DNA of 64,000 bases from Mytilus galloprovincialis (lineage: Eukaryota; Mollusca; Bivalvia; Mytilida; Mytilidae). Both the position numbers and the translations under genes were made by a program. The stretch is taken from the NCBI RefSeq assembly GCF_965363235.1, contig NC_134844.1, forward strand, positions 73,339,497-73,403,496, given 5' to 3'. This document shows, in pieces, positions 1 through 64,000 of the stretch. The number at the start of each line of letters is the position of its first letter. Positions within the stretch are counted from its first letter, which is position 1. The notes beneath the pieces were generated by a model that saw only the letters and a list, made by a program, of their open reading frames with translations, was not told the DNA's origin and did no database searches.

Positions 1-540
1 TTGAAGACTCTAGTTTTATCTGAAAAAAAGAATTACGAGTGACATTTAAATCTTAAATAGTTTATGACACTATAGTCTTCTCAACATGTAAAGTAAGTAC
101 ACTTCCGTTTAAATAATACAATGTATGCATTTTCAAAGGCAATCAAAAGAATAGTTTTGCCAAATCACGTGGTTGTATAGGCTTTAACTTCATTTCCTTC
201 AGCAGCTTCCGTTTTGGTTTAGGTTAGACATTCAGACACAGTTTATATACTTTGGGGATACAAATCAAAAGATGTCACTGACTTTATTTTTTTCTGTATC
301 CCCCTGTGCGATCTTAATACGACTGCGAGTTTTCCAATACAGTTTAGAATCAATTTCTAACATCAACTAGATTAAGTTGATTTAAATACATAAGCGGCAT
401 TTTGCAAATGTAAATTGATAACATTTTTATCATACACTTCAATGTAAAGCAGAATTTCTTTTCAACATAAGTATTTACAAAATTGAAAAGTTTTGTCTAT
501 TTACAATGATTAAAAATCAAATGAAGATAGGTTAACATAG
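1..540. other. AT-rich non-coding stretch
   Basis: I see no gene, tRNA or recognisable repeat here. The stretch ends where the first CGCCAGACGCGCG-type repeat begins. Confidence 0.6.
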
Positions 541-1018
541 TTATCAAAAGTAACAGGATTATAATTAAATACGCCAGACGCGCGTTTCGTCTACATAAGA
601 CTCATCAGTGACGCTCAAATCGAAATATTTATAAAGACAAACCAGTACAAAGTTGAAGAGCATTGAGTATTCAAATTTAAAAAAAGTTCTACCAAATACG
701 GCTAAGGTAATCTATGCCTGGAATAAGAAAATCCTTAGTTTTTCGAAAAATTCAAAGTTTGGTAAACAGGAAATTTATAAAAATGACCACATGATTGATA
801 TTCATGTCAACACCGAAATGTTGACTATTGGGCTGGTGATACCCTCGGGGACGAAACGTCCACCAGCAGTGGCATCGACCCAGTGGTTTAAATAGTTATC
901 AAAAGTACCAGGATTATAATTTGGTACGCCAGACGCGCGTTTCGTCTACATAAGACTCATCAGTGACGCTTAAATCAAAATATTTATAAAGCCAAACAAG
1001 TAAGAAGTTCAAGAGCAT
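541..1018 (+). repeat. Mussel-type interspersed repeat, one and a half tandem units
   Basis: A roughly 120-bp block starting AGTTATCAAAAGTA and containing CGCCAGACGCGCGTTTCG and ATAAGACTCATCAGTGACGC occurs at about 541-655 and again at about 894-1015, giving a direct repeat with a period near 355 bp. The spacer contains an open frame at 653-895, but I recognise its sequence as the body of the same high-copy repeat in mussels, so it is not called a gene. An inverted copy lies at 38700-38955. I recognise the family from memory and could not run a search. Confidence 0.75.
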
Positions 1019-1194
1019 TAAACCGTTGCAAATGGAATAAAATGCAAACTGATGTTCAATCATTCTTAACTAATGAAGAAAATTCGGCTTTCGCTTCTCT
1101 AAAATAATGCTCGATTCCAAATCCAAAAGCTTTAATGTAAAAAAAAATATGAAATTGATTACTGAATGTAGATATAGGAATATGTGGTGTGAGT

Positions 1195-1312
1195 GCCATT
1201 GAGACAACTCTCCATCCAAATAACAATTTATAAAAGTAAACCATTATAGTTCAATGTACGGCCTTCAACACGGAGCTCACACCGAACAACAAGCTATAAA
1301 GGGCCCAAAATA
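1195..1312 (+). repeat. Short interspersed repeat ('TACGGCCTTCAAC' family), diverged copy
   Basis: The order GAGACAACTCTCCA, then ACGGCCTTCAAC, then AGCTATAAAGGGCCC matches other copies in this window at 15024, 21130, 41165, 59600, 61325 and, inverted, at 63446. This copy carries the variant CTCACACCGAACAACAAGC that is also seen at 59650. It has no coding content. Confidence 0.7.
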
Positions 1313-1806
1313 GAAGTGTTATCATTTATCAGCAATATATTTATATTTAAGATATATACAGTAATGAAATCCATATTAAAATTCGCTATCAGTGTTAAGA
1401 CATTCATTTGTTGACCTCAAACTAGTAGTATAAGACCTCAAACTAGTAGTATAAGACTTTAATTCATATCAATAACTGGAAAGCATTCTCTGAAATTAAT
1501 TAAACTATTAATATTTGTCAAAACAAAGTGTTCTTTTTAAAAGAAGAGAAAAGAGAAACAAATGGTAAATTACTTCAGCTTGTCGTTTCTCCGCTGACCA
1601 CCGTAATAAAAATTTATACAAAATTTCGAGGTATATAACAGAAAAAGTACCAATTCATCAACGCTCGATGACATTACATTTTTATAATTTATATATAAAC
1701 AAGAATATCCAATATTTAAAAAAAAAAGTACAATATTCTTAATTAAAATGTTATAAATTGTGTAGATATGCTGAAAAATAGGGCTTAATCTCACAAATTT
1801 GTTTTG
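1313..1806. other. Non-coding, nothing recognised
   Basis: AT-rich sequence downstream of the receptor exon on the minus strand. It contains a short exact duplication of CTCAAACTAGTAGTATAAGAC (about 1421-1455). I see no gene. Confidence 0.5.
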
Positions 1807-2259
1807 TTAAAACTTCGAGGATACGGTCGACACTGATTGGCTAATTGTCATTGTTGTCATGGAATCTGTTTTCTGTGGTTTTTTCTTTCTCCGCCGTTTC
1901 AGAATAATGAAAACTAGTCCATTCATAACTCCTCCAAGGTTATTCAAGGAAATAAAATAACCTTGTACAATATAACTTCCGGTACACGTCCAAGTAGAGC
2001 TGTAATAGAGTACACGGCCAATGAGAACCATTGTATCAAAAATACAGAAACGAAGAACGACATATTTCTGGCAGAGTTGTGGATACTTTTGATAGCTTGA
2101 GCCTCATGCCCCAAAACGTTAGCCGGTGCTTTAGTCTCCTTGTAAATTTTGATCCAAGTAGCAATGTAGAGGATAACGTTAACGACGACGACGACAAATG
2201 TCAGAATAGTCAGGTAGTAGACCCATAGATCTGCGCCTTTAATGGCATCAAAATGGCAG
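1807..2259 (-). pseudogene. Last exon of an orphan seven-transmembrane receptor, frameshifted
   Basis: Read on the minus strand, a splice acceptor (TTTCTTTGCAG) is followed by an exon beginning with C, which completes the phase-2 codon left by the exon at 32938-33502. The exon encodes an extracellular CHFDAIKGADLWVYY stretch, TM5 (LTILTFVVVVVNVILYIATW), a basic loop, TM6 (FFVSVFLIQWFSLAVYSITAL) and TM7 with NNLGGVMNGLVF, then a basic tail (KRRRKKK). TM6 and TM7 lie in different frames: a one-base shift falls near 1936-1960, just before TM7. The loops suggest a rhodopsin-like or cAMP-receptor-like orphan GPCR of the plasma membrane; the ligand is unknown. The shift may be real decay or an assembly error, because the rest of the exon reads cleanly. 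Confidence 0.7.
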
Positions 2260-2383
2260 CTGCAAAGAAAAGAAAATTGTTAGACATTTAAAATCAACCC
2301 ACAATATAACATCAATTGCTTCCTGTAATAATCATTTGAAGATACACACAATACATTTGATTAAAATCTGGCTTTTTAACATA
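2129..2383. repeat. 255-bp duplicated receptor exon/intron block, copy 1
   Basis: This block (exon start, acceptor site and intron end of the receptor) recurs in the same orientation at 31660-31914. By eye the two 255-bp copies differ at one base (ttaaaatct against ttacaatct). The adjoining SINE sequence also recurs (2690-2783 against 31917-32011), but about 300 bp between block and SINE is absent from copy 2. Confidence 0.95.
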
Positions 2384-2519
2384 CACTGGGAAACAATTTA
2401 AGCTTTCAAATGAATAGCAATTCCATTAGCGCTATTTAAAATAGAAACTTTGGAACAATTTATATAGTTTAAACATATTTATTTATAGTGGATTAGGAAA
2501 CAAGTTTTGCAACTTATAT

Positions 2520-2783
2520 CCACTTTGCGGGTGCGAGTGCTGCCTTGTAGCGGCATTAGCCTTCTCTTTTTCGATATCTAAAAGGGTGTCTTTAACGTGC
2601 AAGATATATGGCTCTCTCTTAACACGGGTCAGCCATTTATCGACCCCTTCCGACGGACTATCATCGTTTCCTTAAGAACATACTCACAAATGGTGTCAAG
2701 GGAGAGCCGAAAATTGAGTTCCTGAAATTTTCATTCCGAACGGGAATCGAACCAGGAACCTTTGTGATAGTAGTCCGATGCAC
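2520..2783 (-). repeat. tRNA-derived SINE, head cut off by a LINE insertion
   Basis: On the minus strand this holds a Pol III B-box-like GGTTCGATTCCCG, then a central part (GACCCGTGTTAAGAGAGAGC, ACGTTAAAGACACCC) and a tail CAAGGCAGCACTCGCACCC. The tRNA-like head stops inside the A-box region at 2783, where a poly-T tract starts (the poly-A end of a minus-strand LINE). The copy at 31917-32036 keeps the whole head. The conserved middle may be one of the named metazoan SINE domains, but I cannot say which. Confidence 0.75.
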
Positions 2784-3990
2784 TTTTTTTTTCTCATTCA
2801 ATAAAATTTTTATTCACAATATGTACAATAAAATGTGAATCGGCAAGTCTCCGAATTCACTAGTATTTAAAACAATTTTTGTTAATTTACCAATTTATGT
2901 GTTAGTAAATCTTAACAGAATTCCATGTAGATTGTATGTTTACTTTCTATACAGAGCTCGAAATAATGTTCATTCAATGATTGTCTATGAGAGCTCAAAA
3001 TATTTATCAATTTTAAAATATAAAATATCGTCTATCACAGGCACTAAATTAAACATATTGATACAAGAGGAATAACTCTTAATGTCTTTCTACCTTCACG
3101 TCTACTGATGGACGTTTTAAATTAAAAGTTTGTAGCTACCCGATTCATGCGTGTACAGCAGCAGTGGATTCTTTTCCACAAAATATTTAATAAAAAGATG
3201 TAATTTGTTGGTCATTTTGTAATATGTGTGTTCATATTCAACATATTTGTGTATTGTAAAGATAAATAATCTTTTTGTACCTATATCTTTTTCTTCGTAA
3301 ATTTTTAATTGTCTTGCTTTATATATATTGACAATCTTGCAACACTTAATAGAAAATTGACAAAATATGTGTTAACTGCTTTTGTATCAACCAAATATCC
3401 ATGTAAGATCAGCTGATCATAATCCATGATTGTATGTTGTGTGTCTTTTAAAAGTACATTGTGTATTATGTCAATTAAATACCGTTTGAAATCGATCTGA
3501 AACATACAACCACTCCAAAGGTGAAACATATCCTCAGGGCTTGATTTGCATGACAAACACGTGTTACTATCTACCTTGTTAATACGTTGTAATTTATCAA
3601 GCGTAAATATAGTGTTTGTTGCCACCCTATAATTTAGACTAATACACTCAGACGGGATATGATATTGATTGACAACCCGGTATATAATGCACGAAAACAC
3701 ATTGAAGGGAAGTGTTTCAACCAAAACATTTCTGATGTGGGCGGCTCGGAAAACCCTTACAAGTAGGAGGAGTTTATAGAAAATTTTTGTAGTAGCCTTC
3801 GGGAATTCGGTCATATTTGTTCCGACCGTTAAACATGGAAATCTGTCAACATTAACTGGATTTATTGCTGTTAATTCGTTTTTCCACAATTGCGGTATTG
3901 CATTTAAAATTCTTCCGTATGCATTTATGATCACCCAACTTCGTAATTCTGGGTATTTTTCTTGTACTATTTCAATGATTGAATGCATTG
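2784..3990 (-). mobile_element. 5'-truncated LINE, C-terminal ORF2 and 3' UTR
   Basis: The minus-strand frame at 3305-3988 (227 residues) has the C-terminal signature of a LINE reverse transcriptase protein: a zinc motif CLSCKSSPEDMFHLWSGC near residues 143-160 and an ending that resembles the last segment of Tx1/L1-like ORF2 proteins (LHGYLV, then FLLSVARLSIYIKQ). Downstream lie about 500 bp of AT-rich 3' UTR and a poly-A tail (poly-T at 2784-2792 on the plus strand). Endonuclease and reverse transcriptase are missing, as expected for 5' truncation. It inserted into the SINE at 2783. The 5' border is set where the opposite-facing LINE begins. Confidence 0.75.
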
Positions 3991-4560
3991 TTCAGCAAAT
4001 ATGCAATCAAAATGGTTATTAAATGTGAAATCTATACTGAATGATGTTGGCTTATCATTTGTATGGGATAGCCAAGAAATTCTTAGTAAAAATAGTATAA
4101 AATATTATGTTAAACAAATCTTACAAGACCAATTTGTACAAAAATGGCACAATATGGCTGATAGTGCCTCAAGAGGGGAACTTTATTTATCATTTAAAAG
4201 GGATTTCTGTCTTGAAGGCTACTTGGTAAAACTAAATAAACAACGCAGAGTACAATTGAGTAAACTGCGATGTTCAAATTTAAAATTCCCTATAGAAGCC
4301 GGTAGATGGTTAAATATACCTCGTGAGGACAGAATATGCACATTATGTGACATGGGGGTGATAGGAAATGAATTTCATTATCTGCTAGTATGTTGTAACC
4401 CTAATATTGAAAGAATTAGAAAAATGCATATACCAAGATATTATTTTTTTAAGGTTCATCATAAGGAATTCATTTTCAAAATGGATACCAAAATGACAAC
4501 TTTTTGTTTACACTATTATGAACAGTTTACTATTGTTTTCCAATAAAAGTCAAATGCAAT
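3991..4560 (+). mobile_element. Second 5'-truncated LINE, C-terminal ORF2 fragment
   Basis: The plus-strand frame ending at 4546 (up to 187 residues from 3983) carries the end of a non-LTR reverse transcriptase protein of another family: KLRCSNLKFPIEAGRW, then NIPREDRICTLC, then GNEFHYLLVC, the Cys-Cys-His-Cys knuckle common at the C-terminus of CR1/L2-like ORF2 proteins. It sits head-to-head with the minus-strand LINE end, and the two frames overlap by a few bases around the shared ATGCATT. Its 3' UTR probably runs past 4560 but its end is not clear. It is not expected to be functional. Confidence 0.65.
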
Positions 4561-5679
4561 GATATGTGTATGTTCTGAGGTCAATTATTTTGTACAGGTG
4601 GTCTGTATATGTGAGTGTTATTTTTTAAAAACATGCATTTCTTGTCGAGCTTTTCAAACTAACAACACATGTAAGCAAAAAAACTGGAACAAGTTATTGG
4701 AACATTTTCATCCCCAATTAAACATACCAAATGATTTGTTATCTTCACCCCCAGTTCCTGCCATACCTCTTTTATTTTCTCTCTCTCTGGTTAGGAAAGA
4801 ACAGTACTTCAAAGTTTGAGCATGCTAAAAACATGGAGGCTGCCATGTTGCAAATAGGGGTTAAGAAAGTTTGAGGTCAATATAAGAATTTCTTTCCACT
4901 GTCAGTTCCAGTTTTATAACCATTGGTTAATTTTTAAATCTTCTAGTGTGTGTGCCTACTTTTATGGAAATCGGAGTTATGTATGCAGACGTATACCTTC
5001 TTTTATTTTGTAAACAAATGCTATGTTTACATTTCAGCAGCATGTCCGTAAAGTGTGCGTAGGAAATTATCGTTAAAAATATTAAGAAAGAATTTTATAG
5101 CTGAATAAAATATCTTTCATAGGATTTTTTGATCTTTTTAGTTTGAAATCCAATTTTTATTCCGATTTCGATCGTATGTTATATCGTAATATATTTCATT
5201 CTTTTGGACTATTTCAGGAATAAACACTTCCGGTTACACAGGAACGTTGCACTCTGGTTGATCTTTTGAACATACGAAGTGAAAGTACAGATTTTCAGGG
5301 TTTTTACATCTTCGTACGTCTTCAGCTTATTTCATACAGGTATAAATGATGTTATTTATGGATACCATGAAAAAAACTACTTAGATCTTTCCATCGATCT
5401 CTTTGCAGCATCACATTTCAATCATTGATCGGCATGCTTTGATGATTATTTTTATAATTTAAAATTTGTTTTAAATTGTTTTCAGTTAATTATATGCAGC
5501 CCTAATGTATTGGTAAGGAATATTTCACCATATAAATATATTTTAAAAAATGTAATAAACAATTATTAGGTTCTATATTAGTTGACCAATGTATGGAGGG
5601 CTTCTGTTGCAAGCATACTATCACAAAATCAAAGTTGAAATAGTAAAACAGGTTTACAAGAGTATATGAGGTTCTAAGA
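4561..5679. other. Upstream flank of the Mutator-YqaJ gene
   Basis: Probably LINE 3' UTR at the left, then AT-rich sequence and the unmapped promoter and 5' leader of the gene starting at 5680. No TATA box or initiator can be assigned with confidence. The minus-strand frame at 5502-5942 is an antisense shadow of the first exon. Confidence 0.4.
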
Positions 5680-8600
5680 ATGGTTAATAGAAAGAAGAAA
5701 ACATATAAGAGGTTTGGGTTGCCTTCGGGTAGATTTAGAGTACATCGCAAATCTAAAAACATATATAGTGGAAACAAAAGCAAAACATATGGTTGCAATG
5801 CAGGAGAAGGTTTACGACTGAAGATTTTTAAGAAGCGATCGCTATCATCCTTTACTAGGCGTCGTATAAACTTACTTAGAAAACATTTGAACAGTTCAGA
5901 TAGGGTGTTTCGAGCAACTGATGGGTGTTTAAAATCTTCCAATTACAAATCGTGTAACTCACCGGCATCTGGATACCGATTAATTGCAATTCAGAAATTA
6001 CAACAGCATTACCACGATATTGCTAATCATGTTGTCTTTTGTGACAAGGCAAGAGATATAGCTGTAAGGGGAGGTAATATGGTTGAGATCATTTCACAGC
6101 CCGCTAATTATGGATTGGCTACAACACTTCAAGCCCGTTGCTCTGGTTGTCAGCAGAAGCTGTCATTTGACACTAGTTCAAGACTCGAAACAAACGCCAG
6201 TAGACATTTCGATGTTAATGTCCGTGCTGTATGGGGAGCACTGGCCAGCGGAAATGGGTTAGCACATTTAAATGAAGTATTAGCGACATTAGACTCTCCG
6301 ACTATGTCACAAAATACATTTACAACGATTGAAAACGAAATCAGTCAGTGGTGGAAAGATCTTCTGCAAGAAGACTTTTCACAAGCTATTGCAGAGGAAA
6401 AAAAAATAGCTATTGCAAAGGGTAACTTTCATGAAGGTGTGTACATGTTGTCTCTCATTAATATAAATATACTCTATTATAATTTATGGTGCATATCATC
6501 ATGTTTTAATTGTCAAAAATTGGCCACTGCAAAATGACTGTTTGAAATGTTTTAATCAAAACTTACAAGGTGCAAAATGTCTATTCTGGTTGATGAAATA
6601 ATTTCAGTTGATAAAAATGGAATTAATATCTGAATATAAAACATATTTTGAATATAAGAAAATGACATATTTACTCTATTTACATTGAAGTCCATCATAA
6701 TTTTTATAAGCACCATTTACGTGCATATAACTTTTAAAAAATATTAATACTTCAACAGTTTAACTTATTGATAATTATTTTTTTTTATGTATCACTATGA
6801 ATGTAATATAGGACATTTAGGATATGAGGCCCTTTCACTTTGAACAGTGTCTTGACTGTCCATACAAAAAAAACAATATACACTGTGTCAGTTAAAATCA
6901 AGGCATTTCAATATGCACATTATCCAAATTTAACTAATTGGTTACTTCATTATTTTTGTTAAATGTCAAGTGGCAAATATTTCATCAATTTTAAAGACTT
7001 TAATTAATAACCAATAAATATGATAAATAGGTCATGTAGGTCTTGCAAAAGTGACCATCAGGATGATGTGGATGGACATTTTTGACTTCCACTGTAACAT
7101 TAACAAATTTTGGATCACATACAAATATTGCAATGCCAATGTCTCTTCATGATGCATTTTATTTAACATTATCTGATCATGCTGATCTAACATGTCTGCA
7201 AACTTCTGCATTTATATTCCATATGGCCAACCAGATGGCCCACTAAGGCAATATTTTCACTACTTGTCAAAAACACAGAGTTAACATATTTCTATTCAAC
7301 ATGTACCCTTTTAGGAGGATTTAAAATGTATAAGGTACATGTACATGTATATATGTACCTGTACATTGTATATAACATTTATATTTTGTTATTAAACAAA
7401 TCATATTCCTAAATAGTTTAAATACTCATTTTGCCTAGTGGAAATGACAATAAAGAAATAATTTATTATTAAAAATTAGCACATGGCATGTTACAGATAA
7501 TGTTTTAATAAATTCTATACCGATTGTAAGCTAACCGCATTTTTATGCACAACCTTCGATAGTAGACGACATTTTGTTTTCTGGTCTGTTCGTCCGTTTT
7601 TCAGTCTGTTCATACATTTGATTGACTGTATGTCCCGCTACAGATTAAGTTTTTGGTCAAGGTTGTTTTTATTGAAGTCCAATCAACTTGAAATGTAGTA
7701 CACATGTTCACAATTCACTGTGACTAAACATACATAATCCGTCTATCCCGCTCCAATTTATAGCTTTTACTCTAGATAGTTTTCAATCAACTTGGACGCG
7801 TTTTGGTGCATACATGTACAATGTACTATGGACACATTCTTGATTCATTAACCTCTACACTCAATAAGTCATATAAATTTAGATATTTCCTATACATGTA
7901 ATTCATGTAATTTACAAATGTACTTATGTAAACAAATAACCATCTAACATATCTAATTCATTTTTAAGATAATTTTTTTTATAATTTTCATATTTCATTT
8001 CTCAGGCTTATATTTGAACACATATGTCATTGCATGTTTGACATGTTTGATGTGTATTTAATCTAAAAAAAAATAATGAAAGCAATTAAACAATCCTACA
8101 ACTGTTGTCACAGGACAATTGTACATGTATATATCATGTAATTAAATTAAAGTACACAAATACATAAAATAGGATAGATGCAAAGCATTCTACCATTCAC
8201 ACATGTATAACCCATTATGGGTCTACATCATGTACATGTAGATTTAAAGTTCTAATTGATAAATATATGCATTTGTGTCTGTGTGTACATTTTGTACATA
8301 TATTCAAATACAAATCCTATAAATTTAAATTTTCAAATAAGAATAAACTGAATTATAACATTATGCATGTCTAATCAGTCTTAAAAAACTTTAAAAGCAT
8401 TTTTTTTTCATTTTATATATTAAACTGGTCCCTCAATAACAGGATTAGATTATCTTAATTAATCATGATAAATGGACAAAAAAGTAATTATAATTAAACA
8501 TGAAATATAAACTTCCAGTGATTTTGTTATAAAAAGTGCATGTACACTTTCCAGTTATGTAGATGCTATAAACAAATGAGAGAAAACCTAACTACATGTG

Positions 8601-11600
8601 TCATAATTTATCATGTTTATAACCTATTGTAACTATTGGACATATAAAAAATAAAACTTAGATTTCAAAAAAATTATTACAATTAAAATTATAATTCAAC
8701 CATCATTGACCATTACATTTTTATCAGATTATATCACAAGTATTATCTTTATTGTTGACTTTCTGGTTAATCCTAGGAAACATTATCAATTATCAAATTA
8801 TTATTATAATATATTCTAATTGATATATTATATGTGCATGACATGTACCAGCAACTATTCAATATTGTGTTTTATGGTTGTTAAAAACTCTTACTGTAAA
8901 CTTTTAATTATGACTCCTTGAAAAAATTTCAATAACAGAGTTATCTTGTACCGGTACACTTGATAAATATCATTTCATACCTGCCAACTTTTAAAAATAT
9001 CCATGGGGGTTTTGGGTTCAAGATGGCTGTCATAGTTCTTAAATACCTTTAAGGGGGACTGCAAATACATTTTAATGTTGTTTTTTGGCTTCTTCATACT
9101 TTTTATAAGCCTAAATTCATTGGAAAATGAATTGTTTTGTTTAAATTGTGGACAAAATTGCTCTTTCAAAATTTCAATTTGGGAGCCTCCATGGGGAAAT
9201 CCCCCGCAAATAGTGACAGTTGGCAGGTATGTCATATCCATCATATAAATGAAACATTATGGTAATCATATATTGCATGTTATTAAGACATGTAATATAC
9301 TTGTTGAAAAGTTCAATAAGATCTTTCAACAATGAGCAAAACCCATACAGCATATATCGTGTTATTATATAATAAAAAATTACATAATCATGTGTATGTA
9401 AAATATCTCGATACAGAATATTCCTTACGGTTTATACGATTTCATTCAAAACAATTATACACAATGCTTATAAAGCCTTTAGGCTTCCACAAATTGTTGC
9501 TCAATATTCAATCCAAGTGTTATATATTTCATGATTGTTCAGGACTATACAACAATCCAAAAATTAGATATATACATGTATCTAAACATCTTCACATGAA
9601 TTATTCAAGGAATTACAATAAAAAATCATGCTATCTTCTCAAAAAACATCCATTTCCATGTTGATTTCTTAATTAATGTTGATTATTTATTAGTTAATAT
9701 TGCCACAGTCAGGGAAAATACTAGTTTTATAACGAAGATATATATATATATTGATTATAGTTCATGCATCAAATGTATACACAATTAAGATATTGAATGA
9801 AATTTTTTATTATGTATTACTTTAAATAAAGATGACTTGGGGAGATAACTACATGAACTGGTGTTACTCAACCTCCTATGGAAAAGTATTTACCCTGACT
9901 GACTTACCGTTATACTTATTTACCATTTTTTTTATTAAGTTCATTTCATAACCTTACAATTATAGAATATAATTTAAATTTTTATGACTTTATTATTTTT
10001 ATATAGTAGTTAGAATTGGTATTGATGTAAAACTTTTGGAAAACAAAACAATTAATGGAGATGATTTAATACTTATCATTATGGTTATTAATTTTGGAAG
10101 ATGCATGTATATTATTTTACCAAACAAAATACCAAAAAATTATGTTCAAATTTTAAAGGGTTATGAAATGATTTTTTATTTCATGAGATCTTAAGTCTCC
10201 TTTGTGCCAAACCAAATTGAGATATTATTCTATTTTATATTAACTTTATTTTGTTCATTATCCTTATGATGTCCTAATGCAGTTATTTGACATTGTTGTA
10301 CACAGTGAGGACATATATTTAAATAAATTTTCCCAAGCAATATATAATATTTGTTTAAATTTAAGATCGCGAAAATAAGGAATATTATTTGAAATTTGGT
10401 TTGGCTGAAGATTTTTTATACTTTGATTTTATGTTAATTAAGTTTTCATCATCGCTTGGCTGTCTTGTCGTCATTCTAAATATATATATATATAACCTAA
10501 TTCACATGATTTATTAGTCTGAAACTACTTAGCCACTATCATCCGACATGTAAGTTTAACTTATCTACAATATAGGCTTCAGGGGTATACAGCAGTTTTT
10601 GGCTTATACATGTATCTCTTCAAGTAAATTTAAACATAAAAAAGTCCTCATATTGACAATAATAATGCATTAAATTGAATGATATGAATAAAATTTCAAG
10701 ATGCACATCTTCATTGATCACATATATCATGTATATGCATTGTAAACACATGACACATTCTATTTAGATTTTTATGCCCCACCTACGATAGTATACGGGC
10801 ATTATGTTTTCTGGTCTGTGCGTCCGTTCGTCTGTTCATTTGTCTGTTTGTTCGGCCGTCTGTCCCGCTTCAGGTTAAAGTTTTTGGTAAAGGTAGTTTT
10901 TGATGAAGTTGAAGTTCAATTAACTTGAAACTTAGTATACATGTGCCCTGTGATATGATCTTTTTAATTTTAATGCCAAATTAGAGTTTTGACCCCAATT
11001 TTACGGTTTACTGAACATAGAAAATGATAGTGCAAATTTCAGGTTAAAGTTTTTGGTCAAGGTAGTTCTTGATAAAGTAAAAGTCCAATCAACTTGAAAC
11101 TTAGTATACATGTTCCCTTTGATAAGATCATTCTAATTTTAATGCCAAATTACAGAATTTATTAGAATTTCACAGTCCACTAAACATGGAAAATGATAGT
11201 GCGAGTGGGGCATCCATGTACTGTGGACACAATTCTTGTTTTGAAATAATTATTTTTAGTGTACATGTATGTCATTTGAATGAAACCAAACATGGAATGA
11301 ATGTTCCTTATGAGGTGCTGACTACATGTTGTTACTTTGTAGCAGCTCCATCATTCAAAATGGCCACCAGCTGGGCAGCAGTGGACTTATTTTAACATAG
11401 GACCCTAAGGGAAAAACATAAAAAAGTTGTCTTTTAGATAACCACTGAATGGAATGAGACATAGCATGAATGTTCCTTATGAGATGGTGACTAAGTGTTT
11501 TTACTTTGTTGCCGATCGATCATCCAATATGGCAGTGGGTGGGGGAGGCTTAAGACACGTTGAGAAATACATGCAAATGTTTTCTTTTCGAGAACCACTG

Positions 11601-14600
11601 AATTGAAAGAAATTTTAAACTAGATCTCAATCATTATTTAAGTGTCTGTTATGATTTTTATATTTTTTTATTTGATTTAAAAAACACAAATATAGTCAGG
11701 TGAGCGACACAGGCTCTTGAGAGCCTCTAGTTAGTTTTCCCTTTTTTTAGTTTTCATTGTTATTTTTAGGTGTGCCTTCCGTAACTGTAATATGTGATGG
11801 CGGTTGGAGTAAGCGCTCTCATAAACACTCCTATAATGCTTTAGGTGGAGTAGGTGTCATAATAGGTGCTGAAACTAAAAAAATTTTACATTTAGGGGTG
11901 AGAAACAAATATTGTTATATTTGTAATAGAGCAAGCAATTTGAAAGTTGATGCCAAAGAACATGAGTGTTTTAAAAATTGGGACAAATCCAGTCAGGCTA
12001 TGGAAGCAGATATAATTGTAGAGGGATTTTTGAAAGCTAATGAACATGGTGTTCGATATATGCATCTGATTGGTGATGGTGATTCCAGCGTATATGCCCA
12101 GATTATGCAAAATGTACCTGTTTGGGGGAAATATGTAAAAAAAATAGAATGTTCAAATCATGTTTGTAAATGTGTGCGCTCTAATCTTGAGAAACTTGTT
12201 AATGAAAACCCAGAGTACAAAGGCAAGGGAAAATTAACGAAACAAATAAGAGTAAGAATCGTTAGCTCAATCAGATGTGCCATTAGAATGAGATCTTTGG
12301 AGAGTGATAAAAGAAAAGCTATAAAAAATTTAGAGCATGACATTACCAATTGTATCAACCATATTTATGGAGACCATTCGAGATGTTCAGATTTCTGCAA
12401 GGCCAATTTAAAAGATAAAAGTTCAGCACAAGGTCATGAAGCTATTGATAATGATGACACCGAAAATATTTTTGATGAACAAAGTTGTTTTTGGAATGAA
12501 GGTACAAGTAATGATGCATTGGAAGAGTCGCGTTTATCCTCAAATTTATCTATAACTGATTTGATGTCATGTATGAGACAAGATTTATCATTAATTTTAA
12601 GTCGTGTTGCAAAGAAAAGCGCAAGTTTGCTTGGAAATTTCACATCTAATTTAGCGGAAATGTGGATGCATGTTCGCACCAAGTATGATGGGGGTAAGAT
12701 CTATAATCATTGTAATCGTGGGTCTTGGCATAACAGATGCTATGCTGCAAGTTTGCGCTTTAATAAAGGTATTCAGTGGTCACCACAAACCTGGGAAGAG
12801 ACAACTTCATCTGTCTCTGGACATTACTATACTACTTTATATAGTAAGAGATTACAATGCCTGAAAAACAACACAAAAACAAAAGGAAAGAAGGAAATCA
12901 AAAGTAGACGGTATAAGAGAAAAATGAAATCTGCCAAAGAATCAACAGCTGCTAGTTCCAAAAAACATTATGGTCCAGAAGCTATTCAGGTTGAGGCAGA
13001 CATTTCCTCAGAGGAACTAGACAAGAAAAAACAACAGTACCTTAAGAAACATATTGAAATTACTCCTAGTGAAATTGATGATATTGAAATAAATACCCGT
13101 TTACAAGGTTCTTGCAAAAGATGGCGTGACGAAAGAGCAACACGACTAACAGCATCAAACTTTGGCCTAATTTTTAAAAGAAATCCAAAAATTCCTGTAA
13201 CACCATTACTTAACCAATTATTGAATTCAAAATTTTATGGAAACAGTGCAACAAGGCATGGGTTGAGTGAAGAAAGAATCACAATTAAAGAATACATTCA
13301 ATATAAATTAAAACAAAATGTTCATGTAAAAGTAGAAAGAATGGGATTAGTTATAGATAAAACACATAAATTTCTAGCTGGAAGTCCGGATGGAAAGGTT
13401 ACCGAGGAGGAAATAGGAAAACCACCCAGTGTTGGGTTAATAGAAATAAAAAATGTTCTGTATAGGAAAGACACATCTTTTACAGATGCTGTTAAACAAG
13501 TTAAAAACTTCTGTTTGGAATTAAAAGAAAAAAAGTTACAAGTTAAAAGATCACATAATTATTACTACCAATGCCAAGGCCTTCTTAATGTATGCAACAA
13601 ACCCTGGATTGATTTAATTGTGAGGACAACGAATCCATATGAACTGCACGTTGAAAGAATTTTTAAGGACTCAGTTTTCTGGACACATCAAATGCAACCC
13701 AAACTCTCTTCATTCTTTTTTAAAGCGGTTTTACCCGAACTATCAGCACCTAGGATTTCAAAGTATCCAGGAATAAGAGAACCTGGAATTTGGGTATGAA
13801 AACAGCTGTTATTCTTGATAAAGAATAAATTTATATTTAAACTCTATTTACATTTGTTTTCTGAATAAAATTCAGAAGGAGTAGTCAAACTGTTAGATAT
13901 TAGATTAAAAGATGTAAATAGGTACTTGATTATGGAAAAAAACTATATATTTGAGTCACATTGACAACCATATTAATATAGACATAAATAAATAGTTAAA
14001 TCTATGTTTGACTGAAGGTGTTTATTTTTAAAAAATAATTTTAAACCAATATGGAAACACTGAATAGTGATTTAATAATATCATTTGCAGATATTGACAT
14101 GACGTCCACCGACAGCCATATCATAGTTCTTAAAGACAATTAGAAGTTAAAGAATATATGAATGTTAACATACAACTCTTAATTTAAAACTTCATGTAGG
14201 TTTAGGTAAGGGTACACTACATGTATATAGTGTACTTTTCCATAAATTTATTGACATAATAGTTTTTCAAACAGCAAGAAAGAATGCCAATATGTTAATT
14301 TGGATTTATGTTTATGGATATCCTTAAATATACAATTATTGTATTTTTCATATCTTTTATTTTCAGTTTGTGAGTAGGTCATCACCTAACTTGGAAAACC
14401 AGCCTTCAACTAGTACTTCACACACTAAATCTAGGAAAAGAAAATCAGACCAGAACTTGGATAGCTGCCTTTCTAATATTAGTGCTGCTGCTTCAAACAC
14501 AGTTACTTTGAAAAGGTATATTTTAAAATTGAAAACATTTGCATTTCACTACAGGGTAAAGAACTAATGAATAATGTTTCAGTGCCAATTAGACAACTGT

Positions 14601-15788
14601 ACATGCAAGAAACAATGTATTTAAAGTGAGGGAGCCACCATTTTATTTAATGGGGGGTAATGGGGTTTAAAAAAAATTGTCCTGCCTTTTTATGATTCAC
14701 TCTGTTGGCTAGTTCCTTTATATAATAGTTTATCATCATTCCTTGTTTTTACTATAAAAAAATCCTGTCCAATTTTTTTTTTTTAAAGTTCATCCTATCC
14801 TTTTAATCAATTTTTTTTATAAAAATACTGATTTATTGAAGAAAAAAAAACATTCACATAATCCTAAACAAATATATTATAGAAATTAGGAAAAGTTTTA
14901 AAAAATTGCTTGTATTACAAGAGGAATGTTCTTTTTTAGTGATTACAAAAATTTGATATTCAATTGTCTTGACATACATTTACACATACATGTATATATA
15001 GATATAAGAACATGTTATAAGGTTGCCAATAAGACAACTGTCCACAAAACACCAAACGACATAGAATGTAACAAGAGATCACATTGCTGCCTTCAACAAG
15101 TAGCAGAGCCCATAGTGCATATTCAGCTATAAGATTCCCAAATTGGCAGATGTCAAATAAAATGGGTAATTGATGTGAAAAATACTAAATGAAAGAAGAA
15201 AAATATTATGCAGCAACAAAAGATAGACAACATATTTGTATTCATCATGTTCATGGAAAAAGATATGAAAGAACATTGGAATGAAATAAAGTCAGGACGT
15301 TTGGTACCTTTGTCATGTATGTTATGAAATTAAATTTCAAACATGCAATAATCACAAAGATGTATAAAAAATCACTGCACAGTCATTTGCATGTACATAT
15401 GTTCATGAACTTGCAAATATTTAAAAAAGCATGACAGAACATGAAACATTATGATCCAAGTGAAATGCTTCCTGTACTTAGTTTGAGCTTTCCATTTTTT
15501 TTTTTAATTTAGGATTTTTTTACTTGAAAAATGTATTGTTATCTTTGCAGATCAAGGCGAAAGTGTAGCAGCTTAAAATTTGTAGGGAGGAGAATATCAC
15601 ATGAATGGATTGAGGATGATGGTACCGGCAAATGGTATAAAGGGACTGTTACTGCAGTGATAGATAAAAATGACGGAGACGAAGATGCTGAGTATGAGGT
15701 TTATTATGAAAACCACAAAGAAGCAAACATTGTTGATCATCTAAATGACGATTTCAAGAAAGGATCTTTGAAATTTATTGATATTTAA
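5680..15788 (+). CDS. Mutator-like transposase domain / YqaJ nuclease / Tudor-like fusion protein, four exons
   Basis: Four exons join without frame conflict: 5680-6436, 11770-13793, 14367-14515 and 15551-15788, all with GT-AG borders (phases 1, 0, 2), giving 1055 residues. The N-terminus is basic (VNRKKKTYKRFG). Residues about 150-600 match the Mutator-like transposase domain, with candidate acidic residues D262 (CDGGW), D355/D357 (GDGDSS) and E549 (SNLAEMW). Residues about 700-870 resemble a YqaJ/lambda-exonuclease-type domain: RATRLTASNFG, HG, GSPDG (D793), LIEIKN (E811, K813) and YYYQCQ. The end (WIEDDGTGKWYKGTVTAV, EYEVYYE) looks like a Tudor or agenet-type fold. All frames are open, so it is probably expressed. 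It may be a transposon gene or a domesticated copy; I found no flanking inverted repeats. An upstream non-coding exon is possible. Confidence 0.85.
7538..7860 (+). repeat. 'TATGCCCCACCTACGATAG' family repeat, diverged copy in intron 1
   Basis: Matches the copy at 10772-11240 in order: CTTCGATAGTAGACGACATT, TTTTCTGGTCTGTTCGTCCG, TGTCCCGC, AAGTTTTTGGTCAAGG, CCAATCAACTTGAAA, and a closing GTACTATGGACACATTCTTG. It is non-coding and lies inside the first intron of the Mutator-YqaJ gene. Confidence 0.75.
8976..9231. mobile_element. MITE with 14-bp terminal inverted repeats
   Basis: A 256-bp unit begins CATACCTGCCAACT and ends with its exact reverse complement AGTTGGCAGGTATG. Just inside, CCATGGGGG and CCTCCATGGGG extend the symmetry. 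It has no coding capacity. The flanks do not show a clear target duplication. A sequence with a similar start (CATACCTGTCAACTCACCCG) occurs near 63751. Confidence 0.8.
9706..9901. mobile_element. Small MITE with hAT-like ends
   Basis: A 196-bp unit begins CAGTCAGGGAAAATACT and ends AGTATTTACCCTGACTG, inverted repeats of 17 bp with one mismatch. CAG at the tip is usual for hAT elements, but no 8-bp target duplication is visible, so the family is uncertain. Confidence 0.6.
10772..11240 (+). repeat. 'TATGCCCCACCTACGATAG' family repeat, long copy
   Basis: It starts TTATGCCCCACCTACGATAG and runs through TTTTCTGGTCTGTGCGTCCG to ATGGACACAATTCTTG. Inside, a block of about 150 bp (TTCAGGTTAAAGTTTTTGG, then AATCAACTTGAAACTTAGTA, then ATTTTAATGCCAAATTA) is duplicated in tandem. 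It lies in intron 1 of the Mutator-YqaJ gene. I recognise it from memory as a high-copy bivalve repeat. The open frame at 11186-11395 inside it is spurious. Confidence 0.8.
11250..11735 (+). repeat. Interspersed repeat ending GGTGAGCGACACAGGCTCTT
   Basis: Two related halves each carry GAATGTTCCTTATGAG, then TTACTTTGT, then TCATCCAA/TCATTCAA with ATGGC, followed by the tip GGTGAGCGACACAGGCTCTT and GAGAGCCTCTAG. The tip includes a hairpin (GGCTCTTGAGAGCC). The last bases lie about 35 bp upstream of the splice acceptor at 11768-11769. Confidence 0.55.
14620..14850 (+). repeat. End of an element with GGTAGCTCC tip and GGCAGGA-type subrepeats
   Basis: Read forward, AGTGAGGGAGCCACCATTTT, a G-rich run, then TTGTCCTGCCTTTTTATG, AAAAAATCCTGTCC and CATCCTATCCTTTT. 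This is the reverse complement of the layout at 58365-58625 and 29150-29262. It lies in intron 3 of the Mutator-YqaJ gene. I could not find a second end for this copy. Confidence 0.6.
15024..15135 (+). repeat. Short interspersed repeat ('TACGGCCTTCAAC' family), fragment
   Basis: TTGCCAATAAGACAACTGTCC, CACCAAACGACATAGAATGT, CTGCCTTCAACAAGTAGCAG and TCAGCTATAAGA follow the family order. It is diverged and non-coding, within intron 3 of the Mutator-YqaJ gene. Confidence 0.65.
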
Positions 15789-17224
15789 TGGTATTTATAT
15801 AACATATTTATATATATATATACATGATATAGGGAACATGGGATTATATTTCAATCGTAAATGTATATTGTTAATTAAGACTATGTATTTTATTTAGAAA
15901 TGTGAATGTTATGTCATTATTATTTACCATTCATTAGATATAAGAAGATGTGTTCATGCTTATGAGAAAAAAATCAATCCAAGTCACAATTTGTAAAAAA
16001 AAAACATTTAATATTATTTTAACCATTTCTATTTGACATCTTTATATTACATAAAAAGATCATTTTCAATGAGTAGGTTGAAATATAAATGATTATTTCA
16101 TTTGTTAATTTGTAACATTATCCTGGAATTACATTTGTATTACAATTCACAACCAACACTAGAATTTGACAAAAGCAAGAGTAGTTTAATAAATAAGTGT
16201 CTGATTAATGTCAGTAAAAAGTATTTACTGACAATACATATAGATGTAAAAAAATAACCATTAATTCAAGAAATGCCATTGAAATGGTTTCATTTGGTAT
16301 TGATTGAACTCTTTAGATAAAATGCAAGGGAGGTAACTACTATTCCTTTATCTATAAGTTATTATTATTTATTTTTTATTAAATGGGTAAAATGTTTATA
16401 CATTTGAAAGTTTGTATAACTTATATCTTAAAATTTGTAACACACTGTAGGGTTTGATAAAACATTCTGCTATATTTGAACATTGATATTAAAATCATGA
16501 CACATTTATTGAAAACAGGCACACCATACTTTAATAAAAAGTAGTTCCTCATAGAGAAATCTTAAAAGAAAAAAATCAATGACATGATTTTATTTACTCA
16601 ATTACATTGTTATTATTCATAATAACCATATTTGAAGTATGGCAGGAACTAATATATGATCAATTAAACCTATTTTTTTACTTTTTTTAGATTTGTATTG
16701 TATTTGGAGATAGGTGCATTTTTTTGCACATTGGTGTACAGATTCATGATAAAGACACTGTTTTACATATTTTGACCAGGAGACCTTCAATATATCAGAC
16801 AGAGCAATAAAAAGCGAACATTTTGGTATGAAACATTCTGTTATTGTTGTTTGAAATATATTTTTAATTATTTTTTTTCTGTTATTACAAAATATAGTTA
16901 TGATGAACCTTAATCCAACAGAGGACAAGCTCTTTGGTTTGTTATACTATTGTAATATAAAAGTACTCAATAATGTCGCATTATTTTTGCAAAAAATCAT
17001 GAAGTATTTTTGATAAAAGAAACTGTCTAGTACTTACCTAATTCAATTTGTGTGTTATAATCCAGTTGATCATATTATATACATTTGTATATATATATGT
17101 ATGTATGTCATGATAAGTGTATTTCTTTTGATCGTTTAAATCACGTGTCAAACAACCGTATGTTACGGTGTGTTTGATGACTTATATTCAATTGACCTGT
17201 ATATATGTTTATTTCAATTTTGTT
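15789..17224. other. 3' flank of the Mutator-YqaJ gene
   Basis: AT-rich sequence that probably holds the 3' UTR; AATAAA hexamers occur downstream (for example at about 16188) but the cleavage site cannot be chosen. A perfect 10-bp stem (TGTCAGTAAA, loop AAGTA, TTTACTGACA) lies at 16209-16233. The minus-strand frame at 16617-16928 has no recognisable features. Confidence 0.45.
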
Positions 17225-17241
17225 CTGTTATTATACAAATC

Positions 17242-18906
17242 TTATACCACTTCTGTCAAACTGTATATTATGTATATCTGCCTCTTGTAACAGTGTAAAC
17301 TGTCAGAGTGTACAATAAAATCTTGAAATCTTGTTAAAGTGTAATAAAATCTAGACATAATTAATGATGTCAGAACTGTTGCACGCCCGTGCAGCGTTAA
17401 TTCTCTTTTAGACCAAAAGAATAAAATGGTTTTTGCCTTTTTAATTTTTGAATCCCAATTAAGATAATCACAAATTTCAGAATTTTTCCATATGTAAATT
17501 CCCAATATTTGACATTGTGTCACTTCATCAGCTTGTTTTATTCCATAATCTGTTAATTCTTGATTTGAAATTGAACCTGAACCTAAACACATTATTTCTG
17601 ATTTTTGTTTGTTTATTTTAGCACCTGAAGCTTCACTATAAGTATTCAACACTTTAAAAGTTTCATCTATGGACTGTTTATCTTTAACTGTAAAAGTAAA
17701 GTCATCTGCGTGCGCAAAAACGGTAGAATTTTTATCTGAATTTGGAATTTCTATTCCTTTTATGTTTTTATTTTTCAAAATTGCCTGTACTAGAGGTTCT
17801 GCTGCTATAACGTAGCAAAGAGCAGAAATTGGACACCCCTGTCTTAAACTATTTAAAATTGGCACATAATTTGTCAAAAATCCATTACATTTTATTGTAC
17901 TCCTAATTCCTTTATAAAACAGTTTTATCCAATGAACAAATTGAGGACCAAATCCAATTTTTTCTAAAATATGAAATAGATATTTATGGTCCACTCTGTC
18001 AAAGGCCTTTTCTTGGTCTATTTTAATTAAATTTCCTTCTAAATTATCATTTTCTATTAATTCAATTATGTCTCTCAGACTTGCAGTTGTGTCAGCAATG
18101 TCTCTTCCTAAAATGCAACATGTTTGACTGGGAGAAATTATTTTAGGCAGTACATGTTTTAATCTATTAGCCATTATTCGTGCCAAGACTTTATAATCTA
18201 CATTTAATAGCGATATAGGTCTATAATTTGAAATTTTATTTCTTTTGCCTTTCTTTTTATAAATCAATGTTATCATACCTAATCTCATTGAACGAAGAAT
18301 TATTTTTCCTTGATCTATGACTTGAAAAATTTTATGAAAAATTTCACCAAATAAATGAAAAAATTTACAATAAAACGAGACTGTTAAACCGTCAGAACCA
18401 GGACTTTTGTTTTTATTCATTTCATGTAAAGATTTAAAGATTTCTTCTAATGTTATATCTGAATCACAAAAATTTACATCATCTTCAGAAACTTTATTTG
18501 TTAGAAAATTGCGAATTTCTTTCATTTTAGATTCATCAATATTTGTACATGAGTACAGATTTTTATAATAATCTTGTATTTCATCTAAGACATCAGTAGA
18601 TTTTGTCAGCAATTTGCCTTGATCATCTTCTAATTCTTTAATAGCATTATTTTCTTGTCTAAATTTTTCCAACTGCAGGAAATATTTTGAGTTTTTATCG
18701 CCTTCAACAGCCCCGTAAGCTTTTGATCTAAGGATTGCGCCTTTACATATTTTATCCTCAAAATCTTTCATTTTAGATTTTATTTCTTCATATTCATTCG
18801 TATTATACTCTAAATTATTTGCTGCTAGATTTGAAATCTTATTAAACTTGTTTTGTATTTTAAAATATTCAGCCTTTTCTCTACATTTTTTATCTCTAGC
18901 ATACAC
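17242..18906 (-). pseudogene. LINE ORF2, reverse transcriptase part
   Basis: 554 residues. The fingers/palm order is clear: NKSPGSDGL (about residue 166), LIYKKKGKRNKISNYRPISL, IKIDQEKAFDRVDH, LRQGCPISAL, then FAHADDFTF in place of the usual YADD or FADD, and the thumb with LGIYIWKN. The sequence is closest in style to Tx1-clade non-LTR elements. The enzyme would copy the element's RNA at a nicked target. The Y/F to H change in the catalytic box, the loss of the C-terminal part and the frameshift from the endonuclease frame near 18910 argue against activity. Confidence 0.85.
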
Positions 18907-19787
18907 TTGAGTTTCTTTTTTATTCTATATTTTAAATTGTCTATCCAAATTAATGGGGCTTCATTATAAAGTCGGCATTTCTTTTCGTTTATAATTAAAT
19001 TGTTTATTTTTTCAACATACACTTCGTCGTCCAGGAGCATATTATTGAAAATCCACACACCCGGCCCGCGTTCTATTAAAGAAAAATCGATATTCAATAC
19101 AACAAACGAACGATCCGTAAAAGCTGTGTGTTTATAATACACATTTTTAACGAACGATGTAAACATTTTAGAAATGAAAATATAATCGATCCGACTCTGG
19201 ACTAATTTGTTCTCGATCACACGTCTCCAAGAAAATACCCGCGATGTTGGGAATCGAGCGCGCCACACATCATAGATGTTAAAGCTATCTAATAAATTAT
19301 TAAGCGATTTAAAAGCTTTATCTTCAAAATGTTTTCCAACCCTATCCAATGGGGATAGTGATTGATTGAAGTCACCAAGCAATATCAAATCATCCGACTT
19401 TGGTATATTATCATTTACTTTTTTCAGAAACAGATCTCTCTCATTGACGATATTTGGACAATATACATTTACAATGTCGATAATTTTATTATCAACTTCA
19501 AGTTGAATATAAATAAATCTACCATCAAAACCTTTGATTTCAGTGACATAATTTTTGTACTTTGGACTAACAAGAAATGCTACTCCTTGTCTGTTTGTAT
19601 CTGAACATGAAAAAAAAATTTCACCATTCCAATGTTTTTTGTTTTCAACAATAAAATCAGGGTTCCAAAAGGTTTCCTGTAAAGCTACAATATCATATCT
19701 ATTTTCAGAACAAATTGCACACATCTTTATAAATTTAGCAACATCTAACAAACCATTAACATTGATGGATACACATTGAACCATCAA
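18825..19787 (-). pseudogene. LINE ORF2, APE-type endonuclease part
   Basis: 320 residues, first in frame with SINVNGLLD, ALQETFWNP (catalytic Glu), LLGDFNQS (Asp-Phe-Asn), SRIDYIF and FTDRSFVV. The last motif is normally S/T-D-H; here the His is Arg (near 19112). The domain would nick target DNA for reverse transcription. Only the part upstream of the frameshift near 18910 (to about residue 290) is true ORF2; the rest of this frame is read-through in the wrong frame. Confidence 0.85.
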
Positions 19788-19829
19788 GAAAAAAATATAC
19801 CAAATAAGTTGTCCCTTGAAAGCGAAAAA

Positions 19830-20374
19830 TTAAGTATTTTTAGGACTCGACTTATTACCGACATAATGTCTTCTAACATATGGAATATTTGGCCTAACAA
19901 CAATGCGATTACGTCTAGCTCTACCACCATATTTCACTAATTCATTAGCCATTTCTTCATCAGTCATTTCAACCAAAGACTCATTTTCTGAGTTCAATTT
20001 GTCAATAGATACATCAGGGTCAGAGGTCATGGTACACTCTTCGTGTTCCATGTCCACTGACTCTTTACCACACACAACATCTGTACCCCCCTTTTCAGAC
20101 ATATCCCCAGGGCTGGGCACATTATTATCAAAAGAATTAACAACATTGTCATTATCAATAAGTAAATCAAGTTCATTATCAACTGCTTCATCAGCAACCT
20201 CGGTCGTCGTTGTTCACACGGTTTTTCTGCTTCACACATCTCAGTCTCGATTATATTTATTTCTTCACCATTGGATTCATCATTGTTATGTTCATCTACG
20301 TTTATAACGGTATCTGCATTGTTGTGTACTTCAACGGTTATAACGCAGTCCGATATGCGGTTTAAATAGAACAA
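19830..20374 (-). pseudogene. LINE ORF1 C-terminal remnant
   Basis: Two overlapping minus-strand frames (20374-20027 and 20120-19830) form one acidic tail split by a frameshift near 20210: VHNNADTVINVDEHNNDESN, then GDMSEKGGTDVV and a basic end GRARRNRIVVRPNIPY. It lies just upstream of ORF2, as ORF1 does in Tx1/L1 elements. Zinc knuckles, expected further upstream, are not present here; a separate ORF1 with three of them lies at 30446-31463. Assignment rests mainly on position. Confidence 0.55.
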
Positions 20375-20440
20375 AAGAATTCGACCTCTTGTGTTTAGAA
20401 GGTAGAAAAGTGAAATGAACTTTGTATACGGTTGTCAAGA

Positions 20441-23275
20441 TGTCACAAAAGTTAATTTCCGTAAAGTCATAATAAATATTTGCATTCACGTTGTTTAATT
20501 TTCATATTGTACAATTGTTGACAATGCAACTTGCAAACAATCGTTTTTAAAACAACCATAAGTCAAGCTGTTACGTCATTTAGGGGGTCTCCTTATAAAC
20601 TGCTACTTTTTTTTGCTGGACATAGAAAAAATCTGGGAAAAATTACAAAAATTAAGAAATGAATTGCCAATCGTTTAAGACCATTCCCAAAGTGGCACAC
20701 CTAAATTTGACATTTGGACGCAATTTCAAAGTTGGATGATATATGACGGGGTTTTGTAAATTAATTTACGAATCGAACACACCCGTCCTATATATGTAAC
20801 ATCACATGACTTTTAAGTGATTAAAACTATTTCTTTTAAATAGTATTTACATGTTTGACATGTTTTTTTCTTTAACAATTACAATTACACCGACAGTCAT
20901 AATTTCTGTATAATTTTAAAAAGTTTTGTTACACATTTTGTTACACCTTAGTTATACAGTAACCCGGATTAGTTGACCATTGTGAAGTTGAGTTTTTGGG
21001 GTAGCATAAATTTATATCGTTGTATTCCTTTTGTTTGTGTTAACCAATTGTTGTTCGGAATTATTTTTATACGTCATTTGTTTATCTTGCAATTTTGTAA
21101 TTTAGTTTGCGTATTATTTCTTTGGTGTCATATTCACCGTACGGCCTTCATCAATGAGCAAAGCCAATATCGCATAGTCAGCTATAAAAGGCCCCGATAT
21201 AACAAAGTAAAACAATTAAAACGAGAAAACTAACGGCCTTATTTATTTTAAAAAAAAATGAACAAAAACAAATATGTAACACATAAACCAACAACAACCT
21301 CTGAATAACAGGCTCCTGACTTGGGACAGGCGCATACATAAATAATGGTGGGGTTAAACATGTTAGCGGGATCTGTGTTTGTGTCCGATCATACAGTATA
21401 ATAAGTCGGTATAGTTGCCCGCGAATGGATTTTTTTTTTATATTCTTTGCGTCTTATTTGTTGATTGCAGTTGCTTTTTGTTTTGTGTCATGTGGAGATA
21501 TGGTGTGATTTTGTTTTGATGTGTTTGCATCTTAAATTGGGATTGCACCGAGTTATTTCATAATTTCTTTTATGCTATATTTTCGATACATTTTTAGTCT
21601 ATCTTATAGCATCTTACAATTGTCCGGCGACATAATGTGATGCTTTTTTCGTTCGCCAATATTATTCATACGATTTGAATTTACTATTTATATCTTTTTC
21701 TTTTCTTATTAGTTTACCTACAGTCGAAAATTTGCAAGACATTAAGAGTCTTTACTTATTTAACCGTTTTACATTAGACTCAATTTTACTATAGTTTATC
21801 ACATAAAGACTCGATTGTATTATAGTACTTTACTTGAATAACCGTCCCACTGTTAGTTGTATCTTAATTCTTCACAACTCAGAAACAGATTCAAGAATAT
21901 CAAAGTTCCTTTATATTAATTTTCACCGTATACGGTGGCTCACTCTATTTTTCTCATACTTGCTCACTATTACAAGTCAAGTACTATAGTAGAACACCGG
22001 TGTCTTCATATTTCATGTACTGCACATGCGTATATATATATTACTTGAGTGTGAAACATGTAGACAATACTCTACCAAGGCAAGCCAGGAAACAATCCAT
22101 CAACAAGGAATTAAGACTGAGCTAAGTGGAGCTCGCTCCAGTGATTCCCTATGTTTAATCAAACATATTTTTCAGACGAAAGACCACCCCCACCCTTCCC
22201 CCGCCTATATTCTTGAAAACGTTGTTCTTATACATACTTATCTCCATGTTATTGTCTCAAGTCTTCAGTCTCTACACCGAACTCTTACAATCAACCAAGT
22301 TGTTGCTAAGACGGTGCTTAAAAGAGCAGCGGTTGTACTTACGAGACAGTCTTTGATAATCTGTTACAGTTTTGTACAAGAGTAATGTTAAGGATGTTTA
22401 AACATTTGGCATATTTTTTAAGTTGAAAAATGAATATACTAAAGACCTTTTTTGGGTGTTAATATTTGCGGTTGACTGGCATACTTTATGTAGAATGTAC
22501 AACCTGTTTTATTTTAAAAAAAAAATATGATTGTAAAAGATAACGAAAATTAAGCATATGCTAAAATATTTTAACTGTTCTTGAACAGGGCTCCAATTTA
22601 AAAAAAAAGAAAGAGTTCAGATGATCAAGTTCTTTGAAGAAGGAGAAAGGGGAAACCAATAGCACTGCTATATCATCTCAGAAATTATATAAATTATTAC
22701 CATTAGTATTACAAGACTATGGAGGATGCATTCACATCTCTTCTTTTATGGAGACGTTTGACAAATTCTGTATATAAAAAAAACAAGTTCCTTTTGTGAC
22801 ATAACTTTATTCATATAGATTATTTCTCCTACATATCTTTATATATTGCTTTCTTTAGTTCAAATTGGAATCTCAGATAAGCATCTGGTACTTTAAAACC
22901 TCTCCTCTCTGTTCCATGCCTCTGGTTGACATGTATACTTCAGAATAATTCCTGACTGTCAAATGTAAAGCAGTACGTACATAACTTCTTGATAAAACTG
23001 CTGTCTATCTCCCTTTTCGACACTGCAAAAAAAAATAATCGAACAGGCAATTAAAGAGGGGGTTGCAACCACATGTTCCCCGTACAAACGGATCGGAATT
23101 CAATTCTCGTTCTGTAAATAAATATTGTAGGATTGTTAAGGTATTTTGGTGTTTTTAAAAGCCCCTCCCCCTTTTTTGTAATATACACCACACAAAAAAA
23201 ACCATTTAGTTAGGATAAAGAACTAATAAACGATAGTCCTATAATGTAAGGCTTCAGAGTTTCATATCTTTAAGA
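20441..23275. other. Gene-free region with interspersed repeats
   Basis: Holds the repeat at 21130-21400 and otherwise AT-rich sequence. The frames at 20973-21233 and 22026-22385 overlap repeat sequence or lack recognisable features and are not called. No conserved domain is visible. Confidence 0.45.
21130..21400 (+). repeat. Short interspersed repeat ('TACGGCCTTCAAC' family), right two thirds
   Basis: GTACGGCCTTCATCAATGAG, GTCAGCTATAAAAGGCCCCG, ACAAATATGTAACACATAAA, GGCTCCTGACTTGGGACAGG and GGGGTTAAACATGTTAGCGG in order. It is a non-coding mussel repeat. Confidence 0.75.
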
Positions 23276-23560
23276 TTCAACATGTTTATCGGATTGTTTT
23301 TTACTATCAATGTTGAACCGTTAATTTTTATCGGATTTTTTTAACTACCAATGTTGAACCGTTGAACCGTTGAACATTGATAGTTAATAACAAAAATTCG
23401 ATAAAAAATGTTGAATGTAAATGATATGAACCTCCGGTCTTATATTAAAGGTCAATATATAACACTTCTGAGGTTCATATCATTTACATTCAATGGTTTT
23501 ATCGGATTTTTTTTTACTATGACCCGTTCAACATCAATAGTAAAAAAAAATCCGATTATA
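23276..23560. repeat. Foldback cluster at the left edge of the Academ-like element
   Basis: Several copies of TTATCGGATT..TTTACTATCAATGTTGAACC lie in both orientations. Two clear stems: GAATGTAAATGATATGAACC (about 23410) with its complement GGTTCATATCATTTACATTC (about 23473), and TCGGATTTTTTTTTACTAT (about 23502) with its complement ending at about 23556. The second stem looks like an insertion in the transposon's terminal repeat, since the right end lacks it. Confidence 0.75.
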
Positions 23561-23679
23561 GTCTAGTCATTCTAGCCAAAATATGACCAAACCTCAAACT
23601 AATTGCAACAGAATGTTCTTCTAGTTTTCCAAGCTGGTTTAGGTGTACTGTTGAACATAAAAAAAATCGAGAATGTTTG

Positions 23680-24125
23680 GATGAAGGGAAATTGTTAATT
23701 TTGGGTGAAAACCTTGATTTGCCGTGACTCAAAAACAAAAATAGCAACTTGCATTATTTTTAATGAAGTCAATAGATCTTATTATAGTAATGATTTATTT
23801 AAACGTTCATGAACTGCAAAGATCAGGAAATTGAAAATTTTGGGTGAAAACCTTGGATTTTGATGAAAAATCGCCGAAAACTGGAAATTTGCCGTGACTA
23901 AAAAACAAAAATAGCAACGGACACAATTTTTAAGAAAGTCATTAGATCTTATTATAGTTATGATTTATGTAAACGTTGATGAACTGCAAAGATCAGGAAA
24001 TTGAAAATTTTGGGTGAAAACCTTGGATTTTGATGAAAAATCGCCGAAAACTGGAAATTTGATGCGACTAAAAAACGAAAATAGCAACGTACATAATTTT
24101 TAATCAAGTCAATAGATCTTATAAC
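23680..24125. repeat. 170-bp subterminal tandem repeat of the Academ-like element
   Basis: The unit GATCAGGAAATTGAAAATTT, TGGGTGAAAACCTTGG, ATCGCCGAAAACTGGAAATT, AATAGCAACG, TAGATCTTATTATAG, GAACTGCAAA recurs with a period of 170 bp (GAACTGCAAA at 23811 and 23981). There are about two and a half copies, the first internally deleted. Confidence 0.85.
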
Positions 24126-24496
24126 AATAATAAAGAAATATAAACTATGATGATTTTTGAAGTATAGGAAGTGATAATTTTGGGTGAAAATGTTAGTATT
24201 TTTGATAAAAACTGGGAATTTATGTTTTCTTAATAAAAATCAAATTATATCATGAGTCTTCAAATTAATTTTATATATGTGAAGTGTTTAGATGGATCAA
24301 ATAATGACCAATTCGTAAAATCAATAGATCATATAACAACAATAAAAAACGATTGACCGGTATTATACTTATTTTTAAACCAAAATATTTACTTTATATG
24401 ATAACAAAACCATGCAATTGTTTTACCGAAACCCCTTAATTATGCTTATTATGGTTTTTGCGTATTCTACATAAATCTTTAGAAGTTGATTGTCAC

Positions 24497-27400
24497 TTAA
24501 TCGTCCATGTCAACTGTTTTGCTCGAATTTGTACAACCAGTTCCTTTACATTCGCCACAAGCTACTGAACATTCAAGTCCGTTTTTTCTACAAGTACATC
24601 TTTTAGTGTCACAGTTTGTCTTACAATTGCATCGAATAATGTTCAGCAATTTAGAGGGAGCTGCGTCCATTGTACACTTAACCGGGACAAGGTTTCCATT
24701 AGCGACTTTCCAACCCCATTCACACGGATTTAGATTGTCCTTGTTCATCCACATTTTCATTTGAAGATAAGCTCTCTGGCTATGAAATGAAGCCGCATTT
24801 GATGTTGGCGGCAAAGTATGAATTTGAACGCATGTTTTGTTTGTCAATACTCTTGCAGCAAACTTTCTGTAGCGAAGAACATTCAGTCCTTCATATGGAG
24901 CACCATTATATAAAGAGGAAATAATGTTTTCACCAGCAGAAATAACATCATCATTTGCGTAAGCATTGCAAAGTAACTGTGCCTGAGTCTTAAGAAAGTC
25001 ATGTTCTCCAAATTTCTTTAGGGTCGCTGCCTTACTGACACCGAACATTCTTGAAGTTGTGTCACAACCACTGATAGCATGAATTAAAGGTAAAAATGTA
25101 CATAGTTCCTCACCAAGCAGCAATTTGGTCTTCAAAATATCCCATATTTTAATATGTGTGTTAACTTTTGACACATTGCCGGATTTGAATATCAGCGAAT
25201 TTGATGCAACGTCCGCATGATGAAGGAGTAGTACCAAAAGATCAGTGTCCTCTCCAAGCAAAACAGTTGCTTTTGTTTTCGCTGATTCGATGGCAGTAAG
25301 GGCAATCAAAACATCAGCATCGGCATCTGCGTGTTTAGTTTTGATTCCTTTTCTTCCATCTTTGCACTCAAGAGATTAATAAAGTTCTGCTTATTCTCAA
25401 TGTTTGCTAAAAATATTTCTTTTTTAGATTTGAAAGGAGTTCTATCTGTGAATGAAACTTTTGTGCCTATGATTCCTTTGGTGCGCCGCTGATGAGTGGC
25501 ATCTTTAGTATCTGGACCCGAAGCATATCCATCAAATACAACTATCGCTTTACTGTATTTCCGTTCTACGCTGTCAATGTACCTTTGACAAATTTCACCG
25601 AAAGAAAGTCCGCTTTGCCAGTGTATACGATGGAGAAGAGAGCCGCCATCAATAACATACTGAGTTTCGTCGTTTTCGCTCATTTCAAATGCGCAACAGT
25701 CGCCCTTTCCCCAAATAGCATCTGCAAGACTAGACTTTTGCGCTGTTCGCATGAGACCATTTGGATCAAACATTGAGCTGGGATGACTACAGAGTTCATA
25801 GGGGAATATTTCGGACTGATCTTCATATATGCCATTTGATGCAGCAAGAAAGCGCTGGAAGAGAAGCTGTGAATCAACAATAATGACATCATCATCAACT
25901 TTGATAGCCGATTTTGCACTTAAGATAGTGGCCTGTTCTTTCCTGTTAAATGAAAATTCATCTATTTTTTTTCCGTCCATGGACTTCAGAATTTTAATGC
26001 CTAATTCCTTCGAATTATCAACATTGACAAATTTGTCCGCCGAGACCCCTGTTTCTATGTTTCGCAAACTCGTTTCCTCTACAAAAGGACTTCTGCTAAT
26101 AAGAAACGATAAAAATGTTTTCAAATCTTGACAGTCTCTAGATCTCCTTGACTCCCCACCTTCTTTATGTTGGTCACTTGTTCCATAATTGACTCCAGTA
26201 AACTCTTGCAAAGCATTGTTCATTTCCGCGCAGTCTGGCATAGATAAAATCCATTGGGCACGCTGACCCTCTGACATACCTCTTCCTCGAGTCATACCGC
26301 CTGTCGTCTTTAAGCTTCTCATTAAAACCTGTTCTATGACCAAATCAGAAGAAAGACCTGCCCAAAATTTATCACTCCTCCTTATAACATGATGGCCTGA
26401 TTGTAGAAAAGCTAATACTTCGGGATGGGTTGTTTTCAAGTTCTCCATTTGTTGTAAGTATACCCGTGATGATTTGACATACAGATTGTGTCCCGAAGCT
26501 GCAAGATACGGAAGCATGTCCTTGACTGTTTGTAAATGCAGTTCCCAGTTACCAGTCCTTTCAGCTTTGATGAATCTACGGAGAATATCTATCATATCCA
26601 TATATTGGAACCATAGTTGTGAAGTACGATAACTTTTGTGTGACTCCCGAAAGTTATCTATCCTAGATTTAATTTGATCTATTAAAACATCGTCGCAAGC
26701 TTTTTCGACAGATATGTCTCCTTTCAGTAGTTCATCCAACATCGCATCTGCTTCATGCAATTCACCCGAAAGATCATCAGCGTTAATATCGGTACTGTCG
26801 GTATTTATGTAATTTGCTGGATTAATATCATTGGTACCAGTCTCATTTTCGATTTCATCTGGAAGTGGTATGCCGTATATGTGTGACAAGATTATTGACG
26901 TGAGAGCTGTATCTATCAAAAAATGTGCCCTTACTGCTCGTGCAATTGCCTTTCCACTAGTCATATGAGTTACTGCATTTGGTGCATACACTGTTTCCAG
27001 TAGCTCAGTGATTCCTGATCCTTCCATCAAGTGACCAATGCCGCCTACAAAACTCATTTCTAAATGAAAGCCTCCAAGTCTCAAGATAACTGACTTTAAA
27101 GGACTGTTCAATGGTTCATCTTTAATTATGTTCATTGCCTTCCAATAGAGGGGTTGATCAAATGTCAAAATAGGTACACAATGTTGAGCCTTTGCGTGCT
27201 TGCCTATGAAGTTAAGTGTTGAATTTATACATGTGAGATCACTAGGATTCATGTCTATCATTGGCAAAAAAACAACAGATGATCTTCCTGGGTAGTCACC
27301 GTCCATCACTTTGTGCATAATTGCGGACCAACTTGGTCGGTTGCATGTCAAAGGCCAGCATACTTATGACAGAAGGTCTAACTTCCACGTTGTATCGATC

Positions 27401-28914
27401 ATATTTCGCTCATAATTCATGGTTGCGAACTCTGCCTGTAATGATTGTTTAGATTGCATTTTATAATATTCTATGTTAATTTTTGCTAGGTCAGAGACTT
27501 CCTTTAGTGTGGGAGACAGCCTAGGGACAGCTTTGTCAAGTCTGAATCCTGGAGTGACAGCTGCAATCATGCCCATACCATGAAATGTTCCATGACCATC
27601 TAAAGTTCTCAGATTATGGTCTACGTTATCAGCTATGTACTGAACGAAAGTACCATTCCCAAACTGTGTGTTGGTTCTGTCATGAGCAGCAGCAGCAGCA
27701 TTAAGTTCAAATCGTTGAACCTCTGTGTAGGAAGAAGCGAAACCAAGAGTGTTCAAAGTGTCCAATAGAAATCTTGATCCAAAGTGATGGTGCATTTGTA
27801 CACTGAGGGCAATTTGTAGCGGTGCAATAAGTGTTCTTGGTCGGGAAGCCTGAATAATAGCTTGACCAACAGATGCAACTTTAACAGAAGAGTCGTTTTG
27901 ACTAAATAATGCACGTAGTAATGTTTGTAACGAATCTGGGACAAATATAATGTTTTGCTCTGAGTTTATATCAACAGAAGACGGATACACAGCTTTTGAA
28001 TCTTTAATACTCATAATATCAGCCTTTATTAACTTAGCTGCTGTTTCTATCATCGATAGTTTTTCCTCTTCTGGACTCTTAGATGATGGTCTTCTGTAAA
28101 ATTCGTTCAGTATAGATGATGCTGTTCTCCTGAATGTGACTATATTCGGCTTTCCGTTTACTTCCGTGATGATGATATCAGATCCAAAATAAGTTTGCAG
28201 TCTCTTTTTCATGTGCACCACACTATACGCCTTATCTCCACAAATGTCTTCGATAGCCTGAACAAGATCGCTTACGGATGCAAGTTCGTCTTGCGTTTCT
28301 TCCAATTCTCTAACTATTTGCAGGAAAGCTTTCTCTGATGAATCTTCTTTTGGTCGTCCTGGTCTCGTTCGTTTGACCTCTTTGTTTGCTTGCTTCGAGA
28401 CGGAGATTTGCTTACCAGTTCTAAAATTAACACTACATGTTTGATGGTATATTGCGTCTGCCGCGTGCAAATCTGATGGTGCAATGTTGAGCCTCCTCAA
28501 AACGATTTCGGACCATTCATCATTTCTTTCTTTGCAGATGTTTCTAAGGGTGTTAGAAAAATCTGTTGTCCTGACAGGAAACACGTCGATTCCCCTTTTG
28601 CTCTCTGAAAATTTTGCAAAACATCCACAAAATAAACAGTTCTTCTGGAACTCAAAATCAGGAGTAGAAGATCGTAAGTCACGAGTTGGCTCGGTTATCG
28701 ATACATCCTTTTCTCGCATGTCCTTCTTGATTGAGTTAGCATTAATGTAATCACGTCGGCATTTCTGATGAACTTTTTGTCCAGGAGTTGTGACGATTGT
28801 ATCATTTCTGGTTTGGCTGGTCCTATTAACCGTGTTACATCCTTTTTCTCTTAGTTGTGTTATTTCTTCACCATTTGTTAGAGACACCCGACAAAAAACA
28901 CAAGCATCCATCAT
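24497..28914 (-). pseudogene. Academ-like transposase with XPG/PIN-like nuclease and CXC domain, interrupted
   Basis: A single intronless frame of about 1470 codons, broken by an in-frame TAA (27364-27366) and a one-base shift near 25346-25352. In order: two Cys/His clusters (CVFC..VHQKC near residue 5-55; CLFC..YHQTC near 93-165), a core with ADNVDHNLRTLDGHGTFHG (about 425), FDQPLYWKA (about 580) and SDLVIEQVLMRSLKTTGG (about 860), a possible DDE set; then an XPG/FEN/PIN-like nuclease (DGGSLLHRIHW, VVFDGYASGPDT, GEDTDLLVLL, AISGCDTTS), and finally a CXC/tesmin-like zinc domain (CNCKTNCDTKRCTCRKNGLE). An XPG nuclease beside a transposase is the hallmark of Academ elements. The DDE assignment is inferred from the motif pattern only. 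An intact copy would move its own element; this one has decayed lightly. Confidence 0.75.
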
Positions 28915-29149
28915 TACCTAAAAAAAAGAAGATCAAACTGTTAAGATGAGATTCAATGATTTTGATTTTGCTTTCATTTTATTTTTATCATATAAGATTT
29001 GTTTTGAATACAATATTAAAAAAGATATATGTTGACTTATAACCAATACATTATTCCGATGTAGTATCTGTTCTCAACTGAATTGTATAATGGTATTTTT
29101 GTTGAATATTAATTTCCCTTTTTTAGTTGATTAATAAATATTCATTTTT

Positions 29150-29262
29150 TATCATTTGATTTTTTTTTAAATTGTCTCATCTCCTGTCCACCCTATATTT
29201 TTTTTTTATTTCATCCTAGCCCCCATACTAACATGAAAAAATAAATGGTAGCTCCATAACAC
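29150..29262 (-). repeat. End of an element with GGTAGCTCC tip, short copy
   Basis: CTCCTGTCCACCCTATATTT, TTTCATCCTAGCCCCCATAC and AATAAATGGTAGCTCCATAA match the right border at 58550-58625. It lies between the coding frame and the right end of the Academ-like element, so it is either a nested insertion or shared end sequence. Confidence 0.55.
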
Positions 29263-29985
29263 GATTTGTCTGCATCAATTTTGTATTTAATTATCGGTAC
29301 AACTTCATTTTTCCATGAATTAAATTTAGTTCGATTGTAACTTTTTTGGCACTATCGGCGTTCCATAGTTTTTTTTTCGTCAGCAACTCCTGGCAACAAG
29401 AATAAAATTTCCTTATTACGGGACTGTTTAATGTATGTAATGTTTATACTGTAGTCCAAATATAAAAAAACAGAGCTGTTTTGTATGTGATTTCTGGTTT
29501 AGAAACCTCGGCAAACCGAAATGAGCTCATTTCTGCCGCGTACTATATTTTGACATTTCCCGTGTATCTTACGCCTTTTAAAAACATCCAAAATACCTTG
29601 CATGGTAGCGTTATCTCTTAAGAATGTTAAATACGTATAAAACTTTTATATATAAGTTTTATATTAACTTACCAGAATGAAAAGGATGGAACCTAGATGC
29701 GTCGTCTGCAGTTGACCATTACGAGTTGTCTCCCATATCGTCATTCTTAATCTACGGGCGCCATATCTTTCCATAATATTTGAAGTAAAATCCAGATTGT
29801 TTTAGGGCTAAAATTGACGACTTTCCCCTATTTCGATTTTTCTCGATTTTTGATATGTTTCTTATACGTTATATTTCTCACGAATTCCACAAAAAACATT
29901 TCTGTTGCAATTAGTTTGAGGTATAACCATAGAATGACTGGACTAGATATTAAAACGTTGAAAATAAGTGATATGAACCTCCGAA

Positions 29986-30430
29986 GTTTATATAATAGCA
30001 TTACGGTAAATAGAATAATTGAAATTCAGTTAATTTAGTGTGGGAGGCTATTTAATCCACTTTCTGAGTGTGTATTACATAATGTTACAATGTAACAAAC
30101 CTATCAAACACACCGTAAAAAATAACATTATCTCCCCTGGAAATGCTTAACAACAGGACACAAAAAACTGCTACCTTTTTTGCTCTATATCACATAATTA
30201 TGAAAACACATTACATAGGTAGGGAATATTGTGCTTGTGTACGCGTTTGAATGTGTAGGTGGCACACTCAGAACGATCGTCTCTAGATTTTTTTTTTAAT
30301 TCGTCCCGGCCTTTCCGGGTTCACGTAGCAACACGTTTCTTTCCTTTCCAGCTATTCCTGATTATCAATTAATCCAAAACATGCATTTATCACAAAGCAA
30401 CAACTATTAAACAACTCACCTATACCAATG
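29986..30430. other. Non-coding gap
   Basis: Sequence between the right end of the Academ-like element and the LINE ORF1 fragment. I see no gene or clear repeat. Confidence 0.4.
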
Positions 30431-30445
30431 GTGATCGTCTAATTC

Positions 30446-31659
30446 CTAGCGGATTCCTTTAGTCGTACCTTTTTTGACGACACCCATCGTTGTAGCGTCT
30501 AACATTGGAGGTAGCGAAATTACATGATTTGACAGGAGAGCGAAATAAACAAGGGGAGCAATTTTATCGAACCGCATTCCGGACTGAACGGTATCGGCAT
30601 TTAAATTGTCAATAACGGGTTTAGATTTCTCTAACGTTTCACTTGTAGGTGTGTCATTTTCAACTCGGATTTTCTTCTGGAGGGGTTGTTCGGATTCATC
30701 GTTTTGCTCGTTTTCATTGGTATCACGCTGTTTTGGTTTAGTTTCTGTGTCTTTTTTTTCGTCGTTTTTTTCAGAATTTCCAGAGGCAGTACAATTATCT
30801 GACGACTCGCACTTACATCTACGAGGATAAAATCCACATTTTATACATTTGGAGCTTTCACAATATTTGGAAATATGCCCAAAACTCTGACACTGTTTGG
30901 ACAGTTAAGATACAAATGGTTAGGTGACAAGCAATTCGAACACACCTTTGATTGGTGGTCGTGTTTGACTCTTATGTATTCATGTTGATTGTTACCTAAA
31001 TCAAACTTCATGGTGTACGGTAGACTGGATATATTTGGCGGAAATTTAACTACAACATATCTCGTTCCGTCGGTCACACTCGTACCATCATACATGTGTT
31101 GTTTTATCGGAGATTTTAATTCGACATTATATGCTTCCAACTTATCCCTAATCACATCATCAGAAATAAAGACCGGCAAGTGCATAAAGCTTACAACTCT
31201 ATCTTTGGAATATATCGCTTTGCAATTAAATCTAGTTGTACCAATAACAAAAGGACCATTACTGAGTTCATCAGCCGCGTCACTGTTTGCTACAGTTATT
31301 TCATATAAGTTACCACTTCTGGGTACCACCGCCAAAACGTTACCTTCTCCACAAAAAACCTCAGCTTCTTCTATTATACTATTTGCACCAACCTTCTTGT
31401 TGTCTGCAACGTCGACAATTAATGTCAGTTCTTTTAAAAGACGGCCTCCCCTCTCACCAGACATGGCGAAGGGGAAGTCTAAAGTCACTCAAAATTCAAA
31501 AATAACAATTAAAAGTTCAGAATATACCTGACTTGGAACAGTAACTTTGACGATAGCAGGCCACCAAAACTTGATGGCCTGCGGGTACACTAAATATCTT
31601 CTGGATTACACTCTTTGATGAAAACACGTCAGCACATCATGGAAGTCAAACCGGAAACT
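30446..31659 (-). mobile_element. LINE 5' part: 5' UTR and ORF1 with three zinc knuckles
   Basis: On the minus strand a 5' leader (from 31659) precedes an ATG at 31463 (MSGERGGRLLKELTLIVDV). The frame encodes an RNA-binding-like region (VVSFMHLPVFISDDVI, GTRYVVVKFPPNI) and zinc knuckles CSNCLSPNHLYLNC, then, after a one-base shift near 30890, CQSFGHISKYC and CIKCGFYPRRCKC, a Glu/Lys-rich linker and the end TTKGIR at 30446. This is the ORF1 layout of Tx1/L1-like LINEs; it would coat the element's RNA. ORF2 is missing, so the copy is truncated at its 3' side. Its 5' edge abuts and interrupts the receptor exon at 31660. Confidence 0.75.
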
Positions 31660-31914
31660 CTTTAGTCTCCTTGTAAATTTTGATCCAAGTAGCAATGTAG
31701 AGGATAACGTTAACGACGACGACGACAAATGTCAGAATAGTCAGGTAGTAGACCCATAGATCTGCGCCTTTAATGGCATCAAAATGGCAGCTGCAAAGAA
31801 AAGAAAATTGTTAGACATTTAAAATCAACCCACAATATAACATCAATTGCTTCCTGTAATAATCATTTGAAGATACACACAATACATTTGATTACAATCT
31901 GGCTTTTTAACATA
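31660..31914 (-). pseudogene. Second copy of the receptor last-exon start, cut off by LINE sequence
   Basis: Exon part 31790-31660 (CHFDAIKGADLWVYY, TM5, KIYKETK) with its acceptor site and 120 bp of intron. It is almost identical to 2129-2383. The exon stops after AAGGAGACTAAAG, where LINE 5' sequence begins, so TM6 and TM7 are missing here. It lies 1.1 kb downstream of the receptor's first exon and in the correct phase for it (TT|C). Confidence 0.85.
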
Positions 31915-31916
31915 AT

Positions 31917-32036
31917 CACAAATGGTGTCAAGGGAGAGCCGAAAATTGAGTTCCTGAAATTTTCATTCCGAACGGGAATCGAACCGGGAACCTTTGTGAT
32001 AGTAGTCCGATGCACTAACCACTACACCACGGCTCT
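31917..32036 (-). repeat. tRNA-derived SINE head
   Basis: On the minus strand AGAGAGCCGTGGTGTAGTGG (A-box-like, completed by TTAGTGCATCGG) is followed by GGTTCGATTCCCG (B box). GAGAGCC at the start pairs with GGCTCTC near 31937, although the spacing is longer than in a tRNA. It is the same insertion as the one at 2520-2783, with the SINE body deleted. Confidence 0.75.
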
Positions 32037-32189
32037 CTGTCACAATTTATATAATAATCAAGCTATAGAAAATATACGAATGATATGTTACCCCAGCCGG
32101 GTATACTGCATATATTTGAAAAAAAGTTAAAGAATTTAATGTATCAAGAGTAATGTAATTCGCCGAACATGTACATGTCTTCAAAAATG

Positions 32190-32400
32190 AGGCGGAGGAT
32201 ACCATATTGACATCCATCTTACATGTCGTAAACTAATAAAGCAATGGGTAAAAAACACAACGACGAAAAGACAAACAACTGCACAAAAACAGCATAGAAA
32301 ACTGAAGACGGAGCAGTTCGCCCCCAAACAACAACGAGGGCGGGGGTTTCATGTGCTCCGGAAGGGTCAGAAGATCCCGCTCAACATCTGCTTAAGCAGT
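32190..32400 (+). repeat. Mussel interspersed repeat (TGCTCCGGAAGGGTCAG type)
   Basis: ACGACGAAAAGACAAACAAC, CATAGAAAACTGAAGACGGA, GGTTTCATGTGCTCCGGAAG and GGGTCAGAAGATCCCGCTCA follow the order of a repeat I recognise from mussel genomes. It is non-coding. Confidence 0.6.
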
Positions 32401-32937
32401 AACCATGCTTTTATTCAAAATATATATGGGTAAAATAGTTGTGAATCAATTTACAAAAACAATGCTTGGTCAGCAGCCATTGACAAACACTTCTCCAAAT
32501 AGCAATAAAATATGTTTAAAAGATATGACATACCACATCTACTGAAGAATTTCCGATTTAGTATAGGCATACATGTAATACATTTGGGAGGGTAGATCTA
32601 CTAGTTTTATGAAAAAAACAATCGTCTTGGCTATTTTGTTATTGAACAGGCTTAATACAAAACAAAACACAAACAGAATTGAACACACTAGAAGAGGAAA
32701 AGTATTTAACCCGACAAGTATGTCTATTGGTATACACGGCAAATTATCATCACACCGATAACCATATAAAAGAATTTTTACTTTCTATATAATCATTAAA
32801 TCAAAATTATTCTCAGATAAAAGCTTGATTGATAAAAGAAGGTAGGAGTTAGACAGACGAAAATAAAAAAAAATCCGTAAAAACAAATAAAAGAGAAAAA
32901 AATCATAAATTTCAATTTAAAATTAATTGTTACTTAC

Positions 32938-33502
32938 AAAGCCCCAGTAGGACCAAGCTTTCCAAGAATTGACGCAGACAAGTAAACTATAAACGGAATG
33001 CCAAAAGTAAATGATAACAGCCGCCAGTCATATTTTCCAAAACTCATATCTTTTTTCATGTATATCATGCTAAAAGCGTTAATAGAAACGATATTCACCA
33101 TGAACATTTGAGCGGATATGAACTCTCCAATAACAAAGGCATAAAATACACATAGCCCACGTGGTCGCACGTGGTCCTTGGTGATTAAAATGTGTAAATG
33201 GTCCAAGGAATGAGCTAAATTAAAAAGTCCATCGCATAAAGCCATGTATACTACAAAACGTTCGCTTTGGTTCTACTAAAATATCGTCGATTTGAAGATC
33301 GGAAAGAGAATGTAATTACAATCACCGAAAACGCAAGACTTATACTTATACACGAGAGTGCTGTCAAATGTAATGAAATAAAACGATTGTTGTCCAGACC
33401 GTAAAAAGGCAGGTCGTACCCATCTCTTGGTACAGGGGTCGTTGTTGTCTTGTTTGTGTCGCTAACATCAAAAGTATTCAAGAACATGGCAGTGCTAGAC
33501 AT
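32938..33502 (-). pseudogene. First coding exon of the orphan seven-transmembrane receptor, one frameshift
   Basis: The minus-strand start MSSTAMFLNTFDVSDTNKTT gives a short extracellular N-terminus with an NKT glycosylation site, then TM1 (HLTALSCISISLAFSVIVIT). After FSRTK the frame slips by one base near 33266 and continues with ERFVVYMALCDGLFNLAHSL (TM2), GLCVFYAFVIGEFISAQMFM (TM3) and LLSFTFGIPFIVYLSASILG (TM4). The exon ends at a canonical GTAAGT donor (32932-32937), phase 2, which fits both copies of the last exon. A single missing base explains the slip. Either this is a decaying receptor gene or the assembly has a base error. The ligand is unknown. Confidence 0.8.
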
Positions 33503-34466
33503 CGAAGAGTTTTCAATAATTCCTTAATATTAGCTTATACGAGAAATTAATGTCTATTAAAGTAATTTCTGATTAATATAGAAATTAAGAGCAATCAGTT
33601 GATCTTGAAATAATGACTGTGAGCTAGAAATTTATCAGTTTTAAATTAATTTGATCATGTTAATCTCAAATCAATAACAGACTGACAAATAAGAAATCAC
33701 TTTATTTAGTCTGACGTTTATTAGAACCAATTTACGCAAGTCTTCATAATTGTTCAAGTTTTTGTTTACAAATACAAACGACTTGCCCATTTCCGGTTAT
33801 ATATTTTCGGGTACATCCATTTCGATACTTATACATTCATTCAAAAAAGAAGTTTGTCTCATCCACCTTAAACTATGATAGTACAATGTAGTCTTAATTT
33901 TTAGGTATAATTATTATAAGTTAAACGTATACTTATTTATCAGAACATTCTCCTCTCTTATTCTTTATCTTTCATTCTGCAGGCAAAACATACTATGACA
34001 GTCATACTTTATTTTTAGATATACCATGTCTTATGATTGACAAGGTTCACTAATGGCACAAAATGGCCTGAAATATCAACTTTATCATAAAACACCAAAA
34101 AGGTCTCAATTGTGTACATATATATGGGTCTATTTCAAAAGTATCAATGCTAAATGTATCAGTTCCAAAGTAAGCCCATTTTGGACATTTTGTCAAAATC
34201 TGATGAGTGTGTGCACTTTTCAGACCTAAAAGCCTTTGAAATACCTTGGCCGCCACCTACGATCCACAATGTGTTGTAACCAATGCAAAATATTCCAATT
34301 TTTTATATATATATTTCAACAATATAAAAAAAAAATTGAATCGTAGATGAAGGCCTAGGTTAATTATGCCAAAAACAATGAAAATTATGGACAAAAAAGT
34401 ACCAAAATTGACCTTTTTTACAATACAAACTATGCTGATTTAAGGGGTCAATGCGCCATAAATAGT
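33503..34466. other. Non-coding flank
   Basis: Upstream of the receptor exon on its strand, so its promoter may lie here. The sequence from about 33990 onward (AATGGCACAAAATGGCCTGA) looks like older repeat, into which the element at 34467 inserted. No gene is visible. Confidence 0.4.
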
Positions 34467-37069
34467 CACTGTGCTTAAACGGTTGTGGGTAACTTAAGTT
34501 AACCACATCCAAAGATGGAGCCGCCTGGCTTCAGTTAGGAAGTTTACTCCTATATAATTGCAATACCATGAATACAAAAGAAATGTTCAGTAGTTGAAAA
34601 GTTATATCAATCTTTTAGGGAAACTCTGCAATGTAAAACGTAGTTATAGTCCAGTCAATCTAGCATAAATTTGACCCTAACCCGAAAGTAATTGCAACAG
34701 AAGATTTTTAAGTTTGAATCTTTAGCATTTTACCCCAAATATACACAGAAAAGTCCCATAAAATTTAACTTGAGGAAGACTAAAAAAATCACCATTTAAA
34801 ATTCCTACGGAGATTTGCATTGAAAAGGGAGATAATTCTTGCAAAAAAGGCAGAAATTTTTAAAAAAATTGATACAAAATTATAACTTTACCGCTTCCAT
34901 TCATCAGAATGTATTGCTTCTTGATTTTTTTAGCGGTCTTTATAGTATAACAAACAACTTTAAAGTTTATCAAGCTATGAGGTAAAAAATCTCAAATTTA
35001 ATAAAAAAAATGATTTAGCATGCATTCTTCTTTTTGTGGTTTAAAGTTTCTTTAGATAGGTAAGTTGATGAAAAAAAATTAATATACAGTTATAAACAAT
35101 ACCAAATTTTCACATTATTTTTTTCAAAATGGTTACAAAGCTTCAAATTTGCAATTTCTTTAATGAAAAATGCATGAAAAAAATAAAACTAACCATAACA
35201 CTACGGTTTTGTGCATTTCATGAGCAGGAGATTATATAATTGAGTCAAATACAAACTTATAACCCCATCAAAGTATCATACTTAACATAAATTTTAAGAA
35301 AAACAACCAAAAACTGACCAAAAAGACTAATTTTAGCAAGAGTTATCTCCCCTCCAAAGTTAATTTCCATAGGAAATTAAAAATGCTGTTTTTGAGTTTT
35401 CCTCAAGTTAGATTTTATGGGACTTTTTTCTGTGTATATAAAGAGCATGATGCTATGGATTAGAACAAAAACATTTTCTGTTGCAATTAATTTGAGTTTA
35501 AATCTTAGTTTGACTGGACTATCAAATACTATAAAACAAACGATTACAGCACGATTTTCCAAAACACTTATGATGTCCGTAACTTGAAACAACTTGTTCG
35601 TAACTTTTTTCCTTCTACCGATAGGGATGTCCGTAACTTTAGCATGATGTCCGTAACTTTCAAAGAATCTTTATTCGCGGAAGTGATTATTATAAGAAAT
35701 GATAAATAACAAAAATACCGAACTCTTTGGAATATTCAAAAAGGGAAGTCCTTTATCGAATGGCACAGCCAAAAACTTAAATTAACACACCAAACGAATG
35801 GAAAAGAACGGTCATATTCCTGAATAGGTACAGGCATTAAAAAGAAAGTAAAATTACAAAAATACTGAACTGTGAAGAAAACGAAAAAAAAAAGTCCCTT
35901 ATCAAATGGACAAACCCAAAGCTCAAACCCCTCAAACGAATGTAAAACAACTGCCATATTCCTGATTGGGTACAGGAATTTTCTTATGTAAAAAACTGTA
36001 AGGCAAAATTAATGTATCTTACATTCTTCTGGCTTTAAAGATCGTTAACTGCTTAAGTTTTAGATGAAAAATCAGGAAATGCAGGTTATAAATATCACCA
36101 TTTCCAACCGTGTAGAAATTACTAAAGGCTTTAAAACCATTCACTAATAGTGAACGTATGAAAATCACCTTTATGAGAACAAGTTCGGATGTCAATCCAT
36201 AGCAGAAATACATAGATAAATCTGTCCAAACCTCTAAAGAAGATATGTATGACTTTATACCCGATCTTATTGAATCCCTGAGGTCAATGAAACTTTTAGA
36301 AGATTTTAAATCTACTTTTATTGCTATAATAAACTGACATTTGTTCAACAATAAAGCTTCCATCTACTCTTAGATATTTTCATTTTTTTCATGTAGTCAA
36401 CAACACATTACACTAGATATAGTGAAGAGACCATAGACTTGTTTGGCTAACAATTCAGAAATTGTTTAAAGGGTATCATTTTCCCCTCGGCTACAAAGGC
36501 AAAGGAGTCATCAGTGAACAATCCAAAAAGCTAAAAGAATGTAAGATAAATTTCGCCGTACCGTCAGATCCCGTTTACGGGAATAATTTTTAAAAAAATA
36601 AAGGAAAATCCGTGACACTCTGGTTTGCTTTTTTATAACTGTGGTCTTTTTTTCTCTTGTTTAGTTTGAAGCATCTCGTTATTGTACAAATCTATGTAAT
36701 AATTATAGGGTTTGATAGTGTTTATTGTCCTTAAACTGTTAAAATTGTGAATCTAACAATTTTGAAAAAAAAAGTTACCCACATCCGAAAAGAAAGTTAC
36801 GGACAGTCTGATTATTCTTGAATAATACGTAACGGACATTTTATGCATTTTTTCAAAGTTGGCCTTGTGCTAAAGTTATAAATAAAAATTAACACATTTG
36901 TAGTGATGGTAAGTGATTTCTTTATTCAATAGTCCTATCAATATTAACATAGATCATGAAGAACATTCCAAAAAGTATATTTCGTATCAACTATTATTTC
37001 AGCGAGTTTAGAGTCCGCCATCTTGGGCTGTGGGTAACTTAAGTTACCCACGGCCGTTTAAGCACAGTG
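34467..37069. mobile_element. 2.6-kb non-autonomous TIR element with 6-bp target duplication
   Basis: It starts CACTGTGCTTAAACGG and ends with the reverse complement; the inverted repeats extend about 53 bp with about five mismatches. AATAGT stands directly on both sides (34461-34466 and 37070-37075). The right end contains a perfect 22-bp palindrome at 37030-37051 (GTGGGTAACTT and its complement). Inside, TGTCCGTAACTT occurs at about 35574, 35628 and 35648 and inverted near 36790 and 36830. No protein is recognisable. An 890-bp MITE of another family sits inside it. The autonomous partner is not in the window. Confidence 0.8.
34641..35531. mobile_element. MITE sharing its ends with the Academ-like transposon
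   Basis: Long inverted repeats of roughly 200 bp: ATAGTCCAGTCAATCTAG, GTAATTGCAACAGAAGATTT, ATATACACAGAAAAGTCCCA and TAACTTGAGGA on the left are mirrored on the right up to 35525. AGTC(C/T)AGTCA and AATTGCAACAGAA match both ends of the element at 23461-29985. There is no coding frame. TAAAAC on each side (34634-34639 and 35532-35537) may be a target duplication. It lies inside the 2.6-kb TIR element, so it inserted later. Confidence 0.8.
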
Positions 37070-37075
37070 AATAGT

Positions 37076-38480
37076 TAAGGAAAGTGCCAGAAAAAATATT
37101 TTTGTCTTAGTAGTATTATCACAGGTATTTCTATGTGACATTTGTAATTTTTTGCCCCAATTTAAAAAACATAAAAAAAATCAGGGCCATTTTAACCCTT
37201 CGTGAACCGTCTCCTTTGTATGGCTATCAGCTCATTGACATAAGTTTGTCATATGTCCGTGACGTCATCAACGTTTTCTCCTTTTTTCTCCATAAAAATG
37301 GCATTTAGAACTAAATGATAAGGAACAACTTTAATATCTTTTCCGTCTTTTCGAAAAAAAAATATAAAATGTGAGGCACACTTTTAGATAACCAGCATAT
37401 TTTTATTATATGTCGAATAGACCGATAGTTCACTACATTGTTAAACTATATACATTGTAGCGGTGCTAATTTTTTATTATGTTGTTCGTCTAAAAGAAAT
37501 GCACTCAGAAATATCTGTGTTCTCGGGTCACTTATATATATGCTAACTTTCTTAAATTGTAAGTCTGTCTAGCCTATATTTTTTGTACTAAATTATAATA
37601 TCTCAATTTAAAAATAAAATTACTATATGAATATTCTTGACACTTATAACTTCCGCATCCCCTATATATATATATAGCTAGTTATGTCATACCAAACATC
37701 GATTTCAATGCAATTCCTCTCATACAAATAAGTGCAATTAATATGACAAGATAATTTTAGATCATTTATGAACAATAAATGCGTTTCAAAGTTACAAAGA
37801 ACAAAACAGATATTCTAATGGAAGCGAGAAAAAAACCGCAAGAAATTGGCGAAAAATGTCACAAATATGTTAATTTCTTTCACATTTCATATAATGATGT
37901 TTTCCATTACACCTTCTATGTGCAGCATTTACAACCTTAAGCGTTTTTATTTGACGTGACCTTTACTGTTCGGTGAATGATCGGTTATGTGAACTTGACT
38001 TGTCCTTGAATGATTGTTGAACGATTCCAGACATTTCATTTGATTTATCTGATTTTGCCAATGGTCTTTTAAATACTGTTTATTTAAACAAATTCAACAG
38101 CTTCAGAAGTATGATATTTTACAGAACTTTAAAACATTTGGTTGAGCGTGTTTATGCCTTTGTACTTTTTTTCTTTCAGAAGTTATTGATTTTGCATATT
38201 ACAGATATTTTTGACATCTGATGTTTACTATTATATCTGAATTTGAATTTCAGAGAATCAAAGAGCGAAGTTGAATGAGAAACAATCTGTAGTTTCGATG
38301 TGTTCGATTTACCGTTACAAAAAGGCCGATTCAGGATACACCCCAAAACTCATTATGGAAGGGTTAGTGTTTTGCCATCCGATGTAATACTATAACTTCT
38401 ATTTATCTATCGGTAAAAGTGGGCTGCAGAGCCGATTGACGTGTCCCTGAAGATAGCTGTTGTGAAGATCGATAAAGGAA
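37076..38480. other. Gene-free AT-rich region
   Basis: No coding region, tRNA or clear repeat is seen. The left part continues the older sequence interrupted at 34467. Confidence 0.4.
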
Positions 38481-38699
38481 GCTAAAATAGCAAAGAAACA
38501 AAGAAAAATAATAATTTTACCAATACCAAAATGTTTACCTCCTGCTGGACCAACAACATAACATCTCCAACTAACAAAACAAAGTTCATCAAGACACCAA
38601 ACCGACTATGCGACGGCTGTATAACTAGTTCAGGTCATGGATACACACCACACATTTTCACAGAAATCGGCGTGAATAGAGCACAACATGGTAATATCA

Positions 38700-38955
38700 A
38701 TGTACATCAATTTTGCATTTCCTGTTTACAAAACTTTGAATTTTACGAAAAACTAAGGATTTTCTTATCCCAGGCATAGATTACCGTATCCGTATTTGAC
38801 ACAACTTTTTGCAATTTTGGATCCTTAATGCTGTTCAACTTTGTACTTGTTTGGCTTTATGAATATAAATATTAATACGAGCGTCGCTGATGAGTCTTAT
38901 GTAGACGAAACGCGCGTCTGGCGTACTAAATTATAATTCAAGTACCTTTGATAAC
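38700..38955 (-). repeat. Inverted copy of the CGCCAGACGCGCG repeat
   Basis: On the minus strand this reads through GTACGCCAGACGCGCGTTTC, ATAAGACTCATCAGCGACGC and on to AAAATCCTTAGTTTTTCG, colinear with 893-1018 and the spacer at 660-780. The plus-strand frame at 38531-38779 overlaps it and is not called. Confidence 0.75.
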
Positions 38956-40006
38956 TATTGCAACTTATATGCCATGAGCTTTAACCATTTTTTGTTAATG
39001 CGTTCGTGTTAACAAAATGATTGTATTTGTATTTCGAACACGATAACGTATATCAATATATATTCTAATAGTAGATGTTTTTTTTTTTTTATGTTCAAGA
39101 GGTAAAGAGGCTCTGGATGAGGGGCCCTTTTCTATTCTTTAACTTTTGAAACCATGTTTCTCTCTATTCGTTGTACATTTTAACCCTTATTCTCTATATT
39201 TAATATCTAAGCCCCACATATAAATCCTTTATTTTCTTATCTACTTTTCTCTATTCTTTATATTTTTGGCCCTTTATCATGCACTTTTTGCTTCTTATTC
39301 TCTATTCTGACCCTCATGTAAGATATGTATGTTTTACTCATGATGTGAATTATCTTGCAGAACCAGAGTTATAAGAACTTCTGAACATGTGGCTGCTTTA
39401 TTCTGTATATTGTTGAAGAGTTTTAAAAAGCTGACCTCCAAGAGTTTTCGGTTATTTTTGTCGTTATGCGATTTTGTACATCGAGTGTCATTAATATTCA
39501 TATACAATTGCAAGTAAATGTTATAGGAATACGGTGGATCTCAATATCCCTTAATATTAGTTGAGTCTAAAGGAAGCGATATAGCTTACGTTGTTGCTTC
39601 TTCTCACAAGTCATCTAAGTTATGATTTGTAATGTATTAAGATAATAAAAAAAAAAAGCAGCAGCTTGGAACATACACAAAACAATTACTTCAAGTTATA
39701 CAAATTATCAGAGGAGATTTTGATCGATTAAATGTTTAAAAGAATAAGACCTTGATTTGAGCTTTTGGCGTCAGATAGTTCTTTGATTTGAGGAGCAAGA
39801 GTCGATTGGAGACTTGACATCGATCTGAGCCTAACATATATACACATTGTAATATACTGATGTATATGTACATCTAATGGGATATATTTTTATCTAATTT
39901 GCGGTAACGTGTTTTGATCATGACCAAACGCAAGCAGATTCAAATAAATTTTACACCAAACTCATCATTATCTCAAAACAAAAAAATAAAACATGTTAAT
40001 AATATT
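38956..40006. other. Gene-free flank with a pyrimidine-rich stretch
   Basis: About 39110-39320 is rich in C and T on the plus strand with repeated TTCTCTATTC-like words. Nothing coding is seen. The region ends at the palindrome. Confidence 0.5.
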
Positions 40007-40017
40007 ATGGGCGTCAA

Positions 40018-40270
40018 GTTGGTTACCTATTCCCTATTCCCTATTCGTTACCTATTCCCTATTCCCTATTCGTAACCTATTCGTTACCTATTCGTTACCT
40101 ATTCCCTATTCCCTATTCGTTGCCTATTCGTTACCTATTCCCTATTCCCTATTCGTTGCCTATTCGTTACCTATTCCCTATTCCCTATTCGTTGCCTATT
40201 CGTTACCTATTCCCTATTCCCTATTCGTTACCTATTCCCTATTCCCTGTTCGTTACCTATTCGTTACTTA
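40018..40270 (+). repeat. Terminal minisatellite of the palindrome, left
   Basis: Alternating CCTATTCCCTATTCCCTA and TTCGTTA/TTCGTTGCC words make a low-complexity tract that is mirrored at 46860-47065. Frames such as 39993-40301 (YSLFVAYSLPIPYSLF) only translate this repeat. Confidence 0.95.
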
Positions 40271-41164
40271 TTTGATTTTTAATATCCTTCCCCCTTTTTA
40301 ATTATGGCATGGAAAAGTTTAATATGGCTGCCATGGAAACGGCACAATTGTGAAAAAAATCTGTTTTTGGTTTTTGGTGAACTGTTTGGATATGCTTCAA
40401 CTCAGAATCATCATATTTTAAAACAATGTAGGTGCCCACTATATACAGGTGTTGGATGACTTTGGCGATCATTGGAACTATTATGTTGCTATGGAAACTA
40501 CACCAAAATTTAAAAATTTTCAAAATGCTCAAAACTTCATGAAACTTCACAGTAATGATGAGCAACAATGGTAGATGTGGCATTTGAAGTTGGAATTTCC
40601 AAAATAGGTCTTGTTACCATGGAAACAATGCAAAAAGGTCAAAAATTTCAAAAATAAGAATTTTGAGTAAACTGGATGAAACTTTACAGGAATGGTAACT
40701 GGCATAGGCAGAGTTGGATTTTGAAGTTAGAATTTTCAAAATGGCCGCCGTAACCATGGAAACAGCAAAAATATCAAACATTTCAAAATGTTCAAACTTA
40801 ATGAAACTTTGCAAAAATGTTACTAGACATCTGTAGATGCTCTCTTTGACTTTGGAATTGTCAAAATGGCTGCCGCTCACCTGGTAATAGGGGGAAGGGT
40901 GCCATACGTTATTGCTAGCAATTACAAATCTAGTTGTTAATACTCTTACATATGGTAATAGTTCTAAATTTGTTGAGATAAAATGATCTTTTTATGACCT
41001 ATTTATATGTGTTTGTGCTCAACCGATCCTTTTACTTCATGTTCGATAAGCATTTGTTCCTTACTTGTTTTTTATACGTTCTACCTTTTAACTGCTTTAT
41101 GTCCGTATGTTTGAAGATGGATCTTGGTTCGACGGGATGAAATCACCGTGTTAGCGCTTGCATA

Positions 41165-41490
41165 AAAAAGAAGATGTGGTATGATTGCCAATGAGACAAC
41201 ACTCCACATTAGACCAAAATGACACAGAAATTATCAACTATAGTGTACTGTACGGCCTTCAACAATGAGCATAGCCCAAACCGTGTAGTCACCTATAAGA
41301 GGCCCAGGCATGACAACCTCATACAATTCAAACAACAAAATTGACCGCCGTATTTCATATACAAAAAAATAAACGGAAATATGTAACACAAAAACAAACA
41401 ATAACTACTTAATTTCAGGCTCTTGTCTAGGGAAAGGCACATACTAACATAATGTGGTGGAGTTAAACATGTAAGCAGGGTGTACATCGT
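41165..41490 (+). repeat. Full-length copy of the 'TACGGCCTTCAAC' repeat inside the palindrome's left arm
   Basis: AAGATGTGGTATGATTGCCA, ATGAGACAACACTCCACATT, GTACGGCCTTCAACAATGAG, GTCACCTATAAGAGGCCC, GCTCTTGTCTAGGGAAAGGC and GGAGTTAAACATGTAAGC in order. The right arm lacks it, so it appears to have inserted in one arm only, after the palindrome formed. Confidence 0.8.
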
Positions 41491-41559
41491 TTCGGAGCAT
41501 GCTATAACCTTGTTTAATTCGTTCGATCACTCACTTATAATTCGCTTATAATACGCGTA

Positions 41560-44500
41560 TCTTACGTTGCACCTTTTAAAACATCGTTTTCAATTGTTTT
41601 GTTGTCTCTGGTGGAAGATTTGGGCTCTTAGAGGTGATATAACTCTATAAGTGCATTTGTATCCGTTCCAGCGCTCGGAAAATACCCTGTTACCTATTCG
41701 TTACTTATTCGCTTTTAAAAAGTTTGTTGTACGTTGCACCTTTTAGAAAAGAATTTTCAATTAAGTTCATATCTCTGGTGGTAATAATGTGTTCTTAAAG
41801 ATGAAATACCCCTATTAGCACATATGTACTCGTTCCAGCGCTCGGATAATACCCTGTTACTTATTCGTTCCTTATTTGCTTTTAATGCACGAGGTATACG
41901 TTGCACCTTGAAATAAATCGTTTTTTAATTGTGTTCATGTCTCTGGTGGTAACAATGTGTTCTTAGAGATGAGATGACCCTATTAGAGCGCATGGACCCG
42001 TTCAAGCGCTCGGTTAATATTCTGTTACCTATTCGTTACCTATTCACTTATAATACGTTTGTTGTACGTTGCACCTTTAAGAAAAGGATTTGTAATTGTC
42101 TCCATGTCTCTTGTGGTAACAATGTGTTTTTAGAGATGAAATTACCCTATTAGCGCGCATGTACCCGTTCCAGCACTCAGTAAATACCCTGTTACCTATT
42201 CGTTACCTATTCACTTATAATAGGTTTGTTGTACGTTGCACCTTTTAGAAAAGGATTTTCAATTGTGTCCGTGTCTCTGGTGGTAACAATATGTTCTTAG
42301 AGATGAAATGACCCTATTAGCGCGCATGTACCCGTTCAAGCGCTCGGTTAATACCCTGTTACCAAATTCGCTACCTATTCATTTATAATACGTTTGTTGT
42401 ACGTTGCACCTTTTAGAAAAGGATTTTCAATTGTGTCCGTTTCTCTGGTGGTAACAATATGATATGTTCTTAGAGATGAAATGACCCTATTTGCGCGCAT
42501 GTACCCGTCCAAGCGCTCGGTTAATACCCTGTTACCTATTCGTTACTTATTCGCTTTTGATACGTTTGTTGTACGTTGCACCTTTCAAAAAAGGATTTTC
42601 AATTGTGCCCATGTCTCTGGTGGTAACAATGTGTTCTTAGAGATGAAATTACCCTATTAGCGCGCATGTACCCGTTCCAGCACTCAGTTAATACCCTGTT
42701 TCTTATTCGTTCCTTATTTGCTTTTTATGCACGAGGTATACGTTGCACCTTGAAATAAATCGTTTTTTAATTGTGTTCATGTCTCTGGTGGTAACAATGT
42801 GTTCTTAGAGATGAAATGACCCTATTAGAGCGCATGAACCCGTTCCAGTGCTCGGTTAATACCCTGTTACCTATTCGTTACCTATTCACTTATAGTACGT
42901 TTGTTGTACGTTGCACCTTTTAGAAAAGGATTTTCAATTAATTTCATATCTCTGGTGGTAATAGTGTGTTCTTATAGATGAAATACCCCTATTAGCGCGT
43001 ATGTATGCGTTCCAGCGCTCATTTAATACCCTGTTTCTTATTCTGCCCTTATTTGCTTTTTATGCACGAGGTATAAGTTGCACCTTGAAATAACTCGTTT
43101 TCTAATTGTGTTCATGTCTCTGGTGGTAACTATGTGTTCTTAGAGATGAAATGACCCTATAAGAAAACGATTTATTTCAAGGTGCAACGTATACCTCGTG
43201 CATAAAAAGCAAATAAGGAACGAATAAGTTACAGGGTATTAACTGAGCGCTGGAACGGATACATACGCGCTAATAGGGGTATTTCATCTATTAGAACACA
43301 TTATTACCACCAGAGACATGAACACAATTAAAAAACGATTTATTTCAAGGTGCAACGTATACCTCGTGCATAAAAAGCAAATAAGGAACGAATAAGAAAC
43401 AGGGCATTAACTGAGCGCTGGAACGGGTACATACGCGCTAATTGGGGTATTTCATCTATTAGAACACATTATTACCACCAGAGATATGAATTTAATTGAA
43501 AATCCTTTTCCGAAGGTGCAACGTACAACAAACGTACTATAAGTGAATAGGTAACGAATAGGTAACGAATAGGTAACAGGTTATTAATCGAGCGCTGGAA
43601 CGGGAATATGCGCGCTAATAGGGGTATTTCATCTATAATAACACATTATTACCATTAGAGATATACATTTAATTGAAAATCCTTTTCTAAAACGTGCAAC
43701 GTACAACAAACGTACTATAAGTGAAAAGGTAACGAATAGGTAACGAATAGGTAACAGGGTATTAACCGAGGGCTGGAACGAGTACATGCGCGCTAATAGG
43801 GTTATTTCATCTCTAGGAACACATTGTTACCACCAGAGACATGAACACAATTGAAAATCATTTTCTAACAGGTGCAACGTATAAAAAAATGTATTATAAG
43901 CGAATAGGTAACGAAAAGGTAACGAATAGGTAACAGGGTATTAACCGAGCGCTCGAACGGGTACATGCGCGCTAATAGGATCATTTCATCTCTAAAAACA
44001 CATTGTTACCACCAGAGACGTGGACACAATTGAAAATCCTTTTCAAAAAGGTGCAATGTACAACAAACGTATTATAAGTAAATAGGTAACGAATAGGTAA
44101 CAAATAGGTAACAGGGTATTAACCGAGCGCTGGAATGGGTACATGCGCTCTAATAGGGGTATTACATCCATAAGAACACATTATTACCACCAGAGATATG
44201 AATTTAATTGAAAATCCTTTGCTAAAAGGTGCAACGTACAACAAACGTACTATAAGTGAATAGGTAACGAATAGGTAACGAATAGGTAACAGGGTATTAA
44301 CCGAGCGCTGGAATGGGTACATGCGCTCTAATAGGGGTATATATCTATAAGAACACATTATTACCACCAGAGATATGCATTTAATTGAAAATCCTTTTCT
44401 AAAAGGTGCAACGTACAACAAACGTTCTATAAGCGAATAGGTAACGAATAGGTAACGAATATGTAACAGGGTATTTACCGAGCGCTGGAACGGGTACATG

Positions 44501-46330
44501 CTCGCTAATAGGATAATTTCATCTCTAAGAACACATTGTTATCACAAGAGACATGGAGACAAGTAAAAAATCCTTTTCAAAAATGTGCAACGTACAACAA
44601 ACGTATTATAAGTGATTAGGTAACAGGGTATTAACCGAGCGTTGGAACGGGTACATGCGCGGTAATAGGGTAATGTCATCTCTAAGAACACATTGTTACC
44701 ACAAGAGACATAAAGACAATAAAAATCCTTTTCTAAAAGGTGCAACGTACAACAAACGGATTATAAGTGAATAGGTAACGAATAGGTAACGAATAGGTAA
44801 CGAATAGGTAACGAATAGGTAACAGGGTATTAACCGAGCGCTGGAACGGGTACATGCGCGCTAATAGGGTCATTTCATCTCTAAGAACACATTATTACCA
44901 CCAGAGATATGAACTTAACTAAAAATCCTTTTCTTAAAGGTGCAACGTACAACAAACGTATTATAAGTGAATAGGTAACGAATAGGTAACAGGTTATTTA
45001 CCAAGCGCTGGAACGGGTACATGGGCGCTAATAGGGTCATTTCATCTTTAAGAACACATTGTTACCACCAGACTTATGAGCACAATTGAAAATCCTTTTC
45101 TCCAAGGTGCAACGTACAACAAACATATTAAAAGTGAATAGGTAACGAATAGGTAACGAATAGGTGACAGGTTATTAACGGAGCGCTGGAACGGGTACAT
45201 GCGCGCTTATATGGTCATTTCATCTCTAAGAACACATTGTTACCACAAGAGACACGACACAATTAAAAAATCCTTTTCTAAAAGGTGCAACGTACAACAA
45301 ACGTATTATAAGTGAATAGGTAACGAATATGTAACAGGGTATTAACCGAGCGCTGGGACGGGTACATGCGCGCCAATAGGGTATTTTCATCTCTAAGAAC
45401 ACATTTTTACCACCAGAGACACGGACACAATTGAAAATTCTTTTCTAAAAGGTGCAACGTACAACAAACGTATAATAAGTGAATAGGTAACGAATAGGTA
45501 ACGAATAGGAAACAGGGTATTTACTGAGCGCTGGAACGGATACATACGCGGTAATAGGGGTATTTCATCTCTAAGAACACATTATTACCACTAGAGATAT
45601 GAATTTAATAGAAAATCCTTTTCTCAAAGGTGCAACATACAACAAACGTATCATAAGTGAATAGGTAACGAATAGGTAACAGGGTATTAACCGAGCGCTG
45701 GGACGGGTACATGCGTGCTTATAGGGTATTTTCATCTCTAAGAACACATTTTTACCACCAGAGACACGAACACAATTGAAAATTCTTTTCTAAAAGGTGC
45801 AACGTACAACAAACGTATTATAAGTGAATAGGTAACGAATATGTAACGAATAGGTAACAGGGTATTTACTGAACTCTGGAACGGGTACATACGCAGTAAT
45901 AGGGGTATTTCATCTAAAAGAACACATTATTACCACTAGAGATATGAATTTAATAGAAAATCCTTTTTTCAAAGGTGCAACGTACAACAAACGTATCATA
46001 AGTGAATAGGTAACGAATAGGTAACGAATAGGTAACGAATAGGTAACAGGGTATTAACCGAGCGCTGGAACGGGTACATGCGTGCTAATAGGGTATTTTC
46101 ATCTCTAAGAACACATTTTTACCACCAGAGACACGGACATAATTGAAAATTCCTTTCTAAAAGGTGCAACGTACAACAAACGTTTTATTTAAGTGAATAA
46201 GTAACGAATAGGTAACGAATAGGTAACAGGGTATTAACCGAGGTCTGGAACGGGTACATGCGCGCTAATAGGGTATTGTCATCTCTAAGAACACATTTTT
46301 ACCATCAGAGACACGGACACAATTGAAAAT
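41560..46330. repeat. 170-bp satellite array, inverted about 43155
   Basis: Each unit holds TTGTTGTACGTTGCACCTTT, AGGATTTTCAATTGTG, CTCTGGTGGTAACAATGTGT, GAAATGACCCTATTAGCGCG, ACCCGTTCCAGCGCTCGG, ATACCCTGTTACC and one to five copies of TATTCGTTACC. I count about 10 units forward (41604-43118) and 18 in reverse (43309-46304). The switch falls inside a unit at about 43155. Confidence 0.9.
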
Positions 46331-47074
46331 TTTAAAATTTTTGATATTTTTCCTGTTTCCATGGTTACGGCGGCCATTTTGAAAATTCCAACTTTAAAAT
46401 CCAACTCTGCCTATGCCAGTTACCATTCCTGTAAAGTTTCATCCAGTTTGCTGAAATTTCTTATTTTTGAAATGTAGGACCTTTTTGCATTGTTTCCATG
46501 GTAACAAGACCTATTTTGGAAATTCCAACTCGAAATGCCACATCTACCAATGTTGCTCATCATTACTGTGAAGTTTCATGAAGTTTTGAGCATTTGGAGA
46601 ATTTTGAAAATTTTGGTGTAGTTTCCATAGCAACATAATAGTTCCAATGATCGCCAAAATCATCCAACACCTGTACATGGTGGGCACCTACATTGTTTTA
46701 AAATATGATGATTCTGAGTTGTAACATATCCATGTAACAGTTCACCAAAAACCAAAAACTGATTTTTTTCAAAATTGTGCCGTTTCCATGGTAACGACAG
46801 CCATATTAAACTATTTCATGCCATAATTAAAAAGGGGGAAGGATATTAAAAATCAAATTAGTAACGAATAGGTAACGAATAGGGAATAGGGAATAGGTAA
46901 CGAATAGGCAACGAATAGGGAATAGGGAATAGGTAACGAATAGGCAACGAATAGGGAATAGGGAATAGGTAACGAATAGGTAACGAATAGGGAATAGGGA
47001 ATAGGTAACGAATAGGGAATAGGGAATAGGTAACGAATAGGGAATAGGGAATAGGTAACCAACTTGACGCCCAT

Positions 47075-47365
47075 GAAACTTCAATAATACTTTCTACTCG
47101 TCTATATTACAAATATTCGTAATAAAGGTCAAATTACTTGTTAAAGTAATAGTACCCATCCAAATAATATTACACGAATACTTTATATCACGAACTATAA
47201 ATGAGGATACACAAAATAAAAAAAAACTAAGCGAAATTGTGAATCCCGCATTGCACGAAAAAATGTGTTGTATTTCAGTAAATAACACGTGTTTTGGTTG
47301 ATTGTAAACACGTAGTTGTCCATCATGCATTGTGACTCATTTACTGGATTGGTAAAAAAACTAGG
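47075..47365. other. Short spacer between two large elements
   Basis: AT-rich and non-coding; it separates the palindrome from the 10.9-kb TIR element. The frames at 47094-47482 cross the element border and are not called. Confidence 0.5.
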
Positions 47366-47368
47366 TAA

Positions 47369-47409
47369 GGGACCGGTCAAAATTTCTTGATGCATGGGAC
47401 CGGTGCAAA
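47369..47409 (+). repeat. Left terminal inverted repeat of the 10.9-kb element
   Basis: 41 bp, identical to the right end. GGGACCGGT occurs twice in the same orientation, at positions 1-9 and 28-36 of the TIR, and contains the palindrome ACCGGT, a plausible protein-binding pair. Confidence 0.97.
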
Positions 47410-47490
47410 CTGTCATGGGACAAGCACTTTTTGCAGTGTTTACAGGAATGGGACTCAATGTTTTTTCATTATTGGCAAGCATGGGACATG
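47394..47490 (+). promoter_or_regulatory. Left subterminal ATGGGAC motif cluster
   Basis: ATGGGAC occurs four times in about 95 bp (near 47395, 47415, 47447 and 47482), mostly as CATGGGAC. The same word recurs at the right end near 58109, 58141 and, inverted, at 58220, with an ATGGGAT variant near 58176. Such subterminal clusters often bind the element's transposase; that role is inferred. Confidence 0.7.
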
Positions 47491-48458
47491 AACTTTTTGA
47501 AACAATGTCTGTATATGAAAAACAATTTATTTGATAAATCTATAACAAACAAAAATAACATCATGAACATCTAACAATGTGAATTTAACAGTTCCAACGT
47601 GGCAAATTCATTTTCAAGATTTAAAGAACAGTGAAGGCAACAAAAACAAATTTTGAAACAGAATAAACATGAAAAAATACTTTGATATAAAATTAAAAAA
47701 ATATGTAAAAATTTGATTAGATATTTTACATGTATAACTGTTTAACAAATGTAAAAAACATGAATTCATGAATAGTGTTTCTGCACAAAAAAGCATGATT
47801 GTCAAATATAAATCTGTCCTCCCATAAAGCAGAGTTGTCTCCCATTTACCAGAGTTGTCTTTCCTGACAGATGGTATTTTTCTATTAAACATCACTTTTA
47901 TTTTTTACTAATTAATTAATTTGGCAACCTAATGATCCCATCAGAACAACAAATCTTATGCCATGTCACAGAAAAATGTTTTTTTTTTTTATCTGAGACC
48001 AGTATCATGATGATATTTGTGTGTTTAATATGAAAAAATATTTGCAGAAAAGCCAAAATTTTTGTACATGTATAAATATATATTAAAATTCCTTCTCTAA
48101 AGAGTAGATAACTGTGAAAATGAGAGATAACTCGTTTTATGGGAAGACAGAATAGTGAGAACAATGTATGACATAAAATAAAATCAACAAAATATGATAA
48201 ATCTATTGGCACAATCTGAAATCCTACAAGCACTTATGTGTAAAATTTATTAGGTAAAAGAACAGAGAAAAAAATAAAAATAACAAAAAGCTTAACCATC
48301 AAATAAATAATAATAACAAAAGGCTTATTAAACCATCAATAAAATATGAAGATGAGGTAAAAATAATTTGAAAGTAGACTGACTAGACACATGTATAAAG
48401 TAAACTCATATAAACAATAACAATTCTCACTAAACTGTTTCCTCATTATAATATTGGA

Positions 48459-50304
48459 CTATTGGTATAAATACTGTTCAATGAATTCAAGGGCCAGCTC
48501 TCGGAAACAACCCTCTTTCACCATGTGGGCCAAACAACACTTGTCAAATTCACTAAGGGTATCTGAAAAAATGTTTTCGATAAATGTACATGTATCTTCT
48601 ATTTCGGTAATCTGATACGCCCCCATTTCAGGAGTGAAACATTCTGACATGAGATGACCACCAAATAATTCATAGATCTCTTTGCATCTATTTAACTTCC
48701 TGCACTTTGTTCTTGCTTCAACTTTCCACTTGTTCTCTCGTTTTCTTTGTTTATCAGTTCTTTTTTTCCCTCTCTTGTTCCAACTAGTTACTTTACACTT
48801 TTGTTTTAGTTCAACAAGTGTCTTATTAAACGGCTTTATCTCATCTGCAATGAAAATGTTCATCTTGTGTATTGTGTCTTCGTTGAAATTGTGTTGACTT
48901 TGCCTTCCTGATTTTAGTCTTCCATTCTGACAAAACAATGAATCATCATCTTTACTTATTTTTTCTATTTCAGTTACAACTTTTTGTTCTAGTTTTGAGG
49001 CATTGTCGATTAATCTTTCTAAATTATCTACATCATGTGGTAAGGGAAAGTAATCCTCCTTTAAGTATTTTCCTGCACATGCTTCATTTTCACTTTTGAA
49101 ATATGCCAACTTTGACTGAAAATTTCCAGAGTTTGAACTGTATTTTAATTGTCGGTTCCTTTCAACAATAAATGTGTTGTGAAAAATGGTGATATTACCA
49201 CAATATGGCCAAAAAGATTCGTACAACGACTTCAAAACGGTATTGTAAAATTGTCCAGTTTTTCTTTTCGGATCAGGGATATAGCCAAATTTTTTGTTCA
49301 TCCATGGCTCGATAGTTGTACTTAACTTTGTTGCTCCACCAGACTGTTTAGCCTCAACTAAAAATAGTAAATATCAAAATATACATTTGTTATTCAAGCC
49401 AATGTATTAAAACACATCAAATTATTATTAAAATGCACATTTACATACATGTACTATAGATTAAAAAATGAACTTTCAAATCAACCTGGTTATCATACTG
49501 AATTTATTAAATCGGCGTTCAGTAAAGATATTGGCTATTATGTGTGTTGCGGGACAGCCTACATGATTTGTATTAAGTAGTTGATATATAGCCATTTCAA
49601 ATCGACAGGATAACGGAGTACTTCTTTTGCTCACTCGGTAGCTAGTCACCAAGAAGTCCCAGGTTTGAGACTTAGCAGTGACAGGGAATTTTGTAGTGAG
49701 TTTAATGCTCTACCATGTGTATTTGAAATTTGAATATGTAGTGCATAGAATCCAATTAGTAGCTTAATGTTGTGTATATCATGTATATATTTCACTTCTA
49801 TCAGTCACAGCAAATTTAAAAAGTTATCGTATGACTGAGGAATCTCTGATGGACAGATGAACTGATTATTATAGGGCTCTGTCGTTGCCAATTTAATTGT
49901 GAGAACATATTAAATAATACACGCGTTTAACAGTTTAAAATTATGAAAGGGGGTGGAGCACAAGTACGTGTATATATATTGTCTGGTATTTAATAAAAGC
50001 TCTTGGTTGAAATTTTGAATGATACTAGGGCTTATATGGAAAAGTTCCAGGTAATTGTATAGACATGTAAAATTACTAAAGTTACATGTACATTTTTGTA
50101 CTTACCGATATTAGAGCTGAGAGTGACATTTTGGGTAGAGCTACTGGCAGTACTGCTAGATACGTGTTGTTGTAAGTTTTGGTGTTTTGCTGGTGGATCA
50201 CCACAGTATCCGCAACTCATGGCATCTGATGCCACAAATTCTGTGCAGTCGCATTCTTCGACTCGGCAATTTCCTCTGTCGATGCCCCGGTCGTCCAGGC
50301 CCAT
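48459..50304 (-). CDS. Accessory protein of the 10.9-kb element, unknown function, two exons
   Basis: Exon 1 is 50304-50106 (donor GTAAGT) and exon 2 is 49357-48459 (acceptor TATTTTTAG); the phase-1 join is seamless and gives about 364 residues. The N-terminus has a Cys/His cluster, CDCTEF, then CGYCGDPPAKH (residues about 18-41), a possible zinc site, followed by a Ser/Thr-rich linker. The middle has GYIPDPKRKTGQFYNTVLKS and FWPYCGNITIFHNTF. A strongly basic stretch (KRGKKRTDKQRKRENKWK, about 270-290) could bind nucleic acid or act as a nuclear signal. An AATAAA on the minus strand (48251-48246) fits polyadenylation. I do not recognise the family. Its divergent pairing with the DDE gene inside shared TIRs suggests a helper in transposition. 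Confidence 0.75.
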
Positions 50305-50700
50305 CGTATTTACCGGAAGCTATGTATGAATGACTAAAACTTAACCAATCCGGTAAAGTCCGAATATCCGTATTAAAATGAAATCAGATAAAATCATTCA
50401 GTATATAAAATATCGGCTTTAAATATCTGTAATAGTTTGTATTTCTAATTCAGTTGCGTTATAATATTTACAGTACACTATATATTTAAGTATATAGAAT
50501 TAAATGTTACCCGATTTTCATTCGGAATTCGGACTTCCCCCGAGATGGACTTTGCATTTTGTAATGTTCTCGACATTTCCGCTAGAGGAGAACCCGAACT
50601 TTTATAGAATATAACCATGATGTTTATTATATACACATGAATGATGCAAAGTTCTAGATATGTAAACACAAAACACGATTAGTAGGTTTCCACCTTGAAA
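50305..50700. promoter_or_regulatory. Divergent promoter region of the 10.9-kb element
   Basis: This 396-bp spacer separates the start codons of the two head-to-head genes, so both promoters must lie here unless there are longer leaders. No convincing TATA box is seen among the AT-rich words. The minus-strand frame at 50478-50669 is not supported. Confidence 0.5.
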
Positions 50701-53700
50701 ATGGCCTCAACCGATCAATGGAAAGAAAGCAATACACACGAACAGATCCCCTCTTTAACACCACACTCCATTTCATTTTCTGAGAAAAGAGCAGTTCAAA
50801 GGAAGTTAACAAAAGTCACTTCAGATAGTACAATTCACACATTTAACAGGTCATTACAGACTATACCCGTTAATGATAATTTATCAAAACTCAAAAGGTT
50901 GAGGGATTCAACCAAGTCTATTGTACTTCATAACAAAATCGATGCCTTGTCTTGTGTTTTGGAGGACCTTTTATATCAACATAATGATTTAGAAAGTATT
51001 GGACCAACAATTTATGAAAGATATACCAGCAAAAGGGCAAATGGAATCATAGATTTTCAAGTTGGTCTAGACATATATGCTGACTTTATGGGAGCTCCAT
51101 TATATGTTAGGAAGGATGATTTATCGACTAGATTCAAAGACGATCTTTTGGATCCTGTTCATGGTGTAAGATGTATTGTATATAATCCACCTAACTATGA
51201 TAAAAAGTATATTATATTGGATAGCGATGGAGTGGACATTTTGGGTATATTGCAGAGAATAACTGATGATTTTGAAGATGCAGAAAATATCAGGGTACGT
51301 GTACGTGAAAATATTGACTATGGTTATATAAACACAGCTTTATTAACGTTGGATACTGAGCATGATCGAAGTATTGTCAAATGTATTCTTGCAAAATTGA
51401 TTGGACGAAGTGATTTGATTGCTGTAGGAATAAATCCAGATATTGCTTTAAAAAAACTTGAAAAGTCCCGACAACTTTTTGCAGAAATGTCCAATGCAAA
51501 AATAGCAGCTCAAGACATGATTAACTTAAGGTTGGAAACAAAAATTAACAAATGCAAAGACAATCTCAATGAAATTGACAAAAAAATTGAATCAAAATCA
51601 TTATCATTGATGCGTGAGAAAGATTTCTGTGCCAGAAAAGAAATACTTGAAGAACAGCTGGATGCAAATCAAAAGTTGTTAAGCAAAGAGACAAGTTATG
51701 ACCAAAAAAAATATGGCTATTGCGTCAAAAGATTAACTGAGAAGCTTATAAAAGAAAACAGAATTAAAGCAAGAAGACTTGGTGCTGGAGCAAGACCAAT
51801 GCTTGACTCTGATGATGAAGAATTTATAGCCAATGCCATCGAGAGCAAAAGTTCAGCACATGGACGCAGACACGACACAGTTCTCTATTTAAATCACAGA
51901 GTAAAACTTGAAGATTTATTGTCTATTGCCAATTATAATTTGATTAGACGAGGAAAGAAGTTGTTGAAGTCAGCAAAAACAGTACACCTTAGGGCAAGGC
52001 CTAGAAAAATCAACACAATTGAAGGCAAGAGACATAAAGGTATTTACTCTATAATAGTACAGTGTATGAACACACATAAAATCTGTGTTTCTTCATCATG
52101 TTCTTGTTTGTGTAACTAAAAACATGCACAATAAGGAAAAAACAAGAAATCGTAAATCAATTAACATAGACAAATTACATGGACATTTTGTACAATGACA
52201 CAGAGACAGAAACAACACAAATAGCAAGAACTTAATAAAATATGAGCAACACAGACCCCAACAACACAAGGCACAATGTACACCCAGGTGCTCTTAATGA
52301 GAAAGTGATGTCTGCCACTAAATAGCAACTTGAAATGTTGATCATGGTAAAATCTGGAAAATACAACATGCCGTACAACACATACAAGTAAATATATGGA
52401 AGTGTGACTATAAAATTTGGAACATGATCAAAGTGGATAAGGCAACTCCAAGATCACCCCATATAAATAAATCATTTGTTTTAAGTAGTTGTGATTTAAT
52501 CTCTTTTATTTATATTTATCATGTTTATGTAATCTTGACTGATCCCAAAATGAAATGTAAATACTATATTGTTAGAATGCAGATTATATAATGTCCATAA
52601 TTATGATACAATGTACATTACAGGTAACTGGCTCTTTTGTACCAAAAAACCCCCAAAGACTGAGGACCACAGTACTGAGCTCACCCATCATCAAAGGGCG
52701 CATGTAAAACTAAACAGAGAAGACATGTTCAGCACCAATAGCTTGTTCAGATATTCAAGTCTGGACATCTCATTTGATGATAAAGCTTATATCAGACCAG
52801 GCACAGATGGTAAGTCAACTATTCTTTATAGCACTTGTGAGCCAAGGCAGGTTCAGGCGGGGGCTTGGCAGGTGTGCACCTCCTTGGGCACTAAAAATAT
52901 ATTTTTTTCCTGGAAAATCTTAATTCTTCGTCAAACGAAATGAATTCCAAACAATATTATAACACACTTTCCCTGTCCTAAGCATATTTTCTTACCATTT
53001 TCAGTCGGATTGAGAGATACAAAGGCTGGTAAAATACTCACCTTGACAGACGAAAGCAGACAAAGAAAGCTACCTCAGCATGACTTTGCAACACCAGAGG
53101 TGTACCAGTCACCTAGCTCATTTAGATTAATGACATGGAAAACTGAAACAATACAGGGTAAGTTGTATAAATATCATTTAGGGGAAGACAGATCTTTTTC
53201 TGGAAGCTGGGATATGGCATTAGAGGATAGAGAAACCAATATGTATTAAAAATCTTGTCGAAATTTCGGTGTTTGGTGGGTGCCCTATAGTAATCACTCT
53301 GTCCGTCCGTCTGTCTAGCCTTTCATTGTCGTACGATAACTCAAATTTGCTTTGACCGACTTAAAAAAAAATGTATACACATTATTTAGCAACACTAGAG
53401 GAGGCTTTCTTTCGATTTTGGAGCATTTTTATTTTTTGTTTCCAAGTTATTGGACTTAGGCCATCATGATGTGTCAGTTTTCTAGTTTGATATGCGTTTT
53501 TTTTTATGTATTTTTTTAGGTAAGGAGAGATTGATTAAAGACCATGACCAAAGTTGTGTTGTTGTCCGTCCAAAATTCTATGTAGGAAGCTCAGGGTGTG
53601 TATGGGGTAGTGATTTGTTGCGTCTCCGCTATGAAAAACCTGATTTATTTGAAATGTCTCCTGAACGCGGTGAGTCAATACAAGATAAACAGTTTTATGC

Positions 53701-56700
53701 GATGGTCCATGATGCTGCATTTTATGTCTTTGACAGTACCACTGATGATGACTTAACATCTTTATTATCTGGACAATCAAATTATACACATTATGAATCA
53801 GAAAGGATAACACATTTTGCTCGTCGTCTTGAACGTGTGTTAGCAAATTTTCCCAATACAGGACCTGATGAACTAATTGACAAACTTAAAGAAGCTTTAC
53901 AGTTAATTGAAAAACTGAATCAAGATCTTAAAGGTGAAAACATGAGAATTTGTAACAGGAATTTGAAAACTTTGAGAGATCAGTGTGAAGAAATCATTCG
54001 TTCTATTGATTCTATGAATATATATCCTGTGAAGCCAGTTATTTCTGAATATACTGATGGCGGACCTGGAGTTGGGGTTAATAATACTGCAGTTAAATTC
54101 AGATTTGCTGAAATGTGTCGTATCCAGAATTCTGTGAGAAGAGTCAGAATCCATAGGGCCAGTGGAGACTCGGCACAAAATGAAGCAGAGAGAACAAACA
54201 GTGCTATTGGTAAGATTGCTACCAAATGCTATATTTGTATTTATTGTTCAGCAACATATATTCAATGTAGAACGTAACCAAACGTTAGTGTGCAATATTC
54301 CATGATATTGCACCCATAATTGACGTCATCGATGTTGAAAATCAAATTTTTGGCATTTCAAAGGTTTTGCTATACAATAACAGGGTAATTGCATGAAAAC
54401 TGGTGAATATTATCTCTCAAGGAATATTAATTGCACTCACAAGCTCGTGCAATATAATATTCTAATTGTGACAACATTCAGCAATATTCATGTATAAATT
54501 ACCCTATATTATATATATATAATTTATAATATGTAATATATTGGAATTTATGTTTAATTCAATTTATGTCCTTTTGGGAATAAAAAAAAGTAAAACAGCA
54601 GTAAACAGAAGGCTGAGCCGACCAGTCTTTGCTCTAACTCCTAAATGCCGCGTGCTTTATATCGAAGAAGCAGCAAATACCAATTTTAAAGTCTTTGGTT
54701 TGATCCGGCCGGGGATCAAACCCACTATAAAGATCATTTGTAGACAAATAGTATAAACCAAATGGAACAAGATCCAGATTAATGGTTTAAGCTACTGCTA
54801 GGTTATGATTTTCATTATTTACCTTCAACAATACTTTATATGATTCTCTTAAATTCTCTTCTTCTTTATAAATGTTTTAGGCTTATATTGCATTGAAAAT
54901 TGAATATCATTAAGAGGACATCAATTGTAAAAGTAAATTTTTCATCATTTGTAAATTTATAGGTGATGCATTAGTGGATGGTGCGACTATATGTTGGGAA
55001 TATTTCAAACCCCTTCATGGTTTGTCTCAGGAGGATCAGGACGCCATGACACCCAGTGATCTTGATAAACACAAGGCTGCAATGATGGAAAAAAATGCTT
55101 GGGCAGTTGCAGAAGTTGTGTCCTTGAGAATAGATGATGCCAAAGGACCTGCAGGATTTATTCAGGCATATGTGACAGAACACCCTGGTACATTGTCTAT
55201 ATACATCATGCACATATATTAAAAAGAATTTATGAACACATCTATATTGAAACAAACGTTCCAACCTACATGTATTAGAGCATTGGATAAAAACCGTAAT
55301 TTTTATATTTGTACATGCAAAACAAAATCAGTAAATATTGGGTAAATATCAATGAGACAACCACCCAATCCTTATAAACAATTCAGCGTTCCAAAAGCAT
55401 TCTAATTAGGGGTCAGTCAGCAAACTTCAATGGCCAATGAGAAAAAAATCACTGAGCCAAGTGACACTATTAAGGCCGGAGACCTTGAGGTGTTGACAGT
55501 TGGTCGATACACATACACCATCAAATCACTGATATAGTGGCACTACTCTGTTTAATGGTACTACAAAAAAAAAAATTTGTAAAAAGATAATTTCCTGCTT
55601 TCCTTTGTATTCAAGAGTGTTCATAGCTACCATTCTTAATACAAAAGAAAGTAGAATGAAATGTCTTAACAGAAAAAAGTTACAGCAGTACCACTGAAAA
55701 GAGTGGTACCACTATGTTGGTGATCAGTCATGGTTACACTCTTTCTGTACTGTAGAAAACCTACATGTATGGGAAATCATACGTTCTATTTTCACTTTTA
55801 ATTTGCACCTTTAATACATGTACATATCCTAAATATAAGCCTGATTAACCAATAAATAATCAATTACCAATAATGTTTGTCTTATTTCAGAGGACCAGTT
55901 TTTCTGGAATGGCAATTACCTCAAAAGATATCATGAGTCTTCAAAATCTGCCAAAGCAACGGTACCAGGACATGGTTACTTCAAAAAGATTTATGAATTT
56001 ATTGATCAGCACTGCGAAGTAGGTGAACTTTATATTGAATACAGAAAATATCGTTGTGAACAGTCACATGGGACCAAGTGTGAGTACTGCTTGAGATCTC
56101 CAGTGAATGATTTATATGGACCAAATTTGGTTAAACCAGTACCTAGGCCATATCCAGATTATGAAAGACTTCCTGATTTGCATTATTTAGTACACAGTAA
56201 CACTCCCGTACAAATCGATAACGTTGAGCGGGAACCAGATGACTTTCAGCCACGTGCAAACATTAAGAAATTGTTTGCCTTGGGAGAATTGTCGACATCT
56301 AACCATGCTAGTGTATCTCAATTTAGCAAGAAGTATGTCCTTCCAGATGATCTTGTTATGAAATATGTCTTGCATCTTGAAACACTAAAGGCTGATAAGG
56401 AAAAACGGTCCATTGCAACACAAAAAAAGAGACATGATGTGACCTGTAAAACATATGATGACTATAATTGGGTGGAGATGTTTGAAAATAACTTTATAGA
56501 CAAACAGACAATGTCGGTATTAGACAAATACATACAGCATCATAATCTTGGAAATTTCACTGTAAAACCCGAAAAAGTGAAAGCTGTTAAGCAATCTATT
56601 GCTATGCATTTGATAGCAGATAACAATCAGGTCAATGAAATTCAGTCAGACGAGGATGATGTAATCATTGAATTATTTGATCCAGACACAGAAACAGAAA

Positions 56701-56813
56701 CAGACAGTAGTTCCAGTAGTTCTGAGAGTGAAAGGGAAATTGAAAACTTACAAATCTCTACTAGATCGAGACGTGTCAGACTACCCAAAAGATATGACGA
56801 CTATGTAACCTAA
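50701..56813 (+). CDS. Putative DDE/RNase H-fold transposase of the 10.9-kb element, six exons
   Basis: Exons 50701-52039, 52624-52809, 53005-53157, 53520-54209, 54963-55187 and 55891-56813 join in frame through five phase-1 GT-AG introns to give 1171 residues. I take ATG 50701 rather than the TTG at 50695. Residues about 260-365 look like a coiled coil. Candidate catalytic residues: D498/D499 (SFDDKAYIRPG), D739 (TDGGPGVG) and E781 or E783 (SAQNEAERTN), followed by IGDALVDG. This pattern resembles uncharacterised invertebrate proteins with TDGGPDH and NxAER motifs. A Cys motif (CEQSHGTKCEYC) lies near residue 910 and an acidic Ser-rich tract near 1120-1145; the end is basic. AATAAA lies at 57046-57051. 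The frame is open throughout, so the protein may be functional. Transposase function is inferred from motifs and the TIR setting. Confidence 0.8.
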
Positions 56814-58080
56814 AGTTCAGTGGTCTAAAAATCTCTATTTTACATAAGAATAGATAAACATGTACACATTCAAAATTTACAAAAAAAAATGATAGCTTAC
56901 TGTAGAAAATATAGGGATATGGAGTATTAAAGTGTGCTTGTTTTTCAAAAAAGTTCTTTGAAAAGTGTGAATATTTGGTCTTTTTACAAAGGGAAAATTC
57001 TGAAAATTTGTGAAAAATCTCCATTTCATATGCTTTAGAAGTTTCAATAAAAGGAAATGTGGTGTATAAACCAGCCATACTTTTAAGAAAATTGACAAAA
57101 TGTGTGATTTCCATGTACTTTCTATACAAATTATCTCCCTTGGATTGAAACAGAAATTTTGAAAATGGCCATGCAATTAAAAGTGCTACTTCAACTATAA
57201 TTAAACAAAATGAATTGTTTTAATGTTTCTGTTTTATTTTGTACATGTAGACCATAATTCCTTAAATAAAACAAAAATCTAACATGCTCAGAAATGATGT
57301 TCAGTGATGACCCCCTGAACTACCTTAATCATAAATGTTATTATCATGATTATGCAAATTCAACAGACATTGTAGAATGAAAACTCTGGCTGTAGAAAAA
57401 GAATGTTTGTGGAAATTTAACAAATACAGTAGCATACTACCAAAAGAAATGATTGGAATATTCATTCAAAGGTCACAACAAATCTGGAACCCACACCCAA
57501 TAAGCTCTGAATAGCCCAGATATAAATATATAATCAATCAAGCTGCATATATGTTGAGATAGTAAATTTTACTTTTTTCCCACTTTTAAAAAAAATGTTT
57601 AAAATACAATATTGTTGTAAGTGGAAGTTGGAGATGTTCACTTCTTTAATTTTGATGCTATTTTCACATTCCTCTCGTTTTAAATTTGAAAATTTAACTG
57701 TCTCGAGATGTTCACTTCTTCTGGTATGACTATTCAAATAATGGGGATTGTTTTATTCTAAGCAGAATTTTTTTTTATATTTTTGTAATTTTTTTTTTTG
57801 GAAAATTTACCGACCCACTGTTAAATTAGAATAGTCAGATTCTAAATTAAGCTGCAATTTTTTAAAAAAAATGTATTCTACCATACAGTTCATACATGTT
57901 GATTGTTTAATATTGCATGTATCATTTATTATAATCAATAACATATTGTCATCTGTTTGGGCTCCTGTGTTGGCAATAACATATGCTTATGTATTGTTTT
58001 GTTTACTTTATAATAGCAAAATAAATACAGTTCACACATAGTAGCATTATTTTTCAGCTATCCAAATACATTGTATCCAC
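56814..58080. other. 3' flank inside the 10.9-kb element
   Basis: Holds the 3' UTR and poly-A signal (57046) of the transposase gene and then AT-rich sequence. AGATGTTCACTTCTT occurs twice near 57632 and 57707. Minus-strand frames here show no recognisable domain. Confidence 0.5.
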
Positions 58081-58104
58081 AACTTTGATCATGTTTTTGT
58101 GCTT

Positions 58105-58210
58105 TAACATGGGACACACACTTTTTTACTAGGTAAAGTGCATGGGACAAGCATATTTTTATTCTGCCAGTAACCATGGGATCAAGAGAATTATTTCAGA
58201 CAATTTTCTT
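58105..58210 (-). promoter_or_regulatory. Right subterminal ATGGGAC motif cluster
   Basis: ACATGGGACACACAC, TGCATGGGACAAGCATA and CCATGGGATCAAG precede the right TIR. The middle one matches the left-side TCATGGGACAAGCAC closely. These are in the same orientation as the left-hand motifs, not mirrored. Confidence 0.65.
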
Positions 58211-58251
58211 TTTGCACCGGTCCCATGCATCAAGAAATTTTGACCGGTCCC
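58211..58251 (-). repeat. Right terminal inverted repeat of the 10.9-kb element
   Basis: Exact reverse complement of 47369-47409 over 41 bp, followed by TAA at 58252-58254. Confidence 0.97.
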
Positions 58252-58364
58252 TAAGAATAAATTGCGACACATGTAAATAAACAATTACATGTGCGAGAAC
58301 ATAAGTATGCTAATTTATGCATTTCCATATACATTGTAAGGTAGTGGTCCCGACCTGTTTAAAG

Positions 58365-58625
58365 TGTTTAGGATGAAATTTAAAAAAAAGGAAGGACAGG
58401 ATTTTGAGTAAAAAAAAAAAGGCAGGATGAGTAACTTGGCAAAAAAAAAAAGGCAGGATGACAATTGTTGTAAAAAAGTCAGGATAAGCTAAGAAAAAAA
58501 AAGGCAGGACCGATTAGACTGAAAAATAAAAAGGCAGGACAGAGATTACAAATAAAAAAAAAGGCAGGACACAATTTTTCATCCTAGCCCCCCCCCCCCA
58601 TAAAAATCAAATGGTAGCTCCCTTA
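58365..58625 (-). repeat. Poly-A/GGCAGGA subrepeat array with GGTAGCTCC tip
   Basis: Five or six units of about 25-35 bp each contain AAAAAAGGCAGGA or a variant, followed by CATCCTAGCCC, a long C run and AAATGGTAGCTCCC. Other copies of this layout occur at 14620-14850 (inverted) and 29150-29262. It lies outside the 10.9-kb element's right end and has no coding content. Confidence 0.75.
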
Positions 58626-59599
58626 AACTGGTTTGTGACAACTCTTCGGGTGCTCCCAGAAAGGAGGAAAATATGACTCAATAGAAAAAAACTGGCGCAA
58701 AAATAGTTACTTCCGTCTGACTTTATCTGTGTATACATTTACCAAAGTGGCTAAATTACAAAATTTATCCTTTTTTTACCATTAATAGGATTGAAGACTG
58801 CAAGCTGTTCTTTAGAGAGGTAATAAGACCTTTTAAGTACAGGTCCGTGTAAGAGGCAAATCAAATAAAAACTGATAAGTCCATAAACACGGAATATGGT
58901 GAAATTTTGGGAACTTTGTAATCATTTATAAAAGTGACAAAACCATAGTATTACATCGATGTATGCCATATTTGTCTTGAAAAAAATAGGTTGAATGCAT
59001 TCGCCGTCCGCATATATACAGCAGTGTAATGGCATTGAAAGTACATGAAGTAGGTCAACATCGATATATTTGATTTTCTGTAAGCAGCAGATGCCTAGCA
59101 CACAATTTTTTTTATATTTGAAATCAGTTGATACATATCTTCTCTTTCAATGAATAAAAAGTTAGGAAATTTTTATTTGAAAAATGTTATTCACTAAAGT
59201 AAAGTCATTGAAACGCGTCATTCACCGTATTGTTTATCTCCCTTACTTGGTTACCTCTTTTTAAAAAAAGGCGCGTAGTCTGCACAACAACAATAACAAA
59301 TGGCAGACGAGATGGTCTCGCCAGACATGAAGGGCAGTATAAGTCTGTCTTAACCCATTCATGTGTGATTTAATCCTGTATGTAATCAGGATAAAAGTGT
59401 ACGAAAGCTCGCTGAATGTAATGAAGACATAACGCCGCGGCATTGACAGACCTCAGACTGCATGGAGGTTGCCAGACTATCCACAAACCAGCCGTGGACA
59501 ATGCCAATGAAGGAGAGTTGATTATGATATCACTGAGATGTGTTTTTTTCAGGTAAATCAATATGCTGTCTCTGTCTGGTCTCTGTCCCCACACTCTGT
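58626..59599. other. Gene-free region
   Basis: AT-rich. TTCGCCGTCCGCATATATAC at about 59001 resembles part of the GC-rich block near 62862. The frames at 59261-59663 are on the minus strand and unsupported. Confidence 0.4.
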
Positions 59600-59705
59600 T
59601 TGCACAATAAGTAATACCAACTGGAGTCTTCAACAAAGAGCCTTGGCTCACACCGAACAACAAGCTATGAAGGGCCCCAAAATTACTAGTGTAAAATCAT
59701 TCAAA
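59600..59705 (+). repeat. Short interspersed repeat ('TACGGCCTTCAAC' family), 3' part
   Basis: TGGAGTCTTCAACAAAGAGC, CTCACACCGAACAACAAGC and TATGAAGGGCCCC match the variant at about 1260-1305. Confidence 0.65.
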
Positions 59706-60336
59706 CGGGAAAACCAAAATATGCTTATTTCATTGTATTTGTAAATCATGTATAAGGTTGTTCTGAGTTTGAGACTGTTTAGCAATTTTTTTATATATAT
59801 AAAACATGATCAATTGGAACTTTATATAATTTTTCATTGTGTTCTTACATGTATCACACTAACTATAAAAAACAAAAAATTCCTTGATTTAAGATTCTAA
59901 TGGAATAGATTCTTATGAAATGAATATAAATAAATGTACATGTAGTCTTTTATTTGGAATGAATTCAGTATCAATTTACATCTATAAAAATTGTCTTGTG
60001 CATTTCTTTTTCAGCATACAATTTTCACCCATGTTTTAGAATCTGTGAAACAGGATTGGTCGTGTGTGGCTTCACTTCTTGAGAATTTTATAATGACTAT
60101 AAATATCAACTTCTTTAAAGTACATGTAAGACGTTGTTCTTCTATCAGATAATGCAGCATGCTACATGTACCACTGTGGACATATCTGGTTAACTTATGC
60201 TTACAAGAAGTAAGAGAAGTAAAAGAACAGGTAACATACAATGTATATTACAGAAAAAATTGTGCTAAGTAAATTGATTTAAAATTTCAGTTTCTTGTGT
60301 ATAATTCGAACGTCCATTATCACTGTACTAGTATGC

Positions 60337-60500
60337 ATATTTTTAGGGGCCAGCTGAAGGACACCTACGGGTGCGGGAATTCTCGCTACATTGAATACCC
60401 ATTGGTTACCTTCAGCTGTTGTCTGCTCTATGGTCGGGTGGTCGTCGCTTTGATATATTCACCATTTCCTTTCTCAATTTTATATGGTAAAAGCAGAAGA
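60337..60500 (+). repeat. Mussel interspersed repeat (GGGCCAGCTGAAGGACACC type)
   Basis: GGGCCAGCTGAAGGACACCT, CGGGTGCGGGAATTCTCGCT, GGTTACCTTCAGCTGTTGTC and GGTCGGGTGGTCGTCGCTTT follow a high-copy mussel repeat that I recognise from memory. It is non-coding, and the open frame at 60297-60551 is spurious. Confidence 0.7.
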
Positions 60501-61324
60501 CAACAATTGAGAATTAGCATGATTAGGGTCGAAATCAAAAGTTCAATGTAGGATAAACACTGACCCCCTTACTCTCCTCTTAACTTAATTTGGGAAAAAT
60601 AGATTGATCACAGGAAAGTATAAAATCATTTCAATTAAAGAAAAATTGCAGCAATTTTTACCCCCACCCCAAACTATTTGAATTAAGTTTATTATCCTTC
60701 ATTGATTTTTTTTATGTTTTCCCTAAGCATGCTAAGTGACAGTAGTTTAATGTTCATCTTACAGCTAATTTCTTGTAGAGTAGAATTTTTATTTTGAAAC
60801 GTTTACCCAAGCTTTGTACAACGTAAGACTGACATCTTCATACAATAAATATAGGCAAACGTAAACCTGTAAATATAATGGTTAAAAGCAATTGGATGTT
60901 ATCTAAATTACTATAACACAATATACAAACAAAGTAAAAAAAGTCTTGCCCTTCATGCATTAGGAAATTAGCTATAATCTTTATTTTTATTAAAGCACAT
61001 ATGTTTCTTGAGACATTGCTTTGGAAAAAACAACCTAGAGATATCATTTAAGTTATATCTATAAAATAATATAATTATAGTTTTGGGAAAACTAAAGTAG
61101 TAAAATTGTTCACCATGTCAAAAGCTTTCTAACAAGAAATTTAATCAGACAACACTTGAAGGGTTATTGCTCTTTTTCTAAAGAAAATTTGGGTGCATTT
61201 TGTTATAACCTTGATATAATTTTAGATGTACAAATGTACAAATGTTACGTACATGTATGTATACTCATTTTATGCCCCATGCCATAGTGGAGGTGCTTTA
61301 AGTTTAACCCTTGTTTATAAAAAA
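60501..61324. other. Gene-free region
   Basis: AT-rich. A short fragment of the TATGCCCCA repeat lies at about 61271-61310 (TATGCCCCATGCCATAGTGG). No gene is visible. Confidence 0.4.
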
Positions 61325-61564
61325 AAGAAGATGTGGTATGATTGCCAATAACATGAATAAGACAACTCTCCACAAGGGACCAAATGACACATAAAGTAAC
61401 AACTATAGGTCACAGTACAGCCTTCAAGAATGAGCAAAGTCCAAACCGCACAGTCAGCTATAAAAAGCCGGGAAATGGCGAGGTAAATCAATTCAAAAGA
61501 GAAAACTTACAGCCTGATAAATGAACCAATAATGAGAGAAAAACAAATATGTAACACATAAACA
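61325..61564 (+). repeat. Short interspersed repeat ('TACGGCCTTCAAC' family), cut by a hAT-like element
   Basis: AAGATGTGGTATGATTGCCA through GTCAGCTATAAAAAGCC and AACAAATATGTAACACATAA. In other copies the sequence continues past ACACATAAAC(A); here it stops at 61564, where CAGTCTGCGACG begins. Confidence 0.75.
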
Positions 61565-62118
61565 CAGTCTGCGACGTTAAGCGGTAGTCCGAAGCCCGTG
61601 TCTAGTTTAATTAAGCTCGGACTAGTAAAAGTACACTGCCGATAGTCCGACCGGTCTAGTGCATATCTGTGTGCACTTTTTTAATCGTTACCGTAAGTTA
61701 ACTGCCGAATGTGTCAATACAACGCCATCGAGATCAATAAACTGATACTCACTTCCTTGCAAAAGTAGCATAAACCAGTTTTTACGGTCTCCCTAATAAC
61801 CGATTGTTCAAAATAAATAAAAAAGCGCAAAAACGGTCAGTACCACGTGTTTTCAAATTTCAAATTTCGGTAGTTATTGATTAATTTGTGTTGCATAAAC
61901 TAAATAAAATATAATCATAACAGAAAATTAAAAAAAAATGTTCATTTTTGCATCGGAAGACATTAATTCGTAACTGTCCGCTTGACATCTTGTGTATTTA
62001 GACGATTGGTTATAAGAACGACCTCGGTGACTGGTTACCGTTAATTTTATGAAGAAGTGGTGCCAGTTTTGTTTTCATATCGAAAGATAAAAGTACACAC
62101 ATAATTTTACATCGTTAC

Positions 62119-63411
62119 ATGGCTTCATTGTTGAGGTGGTCGGATAGTGCGAGACCTGGAAAGGCACCAAAAAGACCGTCTCGCACTTCCGACCAAGTTA
62201 CAGAAGCAAAGAAAAAATACGAGGACATGTCAATTAATATAATAATATATGCAATAGGTCTTAACCATTTATTGTTAATGAATTTGTGCCAATAAAATAT
62301 TTGTATAACTATGTCAGACGTAATTTTGTACGATGTACAACTGTGTATTATTGTATTACTATTTTCGCCGTCTTTATTTATTTCATATGCGCATGCCAGG
62401 AAAATCGTAAACATCGTAGTTTGTCCCGAATAATTCTATTGGTCAATTCCTATGCGTAAGCCAATGAGCGCCGTCGTTTTAGAATGTTCAGTCGCACCTG
62501 CTCGGGGATTTCCGCTACTAATCGTGAAAGGAAGTCGATACAATGATCCAATCAGAACGCGTTTTGCAAACGACTTTTGAGTTGATTTAAAAATGAAAGT
62601 AGAAAGAAACAAATGGAAAACTTTTTAGTAAATTATGTCCCCCCTTTAAAAAAACGTCTGAAATTTTTTTGTCACTTTTTTTTGTAAAAGTAAAAGTTTT
62701 TGTTTAAAAAAGGGTGTATAGAAACTTGATATCATCTGCCAGGAGAGGTCTAGAATGCAGGATTTGGCACCATTTACCCCAGAGCTTCTGGGGGCCTTAA
62801 GTGGCCCCCAGACCCCTCGCCGTAAGTGCGACGAGCTATGCTCGTCGGCGCGGACGGCTTCGCCGTCCGCATTAGTCGGGCAAGTTAACAGATACAAGGG
62901 CAAGTTAATCTAGATATTTTTATGGTCTTTTCTTATTTCTACCCCTGTGACAGACTTAGCATTCTCTTTCGTAATGCCCATGCTGTTGCTAAACATCATC
63001 TAAGCTTTAAAACTTATAATGTTATACATATGTAAACTGGATCAAGCTAAAGGTCTTGATGTTGGCAATAGCTACCTGAATGACAAAAAGGCCTGTGAAT
63101 TTGTCAAAAATATAGCCAGTGTTTCCAGAAATGAGACCAGAGACCTTTTGAAAAAAACACCATTTCTGAGCCTCACCTGTGATGGGTCATCTGACTTCAT
63201 GGGGGATGAATATGAGTCATTGTGGGTAAGAAGTGCCCAAAATGGAAAGATAATTGAAAAGTTTTTAGATTTGGGTACTGCTGAATCTGCAGGATCTCAG
63301 GACATATTTAATTACATGAAAGCTGTTTGCTTTGAAAATTCAGAGGACAATACCAACCAACTGTGGAGTAAACTTATTGGCTTTTGCTCAGACGGTGCAT
63401 CAAACATGCAA
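62119..63411 (+). pseudogene. hAT/ZNF862-like transposase, first exons, partial
   Basis: A start at 62119 gives MASLLRWSDSARPGKAPKRP and RTSDQVTEAKKKYED, like the N-terminus of ZNF862/KIAA1586-type proteins; its donor site is not clear (after about 62228). A second exon (acceptor at 62952-62953, donor at 63412) encodes RLSILFRNAHAVAKHHLSFK, slips one base near 63030, then KGLDVGNSYLND, PFLSLTCDGSSDF (catalytic Asp candidate) and GFCSDGASNMQG (second Asp region) before a GTAAAT donor. This is the hAT catalytic core of the DUF4371-like branch. The C-terminal dimerisation part lies outside the window. The frameshift suggests decay or a base error. Confidence 0.65.
62777..62870. other. Four perfect hairpins in a GC-rich island
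   Basis: In an AT-rich setting, four stems follow one another: CCCCAGA-GCT-TCTGGGG (62777-62793), GGGGGCC-TTAAGT-GGCCCCC (62790-62809), CGACGAGC-TAT-GCTCGTCG (62829-62847) and GCGGACGGC-TTC-GCCGTCCGC (62850-62870). The first two share bases and exclude each other. They lie in the presumed first intron of the hAT-like gene; the role is unknown. Confidence 0.85.
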
Positions 63412-63445
63412 GGTAAATTAATTTTTTAATTTATTTATTATGTAA

Positions 63446-63720
63446 TATACAATGTGGATGGGGTTGGTATGGGCTTTGCTCATTGTTGAAGGCTGTACGG
63501 TGTCCTATAGTTGTTAATGACTGTCAGTGTCATTTTGGTCTTTTGTAGATAGTTGTCCCATTGGCTATCATACCGCATCTTCTTTTTTATATTTACAGTA
63601 GAAAAAATGGTATCCATGTTGTAGACTGTACTATGACTTATAATGGTTTACTTTTACAATTTGTGACTTGGATTGAGAGTTGTCTCATTGACACTCTGAC
63701 TCATGCCACATTTTCTTATC
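63446..63720 (-). repeat. Inverted copy of the 'TACGGCCTTCAAC' repeat plus a related fragment
   Basis: On the minus strand: AAGATGCGGTATGATAGCCA, TGGGACAACTATCTACAAAA, ACCGTACAGCCTTCAACAAT and GAGCAAAGCCCATACC. At 63670-63720 GAGAGTTGTCTCATTGACAC, as a second partial copy, follows. Confidence 0.7.
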
Positions 63721-63747
63721 CATATAGATAAAATAATGAGGTGTAGA

Positions 63748-64000
63748 TCATACCTGTCAACTCACCCGTTTTTTGCGGGTGACACCCGTTATTTTCACCT
63801 CTCACCCGGGAGTTTTTCTTTACCCGGCGGGTCCCGGGAATTTCTAACATTACCCGTTTCACCCGGATTTCTGACCGGAATTGTTTCCGGTATTTAGAAG
63901 TAATACGACCTTCGGTTTTATCGGTCTTTTTCAATGTAACCAAAAGTCAAAATGTAGGACTGTTTACCTGAGCTACGTAACGATATTTTCAAGGTAAGAT
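63748..64000 (+). repeat. Start of a repeat with CATACCTGTCAACT tip and ACCCG motifs
   Basis: CATACCTGTCAACTCACCCG is close to the MITE tip at 8976. It is followed by repeated ACCCG words (GACACCCGTT, CTCACCCGGG, TTACCCGGCG, TTACCCGTTT, TTCACCCGGA). The window ends before any second end can be seen. Confidence 0.5.

What the first reader, a model, noticed from the sequence alone, without database searches (positions are those of the whole stretch)
47369..58251. Unclassified 10.9-kb DNA transposon with perfect 41-bp TIRs and two divergent spliced genes
Seen: identical 41-bp inverted ends, a TAA duplication at both borders, two head-to-head genes, all exon joins in frame, no stop or frameshift. 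Known: PIF/Harbinger also uses 3-bp TWA targets and two genes, but its proteins differ from these. Inference: a young, possibly active element of a superfamily I cannot name.
Basis: partly seen in the sequence, partly recalled or inferred. Interest (0 to 1): 0.93.

Follow-up and report, generated by a model that had tools for sequence, protein, structure and literature searches.

The report
Intact, unclassified two-gene DNA transposon
This is a complete 10.9-kb "jumping gene" in a eukaryotic genome, with perfectly matching ends and two intact genes that match no protein family we could search, so it may represent a group of DNA transposons that has not been named.

Summary
Confirmed: 47369-58251 is bounded by identical 41-bp inverted repeats with TAA on both sides. 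Inside are two divergent spliced genes, 1171 aa (6 exons, +) and 365 aa (2 exons, -), with GT-AG phase-1 introns and no stop.

Whole proteins or parts gave no Pfam match over its cut-off and nothing convincing in NCBIfam, PHROGs or the PDB; seven bacterial DDE profiles gave no hit or one that shuffles equal. PIF/Harbinger shares the TWA target, two genes and TIR type, but its two domains were not found. A DDE-like triad (D494, D739, E783) is inference.

Limits: no eukaryotic genome, Repbase or Dfam was searchable, so copy number, host and true novelty stay open. "Young" is supported by simulation; "active" is untested. Best reading: an autonomous cut-and-paste transposon of an unclassified lineage, possibly a new superfamily.

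The parts
47366..47368 (.). left copy of the TAA target-site duplication
47369..47409 (+). left terminal inverted repeat, 41 bp; holds two GGGACCGGT boxes 27 bp apart (47369, 47396)
47414..47512 (+). left subterminal array: three 33-bp units beginning (C/A)ATGGGAC (47414, 47447, 47480)
48459..49357 (-). small gene, exon 2 (includes stop)
50106..50304 (-). small gene, exon 1; codes for an N-terminal Cys/His cluster (C-x4-C-x-C-x10-C-x2-C-x6-H)
   Evidence: zinc-binding is inferred, no Pfam match for this piece
50305..50700 (.). 396-bp spacer between the two start codons, probably a two-way promoter
   Evidence: length, TATA-like strings, common in AT-rich DNA; function inferred
50701..52039 (+). 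large gene, exon 1 (aa 1-446)
52624..52809 (+). large gene, exon 2; holds the candidate first catalytic Asp (D494)
   Evidence: catalytic role inferred
53005..53157 (+). large gene, exon 3
53520..54209 (+). large gene, exon 4; candidate D739 (TDGGP) and E783 (QNEAERTN); a helical stretch between D494 and D739
   Evidence: low-confidence model; roles inferred
54963..55187 (+). large gene, exon 5
55891..56813 (+). large gene, exon 6 (includes stop)
58108..58207 (+). right subterminal array: CATGGGA units at 58108, 58141 and 58175 (the third degenerate, 34 bp after the second), same orientation as the left array
58211..58251 (-). right terminal inverted repeat, 41 bp, identical to the left
58252..58254 (.). 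right copy of the TAA target-site duplication

Best explanation
An autonomous, structurally intact cut-and-paste DNA transposon of a lineage that the searched libraries do not name. Shown: the ends, the TAA flanks, the two open spliced genes, the subterminal arrays. Inferred: the 1171-aa protein is the transposase, with an RNase-H-like catalytic core using D494, D739 and E783 (D-x244-D-x43-E); it and/or the 365-aa protein (N-terminal Cys/His cluster) bind the GGGAC-containing boxes in the TIRs and subterminal arrays, pair the two ends, cut the element out and join it to a TAA/TTA target with a 3-bp stagger, which host repair fills into the TAA copies. (The rivals on family membership overlap with this statement, so the odds do not add to one.)
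For: Perfect 41-bp TIRs bounding two divergent genes, and TAA on both sides. Both genes open through all exons with canonical phase-1 introns. End-specific repeats: ATGGGA occurs 3 times in 111 bp (left) and 3 times in 120 bp (right), all on the + strand, against 9 in the other 53 kb and 7 in the 10.6-kb interior, both strands counted (the intervals were set after the motif was seen). A matrix from the three left units alone ranks 58108 above, and 58141 just below, its weakest training unit, ahead of every other position on both strands of the window. No Pfam or NCBIfam match reaches a cut-off (NCBIfam saw the 508-aa core and the small protein). The best stretch of the large protein against a 30-sequence rve-type profile from bacteria is 750-794 and puts E783 on the profile's catalytic Glu.
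Against: Only one copy is known, so the boundaries rest on this copy. The rve-type match is not significant (-1.8 bits; 31 of 500 shuffles do as well), a DDE_3 profile does as well elsewhere in the protein (24 of 500 shuffles equal it, 643-673), and the first Asp is a motif reading by eye. The third right repeat is not among the 16 best matrix sites listed. The single-sequence fold of exon 4 is poor (mean pLDDT 47); that exon lacks the first-Asp region, so it could not show the whole core. No conservation could be measured because no relative was found (best tblastn E-value in fetched loci 0.47).
Confidence: 0.72

Rival explanations
1. A very divergent PIF/Harbinger (PHIS) element: DDE transposase plus a second DNA-binding protein, 3-bp TWA target, TIR starting with G.
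For: TWA target duplication, two genes and a TIR under 60 bp starting with G are the structural traits listed for PIF/Harbinger (PMC4482050, passages).
Against: No DDE_Tnp_4 or Myb/SANT match for whole proteins or pieces (HMMER's filters drop most matches above about 0.1); no hit to a 13-sequence DDE_Tnp_4 profile from bacteria in an unfiltered search; 10.9 kb against an average of about 4.1 kb; the motifs do not resemble Harbinger motifs as I recall them.
Confidence: 0.13
2. An integrase-type (rve) transposase of the Ginger / IS3EU / IS481EU kind with a long insertion and unusual ends.
For: TDGGP and NEAERTN look like the second Asp and the Glu of rve cores; the best unfiltered profile stretch is in register at E783.
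Against: Score not significant (31 of 500 shuffles equal it; hhalign of the core found nothing); no Pfam rve hit; IS3EU ends in TA..TA with usually 6-bp duplications, IS481EU in TNT..AYA or TGT..ACA with about 4, 15 or 25 bp (PMC10045372, abstract and results section); here GGGACC..GGTCCC and 3 bp.
Confidence: 0.14
3. A member of a superfamily already in Repbase for which the libraries used here have no model (for example Academ or Sola, recalled as lacking Pfam models).
For: Repbase and Dfam could not be searched; Academ is common in bivalves (PMC10294476, passages); Repbase's 2015 table lists IS3EU, Academ, Sola, Zator, Zisupton and others (PMC4455052, passages).
Against: Mean length of curated Academ in bivalves is 5.6 kb; no nuclease or helicase domain, which I recall as typical of Academ, appears in either protein.
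Confidence: 0.22
4. Two host genes that happen to lie between a pair of inverted repeats, or cargo moved by another element's transposase.
For: Single copy in the window; no significant transposase domain.
Against: Perfect 41-bp TIRs at the exact TAA borders, end-specific arrays and both genes lying between them.
Confidence: 0.04

Closest known systems
PIF/Harbinger (PHIS superfamily)
   Same: TWA target duplication (TAA here), two genes, short TIR starting with G (traits from PMC4482050, passages)
   Different: No DDE_Tnp_4 or Myb/SANT domain detected; 1171-aa large protein; 10.9 kb; same-orientation subterminal arrays
NuwaI and NuwaII (PHIS groups)
   Same: 3-bp duplication; TIRs starting GGG (NuwaI) or GG (NuwaII); two genes (PMC4482050, passages)
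   Different: NuwaI uses CWG; NuwaII prefers C|TNA|G, while the site here reads G|TAA|G, so the 3' G agrees and the 5' C does not; no Myb/SANT domain
IS3EU/GingerRoot, IS481EU, Ginger (integrase-type transposases)
   Same: Catalytic-looking TDGGP and NEAERTN motifs, E783 in register with the rve Glu, not significant
   Different: Ends and duplication length differ (PMC10045372, results section; Ginger 4-5 bp, PMC4482050); 244 residues between candidate D1 and D2
CMCT clade (EnSpm/CACTA, Transib, Plavaka, Lanisha and others)
   Same: Duplications of 2 to 5 bp (PMC12730594, passages)
   Different: They mostly end CA..TG and carry C(2)C and H(3-4)H between second D and E; here GGGACC ends and one Cys between D739 and E783 (sequence)

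Membership tests
PIF/Harbinger | 3-bp TWA target-site duplication | tested here: met
   TAA at 47366-47368 and 58252-58254; one copy only
PIF/Harbinger | two open reading frames, TIR mostly under 60 bp and usually starting with A or G | tested here: met
   criteria from PMC4482050 passages
PIF/Harbinger | IS5/DDE_Tnp_4-type transposase domain | tested here: not met
   No Pfam match for the whole protein or five pieces of it; no hit to a 13-sequence bacterial profile
PIF/Harbinger | second protein with Myb/SANT domain | tested here: not met
   Small protein: only Mis12 at E 0.27, below cut-off; two pieces gave nothing
IS3EU/GingerRoot, Ginger, IS481EU | rve-type catalytic core | tested here: inconclusive
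   No Pfam rve match; -1.8 bits, 31 of 500 shuffles equal it, but in register at E783
IS3EU/GingerRoot, IS481EU | mostly TA..TA (IS3EU/GingerRoot) or TNT..AYA (IS481EU) ends; 6-bp or about 4, 15, 25-bp duplications | tested here: not met
   GGGACC..GGTCCC and TAA; criteria from PMC10045372 results section
CMCT (EnSpm/CACTA and kin) | CA..TG ends in most cases; C(2)C and H(3-4)H between second D and E | tested here: not met
   Ends GGGACC; residues 739-783 hold one Cys (sequence); criteria from PMC12730594 passages. The second part depends on the inferred D/E positions
KDZ, Plavaka, MuDR, hAT, Tc1/mariner, piggyBac, P | Pfam transposase domain of the family | tested here: not met
   No match in whole-protein and piecewise Pfam scans; which of these have Pfam models is recalled
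Academ, Sola, Novosib, Zator | superfamily transposase (Repbase profile) | not testable with these tools
   No Repbase/Dfam; Zator's presumed bacterial kin DDE_Tnp_ISAZ013 (recalled) gave no hit with a 7-sequence profile
Any cut-and-paste DNA transposon | TIRs, target duplication, multiple copies | tested here: inconclusive
   First two met; copy number not testable, no genome held

The most novel reading that the evidence does not exclude
The element founds a new superfamily of eukaryotic DDE transposons: a D-x244-D-x43-E protein whose long, partly helical insertion lies between the first and second Asp (rather than between second Asp and Glu, where I recall it in hAT, RAG and Transib), a Cys/His-cluster partner protein, and ends made of an inverted TIR plus interior binding arrays that point the same way at both ends, so that the two ends are not equivalent to the transposase.
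Probability: 0.33. Interest if true: 0.75.

Novelty: new variant of a known kind. Interest (0 to 1): 0.58.

Why it matters
If it is a new superfamily, related proteins now left unannotated could be recognised as transposases, and an intact copy gives a direct starting point for an excision assay. The same-orientation end arrays would be a test case for how a transposase tells left from right ends. If it proves to be a divergent Harbinger or a Repbase superfamily, it is still a useful intact reference copy.

Tried and rejected
Homologue searches that found nothing: viral contigs by protein (one search had 2 pattern matches, neither confirmed), by degenerate motifs QNEAERTN, TDGGP-like, HHQRAH-like and KAYIRPGT and by 18 bases of the TIR. 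Two of these motifs matched 48 and 7 viral loci; by tblastn none encodes a relative (best E 0.47 and 4.1). The bacterial genome collection gave 3 chance hits to QNEAERTN. Phage records by tblastn with the 508-aa core: none. These collections hold viruses and prokaryotes, so the absence says little about animals.

Fold route: AlphaFold2 on single contiguous exons gave mean pLDDT 47.0 and 41.6, too poor for a fold search, so none was run. In exon 4 only about model residues 101-140 (helical) averaged above 70.

Profile comparison: a first run read minus-strand loci wrongly and a second misread loci cut by contig ends; one search replaces both and gives the same verdict. One search used hand-picked longer matches, all from bacteria: rve 30 of 43 loci, DDE_Tnp_4 13 of 25, ISAZ013 7 of 19, Transposase_mut 7 of 20, DDE_Tnp_1 12 of 20, DDE_3 11 of 20, IS66 5 of 15. 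The large protein had no hit for DDE_Tnp_4, ISAZ013, mut and IS66; shuffles equalled it in 31 (rve), 82 (DDE_Tnp_1) and 24 (DDE_3) of 500. The small protein scored 4.6 bits against DDE_Tnp_1 at 250-293, a Lys/Arg-rich stretch; no shuffles of the small protein were run. hhalign of residues 441-880 against the rve alignment gave nothing useful.

Empty site: the flanks and their join find no other site in the window beyond a 71-bp, 77% match of the right flank at 14727-14797 and local repeats. A bacterial-type promoter scan of the spacer found 1 site against 2.5 in shuffles and does not apply to a eukaryote. Rfam: nothing in the window. Literature: the listings showed no title or abstract start on this element, and (the string TDGGP with transposase) returned no paper; motifs printed only in figures cannot be found this way. 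Two papers on superfamily definitions were not held. PMC9587614 was seen as outline and abstract only.
Full report
1. The sequence at 47369-47409 and 58211-58251 is the same 41 bases in inverted orientation, with TAA immediately outside each end. The first 20 bases of this end occur elsewhere in the 64-kb window only at 5 mismatches, at two sites. The large gene (+) has exons 50701-52039, 52624-52809, 53005-53157, 53520-54209, 54963-55187 and 55891-56813 and codes for 1171 aa; the small gene (-) has exons 50304-50106 and 49357-48459 and codes for 365 aa. All six introns are GT-AG and phase 1 (for the small gene from its exon-1 length of 199). The start codons are 396 bp apart, and AATAAA strings follow both genes inside the element, which is also expected by chance in AT-rich DNA. 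No transcript evidence was available.

2. Each end carries three units that begin (C/A)ATGGGA. On the left they start at 47414, 47447 and 47480, 33 bp apart; the tandem-repeat finder reports these. On the right they start at 58108, 58141 and 58175, the last degenerate and 34 bp on (the last spacing of 33 printed for the right end rests on a position I had typed one base too low). A weight matrix from the left three alone scores 58108 at 24.4 and 58141 at 19.2 bits, against 20.5 for its weakest training unit and 14.4 for the next best position on both strands of the window; the third right unit is not among the 16 listed. All six point the same way (+), so relative to the element's ends they are not mirror images, although the 41-bp TIRs are. 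The TIR itself contains two GGGACCGGT boxes 27 bp apart. I infer that GGGAC is the core of the recognition motif. Same-direction arrays at both ends would make the two ends different to the transposase.

3. What the proteins are. Pfam at E up to 10 gave for the large protein only CCDC-167 (0.021) and SRP72 (0.065), both below the curated cut-offs, and for the small protein Mis12 (0.27). Seven pieces (five of the large protein, two of the small; not covering all of either) gave only VMAP-M9 (0.28) and DUF3459 (0.24), again below cut-off. NCBIfam, given the 508-aa core of the large protein and the whole small protein, listed only a ribosomal S14 at 0.76; PHROGs, given the same two, listed two unknown families at 0.44 and 0.094. 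The PDB gave nothing below E 0.08 for the core, the small protein or the first exon; the C-terminal part was not searched there. So no named transposase family is detected. By eye, the large protein has SSLDIS (D494), EYTDGGPG (D739) and QNEAERTN (E783), with 244 and 43 residues between. In an unfiltered search with a 30-sequence bacterial rve profile the best stretch is 750-794 and sets E783 on the catalytic Glu, but 31 of 500 shuffles score as well, and a DDE_3 profile fits 643-673 about equally (24 of 500). I treat the DDE reading as inference, perhaps 65% likely. The small protein begins with a Cys/His cluster that could bind zinc (inference).

4. How it probably works. Shown: ends, flanks, genes, arrays. 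Inferred: the large protein is the transposase, the small one a DNA-binding partner; they bind the GGGAC boxes, bring the ends together, excise the element and join it to a TAA/TTA target with a 3-bp stagger.

5. Age. In a simulation of neutral decay over both coding regions and 24 splice bases (400 trials per point), the share staying intact was 5% at 0.5% divergence with indels at a tenth of the substitution rate; with substitutions in the model alone it was 10.5% at 1% and 2% at 1.5%. The TIR identity is a much weaker clock: 44% chance of full identity at 1% change per TIR copy. So the copy is either recent or was recently under selection. Activity is untested.

6. Comparison. PIF/Harbinger shares the target, the gene number and the TIR type (PMC4482050, passages read), but both of its defining domains were looked for and not found. 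IS3EU and IS481EU differ in ends and duplication length (PMC10045372, abstract and results section read). The CMCT clade differs in ends and in the cysteine/histidine motif (PMC12730594, passages). Repbase's 2015 list of superfamilies (PMC4455052, passages) includes several, such as Academ and Sola, that I could not test. In a study of mollusc transposons, 'unknown' repeats made up 10.41% on average and 20.07% in Mytilus coruscus, and DDE elements were sought with profiles of 17 known superfamilies (PMC10294476, passages); an element that none of those profiles matches would stay among the unknown (inference). I recall, from no call, seeing similar uncharacterized proteins in corals and bivalves; this is a lead only.

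7. Verdict. Transposon: about 95% likely. Unnamed in the searched libraries: shown, within the limits above. New superfamily: about one in three, because the decisive collections could not be searched. It is a candidate new variant of a well-known kind, not a new kind of mobility.

Noticed in passing
window 40007-47074: A 7-kb fold-back structure: inverted arms 40007-40795 / 46323-47074 (89% identical, both starting ATGGGCGTCAAGTTGG) around two oppositely oriented satellite arrays of about 167-178 bp units with CCTATTC/GAATAGG runs. It ends about 290 bp left of the transposon.
   Followed up: partly
window 23464-29987: A second apparently unclassified element: three minus-strand ORFs (517, 685 and 292 aa; 24497-28917) with no Pfam match over a cut-off, the last ending in a CXC-like cysteine cluster (E 0.49), bracketed by degenerate inverted repeats (39 nt 82% and 43 nt 79%).
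   Followed up: partly
window 5647-13799: Mutator-like transposase pieces (PF20700, E 1.2e-21 and 2.6e-54), the second ORF also carrying a YqaJ recombinase domain (PF09588, E 1.4e-8).
   Followed up: no
window 17242-19829: LINE-type reverse transcriptase ORF (PF00078, E 3.3e-35) with an endonuclease-like ORF before it, minus strand (the endonuclease reading is by eye).
   Followed up: no
window 2129-2383 and 31660-31914: A 255-bp direct repeat at 99.6% identity, 29 kb apart, with flanks that differ: a recent small repeat copy.
   Followed up: partly
large gene, introns within 52040-55890: All five introns of the large gene, and the one of the small gene, are phase 1, an unusually uniform pattern that could mean a shared origin of the introns; not tested.
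   Followed up: no
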